Shown here: piece after piece, positions 1 to 64,000 of the stretch
Layout of the letters: every line of letters starts with the position of its first letter
Position numbering within the stretch: position 1 is the first letter of the stretch
Assembly: GCA_025766275.1 (NCBI GenBank)
Contig: JAFKAC010000004.1
Span: 186,001-250,000, forward strand
Length of the DNA stretch: 64,000 nucleotides
Reading direction: 5' to 3'
From: Lactarius indigo
Lineage: Eukaryota; Basidiomycota; Agaricomycetes; Russulales; Russulaceae
Notes under the pieces: model-generated
What the model saw: the letters and a program-made list of their open reading frames with translations, nothing else
The model's database searches: none
What the model was told of the DNA's origin: nothing
Translations under genes and position numbers: made by a program

Positions 1-1495
1 TGGCCTACGATGGTCACTTGTATATTCTGCCGATGAGCTCGCATTGGCCCAATTCAACCTATCATGCATCTGACAATATACATGTCTGGGCCCATAGGAA
101 GGCATTTGTGCTACTGCCAATTAGCTTGTAATGGCCCACAGTAGGTAGCGACGGCTGCCGAGCATATATCTCGTGTGGGCCCATGGCAGCCATGCGCGTA
201 TTCTGCCAACTAGCTTGTATTGGCCTACGATGGCCACTTGTATATTCTGCCGATGAGCTCGCATTGGCCCAATTCAACCTATCATGTATCTGACAATATA
301 CATGTCTGGGCCCATAGGAAGGCATTTGTGCTACTGCCAATTAGCTCGTAATGGCCCGCAGTAGGTAGCGACGGCTGCCGAACATATATCTCGTGTGGGC
401 CCATGGCAGCCATGTGCGTATTCTGCCAACTAGCTTGTATTGGCCTACGATGGCCACTTGTATATTCTGCCGATGAGCTCGCATTGGCCCAATTCAACCT
501 ATCATGTATCTGACAATATACATGTCTGGGCCCATAGGAAGGCATTTGTGCTACTGCCAATTAGCTCGTAATGGCCCGCAGTAGGTAGCGATGGCTGCCA
601 AACATATATCTCGTGTGGGCCCATGGCAGCCATGCGCGTATTCTGCCAACTAGCTTGTATTGGCCTACGATGGCCACTTGTATATTCTGCCGATGAGCTC
701 GCATTGGCCCAATTCAACCTATCATGTATCTGACAATATACATGTCTGGGCCCATAGGAAGGCATTTGTGCTACTGCCAATTAGCTCGTAATGGCCCGCA
801 GTAGGTAGCGACGGCTGCCGAACATATATCTCGTGTGGGCCCATGGCAGCCATGTGCGTATTCTGCCAACTAGCTTGTATTGGCCTACGATGGCCACTTG
901 TATATTCTGCCGATGAGCTCGCATTGGCCCAATTCAACCTATCATGTATCTGACAATATACATGTCTGGGCCCATAGGAAGGCATTTGTGCTACTGCCAA
1001 TTAGCTCGTAATGGCCCACAGTAGGTAGCGACGGCTGCCGAGCATATATCTCGTGTGGGCCCATGGCAGCCATGCGCGTATTCTGCCAACTAGCTTGTAT
1101 TGGCCTACGATGGCCACTTGTATATTCTGCCGACGAGCTCGCACTGGCCCAATTCAACCTATCATGCATCTGACAATATACATGTCTGGGCCCATAGGAA
1201 GGCATTTGTGCTACTGCCAATTAGCTTGTAATGGCCCACAGTAGGTAGCGACGGCTGCCGAGCATATATCTCGTGTGGGCCCATGGCAGCCATGCATGTA
1301 TTCTGCCAACTAGCTTGTATTGGCCTACGATGGCCACTTGTATATTCTGCCGATGAGCTCGCATTCAACCTATCATGTATCTGACAATATGCATGTCTGG
1401 GCCCATAGGAAGGCATTTGTGCTACTGCCGATTAGCTCGTAATGGCCCACAGTAGGTAGCGACGGCTGCTGAACATATATCTCGTGTGGGCCCAT
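1..1495. repeat. 220-bp tandem array, left subterminal region
   Basis: Nearly identical 220-bp units follow each other about 6.8 times. Identical blocks restart at 62, 282, 502, 722 and 942, and the last unit has a small deletion near 1364. Each unit carries two CTGCCGA boxes, several GGGCCCA or TTGGCCCA boxes, and the pair ATATATCTCGTG and GACAATATACATG. Copies differ mainly by transitions, such as CTGCCGA to CTGCCAA near 597 and to CTGCTGA near 1467. The array runs off the left edge of the window. It ends about 75 bp from the stop codon of the first gene. Confidence 0.95.
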
Positions 1496-1568
1496 AATCG
1501 GCATGTATGATTGATGCTGATGAACCTGATTACACTCGCAATAGCCACAGGGTCTACTTGAACTATAG

Positions 1569-3027
1569 TTATGGCATGAGATCATAGCTCTTTCCATCAT
1601 ACATGGTATTTAGAGTCTTCTGGCCGTCATGAAGCCGCACAATTTCCTGCCAAAGCATCTCAAGGACCCTCTCATGTGTCTCACATCTCGATTTCAGGTC
1701 CTCAATCATCTTGTCTTGCCCCTCGCATCTACTTTTCAGAGCCTGGACCTCTTTTTCTAGGTCTCTGACGACACTATTGTTGTCTTCGCCTCGAACTGAC
1801 AGTATGCACGATGAGTGTAAAACCAGATGTAAACTTCAGTGAACACACATGAGATTGCTGGCTCATTGCCTTCCTCCCTGCTTTCATCGGCGTTCTCTTC
1901 TTGGGGCGAAGGCTTGTCCTTTATAAACACTGTCTTGGACTGCTTCCCCTCGTCCCTGACATTTGGCCCATCTCCCTTTGGCGGGTTTGTGTGCTTAGCC
2001 ATCTTACCCTTGGCTTTATCTCGTAGCCTAGCTACCTTTGAACTACAGGTATTTGGAGTGTCGTGTAGAACCTGCAGGAATAATAGATCTTGGATCTTTG
2101 GGCCAGCTTTATGTTTCAATCCAATCACTTACGTTTCCATTATCTTGTCTCTTTGGCATAGTACCGGTGATTGCTTTAGTACAGTCATCGGCAGCTTTCT
2201 GTTTTTCTGCCGATCTTGTGACAATTTCTTCGGCAGCAATTTTATTTCTCAGTGCATCTGTGGGATAAAATATGGGACTCACTCCGAAGACCGCCACCAG
2301 CAGCACACTGCTGCTTCTTCCCATTGCTAGGAATAGTGACTATTGAATGGTCAACCTCTGTTGAATTGTCTTGAGGTTCAGGTGCCATAGATTCCAGAAC
2401 GGAAGCTGCCGACGGGATACTCATTGCTACATTGCTTACCATCGCCGAACCTTCTTGAAGCTTAGGTACCATACATTCGCCACAGGAAGCTGCCGATGTA
2501 AGTAGAGACCCATGAACATCAGAGAACAGTACCGTACCATTTTGACCAGGTAGATGTATGTCCAGCGGTGGAAGATCTTTGGGTGAAGTATAATAGTTGC
2601 TACTTAACACCTTTGGATTATCCTCAGAGACAGCTCTCATGTTCAGGGAGGTTTCAGACTCGTTGAACATCAAAGCAAGGCTCAATAGGAGTGGGTGAAC
2701 ACGGGGAGGTGTGGGACTTCTTGTATTCGCATCAACAAAATAGTTCATCGATTCTCTCTAGAAATATCTGAGCTTAGCTTGTAGAAGCAGATGGAAAGCA
2801 CACTAGGATACCAAGCGTGCTCTCAATAAATTCTTCCACTTTATTTCATCTTGGTGTGTGCATGTGCGGTATGCTTCTAGCCCATTTTTGAGCATAGCGG
2901 CATGGTGGTGAAGAGTTTGTTCATCTTTGGTTAGACCGAGCATGGATGTTGACATGGAATAGAGCTGGTAGTAGATCCAGGGGGAGGCAGTACAGAGCGC
3001 ATATGCAGGTCTGTAATCATGGCCCAT
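1569..3027 (-). CDS. Uncharacterised cargo protein with C-terminal coiled coil
   Basis: I do not recognise this protein. On the minus strand an exon ending near 2812 splices in phase, through a 53-nt intron, into a long exon starting near 2758. Further exons lie near 2255-2118, 2056-1850 and 1798-1569. The second exon holds a loose internal repeat (SAASCGECMVPK and SAASVLESMAPE). The third is Lys/Glu/Ala-rich, and the fourth is rich in charged residues. The last about 65 residues, from DLEKEVQALKSRC onward, alternate hydrophobic and charged positions as in a coiled coil and end at TAA 1569-1571. The true start is uncertain; a Met at 3027 is one choice. The gene lies next to the left array and its exons contain several TCGGCAG boxes, so it probably belongs to the element. 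No stop interrupts the proposed exons. Confidence 0.5.
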
Positions 3028-3164
3028 GCAGATATATTGTCAACTGTCCTATCAGAGCGTTCGGGTTCTGTCGGCAGCTAGTGTGGGTATATAATACAGG
3101 CCATCACAGCATTTCTCCTAGCAGCGTCTGATTGGGCAGCTATGAGTTTATTGCATCACCGGGT

Positions 3165-3565
3165 AGGCTGCTACAAGCTTATCGGTAGCACCTGACTGGA
3201 CCATTCCAAATATATCAAAAGTTGCTGATTGGGCCATGGCAAGCTTATGGCCATTATCTGATTAGGCTGCCGTGAGCTTATCGGCGGCACCTGATTGGGC
3301 TATTGGGCTACCGCAAAGTTTATCGGCATCACCTAATTAGGCTGGTGCAAGTTTATCGGCAGCACCTGATTGGGCCATTGTAATTTTATCGGTAGCACTT
3401 GATTGGGCCACTGCAACTTGATCAGCAGCAACAGGTTTATGGGCAGCAACTGATAGGCCACCGCGAGCTTATCGGCGGCACCTGATTGGGCCATTGTAAG
3501 TTTATCGGCAGAAACTTATTGGGTCACTGCGAGCTTATCGGCAGCACCTGATTGTGTCGCTGAAA
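3165..3565. repeat. 33-bp minisatellite built on TTATCGGCAGCACC
   Basis: About eleven imperfect copies of a unit resembling TTATCGGCAGCACCTGATTG plus GGCCACTGCGAGC. Starts near 3244, 3277, 3319, 3352, 3385, 3418, 3435, 3468, 3501 and 3534 give a dominant spacing of 33 bp. The unit contains the element-wide TCGGCAG heptamer. Because 33 is a multiple of three, the minus strand encodes an 11-residue motif (ADKLAVAQSGA), but one copy near 3513 has an in-frame TAA, so I treat it as non-coding or formerly coding. It lies upstream of the minus-strand gene at 1569-3027. Confidence 0.85.
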
Positions 3566-3567
3566 CA

Positions 3568-4080
3568 TGCTTCCATCTACCATGCAGGGAAACGATTCAG
3601 AGATACAAAAGCATGTCTCTGAGTTAGAGGAGAACAACTTTAAGGAGGCAGTGTGTGGATCAAAACTAATGCCTAACCAGGGCACTAAACCAATGCCTGT
3701 AGATGCGCTCTGAATTCTGGAAGGGTGTTTCATTCCTCAGTGAAACAGATTCTGATGCAGGTCGACATCAGAGGGAAATGACAGGGCCCTCCAATGGAGG
3801 TTTTAGTGAGGTCCCAAAAAATGTGGTGCTCTTACAACCTGTGATTCAAAAGCTCATAGATAAGGTGATTTGGAATGTCATCTGATCTGCCGAAGCTAAC
3901 ACAACACAGGACCCTCCAAAGGGTGTTTCTGCGGAATGGCTTTCAAAAGCCAGATCTAATGCTGGCTTCCTGAAAAAGTGGAAGGTGATAAGGAAAGAAA
4001 AATTGGAAGACCTTTTGAGTGATTTGGAAAATGAGATGGTTTTGGTAGATGTCTTAGCAGGGGGGGATGGAAAACTGTAG
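3568..4080 (+). pseudogene. Possible decayed coding segment
   Basis: On the plus strand, reading from ATG 3568, the frame encodes a Glu-rich stretch (EIQKHVSELEENNFKEAV) that ends at 3714. Another frame continues with FWKGVSFLSETDSDAG and later KARSNAGFLKKWKVIRKEKL up to TAG near 4080, with an in-frame TGA near 3885. Amino-acid composition looks protein-like in these frames, but they do not join by convincing introns. It may be a decayed gene or chance. I recognise no family. Confidence 0.25.
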
Positions 4081-4115
4081 TTGATTTTCACGAAGACATA
4101 GAAATATAATTCTCA

Positions 4116-4793
4116 TTAACCCATGTTTTCTTCCAAACGAGAGGCCTCTCCCTCAAGACTCTCAAAACCATTGGAGATCGTATCGTAAAGGGAATTAACC
4201 TGGTTCTCAATTTCCTTGACCAGTTCCTGTGCTTCTTTGAATTTCCCTACTATTCTAGCGCGAAGTTGCGTGCTAGCTTCCTGCTACAGCACTGGTTAAT
4301 TTGAGGATCAGTAAATGAAACGAGGTACATACCATCTCTAGAGCACGCAGCAACCCCACTACTACCTCCTCACGGACATCGAATGGTTCTTTCATTGTCT
4401 CCCCTTCAAATTTCCACCACTCTGTAAAATTAAATTGAGGAATGCCAGCTGCCTGGAACATTCCCTCTAGCTGCTGGTTTGCTTCGGGAGCCATATAGGA
4501 CCCTGGGTTCCTAATGTCTGAAAACCCACAAAAGGCAATCCTGACTGACTCTGGCACTTGAGGGGAGCTGCTGCTAGACGACAGAAGGCCAATAATCCAT
4601 ACAGCAGCAAGCTAAGTCCAATTTCTGGTGAAAAGATATTCCTAGCACATTGAGTAATGCTTACCACTTCCTTGTGTAAGCTGCCAATATAGTTTTTGTC
4701 AATATCGGCAGGTTTGAGAAGGATAATGGATATTCTCTGGCCAATGTAGGCGAGTGCAGCGTCTAGTATGGAGGTGCCGATTTCAGTGGACAT
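4116..4793 (-). CDS. Small uncharacterised cargo protein
   Basis: Not recognised. The first exon starts at ATG 4793 (MSTEIGTSILDAALAYIGQR) and reaches a good donor (GTGGTAAGC) near 4667. A second exon, near 4575-4333, encodes PESVRIAFCGFSDIRNPGSY and a conserved-looking FTEWWKFEGETMKEPFDVRE segment ending at donor GTATGTACC. A third exon, from about 4283, begins EASTQLRARIVGKFKEAQEL, looks helical, and ends at TAA 4116. The second and third exons join cleanly. The phase of the first intron does not work with the obvious acceptor, so either the splice site or one base is unusual. The helical C-terminus resembles in style, not in sequence, the coiled-coil ends of two other cargo genes. It lies between the minisatellite and the transposase gene, on the same strand as the transposase. 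Confidence 0.45.
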
Positions 4794-5291
4794 GGTATGC
4801 GGATGTGAATTGATGCGCAAATGGAATGGAATCTCTATGCTTAAGAAGCTGCCTTCGGGAGCTGCCGATGAGTGCTGATGATCTTAAGTGAGTATACGCC
4901 CATGCTGCATCATGCACATGACTCCGAGACATCTCCATTTGAAGTTTCTGTTGCTTGTGTGAGGAAATGCCTGTGGCACATGCCTGTCACAAGCCCATAT
5001 ATCGGCAGCCCTCCCGCCAGCTATGTGCTAATAGAATGTCGTTAGCAGAGACCCTCCACCGGCAGCCCAAGCCACAAACACCTACCGGTGACTCATGGCT
5101 AGCTGCAGTGAAGCAAAACATCCAATCTGTTTCCCTTTATAGAGATAACTCTGACTTTCTGTTGGAGACTATATAGCAGGCCTAATTGTAAATGAGGGAA
5201 TGAAACAGATTTATTTCTAAAGGAATTGTAGTTTTAAGCTCCCACTGACTACCGATAGCTAATCGGCAGCGCTATGCGAAAGTTATTAAAC
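4794..5291. other. Intergenic, no gene recognised
   Basis: Between the small cargo gene and the 3' end of the transposase gene. It holds scattered TCGGCAG boxes near 4865, 5003 and 5264 and one open frame of about 73 codons on the plus strand (4955-5176) that shows no recognisable domain. Confidence 0.5.
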
Positions 5292-8200
5292 TCATCTACT
5301 TGGTTGCAGCCGTAGAACTTTAGCAAACTCAGGAGGCGGATTACTCCTGAGTAAAGCAGTAAACCTGGACTCTGCCTGAATAGCCATCGAGCACCACATT
5401 GCACTCTGTTTGGCTGCCCACACAGCATGCCCTGACTGTGACTGGGGCTCAAGGAGCTCCTGCTTTGCTTGCCAAAATTGCTCTTGATGCCTAAAAAACC
5501 TGACAGCGGACTCCATCTCAACTTGAAGACACTGAAGTTCTTCTATCCATCGCATCTTTTGAGCTTTTGCCCGAAGCCAATGTACTCGGTAGACTGTATA
5601 GAGCGTTATATTGTTTGAGTGTGTGTGAACAGAGAGCTACGCACAGTCTTCCATCCATTCCCCAATGTCGGCATCTCTCTGAATGTCCATTGTCCAAAAC
5701 CAGGGCAATGATTTATTCTGCTGGCCACGTACATGAGGGGCAATTACACTTGTCTTGACACTCAAGTCCTGGCGCCTCAAGACTTTGTATCGATCAAGGA
5801 GAGAGGTGCCGGCTCCAAGGTTTACCATTGCCTGCCAGGCACGAATATACACCCGGGCATGATGCTGAACTGTTGACTCGGCAGCATGTACTTCTGCCCA
5901 AGCGCGTGTTTTGAGTCTTTGTGTACGTGCCGGACGAACATCCTGTCTGAACAGATAAGATTTGTGGCCTAGGGAGATGCAAATGTGATGTAGGGAATCG
6001 TTCAGTTGTCCCTCCCGTAGATGTATTTCTGCCTTCGCCAGGGCTTCGGCAGAATTTCCATCACACCAGTCACGTCCAAGATGTGAAGGAAGATGCAACG
6101 AGATATACTCTGCATCCACACTGCCATTGGTAGAGCAATTTCCTGGAAACTCCATTTGATCATGTTCTTCGGCAGATGAAGTGCAATCCTCATCATCTTC
6201 TCCTTCATCAGTGCCATCAAATTCTACACCAATATAGGTTTCTCTTCTTGGGGCATTGTCCCAGTAGTCATCTCTGCTGTCGTGGGGGTCTTGAAGAATG
6301 TTAGCTGCCTGCTTTTGGAATGCGTCAACTCTTTCTTGGAGTCGGGCACGCTTCAAGGTAATATCCCTCTGTTGATCTGGTGTTGGATGGGATCCAATCT
6401 TCCTCACCAGTGCTTGAAGGGATAACCTATGTTTTTTGTGAAATCACGATCAGATGTCTCACTGGAGAAGGTGCCGAGAATCCTACTGTGACTCCTGAAT
6501 CTTCAATCCACTGCTAAGCCATACAGCATGTCCCTTATGGCTAGAGCCCTCAGTCTCCTTCTGTGTCAATTCAAGAAGTATCTCTGCACGCGATGGGACT
6601 GAAACCTGATGTCAGGCAAACATATCATAGAGTAATTGTACCCACATTGTTTCCTCTTGATGTCATAGATGTCCATGACTTTGACGTCATGACCTCGCTC
6701 CCTTTGTGCATACTCCTCTTCGGCGCTCCAAGCCTCAACACTCTCCGTACTTGCCGATACATTTATGGACTCAAATGCTGCCGTGCTGATTGTGGCTCCC
6801 GAAAGTGCCTTTTGGTAGCGTCTAGACACAGCATTGACTACCCAACCCACGTAAGCACTGATGTGGTATCTGTAGGAGGGAACTTGCCTAGGTCAATAAG
6901 CTTCTTCCAATTTGAGTCATTCATATGGTCATCTATGACCTCCCTGCGATGCGATGTTGACATCCCCCTCGTACTTCTGGAGATCTCATTGAGTGGAGCC
7001 CAAAGTGTTTCGATGGTCTCGCCATCTATTTGTCGGCCTCCTTTGATGAAGCTGGGCGAATACCTAGCTAGGCAGGTATCTTGATGCCCATGGATATGAA
7101 AAAGACCAATGCCCAACCTGAGCTCCAGGCCGTCAGGAAGTTTGAGATAGTTGCTGCCGATAACCCTCTCCTTCATATGAACACTCCATTGACACATGAC
7201 ATCATAGCAGATGAGGGTGGCCTCTATCCCCTCCATATTGAAGTTTAGGGCCTTGAATATGGAATAGTCCATATTCTTCTGGCTTTTGGAGGGTTGATTT
7301 TCACTCATTGTATGCAGATAGATATAAGAACTCACGCTTCTCCCTTTTGAAAGTCAACAACAGAATCGGGCACAAAAGCCCCATGAATGCACGCAGTGGC
7401 ACCAATTCCAGTCGATTCAAGGTGTCCGCCGTGCTTGTTTACATTATTTACTGCATGGTGGTCATGGCATGTCAATCTCTGCTCAAGTGTCAACCCTCCC
7501 CTGCCGAAATACCAGAGATAGTGCTTACCTGCCGCCTCTCAACTGCCAATTTCAGGTGCAATTCATATGACTTTTGACTGACCATGAATCCTGTACCTTC
7601 AGAGAGTGGAATGTCATTCTTGGGATTCCTCATCTTCATGTGCTCTGCCTGGAAGTTCCCATCCATCATGAAGCCCCGCATGAAAAGGGTTTTGCTAAAG
7701 TAATATGTCGGCAGTTACTAGGTACCGAAGACTATTGACACACCTATTTTCAAACTCTCTCCAATCCTCGGGGAGGTTGATTCCAGGTTGTGCACACAAA
7801 GCACAGAATATAGCTGTTGATCCCGGCTTCTGTTCTTCATTCTCCCCATACCCGAAACCGAATCTCTTCCGGGAAATGAGTACTCTCCACTGCCGGGAGA
7901 CCCTCAGCAGCTCCCGATATCGGTCCTAAAGCTGCCGATTAGTCTGCTATCGGCAGATGTGCTAAGTTCTCTTACCGGCACTGAATTTGGAAACTCATCA
8001 TTTGTGAGTCTCCTTAGGCGACTGAAAAATTGGCTTGGAGTCGTCTTGCATTCAAGATTGTCCAAATGGAAGTCTTCTAGCACCCAGAAGGTAAATGCTG
8101 TCTTTGGGTTGCGAAATGTGGCTGGAAAGAGCCCTGCCATCATCAACTGCATGTCGTGCTCGGGAGCTTCAGGGCAGAAGCACCAGCTGACGCCAATCTC

Positions 8201-9035
8201 GTGGATTCCAGACCTATCAATGACAGTTATTATTTGATTTCCCTCTTTATCATGACGCCCAGGTTTTGGACTGTCGAAGCCAAGGTCGGCAGCTGCATGA
8301 TACTCTCTGTGGCTACCGACCTGGCAGTCTTCGTCGGCATCATAGCACCTCTGTGACTGTATTTTTTGGAATGAGATTTAAAAAATAAAAGGGTTGGCAA
8401 CGCACACTTTGAATTGGGCACAAATCCCCAGAGTGCCCAAGACGCAAGCATATCCCAACCTCCCGCAACCACGATGGCATGAAGTATTTCCCTGTCCACT
8501 TCTGAACCCTGTGGAACGGAAGCCGGTTATGTGATTTTCGGCAGCACTCCTTGCAGAGCACCAGAGCAGGGAAGCAGTCGGTACATCTCCACTCAAATGG
8601 GGCAGACATGCAGCCCTGGCACATTGTCATAGCTGGGACACCCTCAGAGTTGAGGAGGCAACGCAAGTAGGGGCCAATCCTAGGAATAAATTCTTCCATG
8701 TATATGTGCTGGGACTGGGAGAACATGTAAAATACTATTGGAGAAGGGCATGGATGCAAACCCACTCTCGTCTGTTCAGGTATGAATGGCTCCTCTATCC
8801 AGATTGTCTCATCAACATCCATGGATGCAGGGTCGGTTTCATCCAATATTGCCCCATGGTTGTCTATCTCCATTCTGCCAGCATCTTGTCTTGGTGTCGG
8901 CAGATTTGTTGAGGTGCCTACTTCTACCGGGATATTTCTGGTTCCTCGGGAGCCTTCTCGGGACACCCACTCAATCACCTTAGCCTTAGACTTTCTGTGG
9001 AGGAATTTGGATGCCTTCACACCCTTGCGTGCCAT
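5292..9035 (-). CDS. KDZ transposase with CxC2 cysteine cluster
   Basis: Predicted transposase of the Kyakuja-Dileera-Zisupton superfamily, mobilising the surrounding element. About eleven exons join in frame by roughly 50-nt introns, giving some 1,050 residues without a stop or frameshift; the start is ATG 9035. Exons 1-2 give a basic N-terminus and then the CxC2 cluster (CQGC, RCTDCF, LCKECC, then SHNRLPFHRV). Exon 3 has GLFPATFRNPKTAFTFWVL and exon 4 has DRYRELLRVSRQW with CALCAQPGINLP. Exon 7 is the catalytic core, with CYDVMCQW, GLFHIHGHQD and DGETIETLWAPLN followed by GMSTSHRREVIDDHMND. Its Asp and Glu residues are the likely metal ligands (inference). Exons 10-11 carry the family's usual C-terminal WFWTMD and VHWLRAKAQKMRW segments. 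One intron near 6840-6892 has a GC donor (GCAAGT). The gene looks intact and possibly active. CTGCCGA boxes occur in exons and introns. Confidence 0.93.
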
Positions 9036-10297
9036 GGGAAACTAAGAATGGATGTGTCGTGTGTTGCAGTATATGTCCCTGAAGAAGCAGCGCCTCCAAT
9101 TAACCTGTCGGCAGCTTTGGCTGGCTGGGTATTGCGTCTGTGGATTTTGCGGTCCGGACTTGACCTGTGGTCACTCACGCTACTGTCGGTAGCTTAGATA
9201 AACCAGGTTTGGCAGCCAATCAAACCACTTTGTGCTGTTAAACTGGACTGGACTGGACCTGTGGTCACTTACACTACTATCGGCAACTACTTAAACCACT
9301 TCAGGCTGTTCTCTCATGTAGCACATATTTTATCTATTGTATATGACATGAGATACCCTTTGATAGCATGTTGCTTCGTTCATCCTCAACTGTGAAGCAC
9401 AAATTTGGGGTCAACAGTTCTGTTTATGCAAAAGTGTGCCTTCTCAAGGTACCTGGCAGCGGTGTCTGTCATTATTTTAGGGTTTCTACCATTTGGTTGA
9501 TTGGTAGCTACCGAAAGTGTACTAGACCATATTACCATCTCGGCAGCCTCGGCAATATAACACAGAGATAACACAGATGCCGTCTGTCTTGACAAAAAAC
9601 AAGATATTTCTCTTGTGATTGAGACAAGGCTCGATAGTATGGTCTCTAGGAGTGTGACATGAGTACACCCCATTAAGATGGCAAACAGTTTGACTTGGCT
9701 GAGGGACAATTACCAGGAATTATCGCTCCAGAGACATTTACTGATCTACCGAAAAACAATATAATGTTGTATCTGCAAAATATCGTACTAACAAATGAGC
9801 TACCGAAGCCATGGATCCGCCATGGGGGGTATGCCCAAATATGCTGATGTAGTTTCCTAGCAGTGTAGAGCTCAGATCCTGCAGCGATAAGGGTATCTGT
9901 TAAGGAGGAAGATCCAGAAACTACATCTTCCCTATATCATAGCATCACCCAGGTCTGATGTTAGTAGCTAGCCAATGAATGAGATGTCATTGGTAATGCC
10001 CCAAATAGAGTGTTGTCTGGCAGCTCAGGAGAGGGAGCTGAGAGAGATTTTTCATAGAGAGGGATTGTAATTTACTATGGATCACCATTTCTGTTCAAGA
10101 CGTTTGGTGAGCTGCCGCAAAAATAACAATATTTCTTTGTATTTGTGAAACCTTGCACCGACAGTGAGCTGCCGAAATCATAGATATACCATAATAGCCA
10201 TGCCCTATTACACTGATTCCCATTGCTAGTGGTATCGAATTCTGGCCTTGCTAAGTCAAGAAAAGATATATAGGAGAAAGCTTTGACAGTCGCTATG
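9036..10297. other. Intergenic region between transposase and TET/JBP genes
   Basis: Upstream of the transposase start and downstream of the dioxygenase stop, so it probably holds the transposase promoter. It contains TCGGCAG boxes near 9106, 9541 and 10172 and degenerate forms (TCGGTAGC near 9186, TCGGCAAC near 9280). A 107-codon open frame on the minus strand (9386-9709) has no recognisable domain and I do not call it a gene. Confidence 0.5.
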
Positions 10298-11592
10298 TTA
10301 CTGATAGTGGGCTATGTTCATCCAAGAATTCCCTGGAACCCCTGCCCACTCATGTACTCTATCCCTCATGAAGTATGCGTAGCATACTCTTTCTCCTTCA
10401 AAATTGTGCACTTCATGCTCCAGCGTCCCCCCTAACAGGCCAACTACTGAACCAGGACCATACTCCAGCGAGAGTCCAATTCCCGGCAGCCTCAAATTGC
10501 AATTTCGGTAGCGCCCAACAGACGCCAGCAAATCATACCATTGTTTCCTGGAATTTCCGTCCCGATGTGGCGGCGTGAGGCGATTACAAATGACAGAGAC
10601 GCCGTTGAAAACGGATGTCCATTGACGGAGGACATCCTGTGGCTGGATCTCGGCACATTCTCTTAGCCGTTTGAAGGTATCCTGACCGGTATTATAAAGC
10701 TCCGGATGAATGACAGCCAGGATTGCACTCAATATTGAATTGGATTGAGTGATGCAATCTAGCCAGTCCAAGACAGCTGGCTTTCTCAAAGCCGCACCGA
10801 CCTGGGGGTGTGGTTGTACCATCTCAATTGAAATCAGCTGCTGAATGATAAAACATTACTGGTAGAGAAAATTCACCTCATGTCCTTGTTGGAACCATGC
10901 AGGTGATATGTTGATCACCCCCTGAAGGCCCTCTAGCCCTGAAGGAAATATTTCTGGATCAACACGCCAAGATGTGCTACTTTGACGCTTGCTCAACAAA
11001 AAATGTAGCTTCTCTGTTGCTGCCATCATTTCACCCTAAAATACATTATATTTGATGCGGTGATCGGACAAGGTGAGTAAACTTACCTGCCGAGAATCAT
11101 TCAAGATTCCAGGAAGATGCCATGCCAATATCATTCCTTGGTTGTCAATGACAATGCAGGGCCTTGAAATGGTAAGGGCAGCTGCCGTACCCTCCAGCGG
11201 AGGATATTGCCTCTTCAGGCTGGCCTCTTTCTGCTTGGACACCTGGGTTCCTGGATTGTTTGGCTTCATTGGGAGCTTATCTGCATAACGTGTAATATCC
11301 CAGTTTATCTGCACTGCTTGGATTGTCTCAGGATATATGTCTGAGTGCCCAGTCTGTGTCACTAACCACGGTTCATGAATGCATCCACCAGAGTGAGTGC
11401 AATTCGATCCAGCTCTGAAATTAGAGGCACCAGCAGCATCAAGGGAGCTCGTGGTGCCTTAGCAACGCTGATTGGCTGAGAGGAGCGCTGGTTTAACTTG
11501 TATTGGAACTGAGCACGGAGGTATTCGGCACAGAGATGGGACAGACTCAGGGGGGAGAGTGTGCACGTCTGAGGGAGCTGGAAAGCCTGCAT
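10298..11592 (-). CDS. TET/JBP-like 2-oxoglutarate/Fe(II) dioxygenase
   Basis: Predicted nucleic-acid base oxygenase of the fungal TET/JBP family, which oxidises 5-methylcytosine or thymine methyl groups using 2-oxoglutarate and Fe(II). Four exons (11592-11367, 11313-11087, 11035-10877, 10837-10298) join with matching phases and GT-AG introns to 383 residues with no defect. The N-terminal part has RPCIVIDNQGMILAWHLPG. The double-stranded beta-helix core has the iron-binding HxD in TPPHRDGNS (His295, Asp297), the distal His345 in TLEHEVH and Arg354 in GERVCYAYFMRD, the likely 2-oxoglutarate anchor. It is divergent from the gene at 11777 across a 184-bp gap with three TCGGCAG boxes. Its position beside a KDZ transposase matches the known linkage in mushrooms. 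Family assignment rests on motifs; substrate is not known. Confidence 0.9.
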
Positions 11593-11776
11593 TTCCTCAG
11601 CGTCAAGGGACTTGAATGAAGATGATTAGCTGCCGATACATGCGGATTCCGTGGGAGTTGAGCTCCCGATAAACAATCCCACGCTGCCGAGCACAAGTTG
11701 GCACGTGATATAATGCCTTAAAGCTGCCGAACCTTTAGACCTTAAGTCTATCCCTCTTGAAAAACCTACCTTCCCG
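11593..11776. promoter_or_regulatory. Divergent promoter with three CTGCCGA boxes
   Basis: The start codons of the TET/JBP gene (minus) and the next gene (plus) are only 184 bp apart. The gap has CTGCCGA at 11630-11636, 11684-11690 and 11724-11730, all in the same orientation, spaced 54 and 40 bp. A TATAAT-like stretch lies near 11709. A shared bidirectional promoter, possibly bound by the factor that reads this heptamer, is an inference. Confidence 0.5.
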
Positions 11777-14162
11777 ATGCCGAACACCAGCAAACAAATG
11801 AAAAAGCCTACCAAGCCTACCAAAGAGGTTGAGCGCAAAGGGCCAGGCATTGAGTCTTCAGACTCTGAAGACCCTGATGACAGCGACTACAATTTTTGCC
11901 TGCAGTCTAACTGCTCAGATTTATCTTTCGATAGGGTGTCAATCATCTCTGGTGATTTACATGTCATCGCTCGAAGGGGCATTCCTACCGATGATGAGGA
12001 GGGAGGTAGCACAGAAAATGAGAGGTGTGTATTCTGGTCTAATGTATGACTGCTAAAATGTGACCTTGGACAGGGATTCGATCGCACCTGGCGATCTAGA
12101 CATGGTCACTCAAGAGGGTGTAGCTCCCGGAAACGAAGAAAGTGATAGTATGGGTCAAGCGAGGTGGGTACACTTGTTGTTTACACAGACGCCCTCCATT
12201 GACATTGCTTCACACTCAAGCCAGAGTATTGAACTAACAGATGAACAAACCGACATATTGCAGAGGCACGTTGCTGCATTCCGAGCTGCCGACCCAGATT
12301 CTCGGTCCAAAATCATCCAAGTTTCCGTTGACAGCATCAAGAAAAGTTGGCGACAAGGCGTGGGCTTCAATAGAGATGGCGTAGAAATGGTACGTTTGCT
12401 TTAGCCTCAACAATGTTGCACCGCTCTCATATTTCGTAGTTTGTACGCCGATTCCTTTATAACAGGTGCCGACGGGAGCGAAGACAATGCCAGTTTCGTC
12501 ACAGAAAATGGACATATCACGACATTTTGGTTGATGTTCACCGAAAGGAACTTGACAAGATGGCTCTCGAAATGTCTGGGTCGAAGCGGGGATCGGCAGC
12601 CTACCTTGGTTGCTACAAAAAGTCCATCAAGGTGATCAGCCAGAGATTAGATGAACATACACGGGTGAAGTACAGAGCGGAGGCGAAGAAATGGACAGAG
12701 CAACAGGCTCCCCCTCGGCAGCAGCAGCGGTACGTGCATGCCAAGCACTCTATCGTGTGGGAAGTAACTAAGTCCTATCAAGGATGTTTGGGAAACATGG
12801 TATCAACACCATGCGAGATTTTTCTGAGTCCATGTACCGCCAATATGGTGTACGGGTTGCCATATTAGCAGGCTACTGCGACAGTGATGGCGAACCGGCG
12901 ATCATGTTGTGAGTATCAAATTCTATCTACTTACAATCTAGCGACCTATTACCTAGCCATGACATCAATAACGAATTGGGTGGAACGTCCTTCAAATCGC
13001 GACACAAAGACTGGCAGAGGGACCCAATGGTCGAGGACTTCTCAAGATGGACTGCCGAGTCCTTTGGTGGGAGTCTATTTTGCTTCAAGGGAAGTGTGCT
13101 AATGCGGCACCTTTATAGGAGTCCATGCTAGCGATGACAGCAAAGAGGAGGGAAAAGGGAAGGATGCAACGCCAATTATCAAGCTGGTGATAGACAAGAA
13201 TGGGTATCCCATGCTGCCGAGATGGGAAGCCATCAAACGCGAGGGTCTTATGTACAGGAAGTACCTCATTGGCAGGTTCATGGGCGAGACGTACAGTAAG
13301 TGAGCTACAGCTTGTAGTAGACCTATCACTTATGAACTTATCAGAGATTGCTGTGGGCGGGGGAAAGGGCAGAATCCCATGGGCCAGACTGAAAGAGACC
13401 CCAGGTGACTTCATCCTTTCCAAGTACCTGCCGGCCAGTGTTACGCTCACTCAGTACCATCACATTCGCCAAGAGGATGTCAACGCATTGCTCAAACACT
13501 GGACGCAAAGGCAAGCTGCCGGCGAGATCCCATTCTGTTTCAAGATGAGAGATGTCTGGGGGCGTCAGGCACAAGGAAATGATGAAGAAACCCCTGGAGA
13601 TGGAAATGCTCTAACCAAAGAGGGGGCTGACGGTAATGGCCAAGAAGACAGCGCTGGGGGTCCAAGCGATGTAAGTAAGCTCCTTGTGTTGATGGGAGAT
13701 GCTTACCATCTTTTTCCGCACCTTAAGCCTCACCCTCACCACAGCACCAGCAGCCAAAGGCATGGAAATGGTGCCGAGGTGTGTGAGGAGCTGGGACAGG
13801 GAGATCGAGATCCATCTCCGCACCCACCCAACGCTGCACCCCCTCACACTCGCCCTCGCCCTCGCATTATCACACAACGCCACTCTACAACAGGAAGCTC
13901 AAGGGCGGATCAAGCTGCCGGGGCATCTACCACTCATAGACCAGTTCCCGACACAGCTGCCGATACTCGTCCCCCCAAGCGTCAGAAAGTCAGCAACCCC
14001 ACCATAAATGCACAGCCTGAGACTCGGCGCTCAGGGCGTTCAACACGGCCTACAGAGCGGGTCAAGCAAACGCAGTAAGTAATGACTTCTTTGTTGTATC
14101 TAGAACCTGAAGTTCCCAATAGGGGTAGCAATATGTATTCTAGGAAGAGAGCACGTCGCTAG
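11777..14162 (+). CDS. Uncharacterised Agaricomycete TE-cargo protein
   Basis: No named domain, but the core matches my memory of a large family of mushroom hypothetical proteins. Start ATG 11777. Proposed introns begin near 12033 (49 nt), 12389, 12731, 12909, 13068 and 13290. A last one near 14076 gives a basic C-terminus (KRARR) ending at TAG 14160-14162; without it, translation stops at 14078. The N-terminus is acidic (SDSEDPDDSDYN). Then come ELTDEQTDILQRHV with VDSIKKSWRQG, FRHRKWTYHDILVDVHRKEL, MFGKHGINTMRDFSESMYRQ, LVIDKNGYPMLPRWEAIKRE and LSKYLPASVTLTQYHHIRQE. The C-terminal part is low-complexity with KRQK and RRSGRSTRPTERVK, so nuclear location is likely. It is convergent with the following Zn-cluster gene. 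Confidence 0.7.
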
Positions 14163-14318
14163 CAGTCTTTGTATCACCTTTCTCCATCCACTCTCTAATT
14201 CATGGTATCACAAGTCCTCATTGTAGTATCTATTGTCCATTCGTCGTAGTCGATATACAGATGTGTTGCAAAAACTTATACTTGATGAAACAGAAAACAT
14301 GAAGGCCTAATCAGCCTT

Positions 14319-15948
14319 TTATGCCCCACCGCCTTTCATCAACACCTCCAATTTCTCCTCGACATCCGCCAACCTCATCTCCAGGTGTTGGATCCTTTCG
14401 GCAGAGTTGTGCTCAGGAACTTCCTGAGGTGCTTGAGCTGCCGAAACCCCAGAACGCTGCCGAGAGGATGACAGAACCAAGTGTGAGGGCATTGGCACCT
14501 CCACAACTGGCACAAGGTGTCGTGCAGGTTGCAAGCGCCGACGGAGGGAGGGAGTGATCGCGGGGGTGGCATCGGCAGCACCGGCAGCTGCAGCAGGAGC
14601 GGAGGGACCGGCAGCTGCAGTGGCGGTAGCGGTGGCAGTGGTGTCAGTGGCAGAGGGGTTGGGAGAGGTGGGAGAGTCAGGCGCCGTGGGGGCCAGCGAA
14701 GCTGGAGACGCTGCGTTGGATGACGTGCTGTACAGCGTCAGCCCCTCAACCAACCTTGAGGCCGATGCTGCCAAGTCTGACGCCTCCGACGTCTTCCTGT
14801 ATGCAGCTGCGGGCTGCTTTCCTTCCCGCACCTTGTACTGAGCGATGCGGTACCTGCACACCACTTCCGGCTTCAGGTGGCGCCGATCGGTCTTGCCTGT
14901 CTTCGAGTTTGGCGGCATCAAGCTGCACCCCACCTTGCTGCTTTGGCAGCGCAAGCAGGGAGCTGTCGGCTGTGGCTCGCAGTGCACATTGGCCTTGATG
15001 CATCTTTCACACTATCACCAAGTTCTTTCAGCTGAATCTTAATGAAAATATATAACTACGCACCGAAAATTCATACTCGTCGTCGTCGTCATCGTCATCA
15101 TCGTCGTCCTCACTCTCCAACTCGTCTCCTATCACTTTGGGAGGGAGTCGGACTGGCACATTCCGCTTCTTGGAACGGTGCGGCGGTGGTGAAGTAAGCT
15201 TGCGCTTCCTCGAGGTAGCTGCCGAACCAGCTGCCTTCTTCTTTCCCTTCTTGTGGATTGAGGGAGGCTCAGGGGACTTATGGAGTTAATCAGAAACAAA
15301 ACGTAAATGGGGAAGTATTATTGCTCACCTCCTCCAGCTGGTCTACCTCCATCTCGTCTTCTGAGTCTTCAGGAGGTGGGCCCATGATGAGCGTCACCTT
15401 CGGCAGGTGCCGACGAGGAGGTGAAGGTGGTGGTGGTGGTGGCGGTGTAGGACTTGGTGCTGCATTTCCAGCGGGCACCCCCCCATCCCCATGCTTGGCA
15501 GCTGTGGAGGTTTAGACTGTGTTTGAGGGAAAGGTGAACAGTGACTTACCAAGGTGCTCCCACCAGCGGCCCTCATTTGGAGGCAATAGGTGCGAGATGT
15601 CGGCGGGGAATTTGGCACTGGGCAGGTAATATTTGTGCTTGTTAATTGAAGGGTGCCCCCTGCCGATGTCTGACAAATCCCCCTTGGCATCGAGGACGAT
15701 ATACAAGGCGGCTAGCGTTGGGTGTAGCGCCGGCAGGTCCCCCGAATTTCGCCGGAGCCTCCTGAACTCTCGCGTCATGAGGACCTAGTTCAAATGGGGA
15801 TTGGATGGAAACTGCAATTGAATTAAGTACGTACCTTCTCTTCCTCAAAGCGGCGTTCCCATTCAGCCCTGTCAGCAACATCGCGAACGCTGACATAGCT
15901 TGCAACAGCGGCCTCAACCCTAGCGGCGATATGGAGGAGGGAATTCAT
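14319..15948 (-). CDS. Zn-cluster-like cargo protein
   Basis: Five exons join with perfect phase: 15948-15835, 15784-15550, 15501 to about 15330, about 15276-15070, and about 15015-14319. Residues 1-115 are a helical region (REFRRLRRNSGDLPALHPT, then KHKYYLPSAKFPADISHLLP and RWWEHL). Then come a proline run, an acidic segment (EDSEDEMEVDQLEE), a basic nuclear-signal-like part (HKKGKKKAAGSAATSRKRKL), and about ten consecutive acidic residues. The last exon opens with a cysteine cluster: CERC, then CEPQ, then PCLRC and KVGCSLM, resembling half of a fungal binuclear zinc cluster. The end, ERIQHLEMRLADVEEKLEVL, is a short coiled coil. A DNA- or chromatin-binding role is likely from composition only. 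It is divergent from the next gene across 245 bp. Confidence 0.75.
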
Positions 15949-16193
15949 GGCGTTGGTGGGTATGAAAAAAAGTGTGTTGGCAGTTTACGTTGCCACATTG
16001 AAGCGAGGTCAACAAGCGGCATGCTGCCGAGCTGCCGAAACTACCGATCTGGAATCTGGAACCTGACTCAGCAAAAAACAGTAATGAATCTTGAGTGTCT
16101 CTTGCGTAATAAGCAATCTAGATATATAGGCTCATTCCGCATTGAGTCTCCCTTATCACCGCCTCATCAAACTGTCCCACTTCTTTGCTAGCT
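15949..16193. promoter_or_regulatory. Divergent promoter with tandem CTGCCGA pair
   Basis: Region between the starts of the Zn-cluster gene (minus) and the repeat-protein gene (plus). It has two directly abutting boxes, CTGCCGA at 16024-16030 and 16032-16038, and a TATATA stretch near 16129 about 65 bp before ATG 16194. Bidirectional use is inferred from gene order. Confidence 0.45.
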
Positions 16194-17140
16194 ATGTCTC
16201 GCCCTTTTCTTGCACTATCGGTTGACACTCGGCAGCTTGTGACCGGAAGAGATGCGCCATTATCTGCCGAAGGTCAAGACGATTTTGGCATGGATGGGTC
16301 GCCCTCTCCACAAAGCCAACACAGCTTTGGCATGGATGGGTCACCCTCCCCTCAAAGTCAACGCAGCTTCGGTATGAGTGGGTTGTCATCCCCTCAACAC
16401 CAATACAGTTTCGGCATGGGTGGGTCACCCTCTCCTCAACGCCGACATAGTTTCGGCATGGATATGTCACCATCCCCCCAACGCCAACACAATCTTGGCA
16501 GGGATGGGTCACCCTTGTCACCCTCTTCGCATGGACAACGCAACTTTGGTGTGGACAAGCTGCCTTCACCAGAATCTCAAGACAACTTCGGCAAGGATAT
16601 GCCGACCTCACCTGACATCCAAGATCAGGGGACTGACCCTGCGTCGAGGATGGAAGCCCCACTGGTTCTAGGGACTCAACAACCCAGCATTGACCCAGTG
16701 CCAACACAGGAGGAAAGATCTGGGACAGGCGTCTCTCTACCTACCGAGGCCAGAGAGACCTTCGGCAGCCATTCGGCAGCTCACAGTAAGTCTCATTTCT
16801 ACTGATTATATATGTCTCTAACTCTGTGTGCACAGCTTGGAATTGGGGTGATCGTGCCCCATCTCCCAGCAACTCTGAGATAAAGGAAGGTGAGGTCGGT
16901 CAGGAGGAAGCACCTTCAGAGCTGGTGCGCCACATTGTCAACCTAGCATAGTGAAAACTGACCATTGTTTCTTTCTAGCAAGAAGAGTACGACCTGGGAA
17001 CTCGGGTGTCGATCTTACGTGCCGAAGCTGTAAGACTTCGGCGGATCTACGTCCAAGCTTGGCGGATTTATGAGAGGGAGATTGCTTTGAGTGAGGTTGT
17101 AGACGCTATGGTAGATGAGCTGGACAATATTGAGGCGTAG
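16194..17140 (+). CDS. Cargo protein with eight 14-residue SPSPQ repeats
   Basis: Three exons (16194-16785, 16836-16924, 16979-17140) join in frame with GT-AG introns to 280 residues. I do not recognise a family. Residues about 30-145 are eight tandem copies of a 14-residue unit, FGMDGSPSPQSQHS in its clearest form, the sixth with a three-residue insertion. The Ser-Pro pairs suggest a phosphorylatable, disordered low-complexity region, possibly a scaffold or a transcription-related tail; this is inference. Exon 3 is a Glu/Arg-rich helix (EYDLGTRVSILRAEAVRLRR) typical of coiled coils. The start at ATG 16194 was preferred to an upstream in-frame TTG. TCGGCAG boxes occur in and around the gene (16223, 16763, 16773). 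It is the last gene before the right-hand array. Confidence 0.7.
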
Positions 17141-17440
17141 AACATTATATAGCGGTGTCGAATACTTAAATAGTACGCATATAGCAGCCTTGATTCAGAT
17201 GCAATTTAAGTACACCCAGAAGAGATTGCTGGTTGATATGATAAAGGATAATGGGCAACTCAAATGACAAAGTCGGGATCTCCAAAAAGGACACCAGCAC
17301 AATGTAAGATACTCAGTAAAGGTGCTATGAGGGTGATGTAGAGGCCATTTGGGACCGTCGGTATTATTTGCAGGAACATTGTAGGGCTTAAGTAGTCCCA
17401 GTGAGGATGGTCGGTAGCTCTCTGTGATTCAATTCTGGGC
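17141..17440. other. Intergenic, no feature recognised
   Basis: Three hundred bases between the repeat-protein gene and the right array. No convincing open frame and no element-type box except a degenerate TCGGTAGC near 17411. Confidence 0.5.
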
Positions 17441-19330
17441 CAACTGCAAACCATCAACAGCAATTCACGACTATGGCCATTGGCCCACCCATTTATCTCA
17501 GCAGTTTTGCCAATCAGTGTCCATGGCCAATCTGAGCTATTCGGCAGCTCTATCAATGGGCCCACTAATGATATATACCAGCTGTTACTTGATGGGCCCA
17601 CGTGGGTTTTACCTATGTAATTGGTCTATTTACACTATTACTAGATCGTGGGTCTGTTCAATGTGTTCGGCAGCTTTCAATGAGTTCAACCCAGGCCCAC
17701 TCTAAATTATTGACAACTCTTCTAAGCTGTGCCAATTGGCCCATTCGTTTATCTCGGCAGTTTTTCCAATCAGTGTCCATGGCCCATCCTTTTATGCCAG
17801 CGGTTCTATCCATGGGCCCACTCATGATATATGCCCACTGCTACTTGATGGGCCCACGAGGGTTGATCGATGTAATAGGTCCATTTACACTATGTCTAGA
17901 TCATGGGCCCACTCAAGTTGTTCGGCAGCTCTCGATGAGTTCAACCGCAGGCCTACTCTAAACTATTGACAACTCTTCCTAGCTGTGCCAATTGGCCCAT
18001 CCATTTATTTCAGCAGTTTTATCCATGGGCCCAATCATGATATATGCCCACTCTTGCTTGATGGGGCCATGTGGGTTCAACAATGTAATAGGTCAATTTA
18101 CACCCTGCCTGATCGTGGGCCCACTCAAGATGTTCGGCAGCTCTCTGTGGGCTCAACAATGGGCCCATTCTAATATATTGACAACTCTTCCTGGCTGTGC
18201 CAATTGGCCCATCCATTTATCTTGGCAGTTCTATCCATGGGCCCACTCATCACATATGCCCACTCTTGCTTGATGGGCCTGCGTGGTTTCACCAATGTAA
18301 TAGGTCAATTTACACCCTGCCTGATCATGGGCCCACTCAAGATGTTCAGCAGCTCTCTGTGGGCTCAACAATGGGCCCATTCTAATATATTGACAACTCT
18401 TCCTAGCTGTGCCAATTGGCCCATCCATTTATCTTGGCAGTTCTATCCATGGGCCCACTCATCACATATGCCCACTCTTGCTTGATGGGCCCATGTGGTT
18501 TCACCAATGTAATAGGTCAATTTACACCCTGCCTGATCATGGGCCCACTCAAGATGTTTGGCAGCTCTCTGTGGGCTCAACAATGGGCCCATTCTAATAT
18601 ATTGACAACTCTTCCTAGCTGTGCCAATTGGCCTGTCCATTTATCTTGGCAGTTTGATCCATGGGCCCACTCATGATATATGCCCCTCTTACTTGATGGG
18701 CCCATGTGGTTTTACCAATGTAATAGGTCAATTTACACCCTGCCTGATCGTGGGCCCACTCAAGATGTTCGGCAGCTCTCTGTGGGCTCAACAATGGGCC
18801 CATTCTAATATATTGACAACACTTCCTAGCTGTGCCAATTGGCCCATCCATTTATCTCGGCAGTTCTATCCATGGGCCCACTCATGATATATGCCCCTCT
18901 TACTTGATGGGCCCATGTGGTTTCACCAATGTAATAGGTCAACTTACACCCTGCCTGATCATGGGCCCACTCAAGATGTTTGGCAGGTCTTTGTAGGCTC
19001 AACAATGGGCCCATTCTAATATATTGACAACTCTTCCTAGCTGTGCCAATTGGCCCATCCATTTATCTCGGCAGTTCGATCCATGGGCCCATGTGGTTTC
19101 ACCAATGTAATAGGTCAATTTATACTATGCCTTGATTGTGGGCCCACTCAATGTGTTTGGCAGCTCTCAATGAGTTTAACCATGGGCCCACTGTATACTA
19201 TTGACAAAACTTCCCAGCTACTACAATTGGCCCATTCATTTATCTTGGCAGTTCTATCCATGGGCCCACTCATGATATATGCTCACTCTTGCTTGATGGG
19301 CCCACATGGGTTTCAACAACCTGTAAGGTC
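17441..19330. repeat. 212-bp tandem array, right subterminal region
   Basis: About nine units. The central ones repeat exactly every 212 bp (identical blocks at 17985, 18197, 18409 and 18621); the first is longer and the last two are rearranged. Each unit has two boxes of the type ATCTCGGCAG and GTTCGGCAGCTC, several TGGGCCCA palindromes and TATATTGACAACTC. Read on the minus strand, the left array shows the same box order. Between units the CpG of the box varies between CG, TG and CA, while surrounding bases are conserved. Confidence 0.95.
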
Positions 19331-22300
19331 TATATGCACATGGGCTTTTACATACACATTGTCACTAACTTGCGCCATTATGTGGGTGAACCTGCCACAG
19401 GCTGTACCATCATCGAACATGCCCCAGAATATTTTTGCGTAGAGATTGTTGGAATGGAGTCAACGGACATGAAATATTGTGTTATGGACGTGTCTGCAGG
19501 TGCAGAGAAGTGTGATGAGGTGTATGGGAGGTCCTAGAGCGGGTGAAAGGGCGACTTCAAGGGTGAGGCTGCCACTGAGGCGTTCCAAGACCTCTGTGGG
19601 GACTTGGAGAGAGAAGGTGGAGAGGCACAAGTACGCCAATCTCACACCCTACCACAGCGTCGTCAGTGCCAGCCGCTGGCACGACAACATCAAAGAAAAC
19701 AAAACCTCACCAAGAATGAAGGCGACGATGCATCCCTCCTATGGTGCAAGTGCCATCATCACGCGGTGGATATGGTGCTTCTAGGTGGACACCATTCGGT
19801 TGCCCCCCTAGGATTGAAGTACCAACCTTCCAGAGATATGGCACATGCCCATCACATCTTATTCCATGGGACATGTTTACACCCTCACATAAACTGTGCT
19901 ATAGTGGTGACTTCGTCTTGACTGTGTGCCTCCCTTCAACGTTGTCATTACCACTGGAACAACTTATATATGAAGGACCACGTAAGCACTCTAAGAAAGA
20001 AGCTAAGTGAGCCATTGCGTTCAAAGCTGTCAATGTATTACATTCGTTGGGGATCTTCAACAATCACCTATTTCTGGCTCACTGGAAGGAAGATCTAGAA
20101 ATTGATGGGAATCGAAATCAGGCAGGCGATGTGACATACATCCCCGAATAATTTCATGGAAGAGCTTGAAATCAACATACATGCCACAGCATGATCGGCG
20201 CCAGATGGGGAAAGGATGTTTTGGTTGAAGGTGACAGCAGCATAGTAGCATGTGTGTGCACGCCAAAAGTTTCTTTCTCGCTTTGGTGTTGGTTTAGGGT
20301 TGTCCTTGAATCGGATGTGAGTGGTTGGCTTTGCACAGGAACCAGTAGGGAGTGAAGATGGCGGAGTCAGACGCATGATATGTGGAGTTGTACTGCGAAT
20401 GAGCACAGCCCTCATGAGGGATGTTCTTGCAGAAGTGGTGCTTTCTAGGTCGCCCTGGCAGGTCGTGAATTTGAGAAAATGAATCGTGATACAGAAAAAG
20501 ACAGCACACAAGCTTGTTCACAAGTAACCGTAGCAAAGTTTGCTCCTGCTCCAGATTAGAACAGAGAAGAGTGGGGATCAAGGTGAGTGACTGGGTGCGG
20601 GCATACGGCAGAGGATCCGAAGAAAAGGTCTGTGGGATGAGGTAATGAGGGGTGGATGGGGAAAAAGAAATGCAACAGCACCTCGAGGATCTGAAGGTAC
20701 TAGTAGGAGAAGAAGAACTTCTCCAACCAGTCTTTGAAGTACCAGACGATGAAGCGCTGATCTCTTACATCTGTGGGAAGGAGTGGCTGGTCGTGGAAAT
20801 ACCTGGATCATCGAGTATCATTCAACGTGTGTATGTGTAGAGTGGATGGGGGACGAAGGAAACGCACTTGAATTTTCGATTAGGAGCACCACCTCCAATC
20901 CACCAGTCCGTGATTGCCCTTGCAGCTTTGGGCCGCTCCTCCTTCCCTCAGGCTGCCGTATTGCCCCTACCCTTCTCCCCATCCTGAGAAACACTCATAC
21001 CACGTCTCCTCTTCTCTGCCAGACTCTTCAATGCCTCCAGCGCTCTGATGTTACACAAAGGCGTTCCTTGAGCCATGAGTGTGAGGGTACTAAGCCAATC
21101 ACTGAGGGTACCGCCTGTGAGGACATTGCGAAGGAATGATTGATTTGATACGGAGCCACTCGAAGCGTTCAGGAAAGTGGAAAAATTTGCCAGTTCGGAA
21201 GCATGCAGAGAGGAAGCGTTGTTGAGTAATGTTGCAGTGTGATATGCAGATTGGGAAAGTACAGGCTCGGAGGTGGGGCGAAGATGGTGAAGAAAATCGT
21301 ACCAATCAGGCATCAGAGGGACGAGTAAATTGGTCTTTGATGACGAAGCAGCTAGGACTATCGTCGAGTCTGTCAAAACATGGATTCTCCCAAACCCTAC
21401 CTACTTCTCTCTTCTGTCTGCGGAGAACGCATTGCTGGGGTACGTGTGTGACCCCAACCACACTGAGGACATGACACCCCAGGTTAGCATGAATGCTGAA
21501 ATTAATAAGCGGTGCCTGCGGTGTAAGGACACTACTTAGTAAGAGGTCCGGGTGGGTTCCAAGGAAGAATGTGTTTCAACTCCAAGACGATGGGACAATG
21601 GAGAAGAGAGCCTAAGGAAGGCCGAGGGGCCAAGGGTCCGAGGGGAACACGAGAAGAAGTAAGCAGAGACACCAAAAAAAAGTATAGACAAGACATGAAG
21701 ACAATAAGGTGAAGCGAGATAACATCGGTGTCTGAGCATAGTATGCCTTGTCCAGTGGTACACCACAACGTGTTCGAATATGTGTTGTCGCAGATGATCT
21801 TGGACGTTAGCATGAATGCCCAAATCCTAGGGCCAGGGAGTAGGGCAAGCAGTAGGTGCCAGTGTGACAGTCATCAGTTTCGCAGATGTTGACAAGTAGA
21901 TGCCCGAAGCACAACTTGACTTGCCTAGCGTTGAAACTGGGGGAGTGCTGCTGGCCAGCTGGGATTTTCCGAATTGAATGTAAGTGCACATCGGACCCTG
22001 TGGAAGTGAAAGCCGTGACAGGGGAAGTGCGATGTCCAAGCTCAGACTGCGTGCCCCCAGTAGACTAATAGGGAAAGACATGAGAATGAGTAAAGACGCA
22101 GGGAAATTGGTGTCTTTATTGAGTGCAAGTCCGGGTCCTATATACGTCGAGTACCAGTAAGTAAGGGCGGTGTCATCAAAAATGCTAAGTCAAAATTTGG
22201 TGGAGCGGTAGGGCAAGTGGGGGAAAGTAAAATGAGAGTGTCCTGCATGTAGTGACAAAGTCCAAAAGATGAAGGGTTGGGGGTAAGACTGACTTGAACG

Positions 22301-24637
22301 TAACGCTTGGCACAAACTGAACTGAGAGAAATGAAACAGGAGTACTGTGATGTAGTGTAGGTAAGGAGAGAACACAGAGAAAAACTACTAGTAGTAGGTG
22401 GAGTCTGAGAGAAATTGTAAGAAGGGAGAATGAAGCATGGCAAAAGGGCCAGTGCAAGTCAGCATTGACAAGGTACACGATGCCACGCATCCTGGGAAAG
22501 AGACACAAGTTGGTGTCGAGTCTGTTGACACCATGCACTGAGAGAAGTGACGTGATAAGAGTTTCGAAAAATTTCAAGAAGATTTGGGCACACCTTTGTC
22601 TGAGTCTATGGGCTTGGGAACTTCGGCGAAAGTCAGATCCGAGTCTTGGTTCCATCCAAAATCCAAGATGGAACAGCGCATAAAGACACCGCTGGCAGCC
22701 TCACTCCATGGCCCATCTCGGATGTAGATAAATTGAATACGTTATCTGGGTTGCTAGAGGTTGACCAGTCACGGAAGTAGTCCCGACTGTTCAATCTGAA
22801 TGTGGACTCAGTTAGAAGTCAAACCTGATAATATGCCAATGGACTCCTCACCGGGCAAGCAAGGAGTTTGTGTAGCCTATGGAACGATATCAGTTGATCA
22901 TCTCTGCACCTGAGACTGTTGTAAACGTACAGCTACTCATCACACAGAAAAATCCCAGCCACGTCAGAGAGGAGGGCGAAACCACGAACTGGTAATAAAA
23001 TAAGAAAATTTAAAACATAATATTGCAGTGGAAATGTCTTACACTGATCATCACGGCGGTACCAAGGGTGCTAATTATGTTATTTTTGGGTCATTGACAG
23101 ACGAGATTGAGGAAGGAACTCACCCTGTTAGTAAACCGGAAGTGATACTGTAGGCCATCAATGTCATAACGACGGAATCTGTTCTGTGCATGGACACTGG
23201 CATCAGCTACGTTCATGGCACAACATCAAAGGGGTAGGTTTGCCTTGCGAACCCAGTCCTCTGGCGGTAGAGGGACCAGCACATCACCACGGCAACTAAC
23301 AAGTCTGCCAGAATGCCTGCGGTCATTCCTGCACACAAAATCCACTGACGAGTTGTTAGCGTATGTGAACGTGGTATGGGTCGGAACATATAGTCAAGGA
23401 GTGAGAGTGAAAACTGGAAAACTGCCTGATGGCAGCCCTAAAAATGGGTTTCAATTTGTTTGATACGCCAAAGGAAAAACTATACTTACTCTTTGATGGT
23501 GAAAACTAGCAAGCAAAGTTTAGAAATCATTCATGGGCGGGACAGTGAACGCAGAGCCAGCAACTCACAAATTCCCAAGACTACAAAGCCGCAGGGAAAA
23601 AAATTACGGATGCACTGCCCATGGGGAAATAAGAGCACTTACAGGAGGAAATAGCCACCAACACCACCTGCGAAACCACCTTCAGAGACGCTTCATTAAG
23701 TCAACCACGATAACTTACAATGAGAATCGGGCAGATAATATCTTGGCTCACTGATATAAAATCAAATTGTGGCTTGGGAGTGCAGTAAATGACAAGAGGA
23801 CAAAGACATACCAATGTAGACTCGTCTTGCATAAAACCTATGCTGCATTAGGACCGATCGTAAGTCAGAGACAGAGCACAAATGACGAACAACTCTACGG
23901 AAGCGCCAACGATGATCTATGGGAGTCTTCAATAAGTACATGACATCACTGAATGAATAACATACACTCATAATGATCTGCGACTACATGGAGTGGCCGT
24001 GACATCGGACATTGCGTGAGTGGTTATGGAGGTAAAACTGTTCGGGGTTGCGTACATCCAGGGCCCTGCGGTGCGAATCAGACACGACCCAGCTGCCCAA
24101 AAGTGATTGACTCACCACATACTGTCCTCCAGGCTTTCGACGTTGCCAAAATTCAGGATTAGATACCTACTATAGTGAGCAGGAGGAGGGTGTGTGTGTT
24201 TTCCGTCTCACCAGTAGACCACATAGGCGCACATAATTGTGCGTAAGGCATCCATGAATCTAGTAAGAAATTGAGACTTGGGTGAGGCGAAGTGGAACTC
24301 AAGCAGCATTACGCACGTTACGAATGTGACGAAGAACTTGAGCCACTTTGAGTCTCTATTCCGATATTTCCTGGGGCTGGTCAGTTCATTGCATCCGGAG
24401 ACAAGGACTAGTACTTACCAGAAGTATATCAATCTGCAAGAATAGAGAATTTGTCAAGTCGGCGCAAGAAAGGAGAACACGTTTTCTCAAACTCACATCT
24501 GCACAATTGTCAAACCAAAGAGCCTACCAGTTTGTTAGCTCAGGAAAAATATAATTGTAAGGAAGTGCTGAAGCAGCACTCACAAAATACTGATGAGCAG
24601 CCCAGTAAAAGCCACCCCAAAGGGATTCCGGATGTCA
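19331..24637. other. Region without recognised genes
   Basis: Over 5 kb with many short open frames in all directions but none longer than about 160 codons and none with a motif I know. Frames at 19479-20010 (plus), 20652-20840 (plus), 20948-21376 (minus) and 22185-22655 (minus) look slightly protein-like but do not link by convincing introns. TCGGCAG boxes are absent here. It may be old transposon debris or host intergenic DNA. Its right end continues on the other side of retroelement 1 at 32574. Confidence 0.4.
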
Positions 24638-24642
24638 GCCTG

Positions 24643-25221
24643 TGTTACGCCCTAGCAGGGGCGTGGGTTCTAAAGGTTCTGAGTCACACAAGTATCAAGC
24701 GAAGACTTCTGTTGTCTTATTGCTATGAAATACGAGTGATAAAAGTGTGGCACAAGGTGCAGCACTACTCTGCTGTGTAGGACTCCTCGTCCGAAGTGTC
24801 TAACACTTCTCTACACTTGATCTTGCTAGTGCACAGAGTATAACAGGTGTGACGCGTTGATATAGTTCAACTGCAAAGACTTCGAAGTGTCCTAGTTAGG
24901 GACTGAGGTAGGGGATGCACAAGAAGAGAGAGATAAGGCGAGGTCACACCAAAGTACGGAGGCAAGGTTGCTAGATTGCAAACGAAGCCAAGTCTGGCTT
25001 CCTACGGTCTATGGTACAGGTTTATATAGGACGGGGTTCCAAACAACATGAACACAAGTCCACACAATATCAAAGAGACTAAACGGAGTAAACAGAAGTT
25101 CGGATCAAAGAAACAGCGCCACTAGTAACAGTAGCTCCTTTGGTAACAAGGTATAGTACAGAAGGGGAAAGGCAGGGTGGAGACATACTGTGACTTAGGT
25201 CCGAAGCGTCGGATCATAACA
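24643..25221 (-). repeat. Element 1, 3' LTR
   Basis: 579 bp, TGTTACGCC to CATAACA in plus reading. Contains the AAGCCAAGTCT/AGACTTGGCTT primer segment at 24985-24995 and a TATATAAA box near 25025. The purine-rich tract GAGAGGGGCTCA (minus strand) abuts it at 25222-25233. Confidence 0.95.
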
Positions 25222-25247
25222 TGAGCCCCTCTCTAAGTCAACTCTCC

Positions 25248-28200
25248 CTAGAGTGCTTCGAAGTCCATCAGGTCATAGACATCGTTGTCTACATCATTGG
25301 AGGGGGTGCTTTCGCGAGGGAGGGGGCAGCGATGTTGGCGAAGGAAGTTGAAGGGACCATGGGCCCCACACTTGCGACAATTTTCATACTTGGGGCACTT
25401 GATTTCTTCGTGGCTGTTGCTGGTAAAACACTTGCCACACCACTGAGTGCGTTCTTCTGGGGCTGGCCAGAGACACTGATAGGGGAAGTGGTCAGTGCTA
25501 GAACACCTCCAGCAGAACTTCTGTTTTTGAGGGCAGGCGAAGGAGAGGTGGTCTTCAGACTGGCACCTGTAGCAAAGTCGAATGGTGCCAGTCTCCTTCT
25601 TGTTGGCTCTGCGCTTGCGTCTCTTCTTCCTTTCTGCAGAGGGGCTAGGTCCTTCTGGTTCGTCGTGGAGTCTTGGCATGGAGTGGTAGCGAGGTGGAGC
25701 AGGGGCAGGAATGCTGTGGACTTCAAAGGGGTGAGTTTCTTCTTCCGGAGGAGGGGGGTGTAATGTGAGCCATCGGTCTGCAATCCGGACATAGGCCTTG
25801 TGTTCTTGTAGCCTTCTTCGGGTGCTGGTTAGTTGCATGTCCATGTTGAGGAGGTGCCTTTTGAGGGGCTCCATTGTCTTGTACAGGCCTTCAATCTCCT
25901 TTCGGAGGGCCTTCTGGTTTCGCAAGAGTCGGCGAGTCCTGGAGATTTCTGCTGTGAGGCGGTCATCTTTCAGGTCTTCTAGGACTTCATCCACTTGTCT
26001 GGCTGTGGGGGAAGCTTCGTCCAAGTTCTGCATCTGAGCTGGGGTGATGGGGGGAGCTGGATTGTGGGGGTTGTCGTTTCTGGGAAGGAGGAAAAGGGGG
26101 AGGCCATAGTGAGGGAGGTTCTTGCCCATGGTGCCGATGACATCTTCTTTGTTTTCACTGATCTTGATCCATTTGGCATCCTTTCGGATGTACGAGGTTG
26201 GGTCAGCGTCGTCAGGGATGAGGAAGTGGACATAGCGGCTGCTCCAGGGGTCATTCAAGAAGAAGGGGTAGCCAGGGTCGTCGTCTTCTTCAGCAGTGAT
26301 GTGCATCCTTTCATAGTTAATGGGGAGTGTGTCCATGATTGGATCGTTGATTATTTCGCTGAGACGAGCCATGGTCACTCTAGGATCAGGGGGGGAGGTG
26401 GTAGGTCGGTGTATCTCGGGAGTAGGGGGAGCTGTGTGTCCAGGAGGGGGAACGCGAAGGGCTATTCCTCCTCCTTCTGTTTCTATGACGCTGGGCATGG
26501 TGGGATCGATGGGTTGTGGTTCCTGGATGAGTGAAGGCAAGGAAGGGGGTCGTGCTGGGAAGGGAGAATAGCCAGAGGAGGGTGTGACAGAGGGTGTTTC
26601 GTCAAAGGAGCCTCTTTCCATAGCACGAGCAACAAGACGTTCTACAGAGGAGGAGCGAGAGGGCATGGTGAGGAAGCTAGTGGGGAAGGTGGTTGCTGTT
26701 CGTACTGTTACTTCCTTTCGTTTTAACCATTGCTTTGCTCCTTCGCTTCTGGGGTTGCTTTCAAAGTGTTCCTGAATAAGTTCTGGGGCGTTGAGGTTCT
26801 TTTCTGGTTTCCAACTGTTGTGTGCATCGGAGTATCCCTTCCACTTGATTAGGAACTGTAACTGGTTCCTGTGGCGTCTTGTTTCTAGTATTTTCTCGAC
26901 TTCCCACTCCTGTTCTCCATCTACTAGATCTGGGGGTAGTTCCGTAAAGTTCTTTCCATGTATGGAGGTTTCTTTGTATGGCATCAGGAGTGACGCATGG
27001 AATACTGGGTGGATCCGCCACTGATGGGGAAGTTTCAGGGCATATGTGGTGGCGGAGATCTTCTTTGTGACCCTGAAGGGTCCATATCTTTTTGGGGCTA
27101 ACTTGAAACTAGGGTGCGTTGTTTTCAAGTTCCTGGCATCCAGCCACACACTATCTCCTTCCGTGTGTTGTTTGAAGCGAGAGGATCCTTTGTAGAGTGA
27201 CTGTGCATGGGTAATTGCTGCTTGGGCGGTCCTTCTGGCTTCCTGGATTCGCTCCAATCTCTCTTGTGTTCCTGGTACTGTGGTCGTTCTTTCTGGTTGG
27301 TGTACTCTTGGGATGTACCCAAGGATTAATTCGTAGGGTGCCTTTTTAGTGGTTGCGCTTGGCCAGGAGTTGTGGGTGTACTGTGCCAGTGGCAGTAGCT
27401 CCGTCCAATTGTCTTGTTGATGGTTTATGAACATTCGGAGGTACTGTTCTAACCACTGGTTTGTTCGCTCTGATTGTCCGTCTGTTTGTGGGTGATATGC
27501 TGTGCTGATGTTTTGTTCTATGTCAAGCACTCTGCACAGTTCTTTAATGAACTTTGCTGTGAATCTGGGGTCTCTGTCGGAGATGACCCTTCTTGGTAGT
27601 CCATAGTGTGGCAGGACAGTTTTGGCATAGAGTTTTGCCACTCCTTCTGCGTCTATTGTTTCGCTACATGGGATAAAGAAGGCTGCTTTGGAACAGTCAT
27701 GATCCGTGATGGTGAAAATTGTGTCATTGTCTTCTGATTGGGGTAGCTTTGTGATAAAGTCTAGAGCGATGGTTTCAAAAGGAAGTGCTTCTGGGTTAGT
27801 CTTGATGGGGAATATCGGTGGTTTCGGGTTCCCAGGGAAGTTCTTGTTTGATTGGCATGTGGCACAGCCCTTTACATATGCGGATATGTCGTCTTTCATG
27901 TTTGGTCACCAAAAGTCTTGTGATACTAACCACAAGGTCTTTGTTATTCCGGGGTGTCCAGCTGTTTTTGTATCATGAAACAGGGAAATTACCCCCCTCT
28001 TTAGCGGTGTGTTGTCCACAACCACCAGTTTGTCACCTCTCCACCAGTGTTTGCCTTGTTTTACTAGGTGGAAGGGGGCGGCCCACTCGTCCAGAGTGTC
28101 TTGGTGGTCTAATTGGTGTGCCATGACCCGGTCATCTATCCTTATGGAGAGAGCGGAGTTTGCGAAGATGGTTGGGGTCAGGACCACTACATCAGTGTTA

Positions 28201-30131
28201 TCCCCTGCTCCGGTGTCATGGTCAGGGCGTCTTGACAGGGCATCAGCATGGTTTTGGGGTCCGGGTTTGTGGTGAAGTTTGATGTGATAGTCTGCAAGTC
28301 TGGGGATGTAGCGCGCCACTCTCCTATTGATTTGTCGAGGGTGGCGATAATACTCCAGGTTTTTGTGGTCTGTAAACACTGTGATTTCGTGGGGGGACCC
28401 TAAAAGAAGGTGTCTCCAGTGTTCCAGTCCTCTGATTACTGCCAGGAGTTCTCTGTCATGGATGTCATAGTTGCGCTCCGCTTCTGAAAATGATTTGGAG
28501 AAGTATCCCACAGCTTGTGGTTTGTTTCGGCTATCTCTTTGTGTTAAGATTGCCCCTGTGGCGAAAGCGGAGGCATCTACTTCTAGTTCGAAAGGTTTGT
28601 CCATATCTGGTTGACATAAGATGGGGTCTTTGCACACAAGCGTGATGAGAGCTTCTAAGGCTTCTGCTGCTTCCTTTGTCCATCTGAAGGGTCCTTCTGA
28701 TGTCTTTATTGTGTCCGTGATGGGTCTTGCTAAGTGAGCGAAGTTGGGGATGAAGGGTCGCTGATAACTTAGTGTTCCCAACACGCTTCTTGCTTGTTTG
28801 ACTGACTTGATGTCTCTTGGCCAGTCTTTTAGTCCTTCTACCTTCTTTGGGTCGATTTTGATTTGAGACCCATCAATGACAATGCCTAGGTAGTGGATCT
28901 TTCTTTGTTCAAACACGCATTTCGACGCTTTGAGGAAATAAGATTCCTTTTCGCAGATTTCCAAGAACTCGTGTACAATTTGTCTGTGGCGTTCTGTATC
29001 TTCTTCTGTGGCTATCAGGACATCGTCCATGTACACAAATAGCTCTCTCGGGTATTTGTCCATAAGCGGTCGAAGTATTCTGCTCATGGTTCTTGCAAAG
29101 GTGGCTGGTGCATTTGTGAGGCCGAAGGTCATGACTCGAGGGATGAACAGCCCCCTTGGTGTCTTGAAGGCTGCCTTCCACTGATCTTCCTCTTTTATGC
29201 GGATGTTATGGTACCCCCATCTGATATCGAACTTTGAGAACAGTGTTTTCCCATTTAAGTTGGTCAGGATGTCGGAGATGAGAGGTAGTGGGTAAGTGTC
29301 TTTTATTGTCCAGGTATTTAGGGGTCTGTAGTCCAGGATAGGGCGCAACCCTCCGTCTGTTTTCTTTCTGAAGAAGAAGGAGGAAGCGTAGGGGGAGCTT
29401 CCTTCATAGATGTATCCTTTTGCTATGTTTTCGTCGAGATATGCCTTCAACTCCTTGTCTTCTTCTGGAGTCAAGGGGTAGATTTTGCAATTGATCTTGT
29501 TGGGGGCATCTGGTCGCAATGTGATAGGATGGTCTTCTTCTCTTTCTGGGGGAAAGCGCTGTGCTTCTTCGTCTGAGAATACTTTGTTGTGGCGCTGGTA
29601 TTCTTCTGGGATTGCGGTTTCTTTTACTGGGTCAAAGGTTGTTTTGGTTGCTGCCACTTTCGCTTCTTGGTGTCGCTTTCTTCGGAAGCGGTACCCTCCT
29701 GTCAGGATGGTGACGGCTTCTCCTTTCAGCTCTTGTTTCTTCCAGTCTATGTCTGGGTTTTCGTGTTCGAACCAGGGATATCCAAAGATCATTCTGTCTT
29801 CCCCTAGGCTGGTTACGAAAAACTGGAAGGGAGTTTCTTCTTCTCCTCTTTTTATCCATAGCTGGCATGTTTCTGTCATGGTGCCATCTTTGTTTAGCGA
29901 TCCATCTACATTCCGGACCAATCTGGGTGGTTTCAGAGGAGTGGTTCCTAGTCCAAGTTTTTGGATCAGGTTTCGGTCGATTAGGTTGTCTGTTGCACCG
30001 CTGTCCAGCAGCACATTTATGCGAGCTTCTTTGTAGTAAAGGCGAACGAGGACTTTGATTGTCATAGCACTATCGCGAACACTATACATTGAATTGGCCT
30101 CCCTGTCAGCTCTCACAGGTCGGCATCGCAA
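25248..30131 (-). CDS. pol: Element 1 Pol with chromodomain and zinc-knuckle tail (one nonsense codon)
   Basis: One frame of 1,628 codons interrupted by TGA at 27906-27908, within a WW pair (FW-stop-PNM) where related copies have tryptophan. In order: protease with LLDSGATDN; reverse transcriptase with FFFRKKTDGG, TFGLTNAPATF and the YMDD box in FVYMDDVL; RNase H with ELEVDASAFATGA; integrase with zinc-finger CATCQ, catalytic Asp in ALDFITKLP and SDRDPRF, and Glu in GQSERTNQW; then a chromodomain (EVEKILETRRHRNQLQFLIK). A tail of about 480 residues follows. It has a helical section and three CCHC-type knuckles (CYRCQSEDHLSFAC, CWRCSSTDHFPYQC, CGKCFTSNSHEEIKC) plus a fourth cysteine/histidine group. 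It overlaps gag by 19 nt in the -1 frame. Confidence 0.95.
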
Positions 30132-31786
30132 AAATCCTGATCTAAGGCATAGTAGCGTCTCTTTTCATCCTCAGTCATGCCTTGGACGAGTGCATGGGCT
30201 TGTCGGACTTTATCTTCGGTTGTGGTAGCAGCCACTGATGAGGTGCTTGCTTCTGGGGTGTATGGGGGTGCAGTGTCCGCTTCTTGAGTGTCTGTGGCTC
30301 TGGCTTTGGTTTGGTTGGTGGTGTTTTGTCGTTGACAGTTCCTAGCCATGTGTCCTTGCTGTCTACATTTGAAGCAGCATCCTTCTTTCATGAGGGCTTT
30401 CTTTTCTTCTTCAGTAAGCTTCTTAAAGGGGGTGGAGGTGGTGGCATCTACATCCATCGCGTTTGGGTCTCGCTTTGGTCGTCCTTGGTGGACATTCTGG
30501 GTTGGCCCTGGGTTTCTATTCCCCGGTCTGGCTTTTAGCAGCTTCCAGCGTTGGTGTTCTGCTCTGGCAGCGGTTTGCCACTCGTCCATGGTGTTTGGGA
30601 TGGTGGTTCGCATAAGGCAAGCACGATACAGTCCTGTGGGTAGTCCTCTTTTAAAGAATTCCACCGTTCCAGGGGCATCTCTTGCCCATCCTGCTATTCC
30701 TGCAAGGTGTTCGAAGTCGAGGATGTAACTGTCCAATGCTCCACCCTGCATTGTCAGACTGATGAGCTTCTGGTAGGCTCTTTCTTTGTTTAGAGTGTCG
30801 GTCCAGTCTCTGTCGAAGGTGTCGAGAAAACCGTCCCAAAGATCTTTGCTGTTTTTGGTGAGGGCTTTGGTGGGGTCTGCTAGTGCCGCTTCCATGTCAT
30901 CTTCGGTTTGGTTGACCCACAGCTGTACACCAGGTCCTTTGAACATTGTAAGGGCGAATAGTACTCATGCATAAGGTTCTTTGATGAGTTCATTCTCGCC
31001 ATTTAACTTGATGTATCGTAGTAGTTCTCTTTTGAACTGACCACTCTCTGTTCTATCTCCGGTGAACGGAGTAGGGGGTGCTCCTTTGAGTCCTCCTGAG
31101 CTCGTTGTTGGTGTTCCTCCTGTTCCGGTGCTTGAGCCGGTACCTGTGCCAGTGCCTGTGGCGTTTATGGCTGACATGATAAGTGTTGGCTGTGGTGTGA
31201 TGGGGATCTGGGGTGGTTCGACTGGGGAGGGCAATCTGATTGGTGGTAGTGGGGCTGGGAATCCTTCTTCCGCTGGGGATGGTTCTATCCAGATAGGGAT
31301 AGTGGGGCTGGCTTGTGACGAAGCTTGTGTGGTTACTGTGATGTCTAGGCGGTGTTCTGAGTGTGATTCCGCTTCGTCTGAGCTGGGTTCTTCTTCTGAT
31401 GAGTCTTGTTGTAGTCCGTATGTTCCCCTAGTGTTTCTTGGTGCTGAGGATGATTGTTGTGTGGGCGTTTCTGGGTTCTGTTCGTCTTCTTCGTTCCACC
31501 AGCCTAGTCCTTCAGCAAATCTGTGTGGTGTGATGTTTATGGCTCTGGTGTGGTATGTGTTCTGAAAGTATCGGAGGATGTACCAGTTGTTGTTGATGAA
31601 TTCCACTGGTCTGAGTTCGCCTTTGATGAGGCACTTGTAACAAGGTGGTCTGCCTGATGTTGTGGCCCAGCGAGCTCCTTTTCCTAGTTGACTGCTTTTA
31701 ACGTGGTGTGGGAGGTCGTCTTGTGTTCTGGTTGTGACTGGGGTCCAATCGTTGTCTGATTCAAAGGTGACACTGATGCTAGCCAC
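30113..31786 (-). CDS. gag: Element 1 Gag (one nonsense codon)
   Basis: A 558-codon frame broken by TGA at 30965-30967 (PYA-stop-VLF), consistent with a CGA to TGA change. The N-terminal half is variable and Gly/Thr-rich. The capsid-like half includes LWVNQTEDDMEAAL and FFKRGLPTGLYRACL. A CCHC nucleocapsid knuckle, CFKCRQQGHMARNC, lies near the C-terminus. The frame opens at a GTG (ATTGTGGC), not an ATG, as in the other elements of the window. The end overlaps pol; the heptamer GGATTTT followed by TGCGATG is a possible -1 slip site. Confidence 0.9.
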
Positions 31787-31982
31787 AATTGTGGTCTGTC
31801 TTGGGTGCTGATTTGTGTAAGGGGATGGCTGAAGCGGCCTCTTGTGTCAAGGAGGATCCGTCGCCCGGCTATGCCGTCGTTTCTGGGTTCTGTGGAGTGT
31901 CTGGTTGTTGGCTGATGCGTCCTCTTGGATCGTCGCCCACTCTGCTGTGTGGCAGTAGTGTCCTGGGTGTGTTGGGAGTTGT

Positions 31983-31993
31983 AGACTTGGCTT
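31983..31993 (-). promoter_or_regulatory. Element 1 primer-binding site (self-priming type)
   Basis: AAGCCAAGTCT on the minus strand, one base from the 5' LTR, is perfectly complementary over 11 nt to AGACTTGGCTT in the LTR at 32347-32337, 33 nt downstream of the TATA box at 32380-32373. This is the Tf1-type self-priming arrangement. Confidence 0.85.
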
Positions 31994-31994
31994 A

Positions 31995-32573
31995 TGTTAC
32001 GCCCTAGCAGGGGCGTGGGTTCTAAAGGTTCTGAGTCACACAAGTATCAAGCGAAGACTTCTGTTGTCTTATTGCTATGAAATACGAGTGATAAAAGTGT
32101 GGCACAAGGTGCAGCACTACTCTGCTGTGTAGGACTCCTCGTCCGAAGTGTCTAACACTTCTCTACACTTGATCTTGCTAGTGCACAGAGTATAACAGGT
32201 GTAACGCGTTGATATAGTTCAACTGCAAAGACTTCGAGGTGTCCTGGTTAGGGACTGAGGTAGGGGATGCACAAGAAGAGAGGGATAAGGCGAGGTCACA
32301 CCAAAGTACGGAGGCAAGGTTGCTAGATTGCAAGCGAAGCCAAGTCTGGCTTCCTACGGTCTATGGTACAGGTTTATATAGGACAGGGTTCCAAACAACA
32401 TGAACACAAGTCCACACAATATCAAAGAGACTAAACGGAGTAAACAGAAGTTCGGATCAAAGAAACAGCGCCACTAGTAACAGTAGCTCCTTTGGTAACA
32501 AGGTATAGTACAGAAGGGGAAAGGCAGGGTGGAGACATACTGTGACTTAGGTCCGAAGCGTCGGATCATAACA
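31995..32573 (-). repeat. Element 1, 5' LTR
   Basis: 579 bp, about 99 % identical to the other LTR. TATATAAA lies at 32380-32373 (minus) and the predicted RNA start AGACTTGGCTT at 32347. Around the start the DNA is palindromic (AAGCCAGACTTGGCTT). Confidence 0.95.
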
Positions 32574-32578
32574 GCCTG

Positions 32579-33043
32579 AGTTACAGAAAAGCCAGACATG
32601 TCACAGGGATGTGCTTTCAAAAGATATTACCCCGTCCGAAAAATAGCAGGGGAGGCTTGAGGGGAGGGCTAGGGGGAAAGGCAAAGGGCTGGGTGCGAAT
32701 GTGAGGAGACAACTTGAATTGTTTCATCGGCAGAAATAAGCTGTATGCTTGCAGGGTCGGTAGTAGTAAGAAGAGTCAGGCTAAGCGAAGGAAAAATCTG
32801 ATGCGACGCCTGAGTGGGAGCTGCCCAGTGTGACCACCATTCTGGTCGATTCGGCATAACTTGTCGTGGCAAACATGCCAGTGATGTCAGCCCGAGAGTC
32901 ATGGAGAGCCAGATCAAGATCAAAGCCTCGAGATCTACCATCTCATTACTCCGATTACCGATCATGATCTTGACATCCAATCGGCCAACCCTTGTATGTG
33001 TACTCTCATTTGCAACGTTACAGTAAACGCTAGGACCCCTCAA
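32579..33043. other. Unassigned DNA between elements 1 and 2
   Basis: Old flank of the element 1 insertion, contiguous before that insertion with the DNA ending at 24642. A 124-codon open frame on the minus strand (32669-33043) has no motif I recognise. One ATCGGCAG near 32727 is isolated. Confidence 0.4.
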
Positions 33044-33570
33044 TGTTACGCCATCACGACGTTAGCTTGACTTGAGCACGAAGTGGTGGTAACAACTTAG
33101 CGAAGCGGCGATCTGCTGGCTTGAAGACGCGGAGGTCCAAGTCCTTGCCCTCAGTGAATACTCGGAGGTACACTGGCAAGTCAAATGTCTTGTGCGTAAA
33201 CGAAGTGGAATGATTTAGAGAAGACGAGAAAGGAGAGAATAGAGACAAGAAACAAGTGACGATTCAAGAAGACCAAGATGGCGTATCTTGGTCTTCACCA
33301 GACAGATTAAATACAAGTCGAGCAGGCTTTCAAGCGCTGCTATGAGTCACAGTAACGTAGCGTCCAACGTATCGCATATGTAGCTCGAACCCTAATACTA
33401 CTACTACTAGTATTAGTGGCGTAGTCCTCAGTCAGCAATCTGCGCGCAATCTCCTATCGTACTCGTATCGCCTATTGTAAGTCCGCAACTAATCTACCTT
33501 ACCGCCGTAGTTGCAACCAGTACAGTAAGGGTCCTCAATCGTATACAGTCGTACAAGTCGAAATGTGACA
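33044..33570 (-). repeat. Element 2, 3' LTR
   Basis: 527 bp, TGTTACGCC to TGTGACA in plus reading. The polypurine tract AAAAGGGGGGTGA (minus) abuts at 33571-33583. Contains the AAGACCAAGAT/ATCTTGGTCTT inverted repeat. Confidence 0.95.
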
Positions 33571-33600
33571 TCACCCCCCTTTTAGCGTGAGACCCCAGAC

Positions 33601-36600
33601 TCACCGAAAGTCGCGAGCCGGCCAATCGCGCTGCTCGTCAGCGATGCGCTCCAGCGCGGTAGCACGCTCTAAGCGGTAGATTGCGTCCCGCTGGTCGTCC
33701 TGCGCACACTCGATCATTGCGCGGAGTTGGCTCACCCTAGCTCGAAGTCGATCCAGCTCGTAGCTGGCCGCGCGGAAGCGCGTGACTTCTGCAGTGAGCG
33801 ACTCGTTGTTGATGCGATTGAGTGCACGGTCGGTGATTTTGTCCGCTTCGAAGACAACCAGGTCTTCGTGTGGATACGTGGGGCGGAGCGCGGCGGACAC
33901 GTGGGGCTCGGCATAGAGGGGCTTACCATAGACGTGTGGCGAACCCGGTATAACCCCTAGTATGAGGGGGTCCGCCCCTCCGATGATCTGGACGTGCGAC
34001 GCGTCCCTCTCTACTCCGTCTGGCCCGGTGATGGGGTATCGAATGTAATGGGGTCGTCGGTTCGCCCGGAACCCTTCAGGCGCAATGACATGCGCGGGGT
34101 CCTCGGCGGCGGTGAACGGACAGTGATCGGCGGCACCAGGCACGCGCACACGTCCTCGATACATGGGGGAGCTGTCGGTGTAGACGAGCCAGGGCGTGAT
34201 GAGGGGATTATCAGGGTCACGTTTCGTTCGAAGGAAGGAGTGTCTCGCCGGGTAATAATCTTCGTCGTCATGGCCAGCCTCAGCTGCTGCCATCGCTGCC
34301 GACGCTCGCGCATCTCCCTCAGTCGGGCTGCTGCCGAGTCCAACTGCTCCTTCTGCCACGCTGCCGCCACCCTCTTCCAGCCCTCCAACTCGTATTCCAT
34401 CAGCGCTTGAATGCTGGTCGTTGCTTGGGAAAACTCTGCGAACGCTGATGAGGTCGTCACTTGGGGGGATAGCGGCGATGGGTTCGCACTCGCCGCGATC
34501 GTTTCGGAAGACGTGGACGACGGCTCGTTCATCGTCAGGGGTAGTTGTTGGATCTGGGAATCTGGTGACAACGTTGATCCATTCTTGTGCGGTGATGGGC
34601 CCCTCTGCCGGTGTAAGAGGCATCCATGGCGTGAGCTGAGTGTTGGGAACTTCGGTGTCGTCGTCCTCAGCCAAGAGGGCGCGGGCGTCTTCGGCGAGGG
34701 AGTCGAGGAGCTGTGCTTGTGTGACATGTCGTAGTGGAGAAGTGGGCATGGAAGTAATGGCTGAGCGAAGGAGAAGGGGATGACTATCCTCAGTTCGAAC
34801 AACCCCCACTTTATCCCTTTCACCGTGGGCCCGCGTTTCCTGATACAGGCGGAGTGCTTCTGGCGCAAAGACATCATCTTTATTGACCCACTGGTTCTCC
34901 GAGTCCGGGTACCCCTTCCATTTGATGAGGTATTGGAGGCGCCTTCCCCTGCCGAAATGCCGAGTGTCTAGAATGGCCTCGACTTCGTACTCCTCTTCCC
35001 CTTCTATTAATTAGGGCGGTGGTCATGTGAAGTTCTCCCCGTGTAAGGGGGTTTGCTTATACGGAGTGAGAAGATCAATGTGAAACACTGGGTGGATGCT
35101 CCACTGCGTGGGAAGTTCCAATCAATAATTGTAAGGGGACATCACCTGTGTTACCCGAAAGGGTCCGTGGCATCGCGCTGCTAATTTTTCTGTGGGCTGA
35201 TTGGTTCGAAGGTGCTTGCCCTCGAGCCACACGAGGTCGTTGACGCTGAACTTCGGCGTATCTTTGTTGCGCACCCAAGACTCCTGAGCCTTCTTCATAA
35301 GGTGTTGGGCGTTGTCTCATGCTTCCTTCAGTTGTGTTAGTCGCGTGGTTACAAGGGGAATTGGGGATGGCTTATCGGTCCAATCCGCTTGAGGGTCGTA
35401 TCCCATGAGAAGTTGAAACGGCGACTGTTTGGTGTGTTCATGTGGCCAGTTGTTGTGCGCGAATTCAGCGATTGGCAGATAAGCTGCCCAGTCGTCTTGA
35501 CGCTCATTTACCCAGAAGTGCAGGTACTGCTCCAACCATTGATTGGTCCTTTCAGACTGTCCGTCGGTGCGGGGATGGTATGCTGTTGATATGTTCTGCT
35601 GAATTCCCAGAATTCTGCATGTCTCTCGGGCAAATTTCGACGCAAAGCGTGGGTCGCGGTCGCTGATGATTTTCTGTGGTAGTCCGAAACATTTGAAGAC
35701 ATGAGTTACATACAGGGCGGCCGTCTCCTCTGCTGTGACCTCTTCCCTGCACGGGATAAAGACAGAGGCCTTGCTACAGTCGTGGTCGGTGATGGTTAGT
35801 ATGCTGTCGTACCCCTTTGACGAGGGGAGTTTCGTGATGAAGTCCATTGCTACCGTGTAGAACGGCGTGGCTTCCAGTATTGGCGTGATGGGATGTAGCG
35901 CGGCTCGTATGGGTCGAGTGTTTACCTTATTTCGTTGGCACTCCGCACATCCTTGTACATATTCGCATATGTCCCGTCGCAGTTGTGGCCACCAATAGTG
36001 TCGTTCCAAAATTCGTTGAGTTTTTGCGATTCCCGGATGGCCGTGTATCGGTAGATCGTGATGATCATGTATTAGTGCGTGGTGTGTTGACGCGGGTCCG
36101 GTTATCACGAACCTGCCGTCCTTGTACCACTCTCCCTGTATTTTCTTGAGCTGATGGGGGTCTACCCACATCTTGATGACTTTTTTGTCTTGTTGGTGGC
36201 GTGGTTGTTGTAGATTTGGGTTTGTGATGAAGGTGCGCGCAACGTTGAGAGTCCTTACAAAGACTTTGGGAGGGAGAACGACAACCTTGTTATTGTCTTC
36301 AGCCCCTTGGTCGTAGTCGGGCCGTCTTGATAACGCGTCTGCTCTCCCGTTGTTCTTCCCTTTAATGTGATGAATCTCAAAGTTGTATTCGGAGAGTTCG
36401 AGTACTTCCCTGGCGACTCGTCGGCTAATCTTCTGTGGCAACTTCCAGTATTGCAGATTGAGATGGTCGGAGTAGATTTTGATCTTGTGCGGGGCTCCCG
36501 CAAGCAGTGGCCTCCAATTTCTCAGTGCTTTGACGATTGCTAGCAGCTCTAGATCGTAAATATTGTAATTCCGTTCCACTTCCGAGAGCGTTGCGGAGTA

Positions 36601-38340
36601 GTATCCTATGGGATGCCGCTTTCCGTCAGACTTCTTCTGCAATAGGACGGCTCCCACCGCGTATCCTGACGCGTTGACTTCTAGTTCGAATGGGTCTTGA
36701 AGTACCAGATGCGCCAGGACCGGTTCTTCAGTCACGAGGCTTTTCAGCATGTTGAATGCCTTATCTTCTTCGTTCGTCCATTGCCACTCCTCATCTTTTC
36801 GCGTTAGTCTGGTGAGTGGTTTGGCGTGATTGGTGAAGCCGCGAATGAACAGTCTGTAAAAGTTGCAGAAACCGAGGAAGGATCGGACGTCTTTAACCTT
36901 TGTGGGCGTTGGCCAGTCTTTGATGCCCTGAACTTTTACGGGGTCCATGCGAGTTACCCCCCTTTCAAGGATTACCCCCAGGTAATCCATTCGCGGCTGG
37001 TGAAACAGGCATTTCTCCAATTTGAAGTATAAGTCATGCTCCTCCGCTACGCGGAGGACGTCGCACACCGCCGCGGCATGGGCTGCAAGGTCATAGTCGA
37101 AGTGAGTGGCAATCCCAATGTCATCCATGTAGACACGTATCGTGGTTCCGAGGCGTTCATGCTTTGCAATCGTATCCCGGTAGATGTGGTTCATCATAGC
37201 TTGGAAGGTTGCTGGGGAATTGGTGAGGCCGAAGAACATGACCGTGGGCTCAAAGAGGCCGAATTTGGTTTTGAATGCCGCCTTCTCCTGATCACCGTCG
37301 CGGATGCGTATGTTGTTGTAGCCCCATCGAATGTCGAGTTTGGTATAAATATGGGCGTTGCTGAGGTCGAGAATGAGGTCTTGAATGAGTGGCAGTGGGT
37401 ATTGGTTACGAATAGTGTGCGAGTTGATGACGCGGTAATCCTGTACCGGCCGTAGTTTCCCGTCCTTTTTTTTAATGAAAAAGAAGGATGATGCGTACGG
37501 GGAAATAGAAGGGCGCAGATAGCCCTGTTTCAGTTTTTCTTCTAGGAACTCTTTGAGTTCGCCTTCTTCCTTTTGCGTCATGGGGTATATCTTGCAGTCT
37601 ATAGCGGCCGGCGCGGAGGGTTTGAAGTCGATTGCGTGGTCCCACGGCCTAGCCGGGGGAAAACGATGTGAGGCCTGTTCGCTGAACAGCTTGCTGAATG
37701 CGGCGTATTCGGGGGGAAGCACAGTCATTGTTTGTTGTTGCTTCGCTTGTATGGCTAGTTCTGTTGAGGTAGTGGCTCGAGTGTACGTTTCTTCCGCTAG
37801 TTCTCGGATGATGTCTTCCTTTTCGGCCACTATTAGGGCTCGAATGGCGGTGGGTGTGAGTAGTGCTTCCGCAGTGGTGAGCACTACGGGTTGCATGTCG
37901 GGGTGTATCGTCGCCATGGCCCACTGAATAGTGGGTTCGAAAGCGCTGAGCCAGGGGTAGCCAAGTACGATGTCCTCGCTTCCGAGATCTGTGACCAGGA
38001 AGGTCATCTTCTTTATCTGTCCTCGCGTTTTTACCTCTAGGTTAACATAATGAGTGATTAACCCAGCTTTGTTTTCCGTATTATCTATATTCCATATTTT
38101 TCACGGCATCTCTAGTGGCTGTACCGGGATTCCTGCCCTTTTTGCCATACTTGGTCGGATGAAGTTGTTGGTCGCTCCGGAGTCGACTGACACGTTGGTT
38201 TCAGTCGTTTGATATTCCGTTCGGACAGTCACTGGGATTCGCAATGATTGATAGCGCGTTGTCACAATTATGGAATTACAATGTAAGGCCCTCACCCAGA
38301 CTGACGGGTTCAGGCGTCCCGAAAACCCTCCTTTCCCCAC
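33601..38340 (-). CDS. pol: Element 2 Pol (several CGA-to-TGA nonsense codons)
   Basis: A single frame of 1,580 codons with TGA at 38101-38103 and 35317-35319 and more stops near 35120, 35023 and 35011. Domains: protease VDSGATNNF near residue 52; reverse transcriptase with FFFIKKKDGK, FFGLTNSPATF and VYMDDIG near residue 400; RNase H (FELEVNASGYAVGAVLLQ); integrase with HHDLPIHGHPG, CAECQRNK, MDFITKLP, SDRDPRF and GQSERTNQW; chromodomain region near 34985-34860. A C-terminal module ending at 33601 carries PEGFRANRRPHYIRYPI, ASHVQIIGGADP, YGKPLYAEPH and a helical YRLERATALERI end. It opens in the -1 frame inside the end of gag. Most stops sit where related copies have arginine, so this copy is dead. 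Confidence 0.93.
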
Positions 38341-40376
38341 AGATCTTGAAGTATGAGGTCTTTTACCTCATCCGTGCTGTTAGCCACCTGTGTGAGCCAT
38401 TCCTTCGCCTGTTCTCCGGCTGTCTTCGTGCTCGCCGCATTGATTTGAGGCGCGGGTGTCACGCTCGGCGCCGGCGACATGTATCCCGGCAGTGATGGCG
38501 TGTACTGGGATGGTGCGTATTGTGATACAGGCCCCTGGGGGTATCCTGCGGTTTCGGTCATGTGGCTGCTAGATGGGGCAGCCGGCCACTGTTGCTGAGC
38601 GTGCGGGTGTGGGCAATTTCATGAGAGATGTCCAGGGGCGTGACAATTATAACAGAGGACATTCCTTAAGTCCCTTCGTGATCCGCCTCTTCCCCTTCCT
38701 CGGGCTCCAGGCCCTCCCCGCGGTGGGAACGGTGGCGTGGGCCAGTTGTGATGCGGTAGCTTGTTGAAGTTGATGTCTTCAGATCCTGCTAGTCTTACTC
38801 TAGCGCGATCGGCTGAGGTGTCCATTGCCCAGGGGTTAGTTTGTGGCAGGTTTTGTGGGAGCACCCATCCTGCATTGCCACTCTGCTTCTTCGGCTGTGT
38901 TGTTGTGCTTTTGTATTCGTTGAGCCTCGCCTTGAGGTGTATATAGTTTTTCTGTCGTTTGAGGACGGCTCTCTTCCAGTCGTCGAATGTGACAGGGTCG
39001 TCAAACTGGAACACATTTTTAAAGAGTTCCTTGGGCAAACCCGACATAAAGAGGTCGATGGTTTGCAGTTCGTTGAGGCGGTAGTGAGCCTTCCGTGCTA
39101 ACTGTTTGAAGTCATTGACGTACTTGTCAATGTCCTCGCCCGTCATTCTAAGGCCTTTACGCAGTATGGCCTGGGCTTGTTCTCGTTCCAGCGTGTTTTC
39201 GAAGTGCTGGCTGAAGCCATCGGCAACGGCTTCCCAGAGCGCCGGAGTATAGGGACTGATCCCTCGTTGTATTTGTCGATTGAGCCAGTTCAGGAAGGAT
39301 AGTACCCATTCGCTGACTGCTCCGCCTTTAATATAGGATAGGAACAGGAGGCATCTCCTGTAGTCGTTTCGCATGATGGGGGCGTCCAGGTTCATGCCCC
39401 AGTAGATGTGCCACTGTGTTAGGAATTGGTCTACTTTGAGCCTGTCTCCGTCAAAAATGGAAGGTGGCTCGCCAGTGAGTTTTTCGTTATGATGTCCTCC
39501 TCTTCCTCCGGCGTCCCCTCCTCCGCCTCCTCCACCCCCTCCACCTCCGCCTCCTCCGGGCGGTCTGCTGGGTGGTCCTCGTGGCGGTTCGACTCTTCGT
39601 ATGTCGAAGGGGATTCCCCCTCCTGGTGGCGGCGGCGGATCTCCACTAGGTCCGCCTACCCCCGGGGGTAGTTCCAGTGCGATGGGTCTTCCTGACGGTG
39701 GGTCTCCTCTATCGGACCCTATGGCTCGAAATATCGCGGCGTCGTCGGCCGTCATTCGTCTTCCGGTTTCTGGGTTGATAGGCATGAGTATTTCTCTCTC
39801 CTCTGCTCGTATAGCGTGCGATTCTTCAAGCGCCACCTCTTCCATTGCTCGAGTGATGGTTGCCATGATGGCTGGTGATCAAATATGAATTGGCTCTGGT
39901 TCTGTGATATGGGCAGACTCAGCTCATTCGAGAAGGAGGTCTTGTATTGCTCCTCCACTAGTTTCCGTTTGGTCCGGTTCTCGTCCTTCGTCCTCTCCTT
40001 GACTTTGCTCTTCGTCTGACACTACTTCTCCGGTGGAGTGTTCTCTTACTTGTCTGTCAATAGGGCCCCAATCGGCTCGACTATTGAGTTCTCGTGCGTC
40101 GATATCGCAGTGAAATCTGGGCCCTGCTGGTCTTATTGCGTCCCACTGGGAGTCTATGGGATTCCACGTAACCTCTACCCAGCACAGGTGGTCAAAGTTG
40201 AACTCAACTGGGCGGAACCTGGTAGGTCCGTTAAACTCCACGAAGTATCCAGTTTCTTCTTGTCTCTCCCTCCAACTAGCAGCTTGTAAAAAGCGCGTGG
40301 GGACGTTGCGTTCTCCTCTCCTTGGGAGCGAGTAAGGACGAAAGTTCGTCCACTGATCTCTTGTTGTTACGGCCAC
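38310..40376 (-). CDS. gag: Element 2 Gag (three nonsense codons)
   Basis: A 689-codon frame with TGA at 39924-39926, near 39886 and at 38619-38621, each at an arginine conserved in related copies (LLIERAES, IHIRSPA, GHLSRNC). The N-terminal block TRDQWTNFRPY and NVPTRFLQAASWRERQ is shared with all related elements. A Gly/Pro-rich linker precedes the capsid region (FLTQWHIYWGMNLDAP, RCLLFLSYIKGG). The CCHC knuckle is CYNCHAPGHLS-stop-NC, broken by the stop itself. Translation seems to open at GTG 40376, because no in-frame ATG precedes the conserved block. Confidence 0.92.
38322..38328 (-). promoter_or_regulatory. Element 2 -1 frameshift heptamer GGGTTTT
   Basis: In the gag frame the sequence reads G GGT TTT, a canonical X XXY YYZ slip site about 13 nt before the gag stop and inside the gag-pol overlap. 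A second candidate, G GGA AAG, lies 9 nt upstream. The GGGTTTT heptamer is conserved in elements 2, 3, 4, 5 and 6. Confidence 0.7.
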
Positions 40377-40382
40377 AGTGGG

Positions 40383-40393
40383 ATCTTGGTCTT
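40383..40393 (-). promoter_or_regulatory. Element 2 self-priming primer-binding site
   Basis: AAGACCAAGAT (minus), two bases from the 5' LTR, fully complementary to ATCTTGGTCTT starting at 40631 in the LTR. Confidence 0.85.
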
Positions 40394-40395
40394 AA

Positions 40396-40922
40396 TGTTA
40401 CGCCGTCACGACTTTAGCTCAACTTGAGCACGAAGTGGTGGTAACAACTTAGCGAAGCGGCGATCTGCTGGCTTGAAGACGCGGAGGTCCAAGTCCTTGC
40501 CCTCAGTGAATACTCGGAGGTACACTGGCAAGTCAAATGTCTTGTGCGTAAACGAAGTGGAATGATTTAGAGAAGACGAGAAAGGAGAGAATAGAGACAA
40601 GAAACAAGTGACGATTCAAGAAGACCAAGATGGCGTATCTTGGTCTTCACCAGACAGATTAAATACAAGTCGAGCAGGCTTTCAAGCGCTGCTATGAGTC
40701 ACAGTAACGTAGCGTCCAATGTATCGCGTATGTAGCTTGAACCCTAATACTACTACTACTAGTATTAGTGGCGTAGTCCTCAGTCAGCAATCTGCGCGCA
40801 ATCTCCTATCGTACTCGTATCACCTATCGTAAGTCCGCAACTAATCTACCTTACCGCCGTAGTTGCAACCGGTACAGTAAGGGTCCTCAATCATATACAG
40901 TCGTACAAGTCGAAACATGACA
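40396..40922 (-). repeat. Element 2, 5' LTR with TATA box and predicted RNA start
   Basis: 527 bp. On the minus strand TATTTAA (40665-40659) lies 34 nt before ATCTTGGTCTT (40631-40621), the predicted 5' end of the RNA and self-primer. An inverted copy, AAGACCAAGAT, sits 5 nt upstream of it (40647-40637). A 64-codon open frame in the transcribed part of the LTR is present in both LTRs. Confidence 0.93.
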
Positions 40923-41260
40923 ACGGGTGTCCTCGACTCCCAGACGCTCTGGTTCGCATATGGTATTGTCAAGAACTTTGTGGTATGTATTTCATGTACG
41001 TCTTTGTGTCAGCAGTGTAATCCCTTCAACTCATTTGTAGCCATTCACATTTGATCTCCTGCATGCCGATATATATGAGATGATATCGCCAGATCTCTTA
41101 CACCAAGTCATTAAGGGGGCCTTCAAGGACCATTTAGTCAATTGGGTGTGTGATTATCTGAAGGTGCAGCACGGCAAAAGCCAAGCAAAAATCATCCTGG
41201 ATGACATAGATCGGCAGTATGTAACCCACGCGTATGGCCAGTTCTGAGGCCAGTTCACTA
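40923..41260 (+). pseudogene. Plavaka-type transposase fragment
   Basis: On the plus strand, TGVLDSQTLWFAYGIVKNF is followed by an intron-like GTATGT segment and then by [34 protein letters not shown] and [10 protein letters not shown]. The SPDLLHQxIKGxFKDHLVxW block is typical of Plavaka (CACTA-related) transposases abundant in basidiomycetes. Only this internal piece is present. It starts immediately at the LTR of element 2 and fades out after 41260, so it was cut by the insertion and by a later rearrangement. Confidence 0.8.
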
Positions 41261-41929
41261 ATCTAACAGGTTGAAAGAATTTCCGTGGTGCCCCCCTTTC
41301 CTGGCCTCTGTGTTGATAAGTGACCCTTGCGCACTTAGCAGCTTGTACGGACCAGACTTGCAGCATGGACTGCTTTAGATTAGATTAATTGGACCTGTAG
41401 ATTACTTACATTTGATCTGTACAATCTAGCGCTAATCATTGCGTCATGTATGACATCATGTACTATGACATCATGTAGAACACTCCGGACACTTCATTGT
41501 ACTCAGTACTTTGTTCTCCTTTAGTCCTTATCTTTATTATGATGTCACTATGATATCATCCTTGTCTGGACTTTCCTTGTTCTTGCACGCCTTGTTCCCC
41601 TTACACACACTCCTTTGTCCTGTTGTAGAACAATGCGTCCCTTGTATTCTGTGACACTCTGTTACCTACCTTGTAGCTGTGTCACACTCCTGTATAGTAT
41701 AAGTAGTAGTGCTTGTACGCTCCTGGTCCACATCAGTTCCCTCACTGTTGTGTGCCAGGTATGTCTCTTCCTCTCAATTGTAACATCAGTTCCCTCACTG
41801 TTGTGTGCCAGACTTCCACTTTGCTTCACTCTGCTTGACACCCCTGTGCTGCTTCCAGTCACCCTCTATATCTCACCACAGTACTATCAGTCCACTGTGA
41901 GTATAGTTCTTATGTGTCTGTTCATCATT
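41261..41929. other. Unassigned DNA with a short duplication
   Basis: No gene recognised. A block of about 28 bp (CATCAGTTCCCTCACTGTTG and onward) occurs at about 41733 and again at about 41785. Pyrimidine-rich DNA with several TGTGACATCATG-like words lies near 41440-41560. The segment ends abruptly where the pol of element 3 begins. Confidence 0.4.
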
Positions 41930-42649
41930 AAAGTCAATTGCGTGGTCCCATGGTCTGGCAGGGGGAAATTGCTGGGATGCGTCTTCGCTGAAGAGCTTCT
42001 GAAAGGCCTGATATACCGCCGGCAGTTCCACAGGTTCCTCTTCTTTCTTTGCCTTGATGGCCAGTTCCATAGACGTAGTTGCCCGCAAGTACGTATCTTC
42101 TTCGTCCATCTCCAGGATGATTGCCTCTTTTTGTTCGTCAGTGAGGACAGACGCGATAACAGTATGACGGTTTAGACTGTCCTGTGTACTGATTACAATT
42201 GGCATGACGTCTTCGTGTATGACCGCATCCCTCCAGTTGATGGTTGGTTCATATGTTGCCAACCAGGGGTATCCCAGGATGATGTCTTCGCTTCCGAGGT
42301 CTGTGATAAGGAAGCGCATGGTCCTGTGATATCCTTTGGTGTACACATCTAGGTCGGTAAAATGAGTGATAGACCCAGCTTTGTTTTCTGTGTTGTCTAT
42401 GTTCCAAATTTTTCGTGGTTGGGTCAGCGATTGGATGCCAATACCCAGTTTTGCTGCAAAGTTTGGATGTATGAAATTGTCGGTGGCTCCGGAGTCCACC
42501 AACGCTCTTATGTCGGCCATTCGGTAATTCGTGCGAATCGAGACTGGAATTCGAAGGGAGCGAAAGTGCGTCATGATTACAGAATTACAATTTAAAGCCC
42601 TCACCCAGGCCGATGGGTTTAGGCGCTCCGAAAACCCTCTTTTCCCCAT
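41930..42649 (-). pseudogene. pol: Element 3 Pol, N-terminal fragment
   Basis: Protease and the region leading to reverse transcriptase (VDSGATDNFIH, DLGSEDIILGYPWL, SQQFPPARPWDHAIDF), then unrelated sequence. It starts in the -1 frame within the end of gag. No stop before the breakpoint. Confidence 0.9.
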
Positions 42650-44601
42650 AAGTCCTGCAATATCAGGTCTTTTACTTCATCTGGTGCATTTACGACCCCA
42701 GTAAGCCACTCCTTGGCACGTTCCTCCGCTGTTTTGTTAGTGGAGGCAGCCTGTCTCTGGGCTGGCAGTAGTTCCTGCGTGTAGTAATTGGTTTCTGTTG
42801 CACGAACGTTTGAGGGTCCGGCGTTCTGCGGCTGCCATTGTCGTGGCTGTCTAGGATGGGGGCAATTTCGTGAGAGATGGCCCGGTGCGTTACAATTATA
42901 GCACAACACCATCCTTAGGTCTCGTCGCGACCCCCCTCTTCCTCATCCTCTTACCCCCGGTCCTCCTCTTGGCGGGTAGGGGGGTTGGTTCGTGTATGGG
43001 GGTTTACCATAGTCAATTTCTTCTGACCCTGCTAACCTTGCCTTTGTTCGATCGGCAGAAGTGTCCATTGCCCATGGGTTCGCGAGGTTCTGAGGAACCG
43101 TCCATCCGGCATTGCCTGCTTTCTTCGGCTTGGTGTCTTTGTATTCATCCACCCTTGCTCGGATGTGAATATAATTGCGTTGTCGACGAAGCGTCGCACG
43201 CTTCCATTCATCAAATGTTTCTGGCTCGTCCAAGTCGTAGGTCTTCTCGTATAACTTCTTAGGTAGCCCCTTCGTGAACAGGTCAATGGTCTGGGGATCG
43301 TTGAGACGGTAGCCGGCCTTTCTGGCGGCTTCTTCGAATTCGTTAACGTATTTGTCAATGTCTCCATCGACCATTTTGAGCCCCTTTCGTAACAGGGCTT
43401 GAGCCTGTTCTCGCTCGAGGGTGTTGACGAACCTTTGGTTAAACCCTTCTGCTACTGCGTTCCATAGGTCCCTCGTGTGCTGATCTATTCCTCGTTGTAT
43501 TTGTCGGTTGAGCCACTTGAGGTACGAGAGTACCCATTCGCTAACTGACACTCCCTTGATGTAGGATAGGAAAAGGAGACATCGTCGGTAGTCGTTGCGC
43601 ATGATGGGGGTGTTGAGGTTCATTCCCCAGTATACGTGCCATTGCGTGAGGAATGAGTCGACCTTAGTGCGATCTCCGTCAAAAATAGTGGGAGGTTCAC
43701 CGGTTAATTTCTCGTGTCCGTGCCCTCCTCCTGGTGGGCCTCCTCCTCCGCCTCCGCCCAGGGGTCCTCCATCTGGTGGATTGTTTGGAAGGTCCAGTGG
43801 ATTTCCTCCACCACCTGGTCGTCGGGGAAAGTCTCCTCCCGGGGGTCCTCCCCATCCCGGTGGAGGGTCGAGTGGTAGCCCTCGTCTTGGCCCGTCTCCT
43901 GATGGAGGGTCGCCTTGGTTGGGTCCGATAGCCCGAAAGATTGCGGCATCGTCCGCAGTCATTCGATGTCCTGTTTCTGGATTGATAGGTAGGAGATGTC
44001 GTTGGGATTCTTCTCTAATTGCCTCGGCCGCTTCTCGTGCTGTTTGCTCTCTCAATGTCGTGATTTCTTCCGCCGTCATCGTAGTTGTGGCCATTTCTGC
44101 TGCAGGCGATCGTACGTGAATGACTTCTGGTTGTTCCGAGATGTGTAGAGACTCAGCTCGTTGGATGGTGTACTGCTCGATAGGTCCAACGCTTGCTGGT
44201 TGATCCCCTTCACTTTGTTCTTCTTCCTCGGTTTCTTCGCTTACTGCTTCTCCTGTGGAGTGTTCCCGTATCTGGCCGTCAATCGGCCCCCAGTCTGCTT
44301 GTGAATTGAGTTCACACGCGTTGATGTCGCACTGATACTGTCTTCCTGCTGGTCTAACGACGTCCCAGCGATGGTCTATAGGATTCCACGTAATCTCTAC
44401 CCAACACAGATGGTCGAAATTGAACTCAATGGGTCTGAACCTTGTAGGTCCGTTGAACTCGACGAAGTATCCTGTTTCGTCTCCTCGGTCTCTCCACCGA
44501 GCTGCTCCCAAGAATCGGGTTGGTACGTTGCAGTCTCCTCTTCGCTCTAGGTAGTAGGGACGGAAATTCGTCCACTGTTCTCGAGTGTTGACAGTTGCCA
44601 C
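42619..44601 (-). CDS. gag: Element 3 Gag (one nonsense codon)
   Basis: A 661-codon frame with a single TGA at 42943-42945, at an Arg position of an Arg/Gly-rich segment (GARGRGRGG in element 2). Conserved N-terminal block (TREQWTNFRPYYLERRGD), Pro/Gly-rich linker, capsid part (QWHVYWGMNLNTP, LFTKGLPKKLYEK), intact CCHC knuckle (CYNCNAPGHLSRNC) and the terminal DLILQDLWGKEGF segment over the frameshift site GGGTTTT (42631-42637). The opening codon appears to be GTG. Confidence 0.92.
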
Positions 44602-44609
44602 AATTGGGT

Positions 44610-44620
44610 ATCTTGGTCTT
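44610..44620 (-). promoter_or_regulatory. Element 3 self-priming primer-binding site
   Basis: AAGACCAAGAT (minus), two bases from the LTR; complementary to ATCTTGGTCTT at 44823-44813, 34 nt downstream of TATTTAA (44857-44851). Confidence 0.85.
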
Positions 44621-44622
44621 AA

Positions 44623-45074
44623 TGTAACGCCGTCACGATGTTAGCTCGACTTGAGCGTTTCGGAGGGGCAACTGTGATTTAGCTGATCACGCACGCGGCG
44701 TATGGCACGAAGGCGGTTTCCTAGATGTTCGAAGACACTAGTAGATTCTGATGACCTCTCTATTTAGGTAGAGGCGAAGCGGGGTTTCCAGAACAAGAAG
44801 TGATGATTGAAGAAGACCAAGATGGCGTGTCTTGGTCTTCCGCAGCTTCCTTAAATACAGAAAGAGCAGGCTTTCAAGCGCTGCTATGAGTCACAGTATC
44901 GTAGCGTCCAACGTATCGCGTAAGTACCGCAATCCTAGTACTACTACTACTTGTACTAGGATTGAGTCATCTTTCAACGCCTACCTCCTATCGTAAACTC
45001 CGAGTCCGTGACTAATCTACCTTACAGCCGTAGCCACAACCGGTACAGTAAGGGTTCGCGACAGAACCGTAACA
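44623..45074 (-). repeat. Element 3, 5' LTR
   Basis: 452 bp, TGTAACGCC to CGTAACA in plus reading; related to the LTRs of elements 2 and 5 but diverged in its U5 half. Confidence 0.85.
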
Positions 45075-48000
45075 CACACGAGGTCTCCTTCTTTGAATTT
45101 GGGCGTATCTTTGTGTTTGACCCATGACTTTTGTGCCCGGAACATACAGGAGAAGGCACGTTGTCGTGCCTGTTTGAACTGATCTAGTCTTAGTGACACC
45201 TGTGGGATAGGGGACGGCCTGTCGGTCCAATCAGCGCGAGGGTTGTACCCTGATAAGAGAAAGAAGGGGGACTCCCGTGTGGTCTCGTTTGGCCAGTTAT
45301 TGTGCGTGAATTCCGCCATAGGCAGATATCGAACCCAATCGTCCTGTTGTTCATTTACCCAGAAGCGGAGGTATTGCTCCAGCCACTGGTTTGTTCGTTC
45401 CGATTGGCCGTCGGTCCTGGGGTGATAAGCGGTTGAGATGTTTTGGCTGATGCCGAGGATCTTGCATATCTCTCGCATAAATTTGGATGCAAAACGTGGG
45501 TCTCGATCACTGATAACACGCGAAGGGAGTCCAAATCGTGGGAAGACGTGTGACACATACAGAGCAGCTGTCCCTTCAGCGGTTATCTCTTCGTGGCAAG
45601 GGATGAAGACGGCGGCTTTGGTACAATCATGATCTGTTATTGTTAGAATGGAGTCATAGCCACGAGATATGGGGAGTTTGGTGATAAAGTCCACTGCGAT
45701 GGTTTTGAATGGTAGGGCTTCCGGTTTGGGATAGATGGGTTGCAGGGGCGCTCGGATGGGACGGAGATTGACCTTGTGTCGTTGGCATTCCGCGCACCCT
45801 TTTACGTAGTCTGTGATGTCGTTCTTCATCTGCGGCCACCAGTAGTGTCGTTCTGTCAGTTGGAGGGTGCGTTTAATGCCTGGATGGCCGTATACCGGAG
45901 AATCGTGATGTGCTGCGATGATGGTGCGTTTGTCATGGATGCCTCCGGTGACCACTCGTCGTCCATCTTTATACCATGTCCCTTCAATGTCTTTCAGTTT
46001 ATGCACGTCGACCCATGGCTTCAACTTAGCTATGTCTTGTTTGTAAATGGGGTGCGTAGGAGTCATTTCTACTGGTAGGATCTCCGGTCTCCCATGAGGG
46101 TTTTGCGGTTCTTCCAGGATATTGGCACGTATGAAGACGCTGTCTGGTAGTACTGTTATCCCTTCGTTGTCGTGTTCGCCCTGGTCGTAGTCTGGTCTTT
46201 GTGACAGCGCGTCAGCGCGTCCGTTGGAAGTTCCTTTGATGTGATGAATTTCGAAGTCATATTCAGAGAGTTCAAGTACTTCCCAGGCAACACGTCTGCT
46301 AATCTTTTGTGGCGACTTCCAGTATTGTAGGTTTAGATGGTCGGAGAAGACCTTGATCTTGTGAGGGGAGCCTGCTAGGAGAGGCCTCCAATGGCGGAAA
46401 GCTTTGACAATCGCCAGGAGTTCAAGATCGTAAATGTTGTAGTTCCGTTCTGCTTCATTGAGAGTAGATGAGTAATAGCCAATGGGGTGTCGTTTGCCAT
46501 CTTTTTTGCGTTGAAGGAGGACCGCTCCTGTTGCAAAACCCGACGTATCGACCTCCAACTCAAATTGTTGGGTGAGATCGGGGTGTGCTAGGACGGGTTC
46601 ACTGGTGACAAGGGTTTTGAGGTCTTGGAATGCCTTTTCTTCTTCAGTTCCCCAGTGCCATTCGGCGTCTTTACGTGTGAGTTTGTTAAGAGGTCGTGCT
46701 TTGGTTGCAAATTCTCGTATAAAGGGTCGGTAAAAGTTGCAAAAACCAAGAAAAGAGCGGACGTCCTTAACTTTGGTTGGCGTAGGCCAGTCTTTGATGC
46801 CGGCAATTTTGACAGGGTCCATGCGCGTCACCCCCTTTTCAAGGATTACCCCCAGGTAATCCATGTGTGGGGAGTGGAAGAGGCATTTTTCAAGTTTGTA
46901 ATAGAGGTCGTGCTCCGTGGATACGCGGAGGATGTCTCTGACCGCTTCAATGTGATCTTCCAGCAAATGCCTGAGCCCGGTGGCGATGCCAATGTCGTCC
47001 ATGTAGACTCTAATAACCGTTCCACGTGCCTCATGCTTTGCCATGATATCTCTAAATATAAAGTTCATCATGGTCTGGAACGTCGCAGGGGAGTTGGTCA
47101 GGCCGAAAAACATCACCGTGGGTTCGAATAGTCCGTATCGCGTTTTAAACGCTGCTTTCTCTTCGTCTCCTTCCTTGATGCGTATATTATTGTATCCCCA
47201 CCTAATGTCAAGCTTGGTGTAAATATGGGCGTTGCTTAGGTCCGTGATGAGGTCGGAGATGAGAGGGAGTGGGTATTGATTGCGAATAGTAACCGCGTTG
47301 ATCTTTCGGTAGTCTTGTACCGGCCGTAGTTTTCCATCCTTTTTCTTGATGAAGAAAAAGGATGACGCGTATGGGGATTTGGAAGGCCTTATGTATCCTT
47401 TCTTTAGTTGTTCGTCTATCCATTCTCGTAACTTCTTGTCTTCCTCCTGGGTCATGGGGTATATTTTGCAGTCGATGGCGTCTGCCGTTCCTGGTTTGAA
47501 TTCAATCGCATGATCCCAGGGTCTACTGGGAGGAAACCTGTCCGACGCTTCTTCGCTGAAGAGACGTTCAAATTCTTGATATTCGGGGGGCAACTCAACT
47601 TTATCGACGTATTGGTGGGCTGCGATGGCGAGATCCATTGCTGTCGCTCGGATTCGACAACCTTCCTCGAATTGTTGTCGTTGCTCGTCGGTGATGACGC
47701 AGGAATGTACAACTTCATATTCGTCATCTTGTACGGAGGAGGCTGCTACTACTGGTGTGATCCACTTGATGCGGGGGTTTACTGATCGGATGATGATGGG
47801 GAGCATTGCTTCGTGTATGGCTGCTTGTGACCATTTGATGTGAGGGTCGTATATTGCAAGCCATGGGTATCCCAATACGACGTCTTCGTCTCCTATATCT
47901 GTGATAAGGAAGCGTATTTCTTTATTAATTCCTTTAGTCTGCACGTCCACGTCAACATAATGGGTAATACACCCCGATTTGTTTTTGGTATTATCAATGT

Positions 48001-48247
48001 TCCATATTTTCTTTGGGATGTCTAGTGGTTTGGTTCCAAACCCCATCCTTTTGACGAAGGAGGGTCTCATGAAGCAGTGGGTTGCTCCTGAGTCTACTAA
48101 AGCTCATATGTCGGCCATTGTGTAACTGGTGCGGATTGATACTGGAACTCTCATTGAACGGTAGCGAGTCATGATTACACTGTTACAATTGACTGCCCTT
48201 ACCCAGGCCGATGGGTTCAGGCATCCTGAAAACCCTCCTTTTTCCAC
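45075..48247 (-). pseudogene. pol: Element 4 Pol, truncated at C-terminus
   Basis: Protease (VDSGATHCFM after a TGA near 48103 where element 6 has Arg), reverse transcriptase (FFFIKKKDGK, FFGLTNSPATF, VYMDDIG), RNase H (FELEVDTSGFATGAVLL), integrase (HHDSPVYGHPG, CAECQRHK, VDFITKLP, SDRDPRF, GQSERTNQW), then KFKEGDLV, where the LTR of element 3 begins. From the first Met near 48070 to the breakpoint the frame is fully open. This is one of the best preserved catalytic regions in the window, but it lacks the chromodomain. Confidence 0.93.
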
Positions 48248-50181
48248 AGCTGTTGGAGGATAATATCTTTAACGTTGTCCGATTCTCCTGCTACTCCATT
48301 AAGCCAGTCACTGGCACGCTGTTGAGGGGGTACTTCTTGGACTGCCCTGGTAGCGACTTCAGGTTCTTGTTGGTGATAGTCGGTATCGATATACCGACTA
48401 GTGGACGCTTGGGACTGATAATCCCTTCATGGCTGTCTGCAATCACGGGCTATGTGTCCGTCCTTTCCACAATTGTAACAAGTGACTGGCCTTGGGTTAT
48501 TACGTCCTCCTCCTCTCTGCAGGAATCCTCCGCGAGGCCGATACGGGGGGCGAGGGGCGAGTATGTCTTCTGCTCCTGTCAGTCGCCCTCTGATGCGATC
48601 TGCAGATGTGTCCATCGCGTTTGGGTCTCAGGGGAGGTTTCGGGGTTGCCAGGAGCTTCTTGGCGGTCCCTGCCAAGGGCATTGTTGTTGTCTTTGCGAT
48701 CTTTCCTGTTTCTGTGGCGCTCCCTTGTTGAGCATCGCTTTGAGGTGCATGTATTGTTGCTGGCGGGTAGTGGCTGCTTCTTTCCATTCTCAATAATTTT
48801 GTGGGGAGTCGAGGGTGTACACTTTTGAGTATAGGTCGGTGGGTAGTCCGCTTGCGAACAGGTCGAGTGTCTGGGGGTCGTCAAGCTGATAATGTGCGTG
48901 TCGCACTAGTTGTTCAAATTGAGTACAATACTCATCTAAATTGCCCCCGATCATCTTGAGCCCTTTCCTCAATTCATATTGGGCTTGCTCTTGTTCCATC
49001 GTGTTTCTGAAGCGCTGCATGAAGCTGCGCGTGACTTCGTTCCATAGTCCTTTGCTTGTTCGGGGTATTCCTACTTGTATTTGACCGTTGAGCCAGGTAA
49101 GCATCGCCAACACCCATTCACTGACGTTAACGCCTTTGATGTATGATAGAAAAAGAAGAGCTCGTCGGTATGGTGTGGCCATGATGCCTTCGTCTGCGTT
49201 CATGCCCCAGTAAACGTGCCATTGGGTAAGGAATGCTTCAACTTTCGCGCGTTCTCCGTCAAATACTGTGGGTGCTTCACCAGCCAATTTACTATTTGGG
49301 GGGGGAATAACGGGACCTACACCTGGTAATCCTCCCCCAGGGTGTCCTCCTCCTGGTGGTCCTCCTGGGAATCCTCCAGGAAATCCTCCGAATCCCGTCC
49401 CTCAGGGTGGGGGTCCTCCTCCTGGTAAGTCGCCAGGGGGTCCTCCTCCACCACCGCTGGGAGGGTCAGCTACGTCTGGCCCGATGGCGTGATGGATTGC
49501 TACGTCGTCGTCAGTCATTCAGTGACCAGTGTATGGGTTGATGGGAGCCAAATTGGCTCGCGATTCTTCTGCGATGCGTCTTTGTTCTTCCAGGGCTATT
49601 TGATCCCTTGCTTCGGTGGTGAGTTGCGCTTCTTCTTGCGTGATGGTGGCTGTTGCCATTGCGACTGCTGGGCTGTGGACGTGGATTATTTCTGGCTCTG
49701 GTTGATGGATAGTCAGGGACTCAGTTCGTTGTATGATGTGTTCGCCAATAGCTCCTAGGCTGGCTTCTTCTGCTGGTGTATTTCCTCGGTCTGGTGATTG
49801 TTGGCTATCGGAGGTCTCTTCTCCACTGACTCCTTCGTCTGTATGTTCCTGTGCTTGTCCGTCAATGGGACCGTAGTCTGCGCGGCTGTTGAGTTCTCGC
49901 GCGTCGATGTCACAGTTGTAATTTCTTCCGGTTGGTCGTACGATATCCCAGCGATGGTCTATAGGGTTCCAAGTAACCTTGGTCCAACAAAGGTGTTCAA
50001 AATTGAACTCAACAGGTCGGAAACGGTTTGGACCGTTGAACTCCACAAAGTATCCAGTATCTTCTCCTCGTTCTCTCCACTGGGCTGCTCCCAAGAATCT
50101 TGTTGGTACGTTACGGTCTCCTTGTCGTTCGATATAGTAGGGACGGAAAGATGTCCACTGATCTCTGGTCGAATACGCCAC
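48217..50181 (-). CDS. gag: Element 4 Gag (several nonsense codons)
   Basis: A 655-codon frame collinear with the intact Gag of element 6. TGA codons at 49519-49521 (YTGH-stop-MTDDD), 48790-48792 (QNY-stop-EWKE) and near 48430 (CRQP-stop) each replace an arginine of element 6, and another stop lies in the Gly/Pro linker. Conserved TRDQWTSFRPYYIERQGD block, capsid FLTQWHVYWGMNADEG, CCHC knuckle CYNCGKDGHIARDC, end at TGA 48217-48219 with frameshift heptamer GGGTTTT at 48229-48235. It opens at GTG 50181. Confidence 0.9.
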
Positions 50182-50188
50182 GATGAAG

Positions 50189-50199
50189 ATCTTGGTCTT
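50189..50199 (-). promoter_or_regulatory. Element 4 self-priming primer-binding site
   Basis: AAGACCAAGAT (minus), two bases from the LTR; complementary to ATCTTGGTCTT at 50448-50438, 34 nt downstream of TATAAG (50482-50477). Confidence 0.85.
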
Positions 50200-50201
50200 A
50201 A

Positions 50202-50686
50202 TGTTACGCTCCACCGGCGTTAGTCCGACTTGGACTCAAGGAAGGCGTAATCGACTTAGCAAAGTAAGGGCGAATGGGGATCACGTGTCAACCCAACGCA
50301 AGCTGAACAGGGGCACTCTTGGCACACGCTGCAGCTAAGATGAAAAGACACTATCCCTTGGTGGATAGGAGCGGGAGCACTCTTAGTTCAAAGACTAAGG
50401 GAGGCAAAAGACAAGTTTTAGAGAAGGTGGATTGAAGAAGACCAAGATGGGGACTCTTGGTCTTCCGAGTCAACTACTTATACAGATACACACGGGCTTT
50501 AAAGCGCCGCTAGAATGATAGAAAGCCAATAGCGTAACTAGCTCAAACCCTAGTACAGCTATCCTAGGAATGAGTCATACACGAGCCACAATCACATGTG
50601 TACTACTATGATGACTGATACAATGTAAATGTCCATGACTAATACTGAGAATTGGTCCGTAGTCATAACCAGTGGTGATTGTAACA
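50202..50686 (-). repeat. Element 4, 5' LTR
   Basis: 485 bp, TGTTACGCTCC to TTGTAACA in plus reading; same family as the LTRs of element 6. Confidence 0.93.
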
Positions 50687-52833
50687 TGGTGGCGCGGTTG
50701 CAGCAGATTTGGGTTCGCAACGAAGGTCCGGGCAACGTTGAGGGTTCTTACGAAGACTTCGGGGGGAAGGATGACGACTTCGCTGTTATCGCTCACCCCC
50801 TGGTCGTAGTCTGGGCATCTCAACAGGGCGTCCGCTCTGCCATTGCTCTTTCCTTTGATGTGATGAATTTCGAAGTCGTATTCGGAAAGTTCAAGTACTT
50901 CCCTTGCGACCCATCTGCTGATTTTCTGCGGCGACTTCCAGTACTGCAGGTTGAGGTGGTCGGAATAGATTTTGATCTTGGGTGGGGCTCCTGCGAGCAA
51001 CGGCCTCCAGTTTCGCAGGGCTTTGACTATTGCGAGTAATTCTAAGTCGTAGATATCGTAATTTTGCTCCGCCTCCAAGAGCGTGGCTGAGTAATAGCCT
51101 ATGGGGTGTCGTTTTCCGTCAGACTTCTGCTGTAGTAATACGGCTCCCACCGCGTATCCAGAGGCGTCAACCTCTAGTTCAAATGGATCTTGGAGGACCG
51201 GGTGTGCCAGCACCAGTTCTTCGGTTACGAGGCGTTTGAGGGTGTTAAATGCCTTGTCTTCTTTGTCTGTCCATCACCATTCTTCGTCTTTTCGCGTTAA
51301 CTTGGTTAGTGGTTTGGCGTGGGTTGCGAAGCCGTGGATAAAAAGTCTGTAAAAGTTGCAGAAGCCAAGGAACGAGCGGACATCTTTGACTTTTGTTGGC
51401 ATTGGCCAGTCTTTGATGCCTTGAACTTTTACAGGGTCCATCTGGGTCACCCCCCTCTCAAGGATTACCCCCAGGTAATCCATCCGCGGCTGGTGGAACA
51501 GGCACTTCTCGAGTTTGAAATAGAGGTCATGGTCCTCCGCGACGCATAGGACGTCGCGTATGGCCACGATATGGGCTGCCAAATCATGATCAAAATGAGT
51601 GGCGATACCAATGTCATCCATGTAGACATGTATCGTGGTTCCCAGGCGTTCATGCTTTGCGATCGTGTCACGGTAGATGTGGTTCATCATCGCCTGAAAG
51701 GTAGCCGGGGAGTTAGTGAGGCCAAAGAACATGACCGTGGGCTCAAAAAGGCCGAATTTGGTTTTGAATGCTGCCTTCTCCTGGTCTCCGTCGCAAATCC
51801 TAATATTGTTGTAGCCCCAACGAATGTCGAGCTTCGTGTAGATATGTGCGTTGCTGAGGTCAAGAATGAGGTCCTGGATCAATGGCAGCAGGTACTGATT
51901 GCAAATGGTGTGCGAATTAATGACGCGATAGTCCTGCACTGGACATAGTTTTCCGTCCTTCTTTTTAATGAAGAAGAAGGAGGAGGCGTACGGGGAGATG
52001 GAAGGGCATAAATACCCCTGTTTCAGCTTTTCATTGAGGAATTCCTTCAACTCATCTTCTTCCTTCTGTGTCATGGGATATATTTTACAGTCGATCGACA
52101 CCGGCGCTGATGGTTTGAAGTCTATTGCGTGGTCCCAGGGCCGTGCTGGGGGGAAGCGATGTGAGGCTTGCTCATTAAAGAGCTTGCTGAACTCCACGTA
52201 TACTGGTGGCAACACAGCTGGCGTCTGTTGCTGTTTAGCTGATATGGCCAGCTCCATCGAGGTGGTGGCCCGTGCGAAGGTTTCTTCGTCTAACTCCTGG
52301 ACGATCGCTTCCTTTTCTGCGGTGATTAAAGCCCGGATAGTGGGCGTCGTGAGTAACTCTTCAGTGGTTGCCAGTACCACTGGTTGCATGTTGGGATGCA
52401 TGGTCGCCGTTGCCCAGCTAATTGTGGGTTCGAAGGCACTTAGCCATGGATAGCCCAGTACCATGTTTTCGCTTCCGAGATCGGTGACCAAGAAGGTCAT
52501 CTTCTTGACCTGTCCTCGTGTTTTCACCTCTAGGTTAACATAATGAGTGATTAACCCAGCTTTGTTTTCCGTATTATCTATGTTCCATATCTTGCGGGGC
52601 GTTTCTAGTGGCCATATCGGGATTCCTGCCCGGGCGGCCATTCCTGGTTTGATGAAGTTGTCAGTGGCTCTGGAGTCCACCAAAGCCTTTGTTTCAGTCG
52701 TTTGGTAATTCGTTCGGACAGTCACTGGAATTCGTAGGGATCGATAGCATGTTGTCACAATTACAGAATTACATTGTAGAGCCCTCACCCAGACTGACGG
52801 GTTCAGGCACCCTGAAAACCCTCTTTTCCCCAC
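50687..52833 (-). pseudogene. pol: Element 5 Pol fragment
   Basis: Protease (the usual VDSGATDNF reads VDSRATDNF, so the catalytic DSG has become DSR), reverse transcriptase (FFGLTNSPATF, VYMDDIG), a TGA at 51274-51276 after KDEEW, RNase H (FELEVDASGYAVGAVLLQ) and part of the connection, ending at the LTR of element 4. The altered protease triad and several Arg to Cys/His changes (for example LCPVQDYR) also fit C-to-T change at CpG. Confidence 0.92.
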
Positions 52834-53004
52834 AGATCTTGGAGTATGAGGTCTTTTACCTCATCCGTGCTATTGGCTACCTGTGTCAGCCATTCCTTTG
52901 CTTGTTCTCCTGCCGTTTTTGCTGCGCTGATTTGCGGTGCTGGCATCACGCTGGGTGCCGGTGTTGCGTACCCCGGCAGCGATGGTTCGTATTGGGACAC
53001 CGGT
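52803..53004 (-). pseudogene. gag: Element 5 Gag, C-terminal fragment
   Basis: The last about 65 codons of gag (AGEQAKEWLTQVANSTDEVK to the end), over the frameshift heptamer GGGTTTT at 52815-52821. The frame continues at 60796, giving SPGPVSQYEPSLPG across the element 6 insertion. Confidence 0.9.
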
Positions 53005-53500
53005 TGTTACGCTCCACCGGCGTTAGTCCGACTTGGACACTGCGAGGGCGTAATCAACTTAGCGGAGATAGGTGAATGGGGACCACGTGTCAACCCAACA
53101 CGAGCTGAACAGGGGCTCTTCGGCACACGCTGCAGCAAAGAAGTAGTATCCCTTGATGGATACGAGTGGAGGTACACTTAGTCTGAGACTAAGGAAGAGA
53201 GCGAGTCAAATGGTGGATTGAAGAAGACCAAGATGGGGACTCTTGGTCTTCCGACGCTACTACTTATACAGATACGTGCGGGCTTTAAAGCGCCGCTGGA
53301 ATGGTAAGTAACCAATAGCGTAACTAGCTCGAACCCTAGTACAGCTATCCTAGGAATGAGTCATACATGAGTCACAATCACATGCGAACTACTATGCTGA
53401 TTCATACGAAGTAAGAGTCCATGACTAATACTGATACCGGACCGTAGTCATAACCGGTCATGAGTCGTGTGTAATGAGTCATCAAGTCCGTACTGTAACA
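53005..53500 (-). repeat. Element 6, 3' LTR
   Basis: 496 bp, TGTTACGCTCC to TACTGTAACA in plus reading; polypurine tract AAAAGGGGGTGA (minus) abuts at 53501-53512. Confidence 0.97.
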
Positions 53501-53532
53501 TCACCCCCTTTTCAAGAGTGAGGCCCACCTCA

Positions 53533-56500
53533 CTAGTCCGCTACCGATTCTTGCCTCATCCGTTCTGCCTTGTCTTCCATCCTTGCCAATATGTTAGCAC
53601 GCTCCAGTCGATAAAGACTGTCCTTTTTGTCCGTGGTTACCATCTCCCTCTCCATTTGCAACTGCCTAATCCGCTTCTCCAATTGGTCTTTGGCAAAGGC
53701 GAATTGCCGGAACCGGCGTAGTTCTTGAGTAAGGGTGACATCTCCGATGCGCATAAGCAGTAAGTCGGTGGGATGTCGATCGCAGAGCATGAAATACTCC
53801 TCGTGTGGGATGAATGTGCGGTTGTTCTTTGGGAGATGGGGTGTGGCGTAGAGGGGTTTTCCGTAGAGGAAGCCCGATCCCGGAGCTAGTCCGAGTACGA
53901 AGGGGTCTCCTCCTCGGATAACCTGTACATGAGATGCTTGTACCGTCGGTCCGTTGGGGAGTTTGATCGGGAACGGAATGTAATCGGGTCCTCGATTGAC
54001 CCGGAACCCTTCAGGGACGACAAGTCGGGTTGCTGGGTCTCGTTCGCCCATTGGTGTATAACGAGCCGCTTGTGCCATGGCGACTCGTCCCCTGTGTAGA
54101 GGTCCCCCCGCTGCGTCGACGAGGAAGGGAGTGGCGGCTGGATCTTCAGCGTAGAATTCATGATTAAGGAACGTGTGCCTGATAGGGTAGTGGTCTCCAA
54201 GCTCGTCTTCATCCTCATCCTCGTCCAATACTCCCTCCGTTCCTTCATCATTCGGCGTCGGCAGGCGGCGATATGCAGTTGCTCCTGCTGCCACCGCGCC
54301 GCCGTCTCCTTCCACTCTTGTTCGTATTTCTTCATGGCGTCGGGTGGCTGTACCGCGCGGGACAGCTGCTTGAAGCCGAAAGAGCTCGTCTTCCGTGAGG
54401 AAGACTTCGGGCTCGCCGGTGTCGGGGTTTGTGAGGGCGTACATTGGTGGAGGTGCTGGTTGAGTTGCTGCTGGATCGTCGTCGAGAGTTCCCTGTATGG
54501 GCACAGGGAATCGTTGCAGTGTCTGGTGCAGTTCTTCACTAGTGATAGGGCTGTCTTCCTCATGCTGCAGGGAGGTACGGCTTCCACTTGTAGTTCCAGC
54601 GGCTGCGGTGTTGTAGGTGGAGTCGGGGTTGACAAGCGTGGCGGAGGAGTCATTGACGATGGTAGAGAGGAGTGCGAGCTGGTTGTTGCGTTGGGTAGAG
54701 GACATGGAATGAGTGGGAGATGGGGACTTATCACGACAAGAGGTCATCCTTATATGCGTTTCTCTGTTGGGGTTAGAATGTTTGAACTTCCGAACGGCTT
54801 CATCGGCAAATACGTCGTCCTTATCGATCCATTGATTGTCTGAGTCCGGATAGCCCTTCCATTTGACAAGGTACTGGAGTCGACGTCTTCTGCCGAATCG
54901 CCGAGAGTCTAGAATCTTCTCGACCTCATATTCTTCTTCGTTATCGACCAAATCAGGTGGTGGGCGCTGATAGTTTGGTCCGTGCGTGGGTGTTTCGCGA
55001 TAAGGTGTGAGAAGGTCTATGTGGAAAACATTGTGGATGCTCCACTGCGTGGGAAGTTGGAGGCGATAGTTGACAGGAGACATCACCTGGATGACCTTAA
55101 ATGGTCCATGTCGCTTGGCCGCTAGTTTTGCGGTTGGCTGGTGAGTGCGTAAGTGGCGTCCTTCTAGCCACACGAGGTCTCCTTCTTTGAACTTGGGCAT
55201 ATCTTTGTGTTTGACCCATGACTTTTGCGCCCGGAACATGCAGGAGAAGGCGCGTTGTTGTGCCTGTTTGAACTGGTCTAGCCTCAACGACACCTGTGGG
55301 ATAGGGGAAGGCCTATTGGTCCAATCAGCGCGAGGGTTGAACCCTGATAAGAGGAAAAAGGGGGACTCCCGTGTGGTTTTGTTAGGCCAGTTGTTATGCG
55401 TGAATTCCGCCATTGGTAGATAATGAACCCAGTCATCCTGTCGTTCATTTACCCAGAAGCAGAGATATTGTTCCAGCCACTGATTTGTTCGTTCTGATTG
55501 GCCATCGGTCCTGGGATGATAAGCGGTTGAGATATTTTGGCTGATGCCAAGGATTTTGCATATCTCTCACATGAACTTGGATGCGAAGCGGGGGTCTCTA
55601 TCACTGATAACACGCGAGGGGAGTCCAAACCGTGGGAAGACATGAGAAACGTACAGGGCGGCCGTTCCCTCGGCCGTTATCTCTTCATTACAAGGAATGA
55701 AGACGGCAGCTTTGGTGCAATCGTGATCTGTCACCGTTAGAATGGAATCGTAGCCACGGGAGATAGGGAGTTTAGTGATAAAGTCCACAGCGATGGTTTC
55801 GAACGGCAAGGCTTCCGGTTTGGGATAAATGGGTTGTAGAGGCGCTCTGATGGGGCGAAGGTTGACTTTGTGTCGTTGGCATTCCGCACAGCCTTTGACG
55901 TAGTCCTGAACATCATTCTTCATTTGCGGCCACCAGTAGTGTCGTTCGGTAAGTTGAAGGGTGCGTTTGATGCCAGGATGACCATAGACAGGGGAATCGT
56001 GGTGGGCGGCAATAATGGTACGCTTGTCGTGGATGCCGCCAGTGACTACTCGGCATCCGTCCTTGTACCATGTTCCCTCAATGTCTTTTAGCTTGTGAGC
56101 ATCAACCCAGGGTTTCAACTTAGCTATGTCTTGTTCGTAAATGGGGTGTTCTGGTGTCATTTCTACAGGTAGGATTTCAGGTCTCCAATGTGAATGTCGT
56201 GGTTCCTCCAGTGTGGTGGCACGTGTGAAGATGCTTTCCGGTAATACCGTTATTCCTTCGTTGTCGTTTTCTCCTTGGTCGTAGTCTGGTCTTCGAGATA
56301 GGGCATCGGCGCGTCCGTTGGAAGTGCCTTTGATGTGGTGAATTTCGAAATCGTATTCCGAGAGTTCAAGTACTTCCCTAGCCACACGTCTGCTTATCTT
56401 CTGTGGCGACTTCCAGTATTGTAAGTTAAGATGGTCGGAGAATACTTTGATCTTGTGAGGGGAACCCGCTAAGAGGGGTCTCCAGTGACGGAAGGCTTTG

Positions 56501-58338
56501 ACGATTGCCAGAAGTTCGAGGTCGTAAATGTCGTAATTTCGTTTGGCTTCGTTGAGTGTAGATGAGTAATAGCCGATAGGGTGTCTTTTACCGTCTGCTT
56601 TGTGCTGAAGGAGAACAGCTCCGGTGGCAAATCCAGATGCATCAACTTCTAGTTCGAATTGTTGCATGAGGTCTGGGTGTGCGAGGACGGGTTCGCTAGT
56701 AACAAGGGTTTTGAGGTCTTGAAACGCCTTTTCTTCTTCCGTTCCCCAGTGCCATTCAGTGTCTTTGCGTGTGAGTTTGTTAAGAGGTCGTGCTTTGGTT
56801 GCGAAACCTCGTATGAAAGGTCGGTAAAAATTGCAAAAACTGAGAAAAGAGCGGACGTCCTTAACCTTGGTTGGCGTAGGCCAATCCTTGATGCCAGAAA
56901 TTTTGACAGGGTCCATGCGTGTCACCCCCTTTTCAAGGATTACCCCCAGGTAATCCATGCGCGGAGAGTGGAAGAGGCATTTCTCAAGCTTGTAATACAA
57001 GTCGTGTTCCACGGATACACGGAGTACGTCCTTGACAGCTTCGATATGATCTGGCAGAGAGTGATTAAGTCCTGTAGCGATGCCGATGTCGTCCATATAG
57101 ACCCGAATAATGGTGCCCCGTTTTTCGTGTTTCGCGATAATGTCCCTAAAGATGAAATTCATCATAGTCTGGAACGTTGCTGGGGAATTGGTTAGGCCGA
57201 AAAACATCACCGTTGGTTCAAATAATCCGTAATGCGTTTTGAACGCGGCTTTTTCCTCATCTCCCTCCTTGATGCGTACATTGTTATACCCCCATCTGAC
57301 ATCAAGTTTGGTGTAGATGTGGGCATTGCTGAGGTCGGTAATGAGGTCGGAGATGAGAGGGAGTGGGTATTGGTTGCGGATGGTGACCGCATTGATTTTT
57401 CAGTAGTCCTGCACGGGTCGTAATTTTCCATCCTTCTTTTTGATGAAGAAGAAGGATGAGGCGTATGGAGATTTGGAGGGTCGTATATACCCCTTCTTGA
57501 GCTGCTCGTTGATCCATTCGCGTAGTTTTTTATCCTCTTCTTGAGTCATTGGGTATATCTTGCAGTTGATTGCGTCGGCTGTTCCCGGTTTAAACTTGAT
57601 GGCATGGTCCCAAGGCCTGCTCGGTGGAAATCTGTCTGACGCTTCTTCGCTGAAGAGGCGTTCAAATTCGCGATACTCGGGGGGTAACTCAGCTTTAGTA
57701 ACATATTGTTGAGCGGCAATAGCGAGGTCCGTTGCGGTAGCCCTGATCTGGCATCCCTCTTCGAACTGTTGTCGCTGCTCGTCCGTAATAACACAGGAGT
57801 GTACTATTTCGTAGTCGTCATCCTGGGCGGTAGTTGCTGCAACGACTGGCGTTGTTTTGATGTATGGGTTAGTTGATCAAATAATAATAGGGAGCATATC
57901 CTCGTGTATAGCGGCTTGGGACCATTTGATATGTGGGTCATAGATGGCAAGCCAAGGATACCCTAATACAATGTCTTCGTTGCCAATATCTGTAATAAGG
58001 AATCGGATTTCCTTATGGATGCCTTTAGTTTGGACATCGACATCGGTATAGTGAGTGATACGCCCCGACTTGTTTTCCATATTGTCAATATTCCATATTT
58101 TCTTTGGGACGTCGAGCTGTTTGGTCCCAAGTCCCATCCTTCGTGCAAAGGAGGGCTTCATGAAGCAATGAGTTGCTCCTGAGTCGACTAATGCTCGTAT
58201 GTCGGCCATTGCGTAACTGGTGCGAATCGATACTGGAACTCTCATAGAACGATAGCGAGTCATGATTACACTGTTACAATTGACTGCCCTCACCCAGGCC
58301 GATGGGTTCAGGCGTCCTGAAAACCCTCCTTTTTCCAC
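53533..58338 (-). CDS. pol: Element 6 Pol (three CGA-to-TGA nonsense codons)
   Basis: One frame of 1,602 codons with TGA at 57877-57879, 57400-57402 and 55567-55569. At all three, element 4 or 2 has arginine (IIIRS, QDYRKIN, KFMREIC). Protease VDSGATHCFM near residue 52; reverse transcriptase with FFGLTNSPATF and VYMDDIG near residue 410; RNase H (FELEVDASGFATGAVLLQ); integrase with HHDSPVYGHPG, CAECQRHK, VDFITKLP, SDRDPRF and GQSERTNQW; chromodomain EYEVEKILDSRRFGRRRRLQ. About 380 further residues end in a conserved module (PEGFRVNRGPDYIPFPI, ASHVQVIRGGDP, YGKPLYATPH, YRLERANIL). It enters from gag by a -1 shift. Apart from the three stops it looks complete. Confidence 0.95.
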
Positions 58339-60278
58339 AACTGTTGGAGGATAATGTCCTTTACGTCGTCCGATTCTCCTGCTACTCCGTTAAGCCAGTC
58401 GCTGGCGCGCTGTTGAGGGGGCACTTCTTGGACCGCCCTGGTAGCGACTTCGGGTTCTTGTTGATGATAGTCGGTGTCGATGTACCGACTGGTTGATGCT
58501 TGGGGTTGGTATCCCCCTCGCGGTTGCCTACAATCACGGGCCATGTGTCTGTCCTTTCCGCAATTATAACACGTGACTGGCCTTTGGTTATTCCGTCCTC
58601 CTCCTCTCTGGAGAAACCCTCCTCGTGGTCGGTATGGGGGGCGAGGAGCGAGTATGTCCTCAGCTCCTGCGAGCCGCCCTCGAATTCGATCTGCCGAGGT
58701 ATCCATGGCATTTGGATCACGTAGGTTTCTTGGCTGCCATGAACTTCTTGGCGGCCCCTGCCATTGTCGTTGTTGTCGTTGCCTTCCCTGTCCTTGTCCA
58801 GGGGGAACTCCCTTATTCAATACTGCCTTGAGGTGGAGATACTGTTGTTGACGAGTGGTAGCTGCTTCTTTCCACTCTCGGTAGTTGCGGGGATTATCAA
58901 GGGTGTAGACCTTTTCATACAGGTCCTTTGGTAATCCGCTTGCAAACAGATCTAGCGTCTGCGGATCGTCGAGTCGATACTGAGCGCGGCGTATTAATTG
59001 TTCAAATTGGGTGCAATACTCATCTAGATTGCCTCCAATCATTTTGACTCCTTTTTTGAGCTCGTATTGAGCTTGCTCTTGTTCCATCGTATTGCGGAAG
59101 CGCTGCATAAAGCTACGCATAACCTCATTCCATAACCCCTCACTAGTACGGGGTATACCGGCTTGTATTTGACCGTTAAGCCAGGTGAGCATCGCCAACA
59201 CCCATTCGCTAACGTTGACGCCTTTGATGTAGGATAAGAAAAGTAGGGCGCGTTGATATGGGGTTGCCATGATGCCTTCGTCCGCATTCATGCCCCAGTA
59301 GACGTGCCATTGAGTAAGGAACGCTTCTACTTTGGCGCGTTCTCCGTCAAATACTGTAGGTGCTTCACCAGCTAATTTGTTACTTGGAGGGGGAATAATG
59401 GGACCTGCACCTGGTAATCCTCCTCCTGGTGGTCCTCCTCCTGGTGGTCCTCCTCCTGGTGGTCCCCCTGGGAATCCTCCAGGGAATCCTCCAAATCCGG
59501 GTCCTCTTGACGGGGGTCCTCCCCTTCCTGGTAGTTCAGGGGGTCCCCCTCCTCCTCCACTAGGAGGGTCTGCTACGTCCGGTCCGATGGCTCGGTGAAT
59601 TGCCACGTCGTCATCGGTCATTCGATGACCGGTGTAAGGGTTGATAGGGGCTAGATTGGCCCGGGATTCTTCCGTTATGCGTCTTTGTTCTTCCAGGGCT
59701 ATTTGATCTCTTGCTTCGGCAGTAAGGGCTCCTTCGTGCGTGATAGTAGCCGTGGCCATTGCGACTGCTGGGCTGTGAATGTGGATTACTTCTGGTTCGG
59801 GCTGATGAATGGTGAGGGACTCAGTTCGTTGTATGATGTGGTCCCCAATGGCTCCTAAGCTGGCTTCTTCGGCCGGTGTAGTTCCTCTGCTTGGTGATTG
59901 GCTTTCGGAGGCTTCTTCTCCGCTAACTCCTTCGTCTGTATGTTCTTGTGCTTGTCCGTCAATGGGACCGTAATCTGCCCGGCTATTAAGCTCTCTTGCG
60001 TCGATGTCACAGTTGTAGTTTCTTCCGGCTGGTCGTACGATGTCCCAGCGATGATCTATGGGGTTCCAAGTAACCTCGGTCCAACAGAGGTGTTCGAAAT
60101 TGAACTCAATGGGTCGGAAACGGTTAGGACCGTTAAACTCTACAAAATACCCGGTGTCTTCTCCTCGTTCCCTCCACTGGGATGCTCCCAGGAATCTTGT
60201 TGGTACGTTGCGATCTCCTCGTCGTTCAATGTGGTAAGGACGGAAAGACGTCCACTGGTCCCTAGTTGAGTACGCCAC
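58308..60278 (-). CDS. gag: Element 6 Gag, intact
   Basis: An uninterrupted frame of 656 residues, the only intact full-length Gag of the window. Conserved N-terminal block (TRDQWTSFRPYHIERRGD, NVPTRFLGASQWRERGED), acidic middle, Gly/Pro-rich linker, capsid-like helical part (FLTQWHVYWGMNADEG, YTLDNPRNYREWKEA), Arg/Gly-rich stretch and a CCHC knuckle CYNCGKDRHMARDC. The C-terminus LQQLWKKEGFQDA overlaps pol. The first codon is GTG in the context AATCGTGGCG. There is no ATG before the conserved block, so the true start is either non-AUG or lies in a spliced leader. Confidence 0.93.
   Translation of the reverse strand: MAYSTRDQWTSFRPYHIERRGDRNVPTRFLGASQWRERGEDTGYFVEFNGPNRFRPIEFNFEHLCWTEVTWNPIDHRWDIVRPAGRNYNCDIDARELNSRADYGPIDGQAQEHTDEGVSGEEASESQSPSRGTTPAEEASLGAIGDHIIQRTESLTIHQPEPEVIHIHSPAVAMATATITHEGALTAEARDQIALEEQRRITEESRANLAPINPYTGHRMTDDDVAIHRAIGPDVADPPSGGGGGPPELPGRGGPPSRGPGFGGFPGGFPGGPPGGGPPGGGPPGGGLPGAGPIIPPPSNKLAGEAPTVFDGERAKVEAFLTQWHVYWGMNADEGIMATPYQRALLFLSYIKGVNVSEWVLAMLTWLNGQIQAGIPRTSEGLWNEVMRSFMQRFRNTMEQEQAQYELKKGVKMIGGNLDEYCTQFEQLIRRAQYRLDDPQTLDLFASGLPKDLYEKVYTLDNPRNYREWKEAATTRQQQYLHLKAVLNKGVPPGQGQGRQRQQRQWQGPPRSSWQPRNLRDPNAMDTSADRIRGRLAGAEDILAPRPPYRPRGGFLQRGGGRNNQRPVTCYNCGKDRHMARDCRQPRGGYQPQASTSRYIDTDYHQQEPEVATRAVQEVPPQQRASDWLNGVAGESDDVKDIILQQLWKKEGFQDA
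58320..58326 (-). promoter_or_regulatory. Element 6 -1 frameshift heptamer GGGTTTT
   Basis: G GGT TTT in the gag frame, 12 nt before the gag stop. The upstream alternative is here GG AAA AAG, which is less canonical, whereas GGGTTTT is unchanged between families. Confidence 0.7.
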
Positions 60279-60286
60279 GATTGAGG

Positions 60287-60297
60287 ATCTTGGTCTT
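60287..60297 (-). promoter_or_regulatory. Element 6 self-priming primer-binding site
   Basis: AAGACCAAGAT (minus), two bases from the LTR; complementary to ATCTTGGTCTT at 60529-60519, 34 nt downstream of TATAAG (60563-60558). Confidence 0.87.
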
Positions 60298-60299
60298 AA

Positions 60300-60795
60300 T
60301 GTTACGCTCCACCGGCGTTAGTCCGACTTGGACACTGCGAGGGCATAATCAACTTAGCGGAGATAGGTGAATGGGGACCACGTGTCAACCCAACACGAGC
60401 TGAACAGGGGCTCTTCGGCACACGCTGCAGCAAAGAAGTAGTATCCCTTGATGGATACGAGTGGAGGTACACTTAGTCTGAGACTAAGGAAGAGAGCGAG
60501 TCAAATGGTGGATTGAAGAAGACCAAGATGGGGACTCTTGGTCTTCCGACGCTACTACTTATACAGATACGCGCGGGCTTTAAAGCGCCGCTGGAATGGT
60601 AAGTAACCAATAGCGTAACTAGCTCGAACCCTAGTACAGCTATCCTAGGAATGAGTCATACATGAGTCACAATCACATGCGAACTACTATGCTGATTCAT
60701 ACGAAGTAAGAGTCCATGACTAATACTGATACCAGACCGTAGTCATAACCGGTCATGAGTCGTGTGTAATGAGTCATCAAGTCCGTACCGTAACA
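60300..60795 (-). repeat. Element 6, 5' LTR
   Basis: 496 bp; promoter with TATAAG at 60563-60558 and predicted RNA start at 60529 (minus). Confidence 0.97.
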
Positions 60796-62662
60796 CCGGT
60801 CCTGGAGATCCTGGCCATTGAGGTGGCCAGGTGGTCTCTGTCATTCTGCTGCTCGAGGGGGCGTTGGACCACTGCCTCTGGTTCCTTGGATAGAGACAAT
60901 TTCATGAGAGGTGCCCCGGGGCATTACAGTTATAGCACAGGACGTTCCTTAAGTCCTGTCGCGATCCTCCCCTCCCTCGTCCCTGCGCCCCAGGTCCTCC
61001 TCTTGGCGGGAAGGGGGGCGCAGGCCAGTCGCGATGCGGTAGTTTGTTAAAGTCGATATCTTCTGATCCCACGAGCCATACCTTGGCACGGTCTGCCGAG
61101 GTATCCATGGCCCAGGGATTCGTCTGCAGGAGATTCTGCAGGAGTGCCCATCCCGTGTTGCCACTTTGTTTCTTCGGCTGTGAGGGGGTATTCTTGTATT
61201 CATTGAGTCTTGCTTTGAGGTGTATGTAATTTTTCTGTCTCTTGAGAACGGCCCTTTTCCAGTCGTCGAATGTGATAGGGTCGTCGAACTGGAATGAGTT
61301 CTTGAACAGCTCCTTGGGCAACCCCGACGTGAAAAGGTCGATGGTTTGTGGTTCGTTGAGGCGGTAATGAGCCTTTCACGCTAGCTGTTCGAAGTCATTG
61401 ACGTACTTATCAATGTCTTCCCCTGTCATCTTGAAGCCCTTTCGTAGTATGGCTTGTGCTTGTTCTCGCTCCAGCATATTCTCAAATCGCTGGCTGAAGC
61501 CGTCCGCTATCACGTTCCATAAGTCTCTTGTATAGGGACTAATCCCTCGTTGTATTTGTCAATTGAGCCAGTTCAGGAAGGACAAGACCCATTCGCTGAC
61601 TGCTCCTCCCTTGATGTAGGACAAGAATAGGAGGCACCTCCTATAGTCGTTTCACATAATGGGGGCGTCTAGGTTCATGCCCCAGTAGACATGCCACTGT
61701 GTTAGGAATTGGTCTACTTTGAGTCTGTTGCTGTCAAAAATGGAGGGGGGCTCGCCGGTTAATTTCTCGTTGCCATGTCCTCCTCCTCCTGTGCTGTCTC
61801 CACCTCCGCCCCCACCTCCTCCTCCTCCTCCAGGAGGTCCGCCGGGTGGTCCTCTTGGGGGCTCGGTTCTTCGTAAGTCGAATGGGACACCCCCTTCTGG
61901 TGGCAGTGGCGGGTCTCCGCCAGGTCCTCCTACTCCCGGGGGGAGCTCCAGTGCGGGTCGCCGTCCGGACGGAGGGTCTCCTCGATCGGATCCTATCGCT
62001 CGAAAGATGGCGGCGTCGTCCGCGGTCATTCGTACGCCGGTCTCGGGATTGATAGGCATGAGGATTTCTCTTGCCTTGGCTCGTATTGCGTTTGCTTCTT
62101 CAATTGCAACTTCCTCCATGGCTCGTGTTAGTGTTGCCATGATAGCTGGTGATCGAATATGAATCAGTTCTGGCTCTGTAATGTGAGTGGACTCAGCTCG
62201 TTCAATAAGGAGATCTTGTATTGCTCCTCCGCTGGTTTCTGTTTGGTTTGGTTCTCGTCCTTCGCTTTCTTCTTGGCTTCGCCTGTCCTCTTCTTCTTCT
62301 TCTGACACTACTTCTCCAGTGGAGTGTTCTCGTACTTGCCCGTCAATGGGGCCCCAATCGGCTCGACTGTTGAGCTCTCTTGCGTCGATATTGCAGTGAT
62401 ACCTAGGTCCTGCTGGTCGTACGATGTCCCACTGGGACTCTATGGGGTTCCACGTAACTTCTACCCAACACAGGTGGTCGAAGTTGAACTCAACTGGGCG
62501 GAATCTGGTCGGTCCGTTAAACTCTACGAAATATCCGGTTTCTTCCTGTCTTTCTCTCCAACTGGCAGCTTGTAAAAAGCGTGTGGGGACGTTCCGTTCT
62601 CCTCTTCTTGGGAGCGAATAAGGACGAAAGCTCGTCCACTGGTCTCTTGTTGTTACGGCCAC
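60796..62662 (-). pseudogene. gag: Element 5 Gag, N-terminal and central part (nonsense codons)
   Basis: Collinear with the Gag of element 2. TGA codons at 61652-61654 (APIM-stop-NDYRR), near 61559 (WLN-stop-QIQ), near 61378 (QLA-stop-KAHYR) and at 60902-60904 (GHLS-stop-NC) all replace an arginine present in element 2 or 3. The N-terminal 336 residues are open. Like the others it opens at GTG 62662 (ATCGTGGCC) without an upstream ATG. Confidence 0.92.
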
Positions 62663-62668
62663 GATGGG

Positions 62669-62679
62669 ATCTTGGTCTT
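62669..62679 (-). promoter_or_regulatory. Element 5 self-priming primer-binding site
   Basis: AAGACCAAGAT (minus), two bases from the LTR; complementary to ATCTTGGTCTT at 62907-62897, 34 nt downstream of TATTTAA (62941-62935). Confidence 0.85.
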
Positions 62680-62681
62680 AA

Positions 62682-63198
62682 TGTAATGTCGTCACAACGT
62701 TAGCTCGACTTGAGCTCGAGATGGCGATAACAACTTAGCGATATTCCTTGCGACAACCCTAGCTTGAAGACTCGGAGGTCCAAGCCCTTGCCTCTTGTTA
62801 ACACTCGGAGGTGAACCGGCAAGCGTCTACTTGCGAGTGAAGTCGGACTTGACAGATAGCGAAGAGAGAAAGAGAGAAAACAAGTGACGATTCAAGAAGA
62901 CCAAGATGGCGTATCTTGGTCTTCACAAGACAGATTAAATACAAGTCAAGCGGGCTTAGAAGCGCCGCTATGAGTCACAGTAAGTAAGCGTCCAATGTGT
63001 CACGTAAGTAGCTCGATCCTAATACCACTACTACCAGTATTAGTGGCATCGGTCATCAGTCAGCAATTGTACCGTATCTCCTATCGCACTGCCGTATCAC
63101 CATAGTAAAGTCCGCAACTAATCTACCTTACCGCTGTAGTTGTAACCGGTACAGTAAGGGTCCCAAGTCGTACAGTCTGTAGAAGTAGAAACGTGACA
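62682..63198 (-). repeat. Element 5, 5' LTR
   Basis: 517 bp, TGTAATGTC to CGTGACA in plus reading; diverged relative of the element 2 LTR. Confidence 0.92.
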
Positions 63199-63595
63199 GG
63201 CACACTGGCACACGCTGCAGCTAAGGTGAAGAAGTATTATCCCTTGGCGGATAAAAGCGGGGGCACACTTAGTCAAAGACTAAGGCAGGCAAAGACGAGT
63301 CAAGATGGTGGATTGAAGAAGACCAAGATGGGGACTCTTGGTCTTCCGAGGCGACTACTTATACAGATACACGCAGGCTTTAAAGCGCCGCTAGAACAGT
63401 AAGTAACCAATAGCATAACTAGCTCAAACCCTAGTACAGCTATCCTAGGAATGAGTCATACATGAGTCACAATCACATGCGAACTACTATGCTGACTGAT
63501 ACGATGTAAGAGTCCATGACTAATGCTAATACCGGACCGTAGTCATAACCGGTCATGAGTCATGTGTGATGAGTCATTAAGTTCGTACCGTAACA
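63199..63595 (-). repeat. Partial LTR of the element 4/6 family
   Basis: Matches the LTRs at 50202 and 60300 from about 105 bases inside their left end to the terminal CGTAACA. The first part was separated by the insertion of element 5. On its right it joins gag sequence at 63596, so it is the right-end LTR (or solo LTR) of an element inserted in element 8. It still carries TATAAG and ATCTTGGTCTT. Confidence 0.9.
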
Positions 63596-64000
63596 AATTC
63601 GTCTCTGTTCTTCCAGGGCTATTTGGTCTCTTGCTTCCGTGGTGAGCTGTAGTTCTTCTTGCGTAATAGTGGCAGTTGCCATTGCGACTGCTGGGCTGTG
63701 GATGTGAATTACTTCTGGTTCAGGTTGGTGAATGGTGAGGGACTCAGTTCATTGTATAATGTGATCTCCGATCGCTCCTAAACTGGCTTCTTCTGCCGGT
63801 GTTGTTCCTCTGCTTGGAGATTGACTCTCAGAAGCTTCTTCTCCGCTGATTCCTTCGTCTGTGTGTTCTTGTGCTTGTCCGTCAATCGGACCGTAATCTG
63901 CGCGACTATTAAGTTCTCATGCGTCGACGTCACAGTTGTAGTTTCTGCCTGCTGGTCGTACAATGTCCCAGCGATGATCTATGGGGTTCCAAGTAACCTC
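63596..64000 (-). pseudogene. gag: Element 8 Gag fragment, runs off the window
   Basis: Homologous to the Gag of elements 4 and 6, from the EEQRR segment back to WNPIDHRWDI at the window edge. Conserved features in minus reading include the EEASESQSPSRGTTP-like acidic part and the block with YGPIDGQAQEHTDE. A stop near 63919, at the position of Arg in DARELNSR, and one near 63752, at QRTES, are again Arg to stop changes. Confidence 0.85.

What the first reader, a model, noticed from the sequence alone, without database searches (positions are those of the whole stretch)
1..19330. A giant multi-gene KDZ transposon carrying a TET/JBP dioxygenase and five unknown cargo genes
Seen: a defect-free transposase gene and a defect-free dioxygenase gene lie between two related arrays together with five other intron-containing genes, and one heptamer is spread over all of them. 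Known: KDZ transposases and TET/JBP genes are co-expanded and often adjacent in mushrooms. Inferred: the whole of at least 19.3 kb moves as a unit and brings its own DNA-modification enzyme plus helper proteins. A conserved package of this size with these helpers is not something I know as described.
Basis: partly seen in the sequence, partly recalled or inferred. Interest (0 to 1): 0.93.

Follow-up and report, generated by a model that had tools for sequence, protein, structure and literature searches.

The report
Self-labelled seven-gene KDZ mushroom transposon
A 20-kb jumping element of a milk-cap mushroom moves seven genes as one unit, including a relative of enzymes that strip DNA methylation, and it is written through with one seven-letter word, even inside its genes, that probably lets its own proteins recognise it.

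Summary
The genome is probably Lactarius indigo. The element runs from 515 bases left of the window to 19384: 19.9 kb, seven genes, an array at each end. Of 17 copies that I paired by both ends, 12 have a perfect 7-bp target duplication. The 15 full-length copies of this transposase that were found all have the dioxygenase on one side and genes A-B on the other. A second family, 17% diverged in transposase DNA, has the same seven genes in order, all under purifying selection (dN/dS 0.14-0.48). Giant KDZ transposons with accessory genes are a published kind.

New is the word CTGCCGA: 24-29-fold enriched outside the arrays, in exons, introns and spacers. In exons 31 occur against 2.7 expected with protein and codon use fixed. 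Another KDZ family, with no dioxygenase match seen, has another word, TCCGGA. Both kinds encode a six-cysteine, zinc-cluster-like protein; that class reads CGG (recalled). I propose self-addressing: an element protein binds the word and directs the dioxygenase and/or transposase to its own DNA. No binding was tested; CpGs inside the word mutate as often as others.

The parts
1..1495 (.). Left terminal tandem array, 220-bp unit (the element continues 515 bases left of the window to its left end at C226:185486, terminus 5'-GAGCCCATGACGC)
1569..2955 (-). Gene A, 389 aa, 5 exons, coiled-coil-like C-terminus by eye; no Pfam family above cut-off; dN/dS 0.48
4116..4793 (-). Gene B, 191 aa, 3 exons; the 22 homologues found are from Lactarius or unnamed sources; dN/dS 0.45; low-confidence helical model
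5292..9035 (-). KDZ transposase, 1,094 aa, 10 exons, CxC2 plus KDZ domains; dN/dS 0.14
10298..11592 (-). TET/JBP dioxygenase, 379 aa, 4 exons; HxD motif, distal His, and Asp aligned with the position called Asp337 in CcTET; dN/dS 0.39
   Evidence: residue numbering from PMC12730594
11777..14078 (+). Gene C, 666 aa, 7 exons; helical domains with middling structural resemblance to homeodomain, HMG box and GTF2I domains (model made for the L. indigo homologue P0001); dN/dS 0.39
14319..15948 (-). Gene D, 475 aa, 5 exons; C-x2-C-x6-C-x7-C-x2-C-x6-C (Zn2Cys6-like) at residues 246-274, acidic stretch, coiled-coil-like C-terminus by eye; dN/dS 0.26
16194..17140 (+). Gene E, 280 aa, 3 exons, about 5.5 copies of a 42-bp (14-residue) repeat and a conserved C-terminal stretch; dN/dS 0.30
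17479..19268 (.). Right terminal tandem array, about 212-bp unit, rich in TGGGCCCA palindromes and TCGGCAG (words were counted over 17451-19384)
19372..19384 (.). Right terminus GCGCCATTATGTG-3'
19385..19391 (.). 7-bp target-site duplication GGTGAAC (other copy at C226:185479-185485)
1496..17450 (.). Core between the arrays with 51 copies of the heptamer CTGCCGA/TCGGCAG (31 in exons, 4 in introns, 16 in spacers)

Best explanation
Shown: this is a complete 19.9-kb DNA transposon of the KDZ superfamily (Kyakuja-like: 7-bp target duplication, TET/JBP passenger of the AG type), probably in Lactarius indigo, that has moved seven genes and two terminal arrays as a unit, recently enough that copies are about 99% identical. 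Its gene package has been kept by selection since it split from a second family. Inferred: the heptamer CTGCCGA is a private DNA address, a double-stranded binding site kept at a density of about one per 300 bp over the whole element, exons included. It is read by an element-encoded DNA-binding protein, most likely the zinc-cluster-like protein D (the word holds a CGG triplet), possibly together with C (homeodomain/HMG-like) or the CxC2 region of the transposase. Bound along the element, that protein directs the TET dioxygenase, and perhaps the transposase, to its own copies, so that the element stays free of CpG methylation and expressed without demethylating the host. It would work like the Arabidopsis VANC anti-silencing proteins, but with a 5-methylcytosine-oxidase homologue on board and with the address written into coding sequence.
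For: Unit: perfect 7-bp duplications in 12 of 17 paired copies; one further copy with 8 bp, two with 1 and 2 mismatches. Second family with the same seven genes, order and orientation. Purifying selection on each gene, upper 95% bounds 0.18-0.68. Word: 51 in 15,955 bp and 69 in 17,855 bp of core against 18 in 142,880 bp of other DNA of this genome; the top 7-mer in both families. Exons: 31 seen, 2.71 expected when synonymous codons are shuffled, largest of 2,000 shuffles 11; family 2, four of seven genes, 24 seen, 2.94 expected, largest of 1,000 12. 15 of 30 aligned exon words of family 1 shared against 4.7 expected, p=1.1e-5, with 15 and 16 found in one family only. Both orientations about equally used, 24 and 27, which points to double-stranded DNA rather than RNA. 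A different KDZ family has its own word, TCCGGA: 20 in 5,294 bp, 12 in modelled exons against 2.08 expected, largest of 2,000 8. Ten stretches without a listed KDZ match gave best 6- or 7-mer log10 P of -3.6 to -9.3, against -16 to -71 for the two cores and the other KDZ stretch. The six-cysteine pattern was found 5 times in 197 kb read in six frames, all five inside KDZ elements: families 1 and 2 and three copies of the other family. CpG-to-TpG change dominates variation between copies: 39 of 974 CpG sites outside words variable, against 8 of 6,517 other C/G sites, as expected if the elements are methylated.
Against: No binding, expression or methylation data exist here. CpGs inside the heptamer are no less mutable than other CpGs: 4 of 102 against 39 of 974, Fisher p=1. 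An eight-copy sample of the transposase region hinted otherwise, 4 of 42 against 75 of 350, not significant, p=0.10. The transposase gene taken alone gives log10 P of only -9.4 and -10.7, close to the strongest control, -9.3 for GGAGGA repeats, and in genes B and TET alone the exon excess is not significant (1 word each, P 0.12 and 0.09). The zinc-cluster match of D is below Pfam's cut-off (11.5 bits whole protein, 18.4 as a fragment, cut-off 21) and in the fragment covers only 12 profile positions. The cysteine protein of the other KDZ family is not detectably homologous to D and gives no Zn_clus match. In that family the word is dense in the right 5.3 kb and sparse (3 or 4 per 5 kb) upstream. 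PMC12730594 speculates that AG-type enzymes act without target specificity.
Confidence: 0.5

Rival explanations
1. The word is a binding site of the transposase itself (for instance through its CxC2 zinc region), used to gather the two ends and coat a very long element for transposition; the TET enzyme acts independently and without sequence choice.
For: The three KDZ families examined each have a word and a transposase. In the family without a TET match the word is dense around the transposase gene and the right end. The word is densest in the terminal arrays: 8.5 and 4.1 per kb against 3.2 in the core of family 1, 15.9 and 7.6 against 3.9 in family 2 (right array of family 2 only in part).
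Against: Why sites should be kept in exons several kb from the ends is unexplained.
Confidence: 0.25
2. The word marks the element for the host rather than for itself, for example as a nucleosome, replication or recombination signal bound by a host factor.
For: Double-stranded, orientation-free sites spread over the whole core, largest gap 985 bp.
Against: Two KDZ kinds in one genome have different words. The background density is low, 18 in 142,880 bp.
Confidence: 0.1
3. The word has no function: it is a by-product of codon usage, base composition or copying out of the arrays.
For: Many exon copies encode Ala-rich triplets such as SAA and AAD.
Against: Protein and codon counts were held fixed in the shuffles and the excess stayed about 11-fold in family 1 and 8-fold in family 2. 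Contexts beyond a preferred AG in front are unrelated, so array copying is unlikely. Conservation between families exceeds that of other 7-mers in the same genes.
Confidence: 0.05
4. The five unknown genes are chance passengers, not part of a working package.
For: The B, C and D homologues found are from Lactarius or unnamed sources, so the set may be recent and local.
Against: Same seven genes, order and orientation in a second family, with upper dN/dS limits below 0.7 for each. Equal contig lengths suggest that C and B homologues share three contigs in L. quietus and C and D one in L. pseudohatsudake.
Confidence: 0.05

Closest known systems
TET-carrying Kyakuja transposons (KDZ superfamily), Kojima 2025, PMC12730594 (parts 1-5 of 7 read)
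   Same: KDZ transposase, AG-type TET/JBP gene with the conserved Asp, 7-bp target duplication; TET-carrying Kyakuja reported from Russulales
   Different: Five further genes, long terminal arrays and a dispersed word; the published 3' terminus is ..TG, here it is ..CTC (transposase orientation 5'-CACATAATGG...CATGGGCTC-3'). The parts I read describe no extra genes for Kyakuja; its supplement was not seen.
Giant KDZ elements with accessory genes (Ectocarpus, Chlamydomonas, fungi), PMC12477816 (passages read) and Iyer et al. 2014 (not held; recalled)
   Same: Size above 15 kb, accessory genes; Iyer 2014, as I recall its abstract, mentions a divergent HMG-domain protein, which gene C may be
   Different: No dispersed private word in exons is mentioned in the passages I saw
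VANDAL transposons of Arabidopsis with VANC anti-silencing proteins, PMC5735166 and PMC10398659 (passages read)
   Same: Short family-specific word at high density, tandem arrays of it, different words in related families, self-specific loss of methylation (shown there, only proposed here)
   Different: VANC sites are reported in noncoding tandem repeats and I know of no dioxygenase activity of VANC; here the word fills exons as well and the element encodes a 5mC-oxidase homologue
Fungal Zn2Cys6 (Gal4-type) regulators, Pfam PF00172
   Same: Cysteine spacing C-x2-C-x6-C-x7-C-x2-C-x6-C in D; the class binds CGG triplets (recalled)
   Different: Score below the family cut-off; few basic residues between Cys2 and Cys3

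Membership tests
KDZ transposase superfamily | KDZ transposase domain PF18758 above cut-off | tested here: met
   167.6 bits, E 4.4e-49, cut-off 26.6
KDZ transposase superfamily | CxC cysteine cluster before the KDZ domain | tested here: met
   CxC2 91 bits, E 7e-26, residues 235-330; KDZ at 406-625
Kyakuja | 7-bp target-site duplication | tested here: met
   12 of 17 paired copies perfect at exactly 7 bp; others 8 bp (1), 1 mismatch (1), 2 mismatches (1), none (2); not tested in family 2
Kyakuja | termini 5'-CA..TG-3' | tested here: not met
   5'-CACATAATGG..CATGGGCTC-3' in transposase orientation; filed as Kyakuja-like, not as Kyakuja
Kyakuja | no terminal inverted repeats | tested here: inconclusive
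   Only a short imperfect match (ATGACGCA against ATGGCGCA) seen by eye in the ends
Kyakuja | position in a transposase tree | not tested
   no reference sequences fetched
AG-type TET/JBP dioxygenase | HxD, distal His, and Asp at the CcTET 337 position | tested here: met
   aligned to CcTET 8jkk/7vpn, E 5e-20; criteria from PMC12730594
AG-type TET/JBP dioxygenase | oxidation of 5mC | not testable with these tools
   needs purified protein
Zn2Cys6 fungal regulators | six-cysteine spacing | tested here: met
   present in families 1 and 2 and not found in the non-KDZ DNA scanned
Zn2Cys6 fungal regulators | Pfam PF00172 score above cut-off | tested here: not met
   11.5 bits whole protein, 18.4 fragment, cut-off 21; hence called zinc-cluster-like only
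HMG-box proteins (gene C) | HMG fold | tested here: inconclusive
VANDAL/VANC anti-silencing | short family-specific word at high density with tandem arrays | tested here: met
VANDAL/VANC anti-silencing | word confined to noncoding DNA | tested here: not met
   31 of 51 core words in exons
VANDAL/VANC anti-silencing | loss of methylation caused by the binding protein | not testable with these tools
   needs methylome data

The most novel reading that the evidence does not exclude
Each KDZ family writes its own CGG-containing address word over its body, exons included, and encodes the zinc-cluster-like protein that reads it. Here that protein recruits a TET dioxygenase, giving a transposon-encoded, self-addressed DNA demethylation system. 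The word evolves under density selection that constrains protein-coding sequence at the DNA level.
Probability: 0.35. Interest if true: 0.93.

Novelty: new variant of a known kind. Interest (0 to 1): 0.76.

Why it matters
Why mushrooms multiply TET genes together with KDZ transposons is an open question, and whether those enzymes act at random or on chosen DNA is unresolved. A dense, family-specific word kept by selection in exons would give a concrete address and a short list of readers to test. It would also be an independent fungal counterpart of plant VANC anti-silencing, and an unusual case of DNA-binding sites constraining a whole element's coding sequence.

Tried and rejected
CpGs inside the heptamer protected from deamination: hinted at by eight copies of the transposase region (4 of 42 against 75 of 350, p=0.10), gone in four copies of the whole core (4 of 102 against 39 of 974, p=1). 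A first alignment of these loci was worthless, because its loci lay on mixed strands; it was redone, where one of eight loci (L007) lacked the orientation key and was kept as it stood.

A 5.3-kb 'small KDZ element': its left edge proved to be where a repeat that looks like a retrotransposon LTR abuts, because the shared sequence runs on through a further 5 kb. That family is longer; its left end was not found, and no target duplication was checked. No Tet_JBP match lies next to the copies of it that were listed, and proteins of the window element gave no tblastn hit in L069 and L070.

Chance passengers for A-E: rejected. A Starship-type element was considered from general knowledge only; the recombinase found is KDZ.

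Intactness: the script printed gene E of copy C13 as intact, but it projected across a break. C13 has another element, similar to window 53005-60795, inserted at about window 16449-16454, inside E, so E is interrupted there; A and C carry stops in that copy. Of three further copies examined (C24a, C230, C13) two have all seven genes intact.

Rows and parts dropped: the dN/dS used aligned codons only (for example 587 of 666 in C, 411 of 475 in D, 356 of 389 in A). The family-2 permutation used four of seven genes because the other models were not clean. The background holds a few dozen bases of the family-2 left end and the other KDZ element of L009. Left or right ends without a partner (for example on C65, C289, C57, C268, C244, C179) were not counted among the 17, and the ends on C262 were not paired.
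Full report
WHERE IT IS. The window is G000:C226:186001-250000 of a 90.3-Mb, 291-contig genome. It is very probably Lactarius indigo: proteins of that species close to gene C lie on contigs of 1,561,033 and 1,091,679 bases, the lengths of C24 and C79 here.

THE UNIT. Three further copies, fetched with flanks, align to the window element at mostly 98-99% (95-98% in the arrays) and share its left end; two of the three also showed its right end at once. The termini are GAGCCCATGACGC on the left, 515 bases outside the window (C226:185486), and GCGCCATTATGTG on the right, ending at 19384; the length is 19,899 bp. From two searches of the ends I paired seventeen copies with both ends in consistent orientation, counting the window's own. 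Twelve are flanked by perfect 7-bp direct duplications; C90 shows 8 bp, C218 one mismatch, C226b two, and C230 and C13 none. Several pairs span far more than 20 kb because other elements have landed in them. Genome-wide, the transposase DNA has 15 full-length copies at 99% or more among 46 matches (40 of 117 candidates scored). All 15 have a Tet_JBP match within 3 kb on the expected side and the A-B block directly on the other side, once interrupted. The 39 Tet_JBP matches found (40 candidates scored) fall, by my assignment from coordinates, into 21 in this family, 17 in the second family and one elsewhere, C112:436940. KDZ domains are far more common (175 matches from 150 scored of 250 candidates, a lower bound), so many KDZ elements here probably lack a TET gene.

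THE GENES. I modelled all seven genes with a splice-aware script guided by the second family, and set some exon bounds by hand; all seven window models are open. Transposase and dioxygenase are secure by Pfam. The homologues of C, D and B found at E<=0.001 (47, 17 and 22) are from Lactarius species or unnamed sources (the search reaches only relatives sharing short words, and for C and D only the best 8,000 candidates were scored). Homologues of A and E were not searched for. Equal contig lengths suggest that B and C homologues share three contigs in L. quietus (152,997; 81,090; 100,215) and C and D one in L. pseudohatsudake (131,523). That is an inference, not a fetched synteny.

THE SECOND FAMILY. 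The copy at C50 is about 82% identical in transposase DNA and mostly 65-78% elsewhere, has the same seven genes in the same order and orientation, arrays with other units, and the same first 14 bases at its left end. Its right end was not reached. Codon-by-codon comparison gives dN/dS A 0.48, B 0.45, transposase 0.14, TET 0.39, C 0.39, D 0.26, E 0.30, with upper 95% limits from 0.18 to 0.68. Of 13 near-full-length family-2 transposases, 12 have a Tet_JBP match within about 11 kb; C251 has none listed.

THE WORD. CTGCCGA is the most frequent and most enriched 7-mer in both cores: 3.2 and 3.9 per kb against 0.13 per kb in 142,880 bp of other DNA of this genome. Each single-letter variant is far rarer, at most 23 against 120. 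The density is 2.97 per kb in exons, 2.6 in introns and 4.0 in spacers. The excess in exons does not come from protein or codon choice: 31 seen, 2.71 expected, never more than 11 in 2,000 shuffles, though in B and TET alone (one word each) it is not significant. In four genes of family 2, 24 are seen, 2.94 expected, never more than 12 in 1,000. Between families 15 of 30 aligned family-1 words are shared where 4.7 would be expected from other 7-mers of the same genes, and 31 are in one family only. So single sites come and go while the density stays. The arrays hold the word too, together with the palindrome TGGGCCCA: 18 and 28 copies in the two arrays of family 1, and 1 in its core.

A SECOND KDZ KIND AND ITS WORD. 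Upstream of the window at C226:154309-159602 lies the right part of another KDZ element, without CTGCCGA. Its own top word is TCCGGA, 20 in 5,294 bp; in its modelled transposase exons 12 are seen against 2.08 expected, at most 8 in 2,000 shuffles. Ten stretches of retrotransposons and other DNA gave weaker best words (log10 P -3.6 to -9.3 against -16 to -71), but the window's transposase gene taken alone, at -9.4 and -10.7, is only just beyond the strongest of them. Fetching further left in three copies showed that this element goes on, with only 3 or 4 words per 5 kb there. In all three copies it encodes C-x2-C-x6-C-x11-C-x2-C-x6-C. In 197 kb read in six frames, the cysteine pattern appears only in KDZ elements: in D of both families and in these three copies. 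Gal4-type zinc clusters read CGG (recalled), and both words contain CGG. The link is a correlation over two KDZ kinds, not a demonstration, and sequence comparison shows no homology between the two cysteine proteins.

HOW IT MAY WORK. The elements do suffer CpG-to-TpG change, so escape from methylation is a plausible need. The dioxygenase keeps the residues that PMC12730594 lists for 5mC activity. The simplest reading is that D, perhaps with C (homeodomain-, HMG- and GTF2I-like folds at middling scores), coats the element through its words and brings in the dioxygenase. The main rival is that the transposase itself reads the word. The test of CpG protection at the words was negative, which neither supports nor excludes recruitment.

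NOVELTY. TET-carrying Kyakuja elements and giant multi-gene KDZ elements are in print. VANC-type addressing is known in plants, in noncoding repeats. I found no report of a family-specific word spread through transposon exons, nor of this gene package (searches, open-licence papers only).

Noticed in passing
L067:6309-8000 and L009:1-3602 (C226:154309-159602), L068-L070: Another KDZ family with its own word TCCGGA, short repeats around TTTCCGGAAAT about 33 bp apart near its right end, and a cysteine-cluster protein upstream; what looks like a retrotransposon interrupts this copy.
   Followed up: partly
window 25251-57399: A pile of Ty3/gypsy-type retrotransposon genes on the minus strand (RVT_1, RNase H, integrase, Chromo, gag in 9 of 10 ORFs scanned); related sequence lies near or inside other KDZ copies.
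   Followed up: partly
C13:1236358-1264694 (copy of the element): A KDZ copy with another element inserted in gene E and no matching target duplication at its outer ends.
   Followed up: partly
window 1-1495 and 17451-19384: Palindrome TGGGCCCA occurs 18 times in the left array (with its part outside the window), 28 times in the right array and once in the core: possibly a second, end-specific site.
   Followed up: partly
G000:C112:436940-437368: A single Tet_JBP match, the best-scoring in the genome, outside both families; KDZ matches lie about 11 and 23 kb away.
   Followed up: no
window 3302-3554: Degenerate 33-bp repeats carrying TCGGCAG between genes A and B, perhaps a relic of an internal array.
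   Followed up: no
C65, C289, C57, C278, C277, C270: Right-hand ends found without a paired left end: truncated or interrupted copies.
   Followed up: no
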